A stretch of DNA of 38,200 nucleotides from an uncultured Sphingomonas sp. (GTDB lineage: Bacteria > Pseudomonadota > Alphaproteobacteria > Sphingomonadales > Sphingomonadaceae). A model generated the notes under the pieces. That model did no database searches, was not told the origin of the DNA, and saw only the letters and a program-made list of their open reading frames with translations. Position 1 is the stretch's first letter, and each line of letters begins with the position of its first letter. A program made the translations under genes and the position numbers. The stretch covers positions 1-38,200 of the forward strand of contig CAJYSA010000119.1 of assembly GCA_913777325.1 (NCBI GenBank). Reading direction: 5' to 3'. Positions 1 through 38,200 of the stretch are shown here, piece after piece.

Positions 1-75
1 TGTCGAAGCCGGGGCCCCCCACCCCGCGCGGGGGACACGCCCGTCGACACGCACAGCACGAACGGCCAGGTGACG
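1..75. other. Left-edge sequence, no gene assigned
   Basis: This stretch lies just beyond the stop codon of the DUF2491 gene. It is very GC-rich and contains the palindrome CCCCGCGCGGGG at 22-33, which could fold into a short hairpin but has no T-run on either side. A reading frame is open on both strands, but no start codon with a ribosome binding site and no recognisable peptide is present. It could be intergenic or the edge of a further gene of the yjf-like module. Confidence 0.3.
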
Positions 76-717
76 CTACGCCGAAAACTCCGCCGGCGAC
101 AGCGGCAGGCCGATCATGATGTCGTGCGTCGTGTCGCCCCCCTCCGGCCGCGCCGACAGCGCGAGCAGCAGCTCCTGCCCCTCCGGCGCCAGATCGCGGA
201 CGTAGAGCATGCATTGCTGGCGGATATGCTTCACCGGCTCGCCGTCACGCTCGTAATAGAGCGCTTCCCACAATTGCACCGGCGGCTGGACGCGCTCGTC
301 GCCATCGTACCAGAAACGGCGGAAGGGCGGCAGCCCGGCCTCGTTCCACACCGGCTGGCTCAGCCGCTCGCGAAACGCCGCATCGTCCCACCCCCCGGTC
401 GCATAGGTCGAGGACCACGGGCGGAACAGCGTGAAATCGTCGGCGTCCGATCCGTCGGGCTGCTGGCTCACCGCCTGCAGCATCAGTTCGTCGTCGGTAT
501 AGAAGCGGTGGACATAGCCGCCACCGTCGTCGAGCTTGATGATCCCCTGCGCGGTGATCTCCAGCGTGTCGCGGTCGAGCGTGAAGGTGCCCCCCGCCAG
601 CCGCCGCCACGCCAGCGCGTCCAGCTGCACCATCCGCCCGATCGTCACGTCGCGCACCACTGCCACCGCGCTCTTCGCGTCCTCGCGTCCGCCGCCGAAC
701 AGGCTGCCGAAGATCAT
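76..717 (-). CDS. DUF2491 family protein (YjfK-like)
   Basis: Predicted cytoplasmic protein of 213 aa resembling E. coli YjfK (DUF2491); its biochemical role is unknown. An upstream in-frame start at 768 exists, but the ATG at 717 gives the typical N-terminus MIFGSLFGGG and has a GGAG-like ribosome binding site. The body contains the aromatic-rich segments typical of the family (HRFYTDDELMLQ; FTLFRPWSSTY; RFWYDGDE). It is divergent from DUF2170, PspA and an ATP-grasp ligase, the same company kept by yjfK in enterobacteria, so it probably works with the PspA-like protein at the membrane. The role is inferred from neighbourhood only; family assignment is fairly secure. Confidence 0.85.
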   Translation of the reverse strand: MIFGSLFGGGREDAKSAVAVVRDVTIGRMVQLDALAWRRLAGGTFTLDRDTLEITAQGIIKLDDGGGYVHRFYTDDELMLQAVSQQPDGSDADDFTLFRPWSSTYATGGWDDAAFRERLSQPVWNEAGLPPFRRFWYDGDERVQPPVQLWEALYYERDGEPVKHIRQQCMLYVRDLAPEGQELLLALSARPEGGDTTHDIMIGLPLSPAEFSA

Positions 718-805
718 GCCGCTTGCGTCTCCACCTGGCCCACCTACCTTGCCAAACGCTGCGGGCATATGCTTGGGGTGTCAAGCATACCGAGAGGACG
801 ACAAC

Positions 806-1231
806 GTGGACGACACGACGCGGGTGTGGACGATCGAGCGGCTGGCCGAGGCACTGGCCGCGCCGGATCATCTGGGCGAGGTCAGCGTGGAACGCGTCGG
901 CGAGGTGCTGCGCGTCACGATGCATGACCACGGCGACCTTGCGCTGTTCCTCAGCGTCGCGGGCGAACAGATCGTCGTCTCGACGCTGCTGTGGCCGGTC
1001 GCCGAGATGGACGATGCCGCCGCCTTCAACCACTTCCTGCTCAAGGCGCAGAAGCTGGTGCCCTTGTCGAACTTCGCGATCACCGAGGTGGACGGTCGCG
1101 AATATTATGAGCTGATCGGCGAATTGTCGGTCGAATCGTCGCTGCGCACGATCCTGATCGAGCTGCGCGTGCTGGCGCATAACGCGCTGGATGCCGCCGC
1201 CGATCTGCGTCACGCCTTCGCGGCTGCCTGA
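806..1231 (+). CDS. DUF2170 family protein (YjfI-like)
   Basis: A 141-aa protein resembling YjfI (DUF2170), function unknown. The GTG at 806 is chosen because a GAGGAC ribosome binding site lies about 8 nt upstream and the family N-terminus (VWTIERLAEAL) starts right after it; the frame is open further upstream but reads as shadow sequence antisense to the DUF2491 gene. The central segment (LFLSVAGEQIVVSTLLWPV; FNHFLLKAQKLVPLSNFAI) is the conserved core. No membrane segment or signal peptide is seen. The PspA-like gene begins 14 nt downstream and the ligase gene follows, so the three probably form one transcript. It is divergent from DUF2491 across 88 nt that must hold both promoters. Confidence 0.88.
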   Translation: MDDTTRVWTIERLAEALAAPDHLGEVSVERVGEVLRVTMHDHGDLALFLSVAGEQIVVSTLLWPVAEMDDAAAFNHFLLKAQKLVPLSNFAITEVDGREYYELIGELSVESSLRTILIELRVLAHNALDAAADLRHAFAAA

Positions 1232-1245
1232 GGAACCATCATACC

Positions 1246-1986
1246 ATGTCGATGTGGAAGCAATTCGTCACGCTGATCCGCGGCACCGCGCACGAGGCGG
1301 GGCAGTCGGTGGTCGACGCGCGCGCGCTGACGATCCTCGATCAGCAGCTCCGCGACGCCGGGACGGCGCAGGCCAAGGCGCGCGACGATCTCGCCACCGT
1401 CACCGCCAAGCGGCGGATGATCGAAAAGGACATCGAACAGCTTGTCGCACAACGCGACAAATATGAGGCATCGGCGCGCGCGGCGATGGGGCGCGGCGAC
1501 ATGGACCTCGCGCGCGAGGTGGCCGAGCGGCTGGCGCAGATCGAGCGCGAGCTGAACGCCAAGAACCCGCAGGTCGCCGACATGCGCGGCGCCGAGGACC
1601 GGATGCGCGGCATCATCAAGCAGGGCGACGGCAAGATTGAGGCGCTGCGCCGCGAGGTCGACGTCGTGCGCGCGAACGAGAGCGTGCAGCAGGCGCAGGC
1701 ACAGATCGCCAGCAACACGCACGGCGCGCAGTCGCAACTCGGCTCGGCCGCCGACAGCCTCGCCCGGCTGAAGGAACGCCAGGCGGTCCGCGACGAGAAG
1801 TTCCGCGCCGCCGCCGAGTTGGAGGACATGCGCACCGGCGCCGATCTCGACGCCAAGCTGGAGCGCGCCGGGCTGCTGCCGGGCGCGTCGAGCGCCGACG
1901 ACATCCTCGCGCGGCTGTCCGCGCCGCGCGACGGCGGCGAGGCGCGCCGCGAGACGGGGCGGCTCGACGACAAGTCGGGCGGCTGA
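1246..1986 (+). CDS. PspA/IM30 family coiled-coil protein (YjfJ-like)
   Basis: A 246-aa protein of the PspA/IM30 (ESCRT-III-like) superfamily, peripheral membrane proteins that polymerise to stabilise or remodel the inner membrane. The N-terminus (MSMWKQFVTLIRG) can form the amphipathic membrane-contact helix. Residues about 28-200 are rich in A, E, K, Q and R with heptad-like spacing, giving long helical hairpins; the charged tail after about 205 is probably disordered. No PspF or PspBC partner is nearby; the gene lies between DUF2170 and a glutathionylspermidine-synthase-like ligase, which marks it as the YjfJ branch rather than classical PspA. The ligase gene begins 6 nt after its stop, indicating translational coupling. 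Confidence 0.9.
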   Translation: MSMWKQFVTLIRGTAHEAGQSVVDARALTILDQQLRDAGTAQAKARDDLATVTAKRRMIEKDIEQLVAQRDKYEASARAAMGRGDMDLAREVAERLAQIERELNAKNPQVADMRGAEDRMRGIIKQGDGKIEALRREVDVVRANESVQQAQAQIASNTHGAQSQLGSAADSLARLKERQAVRDEKFRAAAELEDMRTGADLDAKLERAGLLPGASSADDILARLSAPRDGGEARRETGRLDDKSGG

Positions 1987-1992
1987 TCCGCC

Positions 1993-3156
1993 GTGGAGCG
2001 GATCGTCACCGGTGAGCGCGCCGGGTGGGAGGACGTCGCCCGCGACATGGGCTTCACCTTCCACCACATGGACGGGCAGCGTTACTGGGACGAGCGCGCT
2101 TATTATCGCTTCTCGCTCGACGAGGTCGAGGAGCGGATCGAGGCGCCGAGCGCCGAGCTGCACCAACTGTGCCTCGCGCTGGTCGACGAGGTGGTCGGCA
2201 GCGACACGCTGATGCACCGGCTCGCGATCCCGGCGGAGATGCGCGACGTGGTGGCGGCGTCGTGGCGCGCGGGCGCGCCGACGCTCTACGGGCGGTTCGA
2301 CTTCGCCTATGACGGCACCGGCGCGGCGAAGCTCCTCGAATATAACGCCGATACGCCGACCAGCATCTACGAGACCGCGCTGTTCCAGTGGCAGTGGCTG
2401 GAGGATCGCATCGCCGACGGCACGCTGCCGGCGGAGGCGGACCAGTATAACCGCCTCCACGACGCGCTGGTCGCGCGGTTCGGCGCGCTGTTCACCCCCG
2501 GCAGCACGCTGCACTTCGCCAGCGTCGCGGATCATGTCGAGGATCGGCAGACGGTCCGCTATCTGGAGGATGCCGCGCGGCAGGCCGGGCTGGACCCGGC
2601 GTTCGTCGCGATCGACCGCATCGGCGTCGATGGCGACGGGCAGTTCGTGGACGACGAAAGCGTCCTGATCGCGGCGCTGTTCAAGCTCTATCCGTGGGAA
2701 GACATGCTGCGCGAACCCTATGCCGCGCAATTGCCGCAGACGAAGACGCTGTTCCTGGAACCGGCATGGAAGGCGATCCTGTCGAACAAGGGCATGCTCC
2801 CGCTGCTCTGGGAACGGCATGCCGGCCACCCCAATCTCCTCCCCGCCGCCTTCGCCGACGATAGCGCCGGCTTCGCGGGCGTCGGCGACCGCTTCGTCCG
2901 CAAGCCGCTGTTCTCGCGCGAGGGCTGGGACATCGAACTCCACGACGGCGCCGCCGGGGATCGCGGCCCGCAGGGCGGCTATGGCGAGGAAGGCCATATC
3001 GTCCAGGCACTTTCCCCGCTGCCGGTGTTCGATGGCCAGCATGCGGTGATCGGCTCGTGGATCGTCGGCGACGAGGCGGTGGCGATGTCGATCCGCGAGG
3101 ACGACGGCCCGATCACCCGCGATCTGGCAAGGTTCGTCCCCCACGCGATCGTCTAG
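1993..3156 (+). CDS. Glutathionylspermidine synthase-type ATP-grasp ligase (YjfC/YgiC-like)
   Basis: A 387-aa protein, the length of E. coli YjfC, with only the C-terminal synthetase (preATP-grasp + ATP-grasp) part of GspS and no amidase domain. Visible family signatures are LYGRFDFAYDG (98-108), KLLEYNADTPTS (113-124), LEPAWKAILSNKGMLPLLW in the middle, FVRKPLFSREG near 300 and the closing GSWIVGDEAVAM. The family couples ATP hydrolysis to amide-bond formation; the true substrate of stand-alone YjfC-type members is not established, so glutathione and spermidine should not be assumed. The start is GTG at 1993, 6 nt after the PspA-like stop. It is the last gene of the operon; palindromic repeats begin about 25 nt downstream and may terminate transcription. 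Confidence 0.9.
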   Translation: MERIVTGERAGWEDVARDMGFTFHHMDGQRYWDERAYYRFSLDEVEERIEAPSAELHQLCLALVDEVVGSDTLMHRLAIPAEMRDVVAASWRAGAPTLYGRFDFAYDGTGAAKLLEYNADTPTSIYETALFQWQWLEDRIADGTLPAEADQYNRLHDALVARFGALFTPGSTLHFASVADHVEDRQTVRYLEDAARQAGLDPAFVAIDRIGVDGDGQFVDDESVLIAALFKLYPWEDMLREPYAAQLPQTKTLFLEPAWKAILSNKGMLPLLWERHAGHPNLLPAAFADDSAGFAGVGDRFVRKPLFSREGWDIELHDGAAGDRGPQGGYGEEGHIVQALSPLPVFDGQHAVIGSWIVGDEAVAMSIREDDGPITRDLARFVPHAIV

Positions 3157-3179
3157 GGCATGATGATGTCAGCTTGATC

Positions 3180-3256
3180 CGTCATTGCGAGCGAAGCGCA
3201 GCAATCCAGGGCGTCGCGATCCGGCACTGGATTGCTTCGCTTCGCTCGCAATGACG
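3180..3256. repeat. 77-bp palindromic repeat (copy 1)
   Basis: Inverted repeat with 30-nt arms (3180-3209 and 3227-3256), one mismatch, around a 17-nt spacer. The arms read CGTCATTGCGAGCGAAGC... and the reverse complement. A second copy at 19534-19610 has the same arm length and spacer length. It sits just downstream of an operon end. It looks like a dispersed REP/MITE-type intergenic element common in sphingomonad genomes. The RNA would fold into a long hairpin that could act as a terminator or transcript stabiliser. Confidence 0.85.
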
Positions 3257-3334
3257 ATGTGCGTCGATCCCGTGTCATTTTACTCCAGAACGCTCGCTGC
3301 GCATCGTCGATCCCGCGTCACCCGCCCCTTCCCG

Positions 3335-3442
3335 CGTCACCCCGGCGAAGGCCGGGGTCCAGCGACGGAACGATCGTGAAGACGCGCAGCGCGTCCCCGC
3401 CGGAGCCTTCCCGACCGGCCCCCGGCCTCCGCCAGGGTGACG
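3335..3442. repeat. Second palindromic repeat family (CGTCACCCCGGCG type)
   Basis: The left arm at 3335-3361 (CGTCACCCCGGCGAAGGCC...) pairs with a degenerate right arm at 3416-3442, matching 23 of 27 positions, around about 54 nt of interior. Its translation produces the peptide WTPAFAGVT, which I recognise as a hallmark of spurious ORFs arising from this repeat class. It is unrelated in sequence to the CGTCATTGCGAGCG element beside it. No gene is supported inside. Confidence 0.65.
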
Positions 3443-3465
3443 GGTGTGCGAAGCCCCACCAGTCC

Positions 3466-3495
3466 CGTCATTGCGAGCGCAGCGAAGCAATCCAG
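3466..3495. repeat. Solo arm of the 77-bp palindromic repeat
   Basis: A 30-nt sequence beginning CGTCATTGCGAGCGCAGCG and ending GCAATCCAG matches one arm of the 77-bp element, without spacer or second arm. It is probably a decayed or partial copy. Together with the two neighbouring elements it fills the gene-free interval 3157-3547, where nothing else is seen. Confidence 0.75.
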
Positions 3496-3547
3496 AGTCA
3501 CACGCGCAACGCCCCGATCGCGTCACCATGCGCGCAACGACGCATCG

Positions 3548-3973
3548 TTACCCCTTCGCCGCCACCCCACGGCTGTCGCTCACTTCCAGCCAGTAACCGT
3601 CCGGATCCTGCGTGTAGATCTGCCGCACCCCGTCGAAGCGCGTCTGCATCGTGCGCGGCTTGCCCGCCAGATCGGTCCACGGCCGCTTGTGCGCGTCGAG
3701 CCACGCGGTGACGCTCGCCAGATCGTCGACATGGATCGCGACATGCTCGGCAATGTTCGACGGCTTGGGCGTGGTTCGCCCGTCGAGGATGTGCATCGCG
3801 AAGCCATTGCCCAGATCGATCCAGCGCCGGTTGGGCAGCGGCTGCTTGATGAGCTGGAGCCCGAACGCCTCGTGATAGAAGGTCGCACTGCGATCGATAT
3901 CGGACGCCTGGATGGCGACATGCTCTCCCTGCGCGGCGGCGGCGAGCACGAACAGGGCGGACAACAGCGACAT
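3548..3973 (-). CDS. Secreted VOC (glyoxalase/dioxygenase-fold) family protein
   Basis: A 141-aa VOC-superfamily protein preceded by a short signal peptide (MSLLSALFVLAAAAQ, cleavage near AAA-Q). Counting from MPMS, candidate metal ligands of the paired beta-alpha-beta modules are H20 (EHVAI), H63 (FAMHILDG), H79 (EHVAIHV) and E132 (YWLEV), and the DPDGYWLEV ending is typical of the family. Start ATG 3973 is preferred over the in-frame TTG at 3979 because the GGAG ribosome binding site is 8 nt from the ATG and only 2 nt from the TTG. VOC enzymes include glyoxalase I, extradiol dioxygenases and antibiotic-binding proteins; the substrate cannot be told here. An exported VOC protein is somewhat unusual. 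Confidence 0.85.
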   Translation of the reverse strand: MSLLSALFVLAAAAQGEHVAIQASDIDRSATFYHEAFGLQLIKQPLPNRRWIDLGNGFAMHILDGRTTPKPSNIAEHVAIHVDDLASVTAWLDAHKRPWTDLAGKPRTMQTRFDGVRQIYTQDPDGYWLEVSDSRGVAAKG

Positions 3974-4051
3974 CGGCAACGCTCCACGACAGACAAGGCG
4001 TTATGTTATCGTCCTTTTCACGCCACGCCAGCACGACGTTGGTCGTTCACG

Positions 4052-4534
4052 CTATCGTTGTCGCAACGTCACCGTCAGCCCGCCGTCGCCCTTGATCATC
4101 GTCACGCTGCCCGGTGCGATCGGCACGGTATCGGAGAAGGATATGGTCCGCGTGCCGCCCTCGCAGGCTCCACCATCGACCCGCCGCTCCCATGATCCAC
4201 GAACCGCGACCACCATCGCCGGGGAGTCGCGCATCGACAGGCTGAGCGACAGCGCGTCGCGTTCGCTGCTGCCATACCCCCGTTCCGTCGACGGGCAGCG
4301 TTCGGCCGGCGCGTCGCTTTGCCGCCGATCGACCGACGCGCCAGCATCGGTCGACACGCGCATCGCCCCCGACCACAACAATTGATTTCCTCCGCGCACC
4401 TCGACATCGAACGTCACCGTCCGAAACGGGCCGCGCGGCGTCGAAAGCGGATAAGTGTGTGACGGCACATAGACCGGCGGTGGAGCGATGGTGACGGCCT
4501 GCATCGTCACCAACCACAGGATCGCGTTCGTCAT
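4052..4534 (-). CDS. Unknown secreted protein, about 160 aa
   Basis: I do not recognise the family. The open frame runs up to 4684, but the ATG at 4534 is the best start because the following residues (MTNAILWLVTMQAVTIAPPP) resemble a hydrophobic export signal, while the upstream part is arginine-rich shadow sequence. The mature part is beta-rich (FRTVTFDVEVRGG; TISFSDTVPIAPGSVTMI), contains two cysteines that could form a disulfide (in AERCPSTE and GGACEGG), and ends GDGGLTVTLRQR. It is on the same strand as the VOC gene (72 nt downstream) and the three-domain envelope enzyme (232 nt upstream). A periplasmic or surface role is a guess from the signal only. Confidence 0.6.
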   Translation of the reverse strand: MTNAILWLVTMQAVTIAPPPVYVPSHTYPLSTPRGPFRTVTFDVEVRGGNQLLWSGAMRVSTDAGASVDRRQSDAPAERCPSTERGYGSSERDALSLSLSMRDSPAMVVAVRGSWERRVDGGACEGGTRTISFSDTVPIAPGSVTMIKGDGGLTVTLRQR

Positions 4535-4731
4535 CCGCCTCGTCCACCATGCGCCATAATGGCGGTCATTGTGAGTCGCGAACGATAAGAATGCGTTACG
4601 ATGAACCGTTCGGCGCGGGCGTCGCCGGTTGGCGATGTCGTTCTCCCGAGGGTCTGTCCTACATCGCCCCTCTTCCGGCATCACGCCACCATGATGCCGC
4701 CAGTCCCTCCCGTTCCAATGCGCCAGCGTCT

Positions 4732-4749
4732 CAACATTCGCAACATTCG
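4732..4749. repeat. Two tandem copies of CAACATTCG
   Basis: CAACATTCG occurs twice back to back in the gap between the three-domain enzyme's stop codon and the secreted-protein gene. The same nonamer also occurs once in the promoter region near 22642. It may be chance. The rest of the 4535-4766 gap shows no clear element. Confidence 0.3.
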
Positions 4750-4766
4750 TTCAGGTTCGGCGCCGA

Positions 4767-7700
4767 TCACGCCGCCGCGCGCAGCGGCTCTGGCGTCGCG
4801 GCGGTCGCCTCGGCCAGCGCCACGCTGCCGGTCCGCTCCAGCTTGCCCCAGCCGACCTTCGGCCCGGTCGCCGCGACATAGAGCGCGCGCAGCACCACCG
4901 CATACAGCAACTGCCGATAGCCGAAGCGCTGCGCCAGCAGCCGCACCGCCGGGAAGCGGGTCTCGCGCCCGTCGAGCCGGTAGGCGATCCATCCGCACGT
5001 CACATCGACCGCCGCGAACGCCGCCCAGAACGCCGCGACCGTCAGCGCGTCGCCGCCCGCCGCGTCCCAGCCACGATCGTAGACGCGCCACGCCGTGCCG
5101 CCGATGCCCAGCAGCAGCGCAACATCGATCAGCGGCGCCGCGAGCGTGAACAGGAACTGGAACACCAGCGCCTGCGGCAGACCGACGCGGCCCAGCCCGC
5201 CACGCCGCCCCAGCACCGCCCGATGCTTCCACAGGCATTGCAGCGTCCCGAACGCCCAGCGGAACCGCTGCTTGAACAGCGCGCGCACCGTCTCCGGCGC
5301 CTCGGTCCAGGCGATCGCGTCATTGTCGCACGCCACGCGCCACCCGGCGCGCTGGATCGCGATCGTCAGGTCCTGGTCCTCGGCCAGCGTGTCCTCGGGA
5401 TATCCGCCCACCGCGTCCAGCGCGGTGCGCCGCCACGCGCCCACCGCGCCCGGCACCACCGTCACCGCGCCCAGCGCGGCCAGCGCGCGCCGCTCCAGAT
5501 TCTGCGCGGTGACATATTCCAGCGCCTGCCAGCGCGTGACGATGTTGGTGCGATTGCCCACCTTGGCATTGCCCGCCACCGCGCCGATCGCCGGGTCCGC
5601 GAACCAGCGCGTCAGCGTCGCGATCGTGTCGGCCTCGAACTGCGTATCGGCATCCAGCGCGATCACCACGTCGCCGCGCGCCTGCGCCAGGGCGGTGTTG
5701 AGCGCGCGCGCCTTCCCGCCATTCTCCAGCGTCAGCAGCCGGACGCGCGGATCGATCGCGAACGCGCCACGCACCACGTCGCTGGTGCGGTCGGTCGACC
5801 CGTCGTCGATCACGATCACCTCGATGCGCGGCCCGCTGCTCGCCAGGATGCGCCGCACCGACGCCTCGATCACCCGCGCCTCGTTGAACGCGGGGATCAG
5901 CACCGACACGAACGTCGGCACCAGATGCGGCGCGCTGTCCGGCGCCGCCTCGCGCCCGCGTCGCCACAGCGCCAGCCCGGTCAGCGCGGCCGCCCGCGCG
6001 ATGCCCACCGCGATCACGATCGCGAACAGCACCGCCCCCGCGTCGCGCAGCCACGCGAGTCCGTCGAACAGCCCGCGCGTGCCCGCCGCGTCCGCCGCCG
6101 CATGGCCCGCCAGCCGCGGCATCACCACCTCGGGCGACAGCCGCGCCAGGTGCGATACGGTCACGAACCGGAAACCCCGCGCCCGCAACGCGCGTACGAT
6201 CATTGGCAGCGCACGGATCGTCTCGGTCCGGTCGCCACCCGAATCGTGGAGCAGCACGATCTGCGCCGGGCGCGCCAGCGTCCCCGCCTCGACCTGCGCG
6301 ATCACGCGCCGCGCGATCACCGCCGCTGTCGGACCCTGCCAGTCGAGCGGATCGACGTTCAGGCCCACTGTCAGATATCCCAGCCGCGCCGCGACCCGCG
6401 TCGCGTGCAGTTCGTCGCGACGATCCGGATCGGCATCCCCAAGGAACGGCGGCCGGAACAGCGTCATCGCGCGCCCCGTATACGCCTCCACCACGCGCTC
6501 GGTCGCCTTCAGCTCCAGCGCGATCGCCGCCTCGGATCGGCGCGACAGATCGGCGTGCGAGGTCGAGTGATTGCCCAGCTCGCTGCCCTGCGCGACGATC
6601 CGGCGCAGCAGCGCCCCCTGTCCCAGCGCGTTGGCGCCCGTGACGAAGAAGGTCGCCGGCACGCGCTCGCGCGCCAGCACCTCCAGGATCGTCGGCGTCC
6701 ACGCCGGGTCCGGCCCGTCGTCGAAGGTCAGCGCGATCTCGCGACGCTGCGCGCCGGTGCGCTCGACGGTGTCGGGCTGCGGCAACCGATCGTAGCGCAC
6801 CTGGCGGACCAGCCCGTCGCGCCAGTCGACCTGCCGCACGCCCGGCGCGGCCTCGGCGCTCATCCGCATGATCTCGCCTTGCCCGCGCACGTCGATCCCC
6901 GCGGGCGCGGGCAGGTGGCGCAGATCGGGCCGGGGCGCGTCCGACAGCGCGCGCCACACCTGCGGATCCTCGCTGCCCAACCGCCACAGCGCCACGCCCG
7001 CCGCGCCCGTCCGCCGCACGACCGCCATCTGGTTCGCGGCGCTCGGTGCGTCCAGCATCCACACCTGATGCGCCTGGCCGTTGCGCGCATACGCGAAATG
7101 GCTGTTGCCGCTCGCCGTGTCGAACACCGGCGTCACCCCGGCCTGCGCGGCGATCGCCAGCGCGTCGGCGATGCTCAGCGGCACGGTGGTGCGCCCGTTC
7201 CAGTCGTAGGCGTAGCTGCCGATCGCGACGATTGCCTTGTCCGCCCCCGTCTGCGTCACCGCCTGGGCGACCACGCGCGCGAACCACGATTGCGACGCGA
7301 TCGGTCCGGCTTCGCCACCCATCCAATGTTCGTCGTATGCCATCAGCACGACGCGGTCGGCCACCGCCGCATAGGCGCGCAGATTCCACGCCGGATCGGC
7401 GACCGGCGCCGCCAGCGTCACCACCCAGCCGTGCGGGGCGAAGCGCGTGCGCAGTTCGGAGAGGAACGTGCGATAATCGCGATGCGCGCTCGCCGGCAGG
7501 CTTTCCAGGTCGAGCATCACGCCCGCCCCGCGCTCGCGTTCCACCAGCGCGACGATCTGGGTCGCCAGCCGCGCGCGGGCGACCGGATCGGCCAGCAGCG
7601 CGGCGGTCCCCGCCCCGTCCCAGCCACCTTCGGCAGTGGCGTTCTGCACCATCGGCAGCACACGCACGCGCCGCGTGGCGCGCGCGGTCACCTGCCGCAG

Positions 7701-8090
7701 ATAGGGATCGTCCTCCGCGACGAAGCGATGATCCGCGCCCGTCACCGTCGCCAGCCCCGGCACCAGCCATTCGAGCGCATCGATATGCTCGGCGAGCGAC
7801 CGGCGCGAGGCGGCGTCCCATGGCATGTAGAAGCCCATCGTCCCGCCGCGCAGTGCCGCGCCGCTGCGCGCGGGCAACCACGCGCCGGTCGTCGCGTCGC
7901 CGGGCACGTCGGCGGACGCCGCGCGCAGCGGCGCGGCGGCGGCGGCGAAGCGCGGGGCGACGCCGGTCATCGGGCGCAGGATGGCGGTGGTCAGCAGCAC
8001 GGCGAGCAGCAGCGGCACCGCCACCGCGATCGCCAGCGCGATCCGCACGCGCCGTCCCCGCCGCCCGCTGGCATCGTAGAAAATCGCCAC
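4767..8090 (-). CDS. Three-domain envelope enzyme: GH18-like + polysaccharide deacetylase (CE4) + GT2 glycosyltransferase
   Basis: A 1107-aa membrane protein starting at GTG 8090. Residues 15-40 form an N-terminal membrane anchor. Residues about 85-385 look like a GH18-type glycosidase barrel with the catalytic-strand motif VMLDLES (D194, E196) and YDEHW (252-256). Residues about 450-650 are a NodB deacetylase: TFDDGPD (455-461), metal histidines in NHSTSH (508, 512), RPPFLGD (546-552), LNVDPLDW (577-584), LLHD (613-616). A second membrane segment (about 685-710) precedes a processive GT2 domain: VSVLIPAFNE, DDGSTDRT (762-769), DAD (813-815), EDQD (904-907), QRFRW (941-945), then C-terminal membrane helices. 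Such a protein could polymerise, deacetylate and trim a beta-linked N-acetylhexosamine polymer, like the separate PgaC/PgaB functions; the product is unknown. Start context is weak. Confidence 0.92.
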   Translation of the reverse strand: MAIFYDASGRRGRRVRIALAIAVAVPLLLAVLLTTAILRPMTGVAPRFAAAAAPLRAASADVPGDATTGAWLPARSGAALRGGTMGFYMPWDAASRRSLAEHIDALEWLVPGLATVTGADHRFVAEDDPYLRQVTARATRRVRVLPMVQNATAEGGWDGAGTAALLADPVARARLATQIVALVERERGAGVMLDLESLPASAHRDYRTFLSELRTRFAPHGWVVTLAAPVADPAWNLRAYAAVADRVVLMAYDEHWMGGEAGPIASQSWFARVVAQAVTQTGADKAIVAIGSYAYDWNGRTTVPLSIADALAIAAQAGVTPVFDTASGNSHFAYARNGQAHQVWMLDAPSAANQMAVVRRTGAAGVALWRLGSEDPQVWRALSDAPRPDLRHLPAPAGIDVRGQGEIMRMSAEAAPGVRQVDWRDGLVRQVRYDRLPQPDTVERTGAQRREIALTFDDGPDPAWTPTILEVLARERVPATFFVTGANALGQGALLRRIVAQGSELGNHSTSHADLSRRSEAAIALELKATERVVEAYTGRAMTLFRPPFLGDADPDRRDELHATRVAARLGYLTVGLNVDPLDWQGPTAAVIARRVIAQVEAGTLARPAQIVLLHDSGGDRTETIRALPMIVRALRARGFRFVTVSHLARLSPEVVMPRLAGHAAADAAGTRGLFDGLAWLRDAGAVLFAIVIAVGIARAAALTGLALWRRGREAAPDSAPHLVPTFVSVLIPAFNEARVIEASVRRILASSGPRIEVIVIDDGSTDRTSDVVRGAFAIDPRVRLLTLENGGKARALNTALAQARGDVVIALDADTQFEADTIATLTRWFADPAIGAVAGNAKVGNRTNIVTRWQALEYVTAQNLERRALAALGAVTVVPGAVGAWRRTALDAVGGYPEDTLAEDQDLTIAIQRAGWRVACDNDAIAWTEAPETVRALFKQRFRWAFGTLQCLWKHRAVLGRRGGLGRVGLPQALVFQFLFTLAAPLIDVALLLGIGGTAWRVYDRGWDAAGGDALTVAAFWAAFAAVDVTCGWIAYRLDGRETRFPAVRLLAQRFGYRQLLYAVVLRALYVAATGPKVGWGKLERTGSVALAEATAATPEPLRAAA

Positions 8091-8173
8091 GTAGTTCTCG
8101 TCCCGTCGCCCGATCGTTGGCGCCGCCGATACGCGCGCTTGACGAAGAACCCGTTAACTACGCCCCGGCGCGA

Positions 8174-8911
8174 TCAGGTCACGAGGCCGAGTATCCAGCC
8201 GCTGTCCGCCGCCGCCACGCGCTGTTGCCGCGCCGACATCGCGCGCAACCGCGCCGGCTCGCGCAGCACTACGCGCTGCCGCTCGCGCGATATCAGCCCG
8301 CTGTTCACCATCTGCCGGAACACGCGGTTCACGTGCACCGCGGTCAGCCCCAGGTGGTCGCCGATCTGTTCCTGCGTCAGCGGCAGGTCGAACGTCCCCG
8401 CCGTCCCACCATACACCGCCCGCGACCGCTCCTCCATCTCGAGCAGCAATGCAGCGACGCGCGCGATCGCGGCGGTGCGCCCGACGGCGGCCAGGCGGTC
8501 CATCAACGCCACCCGCTCGCGCTGGACGCTCAGGAACATCGCGGCGGCGAAGCGCGGCGATGCCGCGAACGCCGCGCCGAACGCGGCGAGCGGCACGCGA
8601 CTGACCGTCACCGCGGTCAGCGCGGTCAATGTGTCGGCGGCCTGCGCCAGGCACATGCTCGGCGTGCCCAGCATATCGCCGGGCAGGTGGAACTTCACGA
8701 TCTGCCGCTCCCCGCCCGGCAGCAGCACTGATGAGGCCACCCACCCGCTCAGCAACAGATAGATGTGGCGCGGCGGCTCGCCCTCGCGACGCAGCACCGC
8801 GTGGCGCGGCAGATCGACCGGCGCCTCGCCGAGCGCGCGAACCGCTTCAGTGTCGGCATCGGTCAGCGGGATGAATTCTTCGAAACGATGGAGTGGCAGA
8901 CGATCAAGCAC
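8174..8911 (-). CDS. Crp/Fnr family transcriptional regulator
   Basis: A 245-aa regulator with an N-terminal cyclic-nucleotide-binding-fold sensor (about 10-125; RHIYLLLSGWVASSVLLPGGERQ and FHLPGDMLG), a dimerisation helix (about 125-162) and a C-terminal winged helix with the HTH at 179-201 (LTQEQIGDHLGLTAVHVNRV). The cysteine cluster of FNR is absent, so it is not an iron-sulfur oxygen sensor; the effector is unknown. In the recognition helix the FNR residues E, S, R correspond to V, N, R, so DNA specificity may differ. Start is GTG 8911 with a weak ribosome binding site. It is divergent from the amidohydrolase gene and lies 83 nt upstream of the three-domain enzyme gene on the same strand, so either could be a target. 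Confidence 0.92.
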   Translation of the reverse strand: MLDRLPLHRFEEFIPLTDADTEAVRALGEAPVDLPRHAVLRREGEPPRHIYLLLSGWVASSVLLPGGERQIVKFHLPGDMLGTPSMCLAQAADTLTALTAVTVSRVPLAAFGAAFAASPRFAAAMFLSVQRERVALMDRLAAVGRTAAIARVAALLLEMEERSRAVYGGTAGTFDLPLTQEQIGDHLGLTAVHVNRVFRQMVNSGLISRERQRVVLREPARLRAMSARQQRVAAADSGWILGLVT

Positions 8912-8967
8912 GCAATGTTCCCGATGATGCGAATCAGTACCTTAGCCGCCGATCCCGCGAACAAACG

Positions 8968-8981
8968 CTGATCGAAATCAT
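8968..8981. promoter_or_regulatory. FNR/FixK-like inverted repeat between divergent genes
   Basis: CTGAT-CGAA-ATCAT matches the FNR/FixK consensus TTGAT-N4-ATCAA at 8 of 10 defined positions. It lies 57 bp upstream of the Crp/Fnr gene and about 107 bp upstream of the amidohydrolase start, a suitable place for autoregulation. The regulator's recognition helix is not canonical, which weakens the link. Confidence 0.4.
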
Positions 8982-9087
8982 GCATAAGACCACTTTCCAT
9001 CCTCATCGCCGAAATCGCGATTTCGCGCGTGACGCGTGCGTTCGATCACGGCACGATGGCCTGAGAAGACAGGGGAAAAACATCATC

Positions 9088-12472
<3,385 letters not shown>

Positions 12473-12495
<23 letters not shown>

Positions 12496-12769
12496 TGCCG
12501 CACCGCCGGCGGCCTTTCTCCACGCGCTGGAGACATGGCCGCCGGGCTATTCCGAGGGCGTGTACGACGGGCGCCGCTGGGGCGTGACGCTCGACGAAAG
12601 CGCCGATCGACGCCGCGTGTGGCTCTATGGAGAGGAATTGGACGGCACCGGGCGGGTGAGCTTCAATCTCTACCGCCTGCGCAGCGCCCGCGTGGCATTG
12701 CGTCCGTGCGAAATGCCGGCGGCGACGGTGGTCGCCTTCGTGCTGGGCTACCACGCCGAATCGCGTTGA
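12473..12769 (+). CDS. Small conserved-looking unknown protein (98 aa)
   Basis: Function not recognised. It starts at ATG 12473 inside the 3' end of the amidohydrolase gene (23-nt overlap in another frame), which suggests translational coupling. The protein is soluble-looking with no signal peptide or membrane helix. It has several aromatic and glycine-rich stretches (WPPGYSEGVYDGRRWGV; VWLYGEELDGTGRVSFNLYRL) and a C-terminal CEMPAATVVAFVLGY. The regular protein-like composition and the operon position support a real gene. Its stop is 34 nt before the tRNA-Gly gene. Confidence 0.75.
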
Positions 12770-12803
12770 CGCCGCTCCGCCCCCATGGCAACGGGAACGC
12801 CAC

Positions 12804-12877
12804 GCGGGTGTAGCTCAATGGTAGAGCAGAAGCTTCCCAAGCTTACGACGAGGGTTCGATTCCCTTCACCCGCTCCA
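12804..12877 (+). tRNA. tRNA-Gly (anticodon CCC)
   Basis: 74 nt including an encoded CCA. The acceptor stem GCGGGTG pairs with CACCCGC. The D arm is GCTC-AATGGTA-GAGC, the anticodon loop TTCCCAA gives CCC, and the T arm is GAGGG-TTCGATT-CCCTT. It closely resembles E. coli glyU. Position 27-43 at the top of the anticodon stem is G-A rather than a Watson-Crick pair, which is tolerable. Confidence 0.97.
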
Positions 12878-13018
12878 CTCTCCCACATTGGCGCTGCTGA
12901 TATCGCTTCTCCCTCACATACGGGGTGAAGCCAATCGCTCTTGCGCCATGGCCATCTCCGCCGCGCGTCCCTGCCGCAGACCAATGTCATACCTCTGACA
13001 CGAAAGCTGCTTGACAGC

Positions 13019-13046
13019 TTGGTAAAGCACGTGCGACCAATAATAC
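13019..13046 (+). promoter_or_regulatory. Candidate promoter and operator of the first TonB receptor gene
   Basis: Within the 401-nt gene-free interval 12878-13278, TTGGTA (13019-13024) and TAATAC (13041-13046) are 16 nt apart and resemble a -35/-10 pair. Overlapping them are the short inverted repeat AAGCTG-N5-CAGCTT (13004-13020) and the sequence GACCAA-TA-ATACCA (13035-13048), whose half-sites recur upstream of the GH2/esterase pair. These could be operator sequences. The rest of the interval holds the leader hairpin at 13067-13090, a small inverted repeat at 13160-13174 and no gene. Confidence 0.35.
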
Positions 13047-13066
13047 CATAAGATTACAAAGTAGCC

Positions 13067-13090
13067 GCGCATGAAGACCAATTCATGCGC
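13067..13090 (+). promoter_or_regulatory. Perfect 9-bp inverted repeat in the TonB receptor leader
   Basis: GCGCATGAA and TTCATGCGC flank the 6-nt loop GACCAA. It lies just downstream of the candidate promoter and about 190 nt before the start codon at 13279. It could be a stem-loop in the leader mRNA or a dyad operator. No U-tract follows, so it is not an intrinsic terminator. Confidence 0.45.
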
Positions 13091-13278
13091 AGGCGATTAC
13101 CGATGACGCGGTTGCGGTTGCTGCCGCGCGGACGGGTGAGCTTTGTCGCACAGGGCGTTCCGGCATCTTGCCGGCACGGCGGCGCTGCCACCCGAACATG
13201 GTCGCCCGGGAAGCGACACGGAACCAGCGTGCGCCGATCGGGCGCGCGGCGGGGATATGTGAGGGAGGGAACATAACA

Positions 13279-16044
13279 ATGACATCGATGCGTGAGTCCG
13301 CGCGCGGCACGCCGCCGCGCTGGTTGCAGACGACCACCTGCTCCGCCGCCATGCTGGCCGCGCTGCTGGCCGCCGCCCCCGCCTGGGCCCAGACCGATCC
13401 CGCCAATCCGGCGCAGCCGTTGCCGACCGTGGACGCCGCGCCACAGGCCGAGGCGCCCGCGGTCGACGATGGCAGCGGCGACGTCGTCGTCACCGGCTAT
13501 CGCCAGAGCATCGCCTCCGCGCTCGCCGCCAAGCGCAACGACATCCGCATCACCGACGGAATCTCCGCCGAGGACATCGGCAAGTTCCCCGCCCAGAACA
13601 TCACCGAGGCGATCCAGCGCATCGCCGGCGTCCAGATGTCGAACATCAACGGGCGCGGCTCGACGATCAGCATCCGTGGCCTCGGTCCGCAATATGCGCG
13701 CACGACGATCAACGGGCAGACCTTCGCCAGCGCCGACTTCAAGGACGGCTTCCGCTACGACATCATCCAGACCGATCTGGCCAGCGCGATCCAGGTCGTG
13801 AAGTCGCCGGTCGCCGACATGGATGCCGGCGGACTGTCGGGCACGGTCAACATCGATACCGTCAAGCCGCTGGCCTATAAGGGGCCGAACTTCGTCGCGG
13901 GCGTGAAGGGTTATTATTCCGACTATCGCGGCGGCGTGACGCCGAAGATCAACGGGGCCTATATCAAGAGCTTCGCCGACGACACGATCGGGATCATGCT
14001 CGATCTCGGCTATCAGAAGCTGAAGGATCGCGGCGACTACCTGTTCATCAAGAACTGGTATCAGCCGGGCGCGGTGGCGGGTGCCGGCGACGTCCAGGTG
14101 CCGGGCAATCTGCGCTATCGCCGCATCGACCGCGATACCGAGCAGCTGATGGGCAGCGGCGCGATCCAGTGGAAGCCGACCAGCAATTTCGAGGCGCTGC
14201 TCCAGGCCGAATATTCGCGCGACCACACCACCTACGACACGCGCCAGATGGTGTTCGGTCGCTGGGCGGCGTCGGCGGTGACGGTCAACAGCAAGGCGAA
14301 CGGCGTCGCCAACAACATTTCGATCAGCAACTTCAACGTCGACAACAACGACCAGCCCGAGCTGCGCAAGCTCCAGACGCAGGCCTATACCGGCACGATC
14401 AACTGGAGCCCGGGCGACACCTTCCACGTCCACGCGGTCGGCCATTACACGCAGGGCGATGCGAAGCTCTACGAATGGGCGACGATCGACGAGGTGCGCT
14501 TCCGCAATGGCGGCACGCTCGACATCTCGAACCCGCAGAACGTGAAGTGGGACACCGCGAGCCTCGTCGACGGCTCGATCTACAACACGGGCAACCGCAC
14601 GTGGTTCGCGTTCGTCGACGGCGCGACGCACATCCAGTCGGCGCGTGACCGCGCGGCGCAGGTCGATCTGACGAAGGATATCGACGCCGCCGGCATCAAG
14701 TCGTTCGTGTTCGGCGCCAAGTTCCACCACGAAAGCTTCCAGACGCTCGCCTATCGCCACGATCGCGACGGCGACATGGACAATCTGGGTGCCTATCCCG
14801 AATATGGGTCGATCCCGGATCTGGGCTCGACCGGCGTGCTGGTGAAGAACTTCCTCGGCAACGACATGTCGATCCCGCACCAGTTCCTGTCGGTGAATGC
14901 GCCGCTGTGGCAGTCGATCCTGCGCGACAAGGGGATCAACGTTCCCGACACGCCTGACTACCCCAACACCTACCGCGTCGATCGCTACATCCCGGCCGTC
15001 TACGGCATGATGAACGTCGACGGGATGCTGTTCGGCAAGTCGGTGCGCGGCAACATCGGCGCGCGGTACGAGCATACGAAGCAGGACGTGACCGTCAGCG
15101 TGACCGACGGCACCGACAGCAGCGCGAAGCTGATCGGCACCACCCACGTCAAGCAGGATTACGGCAACTTCCTGCCCAGCGCGAGCCTGGCGCTCGACCT
15201 GACGTCGCGCTTCGTCGCGCGTTTGGCGGTGGCCAAGGTGCTGGTGCGCCCGCTGCTCAACAACCAGACGCAGATGGCCGACACCATCTTCCGCGACACC
15301 AGCAGCCTGCGCCCGAGCGTGTCGGTATCGCAGGGTGAATCACGGCTGCGTCCGCTGACCGCCAATCAGGCCGATCTCAGCTTCGAATTCTACCACGGCA
15401 ACGGCAATTCGATCACGCTGGCGGGCTTCTACAAGGCGATCAAGAACGGCACGTTCACGCAATTCTACTGCCCGTCGTCCTATGACGGCGTGACGCTGAA
15501 CGGCGTGGTCAGCGATTGCCAGTCGGCGGACGGGCGCACCGACTACAGCTTCAGCCGCAAGCTGAACGACAATAACGTCATCCATGTGAAGGGTATCGAG
15601 CTCGGCGCGTCGCAGAATTTCGACATGCTGCTGCCGGTGAAGGGCTTCGGCGTGGTCGGCAACGTCACCGTGGTGGATACCGATGCCAAGGCGCTGGGCA
15701 CCGGCTTCAACCTGCGCGACCTGTCGAAGCTGACGTGGAACCTGACGCCGTATTGGGAGAACCAGATGTTCAGCGCGCGGCTGTCGGTGAACCACCGCAG
15801 CTCGTACGTTCAGGACGCGTCGACCAGCTTCTTCGTCAACGGCGGGCTGATCCACACCGTCCGTCCGCGCACGCAGATGGACGTGGCGCTGGGCTTCACG
15901 CCCTCGCCCGCGCTCAGCTTCACCGCGGGCATCATCAACCTGAACGACACGCACGAGGACGCGTACCAGACCACGTCGGACACGTTCCAGATGACCAGCC
16001 GCACCGGCCGGACCTTCTACCTGTCCGCCTCGACGCGCTTCTGA
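13279..16044 (+). CDS. TonB-dependent receptor (Xanthomonas/Caulobacter carbohydrate type)
   Basis: A 921-aa outer-membrane transporter. Start ATG 13279 follows the GAGGGAGGGA ribosome binding site; the signal peptide ends near AWA-QTD (residue 37). A TonB-box-like DVVVTG is at 68-73, then the plug domain (EDIGKFPAQNITEAIQRIAGVQM; INGRGSTISIRGLGPQYARTTINGQ; VVKSPVADMDAGGLSGTVNI), then a long beta-barrel ending in FYLSASTRF with terminal Phe, as needed for barrel assembly. The pattern fits the TonB-Xanth-Caul group, often devoted to oligosaccharide uptake. It lies 66 nt upstream of the GH89 gene on the same strand, so it probably imports a glycan carrying alpha-linked N-acetylglucosamine; the ligand is inferred from this neighbour. 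Confidence 0.95.
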   Translation: MTSMRESARGTPPRWLQTTTCSAAMLAALLAAAPAWAQTDPANPAQPLPTVDAAPQAEAPAVDDGSGDVVVTGYRQSIASALAAKRNDIRITDGISAEDIGKFPAQNITEAIQRIAGVQMSNINGRGSTISIRGLGPQYARTTINGQTFASADFKDGFRYDIIQTDLASAIQVVKSPVADMDAGGLSGTVNIDTVKPLAYKGPNFVAGVKGYYSDYRGGVTPKINGAYIKSFADDTIGIMLDLGYQKLKDRGDYLFIKNWYQPGAVAGAGDVQVPGNLRYRRIDRDTEQLMGSGAIQWKPTSNFEALLQAEYSRDHTTYDTRQMVFGRWAASAVTVNSKANGVANNISISNFNVDNNDQPELRKLQTQAYTGTINWSPGDTFHVHAVGHYTQGDAKLYEWATIDEVRFRNGGTLDISNPQNVKWDTASLVDGSIYNTGNRTWFAFVDGATHIQSARDRAAQVDLTKDIDAAGIKSFVFGAKFHHESFQTLAYRHDRDGDMDNLGAYPEYGSIPDLGSTGVLVKNFLGNDMSIPHQFLSVNAPLWQSILRDKGINVPDTPDYPNTYRVDRYIPAVYGMMNVDGMLFGKSVRGNIGARYEHTKQDVTVSVTDGTDSSAKLIGTTHVKQDYGNFLPSASLALDLTSRFVARLAVAKVLVRPLLNNQTQMADTIFRDTSSLRPSVSVSQGESRLRPLTANQADLSFEFYHGNGNSITLAGFYKAIKNGTFTQFYCPSSYDGVTLNGVVSDCQSADGRTDYSFSRKLNDNNVIHVKGIELGASQNFDMLLPVKGFGVVGNVTVVDTDAKALGTGFNLRDLSKLTWNLTPYWENQMFSARLSVNHRSSYVQDASTSFFVNGGLIHTVRPRTQMDVALGFTPSPALSFTAGIINLNDTHEDAYQTTSDTFQMTSRTGRTFYLSASTRF

Positions 16045-16110
16045 CCCGATGAAGGGGAACGTGCCCCGCCCCCTTCCCTTTCCCGGCGATCACGACGAAG
16101 GATCCACGCC

Positions 16111-18375
16111 ATGATGACGTTGCGAACCCCCGTCCTGATCGCCGGCCTTTTTCTATCCACCACCGCCGCCGCGCAGACCGCCGACGACGCGCGCGCCGCG
16201 CTCGCCCGGCTCGGCGTCCCCGCCGCGAAGGTTGCCGTCACCCTCACCCCCGCCTCCGACGCGCGCTATCGCGTGCGTGTCGCGCGCGACCGGGTCAGCG
16301 TCACCGCCTCCTCGCCCGTCGCCGCCGTGCGCGGCGTCACGCAGGCGTTGGGCCGGCAGGGCCGCTTCCATGCGTCGTGGGAGGGCAGCCGCGTCGGCGC
16401 GCTGACCGGCCTCGCCCCCGGCGACACCGGCTGGATCGCCTCGCCGTTCGGCTATCGCGCCTATCTCAACACCTGCACCTACGGCTATACCACGCCGTAT
16501 TGGGGCTGGCCGCGCTGGGAACGCGAGCTCGACCTGATGGCCGCGCACGGCGTCGACATGCCGCTGGCGATGGAGGGGCAGGAATATATCTGGCGCGCGC
16601 TGTGGCGCGAACAGGGGCTGAGCGAGGCGCAGGTCGGCCAGCTCTTCGCCGGCGCGCCGTTCCTGCCGTGGGAGCGGATGGGCAATATGGCGGGCTATCG
16701 CGCGCCGCTGTCGTCCAGCTGGATCGAGAAGAAGCGGGCCCTGCAAAAGCGCATCCTCGCGCGGATGCGCGCGCTGGGGATGACGCCGATCCTCCCCGCC
16801 TTCGCAGGCTATGTGCCGGAGGCGTTCGCCAAGGCGCACCCGGAGGCGCGCATCTACCGGATGCGGCAATGGGAAGGCTTCCCCGGCACCTACTGGCTCG
16901 ATCCGTCCGACCCGCTGTTCGCCAAGCTCGCCGCGCGCTTCATCAAGCTCTACACCGCCGAATATGGCGCGGGCCGCTACTATCTCGCCGACGCGTTCAA
17001 CGAGATGGTGCCGCCGATCGCCGACGACGGCAGCGACACCGCCAACGCCGCTTATGGTGACAGCACCGCCAACACCGCCGCGACGCGCGCCGCCGCGCTG
17101 CCGAAGGAGGTGCGTGACGCGCGCCTCGCCGCCTATGGCAAGCGGCTGTACGCCTCGATCGCCGATGCGCAGCCGGGCGCGACCTGGGTGATGCAGGGCT
17201 GGCTGTTCGGCGCCGACAAGGATTTCTGGACCCGCGACGCGATCGCCGCCTTCCTGCGCGACGTGCCCGATAAGCGGATGCTGATCCTCGACATCGGCAA
17301 CGATCGCTATCCCGGCATCTGGAAGCAGACCAACGGCTTCGACGGCAAGGACTGGATCTACGGCTACGTCCACAATTACGGCGGCAGCAACCCGCTGTAC
17401 GGCGCGCCGGACTTCTACCGCACCGACATCGCCGCGCTGCTCGCCGATCCGGCGCGTGGGCAGGTGCGCGGCTTCGGGATGTTCCCCGAAGGATTGCACA
17501 ACAACAGCCTCGTCTACGATTACGCCTTCGACGCCGCCTGGCCGGGCGGCGACATGGCGCTCGCCCCATGGCTGCGGCGCTATACGCAGTCGCGTTATGG
17601 CCGCACCGACCCCGCACTGGTCGCCGCGTGGCAGGACGTGATCGCGGGCGTGTACGATACCCGCTACTGGACGCCGCGCTGGTGGAACCAGCGTGCGGGC
17701 GCCTATCTGTTCTTCAAGCGCCCGGCGGGCGACGCGCCGACCTTCCCCGCCGAACCCGGTGACCGCGCGAAGGCGATCGCGGGGATCGACGCGCTGCTCG
17801 CGCTCGCGCCGCGGCATCGCGACAGCGCCTTGTTCCGCTACGATCTGGTCGATCTGGTCCGGCACGCGGCCAGCCTGTCGCTCGACGATCACGTCAAGGC
17901 GGCGGTCGCGGCGTACCAGAAGGGCGATGTCGCGTCCGGCGACCGCGAGACCGCGCGCGTGAAGCGGATCGCCCTCGCGATCGACGGGCTGATCGGCGGA
18001 CAGCAGGAAACGCTCGCAAGCTGGATCGCCGATGCGCGCGGCTATGCCGACACCCCCGCCGAGGCGCGTCGCTTCGAACAGGATGCCAAGGCGCAGGTCA
18101 CGATCTGGGGCGGCGCGGGGCACCTCGGCGATTATGCGTCGAAGGCGTGGGCCGGGCTGTACGCCGATTACTACCTGCCGCGCTGGACGATGTACCTCGC
18201 CGACGCGCGCGCCGCCGCGCTCGCCAGGCGCCCGCTCGACGATGCCGCCTTCACGAAGAAATTGCGCGCGTGGGAGGATGCGTGGGTCGCCGATGCGCGC
18301 GTCTATCGCGCCACCGCGCCGCGCGACGCGATCGGTGACGCACGCGCATTGATGACGGAGATCGCTCGCCCATGA
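16111..18375 (+). CDS. Alpha-N-acetylglucosaminidase, GH89 (NAGLU family)
   Basis: A 754-aa secreted enzyme expected to release terminal alpha-linked GlcNAc. The signal peptide ends near TTAAA-Q (residue 21); ribosome binding site AAGGA is 8 nt before ATG 16111. An N-terminal alpha/beta domain (about 25-105) precedes the barrel. Landmark segments match human NAGLU: YLNTCTYGYTTPYWGWPRWERELDLMA is laid out as in the family, ADAFNEMVPP carries E298 (human E316) and FGMFPEGLHNNS carries E460 (human E446), the two catalytic glutamates. The C-terminal all-helical domain follows from about 520. It overlaps the downstream nagX-like gene by 4 nt (ATGA), so the two are translationally coupled. In mammals the homologue degrades heparan sulfate; the bacterial substrate may be any alpha-GlcNAc-capped glycan. 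Confidence 0.95.
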   Translation: MMTLRTPVLIAGLFLSTTAAAQTADDARAALARLGVPAAKVAVTLTPASDARYRVRVARDRVSVTASSPVAAVRGVTQALGRQGRFHASWEGSRVGALTGLAPGDTGWIASPFGYRAYLNTCTYGYTTPYWGWPRWERELDLMAAHGVDMPLAMEGQEYIWRALWREQGLSEAQVGQLFAGAPFLPWERMGNMAGYRAPLSSSWIEKKRALQKRILARMRALGMTPILPAFAGYVPEAFAKAHPEARIYRMRQWEGFPGTYWLDPSDPLFAKLAARFIKLYTAEYGAGRYYLADAFNEMVPPIADDGSDTANAAYGDSTANTAATRAAALPKEVRDARLAAYGKRLYASIADAQPGATWVMQGWLFGADKDFWTRDAIAAFLRDVPDKRMLILDIGNDRYPGIWKQTNGFDGKDWIYGYVHNYGGSNPLYGAPDFYRTDIAALLADPARGQVRGFGMFPEGLHNNSLVYDYAFDAAWPGGDMALAPWLRRYTQSRYGRTDPALVAAWQDVIAGVYDTRYWTPRWWNQRAGAYLFFKRPAGDAPTFPAEPGDRAKAIAGIDALLALAPRHRDSALFRYDLVDLVRHAASLSLDDHVKAAVAAYQKGDVASGDRETARVKRIALAIDGLIGGQQETLASWIADARGYADTPAEARRFEQDAKAQVTIWGGAGHLGDYASKAWAGLYADYYLPRWTMYLADARAAALARRPLDDAAFTKKLRAWEDAWVADARVYRATAPRDAIGDARALMTEIARP

Positions 18376-19499
18376 CCAGTGTCGCCGGCAAGCCGGAACG
18401 CTTCGCCTCGCTCGACATGTTTCGCGGTGCGACGATCTTCCTGATGATCGTCGTGAACACCGCCGGCGCGGGCACGCCGTTCACGCAACTGGTCCACGCG
18501 CCCTGGATCGGCTTCACGCTCGCCGACCTCGTCTACCCGTCGTTCCTGTTCGCGGTCGGCAATGCGATGAGCTTCGCGCTGACCCGTCCGATGCCCGACG
18601 GCGTGTTCCTGCGCCGTCTGTTCAAGCGTGCCGCGCTGATCTTCCTGCTCGGCTTCCTGATGTACTGGTTTCCATTCGTCACGCACGATGCCGACGGCGG
18701 CTGGTCGGTGAAGCCGTTCGCGGAGACGCGCGTCACCGGCGTGCTGCAACGGATCGCGCTCTGCTATCTGCTCGCCGGGTTGCTCGCCCGCTATCTGTCG
18801 CCGAAATGGCTGCTGGTCGCCGCCGTGGCGCTGCTCGGCGGCTATTGGGCGGTCCTCGTCGGGTTCAGCCCGCCGGGCGAAGCGTTCGGGCGCTATCGCA
18901 ACGCCGGCACCCTCCTCGATCTGTGGCTGATCGGTCCGAACCACCTCTATCACAAGGATCACGGCTTCGATCCCGAGGGGCTGCTCGGCACGCTGCCCGC
19001 CACCGTCAACGTCATCGCGGGCTATTTGGCCGGGCTGGCAATCCAGCGTTGGGGCAAGCACGCCGCCACCGTCGCGCGGATGATGGCGATCGGCGCCGCG
19101 CTGATCCTGGCCGCGTTGCTGCTCGCACCGGTGTTTCCGATCGCCAAGAAATTGTGGACCGGCTCGTTCGTGCTGCTGACGGTCGGGCTGGACATGATCC
19201 TGCTCGGCGCGGTGATTTGGCTGGTCGAGATCAGGGGCGCACGCGTCGGCCGCGCTTTCCTCCAGATGCTCGGTCGCAATCCGCTGGCGATCTATCTCTT
19301 CTCCGAGCTGCTGGTCGTGGTGCTGCAACTGATCCACGTCCGCCGCGGTGTCGGCCTGTACGACTGGATCGGCGAGACATGGTTCCAGGCGCTCGCCCCC
19401 GGCCCGGTCGGCTCGTTGTTATGTGCTTTGGCCTATACGCTGGTGTGTTGCGCGTTCGGATGGATGCTGGACCGGCGCGGGATCATCCTGAAGGTGTGA
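18372..19499 (+). CDS. nagX: NagX-like transmembrane acyltransferase (HGSNAT/DUF5009 family)
   Basis: A 375-aa multi-pass inner-membrane protein of the COG4299/DUF5009 family, which contains bacterial NagX and human heparan-alpha-glucosaminide N-acetyltransferase. The N-terminus has the family signature SLDMFRGATIFLMIVVN, then LVHAPWIGFTLADLVYPSFLF. H42 in this segment aligns with the active-site histidine of human HGSNAT in HASWNGLTVADLVFP. About ten hydrophobic helices follow, with a conserved WLIGPNHLYHKD-like loop and GRNPLAIYLFSELL near the end. The human enzyme carries acetyl from cytosolic acetyl-CoA across the membrane to terminal glucosamine. Here the ATG overlaps the GH89 stop, GGAG is 11 nt upstream, and the products could act consecutively in the periplasm. 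The acetyltransferase activity is inferred. Confidence 0.88.
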   Translation: MTSVAGKPERFASLDMFRGATIFLMIVVNTAGAGTPFTQLVHAPWIGFTLADLVYPSFLFAVGNAMSFALTRPMPDGVFLRRLFKRAALIFLLGFLMYWFPFVTHDADGGWSVKPFAETRVTGVLQRIALCYLLAGLLARYLSPKWLLVAAVALLGGYWAVLVGFSPPGEAFGRYRNAGTLLDLWLIGPNHLYHKDHGFDPEGLLGTLPATVNVIAGYLAGLAIQRWGKHAATVARMMAIGAALILAALLLAPVFPIAKKLWTGSFVLLTVGLDMILLGAVIWLVEIRGARVGRAFLQMLGRNPLAIYLFSELLVVVLQLIHVRRGVGLYDWIGETWFQALAPGPVGSLLCALAYTLVCCAFGWMLDRRGIILKV

Positions 19500-19533
19500 G
19501 CCACCCGCCCACCGCAGCAAGCCACGCCTACAC

Positions 19534-19610
19534 CGTCATTGCGAGCGTAGCGAAGCAATCCAGGGCGTCCTGATCCGGCCCTGGATTGCTTCGCTACGCT
19601 CGCAATGACG
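19534..19610. repeat. 77-bp palindromic repeat (copy 2, perfect arms)
   Basis: Perfect 30-nt inverted arms (19534-19563, 19581-19610) around a 17-nt spacer GGCGTCCTGATCCGGCC, which differs from the copy 1 spacer at only a few positions. It lies between the convergent nagX-like and GH2 genes, where a symmetric hairpin could serve as a bidirectional terminator. The arms carry GCGTAGCG where copy 1 has GCGAAGCG, with the change present in both arms, so pairing is preserved. Confidence 0.9.
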
Positions 19611-19656
19611 GACGCGTCGAAAGCGACCGCTACACGTCTCCGGCGCCAGCAGCCCC

Positions 19657-22548
19657 CTACCGCTCCCGCACCGCCACCACCTTGCCCAGCCCGGACGGCT
19701 GCCCGGCCTCGGCCTGCACCACCAGCACCAGCGCATGCTCCCCCGCCCCCGCCGGCAGCGGCACCAGCAGCGGCCCCGCCGCCGGATCGGTCTTCACCGC
19801 GCGCCGTTGGCCATCGATCCACGCCTCCGCACGCCCGACCACCTCGGCAAACGCGACCACGCCGCCCCGCTCCGCCACGCGCCGACGCGGCACGAACACG
19901 GTGCGATAGGTCGACCACACCGCCGCCGGATCGCGCGATCGCTCCAGCCGCCCGGCCCGCGCGCCCAGCAGGCTGTTCATATCGTTCTTCGCATATACCT
20001 TCAGCGGATCCGGGCGCGCGGCGACGAACTCGCTGCGCTTCCACTCGGTCAATTGCGCGACCGGCCGCGTCCCGGGCAGTGCGGGCAGCGGATCCGCCTT
20101 CACGACCCGCGCCGTCACGCGTGCGCTCTTCAGCCCCGGCGCGGTCGCGGTCAGCGTCACCCGTCCCGCCCCCGCGTCGGCGCGCACCAGCGCCTGCGCC
20201 AGCCCGGAGAACAGCCGCCGCACCGGCGCGATCTCCGAATCATGATCGTTGGGGTCGCCGTTGCCCACTCCGATCACCGCGCCGCCGGTCACCGCGAACG
20301 ACACGCGTGCATCTGCCCCCGGCACCACGCGCCCGCGCGCATCGACCGCCATCACCGTAAACGGCTGCACGTCGGTACCCGTGCCCAGCATCGTGCGTCG
20401 ATCCGCCACCAGCCGCAGCGCCACCGGCGCGCCGGTCGTCTCCACCCGGGTCCGCGCGATCTCGCGACCGCCACGCCACGCCACCGCCTCCAGCCGCCCC
20501 GGCTGGTACGGCACCTGCCACTCGGGCATCGCCAGCCGGTCGACCGTCCGCTTCCCCAGGCTCCTGCCGTTCAGCGACAGCTCGACCGTCTCGGCGTTGG
20601 TCAGCACCATGACCCGGATCGGCTCGCCCTCGCGCCCCGGCCATGTCCAGTGCGGCGCGATCGCCAGCGCGGGCAGCGTGTCCTCCCATTGCGCGCGGCG
20701 CAGGTGAAACGCCATCTTCGCGAAGCCGCACAGGTCCATGATCCCGAACAGGCTGCTGGTGGTCGGCCATTCGAATGGCGTCGGCTCGCCATGATAGTCG
20801 AAGCCGGTCCACACGAACGTACCCGCGACGAACGGACGCGTCGCGATCTCCTTCCAGCTCGCGTGCTGTGTCAGTCCCCAGTCCGCCGCCTCGGTGTCGT
20901 ACGACGACATCTCGTGCCGCGTCAGGTCGGTCTTCCACACACCGCGCGTCATGAAGCCGCTGGTGTCCTCCGAACTGGTCATCGGCTTGTTCGGATGCGC
21001 GGCGTGGAACGGGTCGTAGCTGCGATGCTGGTAGTTGATGCCCACGACGTCGACCGCCTGCGAGACGTTCAGGGGCGTGAACATTCCGTCGTTCATCGCC
21101 GCGGTCACCGGGCGCGACGTGTCCAGGTTCTTCACCGCGCGCGCCATCCGACGCACCATTTCATATCCCTGCTCGGTCGCCTGCATCGGTTCTTCGTTGA
21201 AGACCGACCACATGATGACGCTGGGATGGTTGCGGTCGCGGCGCACCAGCCATTCGAGCTGCGCGAGATAGTCCGGGCTTGGGTTGAAATTGCGGTTCTC
21301 GTCCATGACGAGGATGCCCAGCCGGTCGCACGCGTCCAGCAGCTCTGGGGCGGGCGCGTGGTGCGAACAGCGGATCGCATTGCACCCCATCGCCTTCAGC
21401 CGCCGCGCGCGCCATTCCCACATCGCATCGGGCATCGCCACGCCGACCCCCGCATGATCCTGATGGACGCACACACCCTTCAGCTCGACATGCTCGCCGT
21501 TCAGGTGGAAGCCCGTCGCGGCGTCGAAGCGCAGCTCGCGAAAGCCGATCCGCGTCGCGCGCGTGTCGACCACCGCCCCGTCCACCAGCAATCGCGCCCC
21601 GACGCGATACAGCGTCGGCGTCTCGATCGACCAGCGGCGCGGATCGGCGACGCCGACCGCCATCCGCACCTCGCCGCGCGTCAGCGGCTCGACGGTGAAC
21701 TCCGCCATCTCGTGCCCGAGCGTGCGCCCGTCGGGGTCGAACAGCGTCGCCTCGGCGCGGACCCGCTGCGCGGTGCGCGCACTGTTACCAACCGTTACCG
21801 CGATCGGCACGGTCCAGCGATTTCCGGTTTTTTGCGGGTCCGCATGCAGTCCATCGGTGGTAATATAGGCCGAGTTGCGGACCGCCAGCGCATTATGGCG
21901 GTACAATCCGGCACCCTCGTACCACCAACCCTCCATCGCATCGGCATCGACGCGCACCGCCAGCGTGTTCAGCTCCTCTCCGAACCGCGCATAGGGGGTG
22001 ATGTCGATCAGGATCGCGGTATAGCCGCTGTAGCTGTGCGCGACCTCGATCCCGTTGAACCAGACGGTCGCGTGGGTCGCAGCGGCACCCAGCTGGATTT
22101 CCAGATACTTACCGCGCCATTCCGTGGGCAGGTGCAGCGTGCGGCGATACCAGCCGATGCCGCGCTTGCGATATCCTTGCGCGACGTTCGCCGCCGGATC
22201 GACCGGCTCTTCCATCGCCCAATCGTGCGGCAGGTCGACCTCGCGCCAGTCGCTATCGTCCCACGCCACCCCCGCCGCCCCCGACGCCACCCCGGCCTTC
22301 GCGGCATGATACGTGTCCTCATGCCCCATCGGTTGCGGCACGACGATATCGCCCTTGTGGAAAAGCCACCCATTATCAAGACGTAACAGCGAGGGATCGG
22401 CGACGAACGGCGGCTCGGGCACGATGTCGAACGGTGCCGGCGCATCGCCGCTATCCAGATACGGTGCGGCCGGCGCAGCCGCCGCCCACGTCGGGAGCGC
22501 GGGGACCGCAATGCCAGAGGCGAGCAGGGCGCGGCGGGTGACGGTCAT
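19657..22548 (-). CDS. Tat-exported GH2 family beta-galactosidase-like glycosidase
   Basis: A 963-aa enzyme starting at ATG 22548 (GAGG about 10 nt upstream; the ORF could begin 6 codons earlier). The start exposes a twin-arginine-type signal (TVTRRALLASGIAVPA), so it is probably exported folded. Domain order: N-terminal jelly-roll (about 50-200, with HDWAMEEP and YRKRGIGWYRR), Ig-like domain (about 240-335), catalytic barrel (about 340-650) with LKGVCVHQDHAG, acid/base E452 in VFNEEP and likely nucleophile E527 in SSEDTSG, then DUF4982-like and Ig-like domains (GNGDPNDHDSE) to the end. GH2 members include beta-galactosidases, beta-glucuronidases and beta-mannosidases; the layout with DUF4982 favours beta-galactosidase. 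It is divergent from the esterase-like gene across 175 nt. Confidence 0.92.
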   Translation of the reverse strand: MTVTRRALLASGIAVPALPTWAAAAPAAPYLDSGDAPAPFDIVPEPPFVADPSLLRLDNGWLFHKGDIVVPQPMGHEDTYHAAKAGVASGAAGVAWDDSDWREVDLPHDWAMEEPVDPAANVAQGYRKRGIGWYRRTLHLPTEWRGKYLEIQLGAAATHATVWFNGIEVAHSYSGYTAILIDITPYARFGEELNTLAVRVDADAMEGWWYEGAGLYRHNALAVRNSAYITTDGLHADPQKTGNRWTVPIAVTVGNSARTAQRVRAEATLFDPDGRTLGHEMAEFTVEPLTRGEVRMAVGVADPRRWSIETPTLYRVGARLLVDGAVVDTRATRIGFRELRFDAATGFHLNGEHVELKGVCVHQDHAGVGVAMPDAMWEWRARRLKAMGCNAIRCSHHAPAPELLDACDRLGILVMDENRNFNPSPDYLAQLEWLVRRDRNHPSVIMWSVFNEEPMQATEQGYEMVRRMARAVKNLDTSRPVTAAMNDGMFTPLNVSQAVDVVGINYQHRSYDPFHAAHPNKPMTSSEDTSGFMTRGVWKTDLTRHEMSSYDTEAADWGLTQHASWKEIATRPFVAGTFVWTGFDYHGEPTPFEWPTTSSLFGIMDLCGFAKMAFHLRRAQWEDTLPALAIAPHWTWPGREGEPIRVMVLTNAETVELSLNGRSLGKRTVDRLAMPEWQVPYQPGRLEAVAWRGGREIARTRVETTGAPVALRLVADRRTMLGTGTDVQPFTVMAVDARGRVVPGADARVSFAVTGGAVIGVGNGDPNDHDSEIAPVRRLFSGLAQALVRADAGAGRVTLTATAPGLKSARVTARVVKADPLPALPGTRPVAQLTEWKRSEFVAARPDPLKVYAKNDMNSLLGARAGRLERSRDPAAVWSTYRTVFVPRRRVAERGGVVAFAEVVGRAEAWIDGQRRAVKTDPAAGPLLVPLPAGAGEHALVLVVQAEAGQPSGLGKVVAVRER

Positions 22549-22566
22549 CGGCTGATCCTCGTGCAA

Positions 22567-22593
22567 CTCGAGAAAACCTAGCTCCCGCTCGAG
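22567..22593. promoter_or_regulatory. Pair of CTCGAG sites upstream of the GH2 gene
   Basis: CTCGAG occurs at 22567-22572 and 22588-22593, 21 bp (two helical turns) apart, 19-45 bp upstream of the GH2 start codon. The second site extends, on the minus strand, into TCTCGAGCGGGA, a 12-mer also found in the promoter of the second TonB receptor at 26545-26556. It may be a shared operator. Confidence 0.35.
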
Positions 22594-22613
22594 ACAAGTA
22601 AAGCCATTTCACC

Positions 22614-22629
22614 GACCAAAACCATACCA
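22614..22629. promoter_or_regulatory. GACCAA...ATACCA motif
   Basis: GACCAA-N4-ATACCA in the divergent GH2/esterase promoter region resembles GACCAA-N2-ATACCA at 13035-13048 upstream of the first TonB receptor. On the other strand the half-sites read TGGTAT and TTGGTC, similar to GntR-type operator halves. The spacer length differs, so the evidence is weak. Confidence 0.25.
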
Positions 22630-22694
22630 ATGCACTGGCGACAACATTCGGTCATTGCTCGATAATTTTGCATTTGGCGCAGGAGCCCCAGCGA

Positions 22695-22708
22695 TGGTAA
22701 CGCTAACG
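22695..22708 (+). promoter_or_regulatory. LacI-type operator-like site before the esterase gene
   Basis: TGGTAACGCTAACG closely resembles the Caulobacter XylR-type LacI-family operator TGGTAGCGCTAACA. It lies 15 bp before the start codon at 22724 and just downstream of a possible -10 box GATAAT (22661-22666), where a bound repressor would block transcription. No LacI gene is in the window. Confidence 0.45.
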
Positions 22709-22723
22709 CTGGGAGGATCGACC

Positions 22724-23662
22724 ATGAAGAGTCGTATGAAGAGGATGTCGGGCGTGGCGGTGTATGCCGCGCTGTTGGTCACGGGGATCGCGGCCCCCGC
22801 CGCGGCACAGAACGACCGCATGACCCCGATCGCCGCACCCGCACAGCCGGACGCGATCACGCTCGACACCGGCCCGTTGCCCGATGCCCCCAACAAGGAG
22901 GCCTGGCACCGCCAATATGGCAGTATCTTCGCGCGCAACGTGACGGTTGCGACGCTGACGCCGTTCCTGCCCGCCCCCGGCACCGCAACCGGCGCTGCGG
23001 TGATCGTGGCGCCAGGCGGCGGCTTCCGCACGCTGTCGATGGAGAATGAGGGCTGGGACGTCGCTCGCGCGCTGGCCAAACGCGGCGTGGCCGCCTTCGT
23101 GCTGAAATATCGGCTGAACCAGACGCCCGCCGATATGCCGGGTTTCGAGAAGTCGATGGCGGAGATCTTCTCCGGCTCGGCGACGCGCCCGCGCGTCGAT
23201 CCGGCCGCGATGACCGCACGGCTGGGTCCGCAGATCGCCGATGCGCGTGCCGCCTTCACGCTGGTCCGCCGCCGCGCCGCCGAGTGGAAGGTCGACCCCG
23301 ATCGCGTCGGAATGATCGGCTTTTCGGCGGGCGCGATGCTGACGATGGCGACCACATTGGCCGGGCAGGACGCGCGCCCCGCCTTCATCGCCGACATCTA
23401 TGGCCCGCTCGGGGCGGTCGATGTGCCGGCGGATGCACCGCCGTTGTTCGTCGCGCTGGCCGCCGACGATCCGTTCTTCGCGGGCGACGGCATCGGCCTG
23501 ATCGACCGGTGGCGGGCCGCGAAGCGCCCCGTCGAATTCCACCTGTACGAGCAGGGCGGCCACGGGTTCGGCATGTATCCGAAGCCGACCACCAGCACCG
23601 GCTGGTTCGACGCCTATGTCCGATGGCTTGGCATGCACGGACTGCTGGCGCCGAAGAAATAG
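22724..23662 (+). CDS. Secreted alpha/beta hydrolase (acetyl-xylan-esterase-like)
   Basis: A 312-aa exported hydrolase. ATG 22724 follows GGAGG at good spacing and begins a signal peptide (MKSRMKRMSGVAVYAALLV, cleavage near AAAQ-N); an earlier in-frame start at 22655 is less likely. Catalytic triad candidates are S201 in GFSAG, D248/D249 in ALAADDP and H280 in GGHGFG; APGGGF (96-101) supplies the oxyanion-hole region. The APGGGF/GFSAG/GGHGFG arrangement is common in esterases of carbohydrate loci that remove acetyl groups from polysaccharides. It is divergent from GH2 and ends 6 nt from the convergent stop codon of the second TonB receptor, so a role in the same glycan pathway is likely. The exact ester substrate is unknown. 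Confidence 0.9.
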   Translation: MKSRMKRMSGVAVYAALLVTGIAAPAAAQNDRMTPIAAPAQPDAITLDTGPLPDAPNKEAWHRQYGSIFARNVTVATLTPFLPAPGTATGAAVIVAPGGGFRTLSMENEGWDVARALAKRGVAAFVLKYRLNQTPADMPGFEKSMAEIFSGSATRPRVDPAAMTARLGPQIADARAAFTLVRRRAAEWKVDPDRVGMIGFSAGAMLTMATTLAGQDARPAFIADIYGPLGAVDVPADAPPLFVALAADDPFFAGDGIGLIDRWRAAKRPVEFHLYEQGGHGFGMYPKPTTSTGWFDAYVRWLGMHGLLAPKK

Positions 23663-23668
23663 CCGGCC

Positions 23669-26491
23669 CTAGAACCGGAAACGAACGCCCAGAGAATAAA
23701 AACGGCCCTCTTCGCGCACGTCGACCGGGTAACCCGCGTCGGCGGCGAAGTTGCGGTAGTTGCGCCACGGTTGCGCCAGGATGTTGGTGACGTCGGCGGT
23801 GAAGGTGATGTTCTCGAACGGGGTGTAAGCCGCCGAGAAATCGAGGCGCGAGATGGGCATCACGGTCACGCCCGCGAACTGCGCCTCGCCCGGATTGCGC
23901 GTGAAGCTGTCGACGAAGCTGGAGCGGCGATTGTACGACAGCCGCGCCGACACCGGTCCCTTTTCGTAGAAACCGGTGATGTTGTAGGTCCATTTCGACA
24001 CGCCCGTAATCGGCACGGCCGGCGCGGCCTCGCCCAGCGTCGACGGCAGTTGGTTCGTGCCGTCGAGGTACGTCACGTTGAGTTGCGTGCCGAAACCGCT
24101 CAACAAGCCGGGCAGGAAGTCGAAGAACGTCTGGAAGTTCGCCTCCGCACCCTTGATGCGGCCGGCGCCGGCATTCTCGGGGCGGCTGACCTGCAGGCGG
24201 CCGAATACCGGATCCTGGACGATCGACGTATAATTGCTGATGAAGCCGAACAGGTCGCGGTAGAAAACCGATGCGGTCAGCGATCCGGTCGGCGCGAAAT
24301 ACCATTCAAGCGTCGCGTCCCAATTGTTCGACGTCAGCGGCACGAGGTTCGGGTTGCCACCACTTCCGCTGGCTTCGAACTCACCGTTGTTGGTGGTGTT
24401 GCGCGTGATGTTGAACGCCGGATTGAGTTGGCCGAACGAGGCGCGCGTGCGGGTCTCGGTATAGCCGAGCCGCGCCTGAAGCTTGGGCGTCAGCTTCAAT
24501 CGGGCGCCGAACGACGGCAGTACGTCGACGTAGTTCTGGCGATTGTCCTGCGCCAGGAACGAGACGGTGTTGTCGGGCGCGACCAGCCGCGTGATACCCG
24601 AATACGTGCCGTCGGTGTTGACGAGCCGCACACCGGCGGTGCCGTCGATCTCGATGCCGCCGACCGTGAAGTCGTAGCGGGCCATGGCATAGGCGGCGTA
24701 GGTGCTTTCGCGTGCGCTGAAGCCGCTGTTTGGCAGAAAGGCGATCTCCTCCTGCGCGAAGCGGGAGATGTTTTCGGCCAGGTCGGGTCGCGTCGGATCG
24801 ATTGCGAGCAGGCGCGGACCGACCGAATAGGTCAGCTGGCGCAGCGCATCGAAGTTGGAGCGGATCGCGGCACGCGACGGCATCAGCCAGTTGCGGAATT
24901 GCGCCGCGGGCTGGCGGAAGCCGTCCTCCACCTTTTCCAGCGCACCGGTGGGCAGGCTGGCGAGCGGGATGCCCAGCAGATCGGTGGCGAGATAGCGATC
25001 GCCCTGCTGCAACTTGCCGGTGCGCGACACCCATCGGACCCCGACATCGAGCCGCTGGACGACGGGCAGGTCGGTGGCGAGTTGCAGGTCGGCGCGCCAT
25101 TGATGGCCATCCCCCCGCGCCTCATATCGTTTCTGGAAGAACCCACGCCAGATGTAGTTGTCGGCGTTGAGGGCGTCGAAACCGGGGAAGGTGAACGACG
25201 CCCCACCGTCGCGGTCGAACTCCACATCGGTGCGCGGCGATGAGGCGAACCGCGCATCGAGACTATATTCGAGCTGCGAGTAGCTGCTGTAGGTATAAGC
25301 GTAATCGCTGCTGATCCGCGCGCGATCTCCCTTCCATATGAAGCCGATCGCTCCCTGATAGGTGTCGGTGCGATCGTTGAAGGTCGATCGGAACGTTTGG
25401 GGCGCCAGGCCGCCGGTCTTGGTCAGGCTCATCACCTTGCGCGGATCGTCGGGATCGATAACGACATTGCTGAGCGTCGGGCGCGCGCCGTTCTGGCCGT
25501 TGGGCACCAGCGCACCGCTGGTAAGCGGCACCGTGAAGTTCTCGTTCGACTGCTCGGCACGATACGCTTGCCACAGGCCGTCGGCATAGATCTCCAGCCG
25601 GTCGTTCGGGCGCCACTGCAGGCTGCCGTTGATCGACGGACGCGTGCGGGTGCCGGTGGCGAAGTAATTGCCCACCGAATTGGGAAAACGAAAATCGGTG
25701 CCGACGCCGGGCGTGGCCACGGTCAGGTCGTCGGTGGCGTCGTTCGCCTCACCGGCGGCGGTGCGTGACGCCTGGTCGTTGAACCGCACGGCGTTGCGAT
25801 ACCGGGTGCGCGTGATCGCGAAGTTCACCAGCGCACCGATCTCTCCGATCCCGGTATCCCAACGATCCGTGACGAGCAGGTTGGCGACCGGGTCGAGCTT
25901 TCCCGACTGATCGTTGTAATTTCCGCGCAGGCCGCCTGCGATCTCGAACCCCTTGAAATCGAAGGGCCGGCGCGAGCGGACGTTGACCAGCCCCGCAAGG
26001 CCGGGCTCGATCAGATCGGCGGTGCCCGACTTATAGACCTCCAGCGCCGCGAGCGCGCCTGCGGGGAAATCCTGCAACGCGACGCCGCGATTCTCGGCGG
26101 TGAAGATCTCGCGCCCGTTGAACGTGGTGGTGACATCGGGCAGCCCCCGGATCAGCACGCCATTGGCTTCATCGTTCGAGCGGTTGACCTGCACGCCGGT
26201 GACGCGCGCCAGTGCCTCCGACGCGTTGTTGTCGGGCAATTTGCCGATATCCTCCGCGACAACCGCGTCCAGGATCGAGTCGGAATTGCGCTTGAGCTCC
26301 TGCGCCGAGCGCAGGCTGGCGCGCACGCCCGTGACGACGATATCGTCGGCGGCCGGACCCGGCGCAGGCGCGGGAGCGCCCGGCTGGGATGCGGTATTCT
26401 CGGGTGGCAGCGGTGCCTGCTGTGCGGCGGCCATGGCCGGCAACATGGCCGCACCCGACAGGAGAATCGTTCGAAAAACGCTCGCGCTCAT
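23669..26491 (-). CDS. TonB-dependent receptor (second)
   Basis: A 940-aa outer-membrane receptor. The signal peptide (MSASVFRTILLSGAAMLPAM, cleavage near AAAQ-Q) is followed by a proline/alanine linker and the TonB-box-like DIVVTG at about 50-55. The plug has SILDAVVAEDIGKLPDNN, ASEALARVTGVQVNR, VLIRGLPDVTTTFNGREIF and GTADLIEPGLAGLVNVRSRRP, the pattern of the TonB-Xanth-Caul group. The barrel ends LGVRFRF with terminal Phe. The start ATG 26491 has GGGAGA upstream. Position beside a GH2 glycosidase and an esterase suggests uptake of an oligosaccharide. It differs in sequence from the receptor at 13279, so the two likely recognise different ligands. Confidence 0.95.
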   Translation of the reverse strand: MSASVFRTILLSGAAMLPAMAAAQQAPLPPENTASQPGAPAPAPGPAADDIVVTGVRASLRSAQELKRNSDSILDAVVAEDIGKLPDNNASEALARVTGVQVNRSNDEANGVLIRGLPDVTTTFNGREIFTAENRGVALQDFPAGALAALEVYKSGTADLIEPGLAGLVNVRSRRPFDFKGFEIAGGLRGNYNDQSGKLDPVANLLVTDRWDTGIGEIGALVNFAITRTRYRNAVRFNDQASRTAAGEANDATDDLTVATPGVGTDFRFPNSVGNYFATGTRTRPSINGSLQWRPNDRLEIYADGLWQAYRAEQSNENFTVPLTSGALVPNGQNGARPTLSNVVIDPDDPRKVMSLTKTGGLAPQTFRSTFNDRTDTYQGAIGFIWKGDRARISSDYAYTYSSYSQLEYSLDARFASSPRTDVEFDRDGGASFTFPGFDALNADNYIWRGFFQKRYEARGDGHQWRADLQLATDLPVVQRLDVGVRWVSRTGKLQQGDRYLATDLLGIPLASLPTGALEKVEDGFRQPAAQFRNWLMPSRAAIRSNFDALRQLTYSVGPRLLAIDPTRPDLAENISRFAQEEIAFLPNSGFSARESTYAAYAMARYDFTVGGIEIDGTAGVRLVNTDGTYSGITRLVAPDNTVSFLAQDNRQNYVDVLPSFGARLKLTPKLQARLGYTETRTRASFGQLNPAFNITRNTTNNGEFEASGSGGNPNLVPLTSNNWDATLEWYFAPTGSLTASVFYRDLFGFISNYTSIVQDPVFGRLQVSRPENAGAGRIKGAEANFQTFFDFLPGLLSGFGTQLNVTYLDGTNQLPSTLGEAAPAVPITGVSKWTYNITGFYEKGPVSARLSYNRRSSFVDSFTRNPGEAQFAGVTVMPISRLDFSAAYTPFENITFTADVTNILAQPWRNYRNFAADAGYPVDVREEGRFYSLGVRFRF

Positions 26492-26538
26492 ATCATCTCT
26501 CCCGTCGCCGCCGCACGCTGGCGGTCGTTATTAATCAG

Positions 26539-26567
26539 ACATAATCTCGAGCGGGATCGAGCGTCAA
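26539..26567 (-). promoter_or_regulatory. Candidate promoter of the second TonB receptor
   Basis: On the minus strand TTGACG (26562-26567) and TTATGT (26539-26544) are 17 nt apart; the -35 is good, the -10 poor. The spacer contains the inverted repeat CTCGA-GCGGGA-TCGAG (26546-26561), including the 12-mer shared with the GH2 upstream region. A protein bound there would occlude RNA polymerase. Confidence 0.35.
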
Positions 26568-26572
26568 TATCA

Positions 26573-26594
26573 CCCTCATTTCATGAAGTGAGGG
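26573..26594. promoter_or_regulatory. 22-bp near-perfect palindrome between the TonB receptor and kdpE
   Basis: CCCTCATTTC and GAAGTGAGGG flank a 2-nt centre; all pairs match except one T-G. It lies just upstream of the candidate -35 of the TonB receptor gene and about 90 nt past the kdpE stop codon. With no T-run it is more likely an operator than a terminator. The adjacent 26600-26640 is AT-rich. Confidence 0.4.
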
Positions 26595-26683
26595 CGTCAT
26601 AAGTTTATATCGATATTTTCAAGTATCTTAGCTTTGAACACCGCCTCACGGCGTCAGCAGGAGGCATTCATCTTGTCTGACAT

Positions 26684-27370
26684 TCAGCTCGCTTCATCGG
26701 CGCGCAACCGATAGCCGACCCCCAGCTCGTTGGCGATCACGCTGCCGATCGCGGCGGGTGCCTCCAGCTTCTGGCGCAGGTTGCGGATGACGATGCGCAG
26801 ATACTCGACCCGTGCGTCCTCTTCGCCGGTCCAGGCGGCGGCGAGGATTCTCTCATGCGTCAGCACACGTCCGATGTGACGCGCCAGCAGTGCCAGAACG
26901 TCATGCTCCTTGCGGGTCAGATGGATGTCGGCACCGCCCCGCGTGACGATACGGCGGTCGAGATCGATCATCAGCTCGCCGCGCCGGATCACACCGGCAG
27001 GCGCCGCCCCGCCGCCGCGATGACGCAGCGCGACCCGCAACCGCGCCAGCAATTCGTCCGTGTCGAACGGCTTCGTGACATAGTCGTCGGCGCCGAGATC
27101 GAGTGCGGCGACCTTCTCGGCGGTCGCCTCTCGCGCCGACACCACCAGCACCACCATCTCGCCCACCCTACGGAGCAGCGGTATCAGCGACAGTCCGTCG
27201 CGATCGGGCAAGCCCAGGTCGAGCAGCACCGCGTCACAACCCGGCGCGGCGGCGAGGGCCGCCTGAGCGTTCATCGCCTCCACCACCTGATAGCCGGCGC
27301 GATCGAGCGTGTTGTGGAGCAACCGGCGGATCGCCACGTCGTCGTCGACGATCAGCACGCGCGCGGACAT
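26684..27370 (-). CDS. kdpE: Response regulator KdpE
   Basis: A 228-aa OmpR/PhoB-family regulator. The receiver domain (1-120) has the acidic pair D9-D10-D11, phospho-acceptor D51 in LLDLGLPDRDG and the conserved K in YVTKPFDTDEL. The C-terminal winged helix contains LTRKEHDVLALLARHIGRVLTHERIL and ends VRIVIRNLRQKLE-like, VGYRL. Its start codon shares one base with the kdpD stop (27370), so the two are translationally coupled. Family knowledge: phosphorylated by KdpD under low potassium or osmotic stress, it activates the kdp operon. Here it is the last gene of that operon, so it would be autoregulated through the tandem repeat at 35532-35553. Confidence 0.95.
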   Translation of the reverse strand: MSARVLIVDDDVAIRRLLHNTLDRAGYQVVEAMNAQAALAAAPGCDAVLLDLGLPDRDGLSLIPLLRRVGEMVVLVVSAREATAEKVAALDLGADDYVTKPFDTDELLARLRVALRHRGGGAAPAGVIRRGELMIDLDRRIVTRGGADIHLTRKEHDVLALLARHIGRVLTHERILAAAWTGEEDARVEYLRIVIRNLRQKLEAPAAIGSVIANELGVGYRLRADEAS

Positions 27371-30036
27371 CAGGCAATCTCCTCAGGCGACGGTTCGCGC
27401 ACGATCAAGGCACGCGGGAAGACCAGCGTGAACGCCGCGCCGCTGCCGTCGGACCGATTACCGGCCTCTACCCCCACGCCCATCGCTTCCGCGAACGCCT
27501 TGACGATCGCGAGCCCCAGGCCGGTCCCGCCGATGGCGCGGTCGGAGCCTTCCAGGCGGCGAAACATCTCGAACACCTCCGCCTCCCGCCCCGGCGGCAG
27601 GCCCGGCCCGCGATCGAGCACCGAGAGGCACAAGCGGTCGTAGCGATGGCGCCCTTCGACCACCACCTCGCTGCCCGGCTCGCCGTAGCGCCCGGCATTG
27701 TCGAGCAGGTTGAGCAGGATGTGGTGCAGCAACTGTGGATCGACGCGCACCAGCGGCAGATCGGGCGGCACGTCGAGCCGCACCGCACGGCCATGCAGCG
27801 CACGCCGCGCATCGTGCGCGGCCCCGGCTACGGCATCCGACAGGTCGGTGGCTTCCACCGCCAACGTCAGCGCTCCCGCCTCGATCCGCGCCATGTCGAG
27901 CAGGTTGGCGACGAAGCGGTTCAACCGCTGCGCCTCGCTTTCGATCGTGCCGATCAGCTCGGGCGTAGCGCCGTGGTGAAGCTGTGCGGCGGCGGCCATC
28001 ACGGCGGTGAGCGGGGTACGCAGATCATGGCTGACCGATGAGAGCAACGCGCTGCGCAGCCGGTCGCGGGTGCGCACCGCCTCGACATCGCGAATCTCCG
28101 CCTCCAGCCGCAACCGTTCGAGGACCAGCGCGGCCTGATCGATCAGGCTGGCGAGCAGCGGCAGGCGATCGGCGCGGATCGGCTCCCCGGCGTTGGTGTC
28201 CGCGATGCCGAGCACGCCGACGCGCCGCTCTCCCGCACGCAGCGGCTGGAACAGCCATTCCGAGGCGGTGAGGGTTCCCGATCCACGCCCGGCGGAAATG
28301 CCATTGGCGAACGCCCATTGCGCCGCCGCCATGTCGACGGTGTCCAGCCGATAGTCGGCGCTGGTGGCGGCGAGCACGGCCAGCGTATCGGCCGCGGGCG
28401 TGAGCAGCAGCACTTCGACCCCGAACAACCGCCGCACATCGTCGGCGATGATCCGCGCCGCCTCCGCCGCGGTATTCACGCCACCTAGCCGGTGGAGGAA
28501 ACCGGCGAGCGTCGCGTTGGTCCGCGCGCTGGCGGCGGCCATGTCGGCCTGCGCGCGGACGCGCGAGGTGAGCTGGCTGGTCGCGGCGGCGACACCCAGC
28601 AGCACGAAGATCGACACGACATTCTCGGGATTGCTGACGCTCAGCGTGCCGGTGGGCGGCAGGAAGAAGAAATTATAGGCAAGGCTGGAGGCGATCCCGG
28701 CGAACAATCCGGTCCGCAGCCCGAACAGGCTGGCCGCCGCCATCACCGGCAGAAGATACAATAAGGCGACGTTGCCGAGATCGAGAATATGGAACAACGC
28801 GCCCGCCGCTGCGGTCACTCCCGCGACGCCCAGCAGCGTGAGCGCATAGCCGGATGGCTTCCCCCATCGACCGCGAGGGCGCGGCGCGCGGGGCAACGCG
28901 GGCGCATCGACGGGCATGACGTGCACCGCGACACCGGGCGTCGCGCGCACCAGCCGATCGACAACCGAGCCGTGGCGCAGTTCGAACCAACGCGAGCGTT
29001 TCGATTTCCCGAGCATCAATTGCGTCGCGCGCGCATCGGCCAGAAACGTGCGAATGCCCTCAACCACGCTGGTGGCGGGCACGGTGGCGACCGATGCGCC
29101 CAGTTGCGTCGCCAGCGTCATGGTGCGCGCGACGTCCGCATGTTGCGCGTCGCTGAAATGCGCGACACGCGGCGTTTCGATGAACAACGCGGTCCACGGC
29201 GCACGAAGCGCATCGGCGGCGCGCTTGGCCGCGCGCACCAGCCCGTCGGCGCCGGGAAGCTCGTTGACCGCGACCACGATCCGCTCGCCCCCCGCCCAGG
29301 TTCCACCAAGCCCGATCGCACGAACATGATCGAGCATCTGCGCATCGACCGCCTGTGCGGCGCGGCGCAAGGCCAGTTCGCGCAGCGCCGACAGGTTCGG
29401 CTTCGAAAAGAAGTGCGCCAGCGCGCGCGTCGCCTCTTGCGGCAGATAGACTTTGCCCGCTTTCAACCGCTCGATCAGCTCGTCGGGCGGAATGTCGACC
29501 ACCTCGATCTCGGCCGCTTCCAGTATATGGTCGGGCACCGTCTCGCGCACGCGCACGCGGGTAAAGCCGGCGACGACGTCGTTGAGGCTCTCGACATGCT
29601 GGATGTTGACCGTCGTGTAGACGTGGATGCCCGCCGCCAGCAGTTCCTCGACGTCCTGATAGCGTTTGGGATGGCGGCTGCCCGGCGCGTTGGTGTGCGC
29701 CAGTTCGTCGACCAGTGCGAGCCGGGGCGCGCGCGCCAGCACCGCATCGATGTCCATCTCGTGCAGCGTCCGTCCCTCATAGGGAATGGCGCGACGCGGC
29801 ACGACCTCCTGCCCGCGCACCAGCGCCTCGGTTTCGATGCGGCCGTGCGTCTCGACCACCGCGACGACCACGTCCATGCCGTCGCGCCGGCGCGCCGCGC
29901 CTTCCGACAGCATTTCAAAGGTTTTGCCGACACCGGGAGCCGCGCCGAGGAAAATCTTAAGCTGCCCGCGCCCCTCCCGCGCGGCGGCGCGCAGGAGAGC
30001 CTCGGGATCGGGACGCGGATCGTCCGGCCCGGTCAT
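27370..30036 (-). CDS. kdpD: Sensor histidine kinase KdpD
   Basis: An 888-aa inner-membrane kinase. The N-terminal KdpD domain has the Walker A motif GAAPGVGKT (31-39) and DELAHTNAPGSRHPKRYQDV; a universal-stress-protein-like domain follows (about 250-375). Four hydrophobic helices lie at about 395-500, then a GAF-like region (about 525-640), the phospho-acceptor H670 in SVSHDLRTPL, and the ATPase boxes NLLDNAGRYG, DRGPGLPPG and GTGLGLAI. It senses potassium limitation and controls KdpE phosphorylation. Its ATG overlaps the kdpC stop by 4 nt and its own stop overlaps the kdpE start by 1 nt. All catalytic motifs are intact and the length is normal for the family. Confidence 0.96.
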   Translation of the reverse strand: MTGPDDPRPDPEALLRAAAREGRGQLKIFLGAAPGVGKTFEMLSEGAARRRDGMDVVVAVVETHGRIETEALVRGQEVVPRRAIPYEGRTLHEMDIDAVLARAPRLALVDELAHTNAPGSRHPKRYQDVEELLAAGIHVYTTVNIQHVESLNDVVAGFTRVRVRETVPDHILEAAEIEVVDIPPDELIERLKAGKVYLPQEATRALAHFFSKPNLSALRELALRRAAQAVDAQMLDHVRAIGLGGTWAGGERIVVAVNELPGADGLVRAAKRAADALRAPWTALFIETPRVAHFSDAQHADVARTMTLATQLGASVATVPATSVVEGIRTFLADARATQLMLGKSKRSRWFELRHGSVVDRLVRATPGVAVHVMPVDAPALPRAPRPRGRWGKPSGYALTLLGVAGVTAAAGALFHILDLGNVALLYLLPVMAAASLFGLRTGLFAGIASSLAYNFFFLPPTGTLSVSNPENVVSIFVLLGVAAATSQLTSRVRAQADMAAASARTNATLAGFLHRLGGVNTAAEAARIIADDVRRLFGVEVLLLTPAADTLAVLAATSADYRLDTVDMAAAQWAFANGISAGRGSGTLTASEWLFQPLRAGERRVGVLGIADTNAGEPIRADRLPLLASLIDQAALVLERLRLEAEIRDVEAVRTRDRLRSALLSSVSHDLRTPLTAVMAAAAQLHHGATPELIGTIESEAQRLNRFVANLLDMARIEAGALTLAVEATDLSDAVAGAAHDARRALHGRAVRLDVPPDLPLVRVDPQLLHHILLNLLDNAGRYGEPGSEVVVEGRHRYDRLCLSVLDRGPGLPPGREAEVFEMFRRLEGSDRAIGGTGLGLAIVKAFAEAMGVGVEAGNRSDGSGAAFTLVFPRALIVREPSPEEIA

Positions 30037-30608
30037 CGCGGCGGCGCGGCGTCCAGCGCGCGGTTGAGCGCGAGCACGTTCACGCGCGCATCACCGAACC
30101 ACGGATCGTCGGTGGCGCCGGCGATCAACGCGCGCACGCGCGTCAGCGGCAGGCCGCGAACGCGCGCCACGCGCGGCGCCTGCGCCAGTGCGGCGGCGGG
30201 CGAGAGGTCGGGGTCCAGACCCGAACCACTGGCGGTGACCAGATCGGCGGGCAGCAGGCCACGGACACCGTCCGCGCGCGCGGTGGCGACGTCGGCGCGG
30301 ATGCGATCGGCCAGCGCGGCCGAGGTCGGCCCGAGGTTCGAGCCGGAGGACGCTTGCCCGTCATATCCCTTTCCGGCAGCGGACGGACGGGTGTGGAAAT
30401 AACGTGCACCGACAAACGCTTGGCCGACCACCGCCGAGCCGATCGTGCGGCCTTGCGCGTCGCGGATCAGGCTGCCGTTGGCTTGGCGGGGAAAGATCAA
30501 CTGGGCGATGCCGGTCATGGCGAGAGGATAGACCAGCCCGAGCAGGAGCGCGAACAGGATCGTCATCACGATCGTGGGGCGCAGCGCGGAAGAAATGTCG
30601 TTGTTCAT
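30033..30608 (-). CDS. kdpC: Potassium-transporting ATPase subunit KdpC
   Basis: A 191-aa subunit with one N-terminal membrane helix (about 13-35, TIVMTILFALLLGLVYPLAMTG) and a periplasmic domain. Family segments are GSAVVGQAFVGARYFHTRPSAAGKGYD, ASSGSNLGPTSAAL and ITASGSGLDPDLSP-like LVTASGSGLDPDLSPAAA, and the end has VNVLALNRALD. KdpC stabilises the KdpFABC complex and aids its high-affinity potassium uptake. It follows kdpB by 19 nt and overlaps kdpD by 4 nt (ATGA). Nothing is unusual. Confidence 0.96.
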   Translation of the reverse strand: MNNDISSALRPTIVMTILFALLLGLVYPLAMTGIAQLIFPRQANGSLIRDAQGRTIGSAVVGQAFVGARYFHTRPSAAGKGYDGQASSGSNLGPTSAALADRIRADVATARADGVRGLLPADLVTASGSGLDPDLSPAAALAQAPRVARVRGLPLTRVRALIAGATDDPWFGDARVNVLALNRALDAAPPR

Positions 30609-30627
30609 CGCAAATTCCTGAAAACGG

Positions 30628-32658
30628 TCACGCCAGACCGGCGCCGGTGACGAGGAGATCGATCAGCTTGATGCCGACGAACGGCGCCACGAGACCGCCA
30701 AGGCCGTAAATCAACAAGTTACGTGCCAGCAGCGGGCCGGCGGCCATCGGGCGGTAGGTGACGCCGCGCAGCGCCAAGGGCACGAGCAGCGGGATGATGA
30801 GCGCGTTGAAGATGATCGCGCTGAGGATCGCCGATTGCGGCGTGCCGAGATGCATGACGTTGAGCACACCCAATCCGGGATAGAGCGCGACGAACATCGC
30901 CGGAATAATTGCAAAGTATTTCGCGACGTCGTTCGCCACCGAGAAAGTCGTCAGCGCGCCGCGCGTCATCAGCAATTGCTTGCCCAGGCCAACCACCTCG
31001 ATCAGCTTGGTCGGGTCACTATCGAGATCGACCATATTACCTGCTTCGCGCGCGGCCTGGGTGCCGGTGTTCATCGCGACACCGACGTCGGCCTGCGCCA
31101 GAGCGGGGGCGTCGTTGGTGCCGTCGCCGCACATCGCGACCAGCTTGCCGCCCTGTTGCTCCTGCCGGATCAGCGCCAATTTGTCCTCGGGCGTGGCCTG
31201 CGCGAGGAAATCGTCGACCCCCGCCTCGGCGGCGATCGCGGCGGCGGTAAGCGGATTATCGCCCGTTATCATGACGGTACGGATGCCCATCGCGCGCAGT
31301 TCGCCGAAGCGTTCGCGAATGCCGGCCTTCACCACGTCCTTCAGGAAGATCGCGCCGAGCAGGCGGCCGTCCTGCGCCACCGCCAGCGGGGTGCCGCCGG
31401 CGCGGGCGATCTCGTCGGTGATCCGTCGCAGCTCGGTAGCAGCCGCGGTGGCGCCGGTAGCCCCATTCGCCCGCAAAATAGCAGCCACCGCACCCTTTTG
31501 AATGAGCTTTTCACCGATCTTTACGCCGGAAATACGCGTCTGGGCCGTAAACGGGATCACGTCCGCGCCATCCGGCAGATCGGCCGCCGCGACGCCGCGT
31601 TCGCGCGCCAGCGTGACGATCGATCGCCCCTCCGGCGTCTCATCGGCGAGGCTGGCGAGCAAGGCCGCTTCGGCCAGTTCCTCCTCGGTCGCGCCGCCGA
31701 CGGCGCGGAACTGGCTGGCCTGCCGATCGCCGATCGTGATCGTCCCGGTCTTGTCGAGCAGCAGCACGTCGACGTCGCCCGCCGCCTCGACCGCGCGGCC
31801 CGACTTGGCAAGCACGTTGAAGCGCACCAGCCGGTCCATCCCCGCGATGCCGATCGCCGACAGCAGCGCGGCGATCGTCGTCGGGATCAGCGTGATGAGC
31901 AACGCCGCGAGGATCGCGACCGGGATGCCGCCGCCCGCATAGGACGCGAAGCCGGGGATGGTGCCGACCGCGATCAGGAAGATGATCGTGAGGCCGACGA
32001 GCAGCAGCGTCAGCGCGACCTCATTGGGGGTCTTCTGCCGCTCGGCCCCCTCGACCAGCGCGATCATGCGATCGAGGAAGCCCTTGCCGGGCTCGACCGT
32101 CACCTTCACGCGGATCTCGTCGGAGATGACGCGCGTGCCCGCCGTCACCGCGGAGCGGTCGCCGCCGGCCTCGCGGATCACCGGCGCGCTCTCGCCGGTG
32201 ATCGCGGCTTCGTTGACGCTGGCGACGCCCGCGATCACTTCCCCGTCCGAGGGGATCAGGTCGCCGGTTTCGACCAGCACGACGTCGCCGATCGCGAGCT
32301 GGCTGGCGGGCACCTCGCGCCACTCCGCACCTGCCGCGTTCAGCCGCTTGGCGGTGAGTTCGGCCTTGGCGGCGCGCAGGGATGCGGCCTGCGCCTTGCC
32401 GCGCCCCTCGGCCAAGGCCTCGGCGAAGGTGCCGAACAGGACGGTCAACCACAGCCAGACGACCAGTTGCAGCTTGAACCCGGTCGCCAGATCGTCATGC
32501 CCGACCACCAGCAGCACGGTGAGCAGCGCGGCGACGGTGGCGGTGACGAACATCACCGGGTTGCGGATCAGCTCGCGCGGGTCGAGCTTGGTGAAGGAGG
32601 CCTTCACCGCCGGCCCGACGAGCGCGGCGGTGAACAGGCTGGCGGATTGCTTTGCCAT
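30628..32658 (-). CDS. kdpB: Potassium-transporting P-type ATPase subunit KdpB
   Basis: A 676-aa catalytic subunit. ATG 32658 ([16 protein letters not shown]) is the start; the frame stays open about 900 nt further upstream through kdpA but that part is shadow sequence. Motifs: actuator TGES (154-157), phosphorylation site D302 in [11 protein letters not shown] and the hinge [19 protein letters not shown], and the inter-domain ITGDNPLTA. Seven membrane helices are expected, two before the actuator domain. ATP hydrolysis here drives potassium moved through KdpA. It is 14 nt downstream of kdpA. All key residues are intact. Confidence 0.97.
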
Positions 32659-32672
32659 GACGTGTCCTGGTC

Positions 32673-34376
32673 TCAGAAGGTTTGGGCGCGGATCATGGCG
32701 AGGTGATCCGCGATGGGGCCGAGCGCGAGGCCGGGCAGGAAGGTGAGCCCGCCGAGGATCAGGATGATCCCGACCAGCAGCCCCACCCACAGCCCACCGG
32801 TCGTGGGGAACGAGCCGGCGCTGGCGGGGGTGACCTTCTTGGCGGCGAGGCTGCCGGCGATCGCCAGCATCGGCACGATCACGAAGAAGCGCCCCAGCCA
32901 CATCGCAACACCCAGCAACCCGTCGTACCACGGGGTCGCGGCGGTCAGCCCGGCGAAGGCGGAGCCGTTGTTGGCGACCGCGCTGGTGAAGGCATAGAGG
33001 ATTTCTGAAAAGCCGTGCGGCCCCTTGTTGAGCGGCCCGGCCAACCCCTGCGCCGCCACCGAGGACAGCGCGGTCAGCCCGAGGATGACCAGCGGCAGCA
33101 CCGCGATGGCAAGCACCGCCAGCTTCACCTCGCGCGCCTCGATCTTCTTGCCGACGTACTCCGGCGTGCGCCCGACCATCAGGCCCGCGACGAACACCGC
33201 CAGAATCGCGAAGAGCAGGAAGCCGTAGATGCCGGCACCGACGCCGCCGATCACGACCTCCCCCAACTGCATATTGAACAAGGGGATCATGCCGCCGAGC
33301 GCGGTGAAGCTGTCGTGCATCGCATTGACCGCGCCGCACGACGCGGCGGTGGTGACGGTGGCGAACAAGGCGGAGGCGGCGATGCCGAAGCGCACCTCCT
33401 TGCCCTCCATATTGCCGCCCGCGACGCCGAGCTGATGGACGAGCGGATTGCCCGCCGCCTCCGCCCCATAGGCGACGCCGGCGCCAGCGACGAACAGGAT
33501 CATCATCGCCGCCAGGATCGCCCAGCCCTGTCGCGTGTCCCCCACCGCCTTGCCGAACGTCCACGTCAGCCCGGTGCCGAGGACGAAGATCGACAGCATC
33601 TGGATGACATTGGTGAGCGCGGTGGGGTTCTCGAACGGATGCGCGCTGTTGGCGTTGAAGAAGCCGCCGCCGTTGGTGCCGAGCATCTTGATCGCTTCCT
33701 GGCTGGCGACGGGGCCGAGCGTCAGCGTCTGGCGCGCGCCTTCCAGCGTGTCGACGATCGCGCTGCCCGCCAGCGTCTGCGGCACGCCCGAGGCGATCAG
33801 GAACAGCGCATAGACGACCGAGACCGGCAGCAGCAGATAGAGCGTGACACGCGTCAGATCGGCCCAGAAGTTGCCGATCGTCGCGCTATTGGCGCGCGCG
33901 AAGCCGCGGAAAAGCGCGAAGGCGAGCGCGATGCCGGTCGCCGCCGAGAGGAAATTGTGAATGGTGAGCGCCAGCATCTGGCTGAGGTTCGACATGGTCG
34001 ATTCCCCGCCATAGCTTTGCCAATTGGTGTTCGCGACGAAGCTGATCGCGGTGTTGAACGACAGATGTTCGTTCACCGCCGGCAGCGCATTGGGGTTCAG
34101 CGGGAGCAGCGCCTGCATCCGGAGCAGCGCATAGGTGAAGAACACGCCCGCCACGTTGAACAGCAGCATGTGGACGCCGTAGCGACGCCACCCCTGCTCG
34201 GCGGCGGGATCGATGCCGGACAGACGATAGAAACCGCGTTCCACAGGTGCGAGCACGGCATGGAGCGGCGTGCGGCGCCCTTCGTACAGCGCGAGCAGCC
34301 ACAGGCCGACCGGTTTGGCCAGCGCGAGCAGGACGGCGACGAAGCCGAGGATCAGCATCCAGCCCTGGATGGTCAT
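32673..34376 (-). CDS. kdpA: Potassium-transporting ATPase subunit KdpA
   Basis: A 567-aa channel-like subunit with about ten membrane helices that binds and conducts potassium. Selectivity-filter-type loops are visible: [10 protein letters not shown] (116-125), [20 protein letters not shown] (from 232), [12 protein letters not shown]-type loop near 465 and the repeated [10 protein letters not shown] helices. The N-terminus [17 protein letters not shown] is the usual one. It follows kdpF by 13 nt and precedes kdpB by 14 nt. The length is normal. Confidence 0.97.
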
Positions 34377-34389
34377 GACGACGCCCCCT

Positions 34390-34479
34390 TCAGAAGCGTT
34401 CGGGGCGGATCAGCACCGCCACCAGATAGACGAGAAGCCCGAGCGCGGTGAGCGCGGCGAGCGCGAGATCGATGGTCAT
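34390..34479 (-). CDS. kdpF: Potassium-transporting ATPase small subunit KdpF
   Basis: A 29-aa single-helix membrane peptide (starts [16 protein letters not shown], ends VLIRPERF), too short for standard ORF listing. The hydrophobic helix and the closing L(I/L)RPE(R/K)F are the hallmark of KdpF, which sits between KdpA and KdpB lipids and stabilises the complex. It is 13 nt upstream of kdpA on the same strand. Confidence 0.92.
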
Positions 34480-34492
34480 CGGCGCCCTCCCC

Positions 34493-34576
34493 TCACGCGC
34501 GGTCGCACAGGCGGACATAGGCGAGCGTCAGCGCCGCCAGCCCGGCGATGATCGACAGCCAGACGATATCCTGCAT
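34493..34576 (-). CDS. 27-aa membrane microprotein of the kdp operon
   Basis: Reads MQDIVWLSIIAGLAAL and ends VRLCDRA. It is a single predicted membrane helix with a short cytosol-type basic tail containing Cys-Asp-Arg. An AAAGG-type ribosome binding site precedes ATG 34576 and the ORF fits exactly between torF (11 nt) and kdpF (13 nt), so it is probably translated. Similar tiny ORFs ending in a CDRL-like motif are, from memory, common just upstream of kdpF/kdpA in proteobacteria, but I know of no established function. It might be an extra accessory helix of the Kdp complex. Confidence 0.7.
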   Translation of the reverse strand: MQDIVWLSIIAGLAALTLAYVRLCDRA

Positions 34577-34587
34577 CGCGGTGCCTT

Positions 34588-35433
34588 TCAGAAGCTGGCC
34601 GACACCGACGCCACCAGCGTGGCGCCCGCGATGCTGCCGCGCCCGTCCTGCCCCTGCGAGAAGGCCGGTTGCAGGTAGCGCGCGTCGCGGGTCGAAATGT
34701 CGGTGTCGACGTAGGAGAGGTTGAGCGTCAGGTTGCGCCACACGACGTCGGCGCCCAGCGACCAATCCCAGTAATCGCCGGTCGGCGACACGGCGGTGGC
34801 GTTGGGGCCGAGGCCGTTCTGTCCGTGGCTGTGCCCGATATGCGCCTTCGCGGTGACCGGCGTGCCGGTGAGCGCCAGCGCGCCGTCGCCCCACAGATAG
34901 AGGTTGTCGCCCTTCGCGCCGGGCGAGGTATAGGTGCCCGCCACCGCGTCCGCGCCGGTGGCGTACCATTTGCCGAGCGCCTGCTGCTTCGGCGCGTAAG
35001 CGACCGCGGCGGTCAGCGTGGCGGGGCCGGCGGTGCCGGTCAGCTTCGCGAACGGCTCCGCATAATCGGTCTTCGCCGCGCCGCCGGGATACATGTACCA
35101 GGTGAGGCCGGCATCGAGCGTGGCGCCGTCGCCCAGCTTCGCACGATAGCCGCCGATCAGGTCCAGCTCCATGTTCGCCCCGCCGAACGTGCCCCAGCCC
35201 GCGAGGCTGGACGCCCAAACGCCGGCATAGACGCCGCTGTCATGCGACAGCGTGATACCGCCCTGCACGGCGGGATGGCGATCGGACTGCGACACGCCGC
35301 GCAGCCGATAATCGGTGGCGAGCGTGGCGGCGCCGGTGACGGCGAGATGCGGCGGCGCGGCGGCGTCCTGCGCGTGAGCCGACGCCGGTAGGCCGAGCGC
35401 GACGAGTGCCGCGACCGGATGGAGGATCTTCAT
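34588..35433 (-). CDS. TorF family putative outer-membrane porin
   Basis: A 281-aa protein with signal peptide (MKILHPVAALVALGLPASAHA-Q) and then a short beta-barrel pattern. The start of the mature part, TGAATLATDYRLRGVSQSDRHPAVQGGITL, is typical of the TorF/TIGR02001 family (Gcw_chp), and ELDLIGGYRAKLGDGATLDAGLTWYMYPG follows. The barrel ends VASVSASF with terminal Phe. ATG 35433 has an AGGGGCAGGA ribosome binding site. It is the first gene of the kdp operon, 11 nt before the microprotein, which suggests it lets potassium or a counter-solute through the outer membrane when potassium is scarce; the substrate is inferred from position only. Confidence 0.9.
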   Translation of the reverse strand: MKILHPVAALVALGLPASAHAQDAAAPPHLAVTGAATLATDYRLRGVSQSDRHPAVQGGITLSHDSGVYAGVWASSLAGWGTFGGANMELDLIGGYRAKLGDGATLDAGLTWYMYPGGAAKTDYAEPFAKLTGTAGPATLTAAVAYAPKQQALGKWYATGADAVAGTYTSPGAKGDNLYLWGDGALALTGTPVTAKAHIGHSHGQNGLGPNATAVSPTGDYWDWSLGADVVWRNLTLNLSYVDTDISTRDARYLQPAFSQGQDGRGSIAGATLVASVSASF

Positions 35434-35450
35434 TCCTGCCCCTCGAACAA

Positions 35451-35472
35451 CGCGCCGCGCCGAAGCGGCGCG
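35451..35472 (-). promoter_or_regulatory. Strong leader hairpin just before the torF-kdp start
   Basis: CGCGCCGC and GCGGCGCG form a perfect 8-bp GC-only stem around a 6-nt loop that reads TTCGGC on the minus strand. It ends 18 nt before the start codon at 35433, close to the ribosome binding site, and could affect translation or mRNA stability. No T-run follows. Confidence 0.4.
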
Positions 35473-35531
35473 ACGTCAGGGACAGCGAATTAGGTGGGGC
35501 ACGCGTAGGATAGCGAGAGCGATTCCGGGCT

Positions 35532-35553
35532 TTCGCATATAGTTCGCATATAG
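35532..35553. promoter_or_regulatory. Putative KdpE operator: two perfect tandem 11-bp repeats
   Basis: TTCGCATATAG occurs twice with no gap (35532-35542 and 35543-35553). Direct repeats of 11-bp period are the way OmpR/PhoB-family regulators, to which KdpE belongs, bind DNA. The site lies about 100 bp upstream of the first kdp-operon start codon, with a possible -10 (TATCCT on the minus strand, 35507-35512) about 19 nt downstream, so the repeats would take the place of the -35. The AT-rich repeat stands out in very GC-rich surroundings. Confidence 0.65.
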
Positions 35554-35590
35554 TGACGCAAGCGCGGGGCGTGCGGCGTGCGGCGCGCGG

Positions 35591-35761
35591 TCAGCGGCGC
35601 CTTGTCTCGGGCACCTTCTCCGCGAGATGCCGGTCCGCCAGCGCGAGATAGCCGGTCGCCATCTCGCGCAGGAACGATCCGTCAGCCCGCGTTTCCAGAT
35701 CCTGCGCCAGCCGCTCATAGCGCCGCGCCTGCTCGCGCAGGTGAGTTACAATCGATTCCAC
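35591..35761 (-). CDS. Possible small helical protein (about 56 aa) after malate synthase
   Basis: The frame after the malate synthase stop encodes a charged, alanine-rich, probably helical peptide (VESIVTHLREQARRYERL; GSFLREMATGYLALADRH) ending PETRRR. The composition is protein-like and differs from shadow frames, but no ATG and no good ribosome binding site are present; GTG 35761 is the best start, and the helical pattern continues upstream to codons near 35806 where only an ATT is available. It might be co-transcribed with glcB. No family recognised. Confidence 0.4.
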   Translation of the reverse strand: MESIVTHLREQARRYERLAQDLETRADGSFLREMATGYLALADRHLAEKVPETRRR

Positions 35762-35814
35762 ACGCGCGGTAACAGCCTGGAGCGCATTTTGTTCCGCTAG
35801 ATTAGCAATCCATG

Positions 35815-37896
35815 TTACACATTCTTGACGATGCGGCGGAAGCGGTGGAGCAGCGGCTCGGTATAGCCGTTCGGCTGCGCCTCGCCTTCGAACACCAGCG
35901 CGCGCGCGGCCTGCATCGCGGCGCTGTCCCGCGTGAGCGGGCGATAGGCTGGGTCGGCGGCATTCTGCGCATCGACCTTGGCGGCCATGCGGGCGAAAGC
36001 GGCATCGACCTGCGCCGGCGTGGCGACGCCGTGGCGCAACCAATTGGCGAGATGCTGCGACGAGATGCGCAGCGTCGCGCGATCCTCCATCAATCCGATA
36101 TCGTGGATGTCGGGCACCTTCGAACAGCCGACGCCCTGATCGATCCAGCGGACGACATAGCCCAGAATGCCCTGGGCATTGTTGTCGAGTTCGGCGGCGA
36201 TCTCCTCCGCCGACCAGTCGTGCCCGGCGGCGAGCGGGATCGTCAGCAGATCGGCGAGCGGGGCGACCGGCTCGGCGGCGCGCGCGGCCTGGCGCGCGGC
36301 GACGTCGACCAGGTGATAATGCGTGGCGTGCAGCGTCGCGGCGGTCGGCGACGGCACCCAGGCGGTGGTGGCGCCGGATTGCGGGTGCGCGATCTTCTGA
36401 TCGAGCATGTCGCGCATCCGATCGGGCGCGGCCCACATGCCCTTGCCGATCTGCGCACGCCCCGACAGGCCGCAGGCGAGCCCGATCTGGACGTTGCGAT
36501 CCTCATACGCGCGGATCCAGGCGGCGTTCTTCATGTCCGCCTTGCGGACCATCGCGCCGGCCTGCATCGCGGTGTGAATCTCGTCGCCGGTGCGATCGAG
36601 GAAGCCGGTGTTGATGAACACGATCCGGTCGCGCACCGCATGGATGCACGCGGCGAGATTGGCGCTGGTGCGGCGCTCCTCGTCCATCACCCCGACCTTG
36701 ATCGTATGGCGCGCCAGCCCGAGCATGTCCTCGACCGCGTCGAACAGCCGGTTGGTGAAGGCCGCCTCGTCCGGGCCGTGCATCTTCGGCTTGACGATAT
36801 AGATCGCGCCGGCGCGCGAATTGATGCGCGCGCCGCCATGGTCGAGGTCGTGGATCGCGATCAGGCTGGTGAGCGCGGCGTCGAGAATGCCCTCGGGCGC
36901 CTCCGCCCCGTCCGGCAGCCGGATCGCGGGGGTGGTCATCAGATGCCCGACGTTGCGGACGAACAGCAACGCGCGCCCGGGCAGCGCGAACGAGGTGCCG
37001 TCGGGTGCGACATACTGGCGGTCGTCGTTCAGCCGGCGCGTGACGGTGCGGCCGTTCTTCTCGAACGTGTCCTGCAGGTCGCCGCGCATCAGCCCGAGCC
37101 AATTGGCATAGGCCGCGACCTTGTCCTGCGCGTCGACCGCCGCGACCGAATCCTCCAGGTCGCAGATCGTGGTGAGCGCGGATTCGAGGATGACATCGGC
37201 CAAGCCGGCGGGATCGTCGCGCCCGATCGGATGCGCGCGGTCGATCACCAGCTCGATGTGCAGGCCGTGGTGGCGCAGCAGGAGATGGTCGTCGGCGCGA
37301 CCGACCATGTGCGACGGATCGGCGAGCTCGGGCGTGCCGCCGCGCCAGTCGTGCCAGCTTCCCGAGGCGAGCGGCACCGCGCGGTCGAGGAAGTCGCGCG
37401 CCCAGGCGATCACCTGCGCGCCGCGCGCGGCATCGTAGCCGGGGCCGGCCGTGGTGCCGGGCAGCGCGTCGGTGCCGTACAGCGCGTCGTACAGGCTGCC
37501 CCAGCGCGCATTGGCGGCGTTGAGGAGGAAGCGCGCGTTGAGGATCGGGACGACGAGTTGCGGCCCGGCGAGCCGCGCAACCTCGTCATCGACCGCACCG
37601 GGCGCGATCGTGAACGGCGCGGGTTCCGGGACGAGATAACCGATGTCGCGCAGGAACGACCGATACTCGTCCGGCGACCCGCCACCGCGATGCCAGTCGT
37701 CGATGCGCGCCTGAAGCGTGTCGCGAACGTGCAGGAGCGCCGCGTTCTCGGGCGCGAACCGCGCGTAGAGGTCGGCAAGGCCCTGCCAGAAATTGGCGGC
37801 GGCGATCCCGGTGCCGGGCAGCGCGCGGTCCTCGACGAAGCGGGCGAGTTCGGTGGCGACCTGCAGGCCGGCGCGGGGCGTCAGGGTGTCGGTCAT
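35815..37896 (-). CDS. glcB: Malate synthase G
   Basis: A 693-aa glyoxylate-cycle enzyme that condenses glyoxylate with acetyl-CoA to malate. ATG 37896 has AGGAGG 9 nt upstream and begins [17 protein letters not shown]; the frame extends 24 codons upstream without support. The long single-chain form with the inserted beta domain is the G type. Family-conserved segments include [26 protein letters not shown] (active-site Arg), [29 protein letters not shown] (Mg-binding acidic residues) and [14 protein letters not shown] (catalytic Asp). Isocitrate lyase is not in the window. The gene is divergent from a LysR-family regulator across 95 nt and may be controlled by it. Confidence 0.97.
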
Positions 37897-37991
37897 CGTC
37901 GGCGTCCTCCTGTTCCTCCACATAGACGCGCCGCGATCCTGTCGGTAGGGCGCAGGAATTCGAAACACCTTTTCCCGAGAGGAACAAGTCG

Positions 37992-38200
37992 CTGGACCCG
38001 GACTATGCGCTGTTCGTGCGGATCGTGGAGGCGGGCAGCCTGTCGGCGGCGGCGCGCGCGCTGAACATCTCCCCGGCGATGGCGTCGAAGCGGCTCGCGC
38101 GGCTGGAGGCGCGACTGGGCGTGCGGCTGATCCAGCGGACGACGCGGCGGCTGGCGCCGACCGATGCGGGCGAGCGTTTCCACGCCGACGTCGCCGCGAT
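37992..38200 (+). CDS. LysR family transcriptional regulator (partial, N-terminus)
   Basis: The first about 69 residues of a LysR-type regulator, cut by the window edge. The N-terminal winged helix is clear: [21 protein letters not shown], then [39 protein letters not shown]. The usual N-terminus of such proteins is MDPDYALF; here the codon before DPDYALF is CTG (37992), with AGAGGA 5-10 nt upstream, and no in-frame ATG, GTG or TTG lies nearby. I infer a CTG start, or a start further upstream. Divergence from glcB suggests it regulates that gene. Confidence 0.85.

Follow-up and report, generated by a model that had tools for sequence, protein, structure and literature searches.

What brings a glycoside hydrolase gene and a membrane acyltransferase gene into overlapping reading frames in a sphingomonad? 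The two genes lie in a 38,200-nucleotide stretch of DNA from an uncultured Sphingomonas sp. (contig CAJYSA010000119.1, assembly GCA_913777325.1), which we analysed whole and refer to as the window. The first (16111..18375, forward strand) encodes a NAGLU-like GH89 alpha-N-acetylglucosaminidase of 754 residues and the second (18372..19499, forward strand) an HGSNAT/NagX-like transmembrane N-acetyltransferase of 375 residues, both reading frames being those of a preliminary description of this DNA. The 4-nt overlap claimed there can be read directly from the sequence as ATGA at 18372..18375 on the forward strand, a start-stop signal of translational coupling. Our best explanation, which we consider probable, is that the pair forms an acetylate-then-cleave module for glycans carrying unacetylated alpha-glucosamine at the non-reducing end.

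By its sequence, the hydrolase is a member of the GH89/NAGLU family, with release of terminal alpha-GlcNAc as its predicted activity. Pfam searches gave 396.9 bits for the NAGLU domain (PF05089) and 188.2 bits for NAGLU_C (PF12972), each above its cut-off, and 21.0 bits for NAGLU_N, for which the cut-off is 28.3. The best solved relative is human NAGLU (4xwh, 353 bits), and the GH89 enzyme of C. perfringens scores 200 bits. Alignment to 4xwh bears out the earlier claim that both catalytic glutamates are present: E298 and E460 correspond to human E316 and E446, where the full-length human numbering follows from an offset of +23 relative to the 4xwh chain that we derived here. A hydrophobic leader, judged by eye, is located at the N-terminus.

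The membrane protein matches HGSNAT_cat (PF07786) at 39.5 bits, above the cut-off of 22, and in a Foldseek search of the PDB with its AF2 model (pLDDT 90.2, pTM 0.90) ranks 1–15 were all taken by human HGSNAT entries (TMq 0.75–0.80). In the alignment, residues N29, H42, D52, R120 and E202 correspond to HGSNAT N286, H297, D307, R372 and E499; the active-site histidine that had been named, H42, is thus that of HGSNAT. The roles of these catalytic and glucosamine-contacting residues are described in the available text of PMC11199644. All five are present in 36 of 36 proteins of the main GH89-linked clade described below, while the unlinked or merely nearby homologues have N29 in 20 of 23 cases and each of the other four in 23 of 23. 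Since they are equally kept in both groups, these residues do not show whether the acceptor is a glycoside or free glucosamine. The position of N286 is not aligned with an Asn in the pair proteins of Sphingobacteriaceae and of a planctomycete.

Another residue, E312, which is E587 in the 635-residue numbering of the human protein, was rejected as a hallmark for the linked clade: it occurs in 36 of 36 main-clade proteins but also in 2 of the 23 others, one of them the chitin-locus homologue of the window's own genome, and is missing in five of seven linked proteins outside the main clade. As a marker it provides a hint only. The luminal domain and first transmembrane helix of HGSNAT are absent from the window protein, whose match begins at human residue 263. 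According to the available text of PMC11357348, both are missing in HGSNAT homologues of other kingdoms, so neither defines the family at large.

A different activity of the membrane protein, such as O-acylation of glycans or transport of amino sugars, has some precedents. Proteins of the TmAT fold include sugar O-acyltransferases (PMC12423673, available text), a distant relative has been put forward as an N-acetylmuramate transporter (cited in the available part of PMC9007349), and a Sphingopyxis homologue adjoins a gene for N-acetylmuramic acid 6-phosphate etherase. We nevertheless regard such an activity as very unlikely, given the predicted fold, the agreement with HGSNAT at all five active-site and glucosamine-contact positions, and the linkage of the gene to an N-acetyl-sugar hydrolase. 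The predicted activity of the protein is the transfer of acetyl from acetyl-CoA to a terminal alpha-glucosaminide.

In the proposed acetylate-then-cleave module, an oligosaccharide would enter the periplasm via a TonB-dependent receptor. The acetyl group of cytosolic acetyl-CoA would then pass through the pore of the membrane protein onto the terminal glucosamine, at its amino group, with the H42-D52 dyad carrying out the transfer. GH89, which is expected to require the N-acetyl group, would free GlcNAc, to be imported and broken down by the nag pathway of the cell. The acceptor, the order of the steps, the direction of flow and the substrate are those that we infer.

The preliminary description proposed counting how often the two genes are adjacent. 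Among 151 genomes of the genus, GH89 is present in 31 and the partner (at least 59% identity) in those same 31, as compared to 0 of the 120 others. The partner lies directly downstream in 31 of 31, although in one genome (G157) its gene is cut by the contig end. Adjacency was also observed in one genome of another genus of the same family. HGSNAT_cat genes number 0–6 per genome in 16 genomes, from which we estimate chance adjacency at about 1 in 1000 per genome; chance is ruled out by the 31 of 31 against 0 of 120 together with the recurrence of the pair in other phyla. Of 38 pair loci examined in Sphingomonadaceae and Asticcacaulis, 37 have a start codon that allows the 4-nt overlap, the exception being L045. 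Separately, one genome (G254) holds a second GH89 stretch, partial and stop-bearing.

Outside this group, the pair occurs in Caulobacteraceae, Xanthomonas, Acidobacteriota, Bacteroidota and a planctomycete, with either of the two genes first; the Xanthomonas pairs are separated by about 150 nt and lack the overlap. Among the best 80 of at least 565 confirmed GH89 candidates, ranked by similarity to an Asticcacaulis protein, 35 loci show GH89 followed by the acyltransferase gene, 8 the reverse order (in two of them the genes are about 816 and 1686 nt apart), 2 a nearby gene on the opposite strand, and 35 no partner in the fetched flank. These 45 linked and 35 unlinked loci describe that best-ranked set, and at least five of the unlinked ones (L124, L136, L147, L148 and L159) have less than 3 kb on one side. 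Twenty of the unlinked loci are from Flavobacterium, and no partner was found in the flanks of any of the 20. GH89 was present in 6 of 60 genomes sampled from Acidobacteriaceae, the family of Granulicella, with an adjacent partner in 3 of the 6 and two of the misses on contigs below 10 kb; for Sphingobacteriaceae, the family of Mucilaginibacter, GH89 was present in 12 of 61, and 5 of these 12 have the partner no more than 2 kb away on the same strand. GH89 therefore does not need the partner in general. The pair is also patchy, as GH89 turned up in a single genome, the window's own, when 385 genomes of the class were sampled, and in 2 when 149 of the family were. GH89 matches were found in 22 plasmid records, and 9 of these carry the pair, namely all 9 in which GH89 is at least 56.9% identical; in the four of the remaining 13 that we inspected (L076, L077, L078 and L081) no partner is adjacent. 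The record L077 has a homologue some 7 kb away.

Does the partner simply correspond to NagX? The label "NagX/HGSNAT-like" given earlier holds for the likeness to HGSNAT, but the protein is not simply a NagX: most linked proteins form a GH89-linked clade of their own. In a quick tree with SH-aLRT support, 36 linked proteins group together, apart from the homologues in nag and chitin loci. The tree has 43 linked rows, a selection that includes the gapped L086 and L157, with 3 nearby and 20 unlinked ones; it leaves out the Shewanella NagX and the own-genome homologues L006 and L008, which the profile missed, and long branches that meet in it drew warnings. The GH89-linked label changes four times on this tree, of which the starred branches force only one, so independent recruitment of the acyltransferase in Granulicella and Sphingobacteriaceae is possible. 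Against the NagX equivalog model NF046061 the window protein scores 133.9, below the curated cut-off of 480. Two homologues, L173 of a nag operon (133.6) and L007 of a chitin-type locus (151.5), score below it as well, indicating that the model is narrow. Other homologues of the same genus lie beside nag or chitin genes, the location that defines NagX; the window gene adjoins GH89. The separate clade lowers a plain NagX identity without rejecting it outright. What looks new is an acyltransferase subfamily linked to GH89, a linkage that would imply a glycoside acceptor.

A NagX identity would permit salvage after cleavage, in which GH89 frees GlcNAc, or perhaps GlcN, while the membrane protein acts on free glucosamine in the periplasm, acetylating it ahead of its uptake. 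Such a role of NagX has been proposed from fitness data (available text of PMC9007349), the active-site residues are the same as in NagX-type homologues, and the pair lies beside nag genes in some loci. We consider it rather unlikely, as the 36 linked proteins are separate from the nag- and chitin-locus homologues, no linked-type protein was found in the 120 genus genomes that lack GH89, and a second NagX-like gene is present in the same genome in a chitin-type locus; release of GlcN would moreover demand that GH89 cut unacetylated glucosaminides. The preliminary interpretation of a coupled, conserved bacterial NAGLU–HGSNAT pair with its catalytic and glucosamine-contacting residues kept thus survives as an inference. 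Its further suggestion that the pair would give NagX-type proteins a role does not: a transmembrane acetyltransferase acting from cytosolic acetyl-CoA on periplasmic glucosamine was proposed in 2022 from fitness data (PMC9007349, available text) and is named in NF046061.

Directly upstream of the pair, a TonB-dependent receptor gene (13168..16044, forward strand; TIGR01782, 577.5 bits), whose true start is probably the ATG at 13279 by eye, likely encodes the importer of the glycan, and 22 of the 31 genus loci have a receptor of this type inside the fetched flank. Downstream and convergent is a GH2 beta-galactosidase gene, GalA (19657..22566, reverse strand; NF041462, 1057.6 bits, cut-off 900). 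We rejected GalA as an obligatory third partner, since it accompanies the pair within the fetched flank in only 12 of 31 genus loci and is in any case present in 83 of 151 genomes. Some loci contain a GH115 alpha-glucuronidase gene. In Xanthomonas, the flanks of 4 of 4 loci hold GalA, GntR-type, NagP-like and NagB-like genes and a receptor, with the order TBDR-GalA-GH89-HG-GntR-NagP-LacI-NagB in L088. In Novosphingobium the pair is next to NagA and NagB-II-like genes, and in Asticcacaulis next to the gene of a NagK-like kinase; all NagB, NagK and NagP matches are below the NCBIfam cut-offs. Nag genes flank 14 of 45 loci with a partner versus 1 of 35 without, a contrast confounded by taxonomy, and only 3 of 31 pair loci within the genus. 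In the window's genome, nagB-II-like, nagA and PTS EIIA-HPr-EI genes stand in a row on another contig, and the separate NagX-like gene on contig C111 is accompanied by a receptor gene and a GH20 gene. NagQ-like TGGTATT boxes occur upstream of the receptor in 8 of 19 regions compared to 13% of base-matched random windows, a count that covers 19 of the 38 pair loci, uses approximate receptor starts and has a null that includes the same regions. No tandem form of the box was found in the window.

Instead of foreign glycans, the pair might trim glycosphingolipids or lipopolysaccharide of the cell itself or its neighbours, for instance the sphingomonad GlcN-GlcA-ceramide. Tetrasaccharide forms of sphingomonad glycosphingolipids carry alpha-GlcN on GlcA, which counts in favour of this possibility. 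The pair, however, is present in only 31 of 151 genus genomes and also on plasmids, a distribution that an accessory feeding system fits better than envelope turnover, and a receptor and sugar hydrolases often accompany it. Even though Sphingomonadaceae make GlcA-ceramide glycolipids (PMC13318209, available text), we find turnover of the own envelope distinctly improbable.

Within the acetylate-then-cleave reading, the module may tentatively be assigned to glycolipid head groups with bare alpha-GlcN on GlcA, of plant glycosyl inositol phosphorylceramides (GIPC) or of sphingomonad glycosphingolipids, although we regard this as unlikely. The GIPC head group, Gal-GlcN/GlcNAc-GlcA-inositol-P-ceramide, is a very abundant one among plant sphingolipids, and we know of no described catabolic route for it. 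GalA would strip the galactose, the membrane protein would acetylate the exposed GlcN, GH89 would strip GlcNAc and, in the loci that have one, a GH115 alpha-glucuronidase would take GlcA. If so, bacteria would reuse the lysosomal chemistry for breaking GlcN-GlcA in heparan.

More generally, our analysis suggests that some bacteria degrade glycans ending in bare alpha-glucosamine by the same two steps as the human lysosomal pair. If true, bacteria possess the lysosomal acetylate-to-degrade logic in the form of a compact gene pair that can be transferred, plant and soil bacteria have a real nutrient in glycans that end in unacetylated alpha-glucosamine, and small tractable bacterial models become available for the two proteins lost in Sanfilippo types B and C.

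Among known systems, NagX (Shewanella SO_3504 type, NF046061; glucosamine utilisation) shares the PF07786 family with the window protein, which differs in being linked to GH89 rather than to a nag or chitin operon and in forming a clade apart from the operon homologues. Bt3590 of Bacteroides is, like the window enzyme, a bacterial GH89 and cleaves GlcNAc-alpha-1,4-GlcA (heparosan) oligosaccharides; the available text of that study (PMC8225759) does not discuss an acetyltransferase partner, and the word HGSNAT is absent from its main text as available. Human HGSNAT and NAGLU act in lysosomal heparan sulfate degradation, and their loss causes Sanfilippo C and B, respectively. The window genes differ from the human pair in their 4-nt overlap, in lying with a TonB receptor and GalA, in the lack of the luminal domain and in a substrate that is probably not heparan sulfate. 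They share with it the same two enzyme families and the same catalytic residues and, presumably, the side of the membrane on which the glycan lies and the order of the two steps.

The GH89 (NAGLU-like) gene (16111-18375, + strand, 754 codons) and the HGSNAT_cat gene that adjoins it (18372-19499, + strand, 375 codons), both defined by ORF and Pfam calls, overlap by four nucleotides, ATGA, as the preliminary description had proposed. In the Pfam search, the NAGLU barrel and C-terminal domains of the GH89 protein score above the cut-offs, and the N-terminal NAGLU domain scores below its cut-off. The closest solved structure is human NAGLU (4xwh, 353 bits), with the C. perfringens GH89 at 200 bits, and the two glutamates put forward as catalytic, E298 and E460, align to the catalytic E316 and E446 of the human enzyme. 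A hydrophobic leader at the N-terminus, judged by eye, is a putative secretion signal.

The AlphaFold model of the acyltransferase (pLDDT 90.2, pTM 0.90; 22 aligned sequences) was searched with Foldseek, where human HGSNAT entries occupy ranks 1-15 (query TM-score 0.75-0.80) and GWT1 comes next. According to the structural account in PMC11199644, H297-D307 form the catalytic dyad of HGSNAT, while the acetyl carbonyl is held by N286 and the glucosamine by R372 and E499. The alignment places N29, H42, D52, R120 and E202 of the window protein at N286, H297, D307, R372 and E499, respectively, which bears out the earlier designation of H42 as the active-site histidine. All five residues are kept in 36/36 proteins of the main GH89-linked clade. 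The window membrane protein is an HGSNAT homologue whose active site, judged from alignment and model, is predicted to be complete.

The coupling of the two genes is real and conserved. GH89 is present in 31 of the 151 genomes of the genus, and an acyltransferase homologue of at least 59% identity is found in exactly those 31 and in 0/120 genus genomes that have no GH89, where the top match reaches 44% identity. The acyltransferase lies directly 3' of GH89 in 31/31 cases, counting G157, a genome in which its gene runs off the contig, and also in a single genome from a different genus within the family. Of 38 pair loci, among them six on plasmids, 37 allow the four-nucleotide overlap (ATGA or GTGA). 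The pair proteins of G206, a genome of the same genus, are 90% and 89% identical to those of the window.

By profile matches, a TonB-dependent receptor gene (13168-16044, + strand) lies upstream of the pair and a GalA-type GH2 beta-galactosidase gene (19657-22566, - strand) downstream and convergent to it. A tRNA-Gly gene (anticodon ccc, 12804-12877) stands just upstream of the receptor-GH89-acyltransferase block; tRNA genes are common island insertion sites, and the block is patchy across the genus and also plasmid-borne. Elsewhere in the window, 8893-12495 encodes a 1200-residue protein in which a TolB/DPPIV-like beta-propeller is fused to an amidohydrolase domain, and a potassium-transport locus (26684-33564, - strand) comprises a response regulator, a KdpD-type kinase, KdpC and a P-type ATPase, probably KdpB.

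Beyond the family, GTDB genomes were scanned with a GH89 alignment and the best 80 of 565 confirmed loci, among the matches listed, were retained. Within these best 80, the acyltransferase follows GH89 in 35 loci, precedes it on the same strand in 8 (in two of them at distances of about 816 and 1686 nt), lies nearby on the opposite strand in 2, and is absent from the fetched flank (at most 6 kb) in 35, of which Flavobacterium accounts for 20. Among the genomes with the pair are Caulobacter, Asticcacaulis, Phenylobacterium, Xanthomonas, Rhizomicrobium and a Hyphomonadaceae MAG, as well as Granulicella (Acidobacteriota), the Bacteroidota Plebeiobacterium, Pedobacter and Mucilaginibacter, and a Phycisphaerae MAG. 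Not all of them show the tight overlap: about 150 nt separate the two genes in Xanthomonas, and about 28 and 55 nt in Granulicella. In the Granulicella family sample, GH89 occurs in 6/60 genomes with the partner adjacent in 3/6, and in the Mucilaginibacter family sample in 12/61 with the partner within 2 kb in 5/12. Since the 16 genomes counted hold only 0 to 6 HGSNAT_cat genes each, the adjacency is not due to chance. Elsewhere GH89 often stands alone, which suggests that certain substrates, rather than GH89 as such, call for the partner.

On the grounds of protein family, active-site residues and close co-occurrence, we consider it fairly probable that the pair is an acetylate-then-cleave module for alpha-GlcN-ended glycans, the acceptor and the order of steps being what we infer. 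The strongest rival, which we regard as unlikely, is that the acyltransferase salvages free glucosamine, a role proposed for NagX in PMC9007349 on the basis of fitness measurements on five bacteria; the suggestion that the pair would give NagX-type proteins a role is thus not new. Salvage would agree with the identical active site of linked and other homologues, but it is opposed by the strict co-occurrence with GH89, by the separate clade of the linked proteins and by the presence of a second NagX-like gene elsewhere in the window's genome. A tree of 66 homologues, built by a quick method and with a program warning of long branches meeting, places 36 GH89-linked proteins in a single clade (SH-aLRT 100) with zero unlinked members; outside it, linked proteins occur in Granulicella, in Sphingobacteriaceae with Phycisphaerae, and in one Bacteroidota MAG. 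On this tree the linkage label must change four times, with starred branches enforcing one change, and GH89 may therefore have become associated with such proteins several times independently. From their sequences, the GH89-linked acyltransferases of the main clade appear to be a distinct subfamily. This second NagX-like gene of the window's genome (contig C111), an unlinked homologue of 38% identity, adjoins genes for a TonB-dependent receptor and for a GH20 hexosaminidase, and in another genome of the same genus (locus L173) a homologue shares an operon with NagB-II-like, NagA and PTS genes; these neighbours indicate that the GH89-linked protein occurs alongside a NagX-type salvage protein.

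Two further placements were observed. The acyltransferase of Plebeiobacterium sediminum (L153, 8378-9517), a Bacteroidota protein, is nested in the proteobacterial linked clade beside Asticcacaulis (SH-aLRT 96), a position suggestive of inter-phylum transfer. Sphingopyxis plasmid pRW412b (L178, 539-10731) carries a distant HGSNAT-family protein in one locus with a TonB receptor, a sodium:solute symporter, an N-acetylmuramic acid 6-phosphate etherase, a SIS protein and NagA, hinting at yet another subfamily with an N-acetylmuramate or amino-sugar role.

With regard to the released sugar, contig C85 of the window's genome carries in a row a nagB-II-like gene (match under the curated cut-off), nagA (above its cut-off) and PTS EIIA-HPr-EI genes. 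The order in Xanthomonas locus L088 is receptor-GalA-GH89-acyltransferase-GntR-NagP-LacI-NagB, and the receptor, GalA, GntR, NagP and NagB neighbours recur in 4/4 Xanthomonas pair loci. The Novosphingobium pair adjoins nagA and nagB-II-like genes and the Asticcacaulis pair has a NagK-like kinase gene nearby, the NagB, NagK and NagP neighbour matches falling under NCBIfam cut-offs. Flanking nag genes were found in 14/45 loci with the partner versus 1/35 without, a contrast confounded by taxonomy, and in only 3/31 loci of the genus itself. In Novosphingobium, TGGTATT repeats that resemble the tandem boxes of NagQ stand between the GH89 operon and its nag neighbours (L010, 4485-4525), and such repeats are also present at 571 and 8537 of the Sphingopyxis nag locus (L178).

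A candidate substrate must contain unacetylated glucosamine in alpha linkage. A good fit is offered by plant glycosyl inositol phosphorylceramides. In tobacco and rice, GlcA-inositol is described as bearing hexosamine and N-acetylated hexosamine forms (PMC9113257), and galactose may sit outside a glucose unit bearing OH, NH2 or NAc (PMC11907402). GalA lies near the pair in 12/31 genus loci and a GH115 alpha-glucuronidase in 8/31, with no GH115 among the scanned ORFs of the window; the two enzymes would act on sugars on either side of the glucosamine. Several pair carriers bear plant-related names in their record titles. A second candidate is sphingomonad glycosphingolipids with GlcN on GlcA. 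What PMC13318209 documents in sphingomonads is the GlcA-ceramides. Heparan sulfate is a third candidate. A Bacteroides GH89 is reported to cut GlcNAc-alpha-1,4-GlcA (Km 2.19 mM, far poorer than for the MU substrate; PMC8225759), and thus the GH89 family does include enzymes with the linkage specificity required.

The GH89 and HGSNAT families are already known, and among the openly licensed papers listed we found no description of NagX with GH89 or of GH89 with HGSNAT. What appears to be new is the coupling of the pair, together with its strict co-occurrence and the separate subfamily. Unlike human HGSNAT, the window acyltransferase has no luminal domain, as is likewise reported for HGSNAT homologues of other kingdoms (PMC11357348). 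In human lysosomes, HGSNAT and NAGLU carry out acetylation and then cleavage, and the same order is proposed for the bacterial pair.
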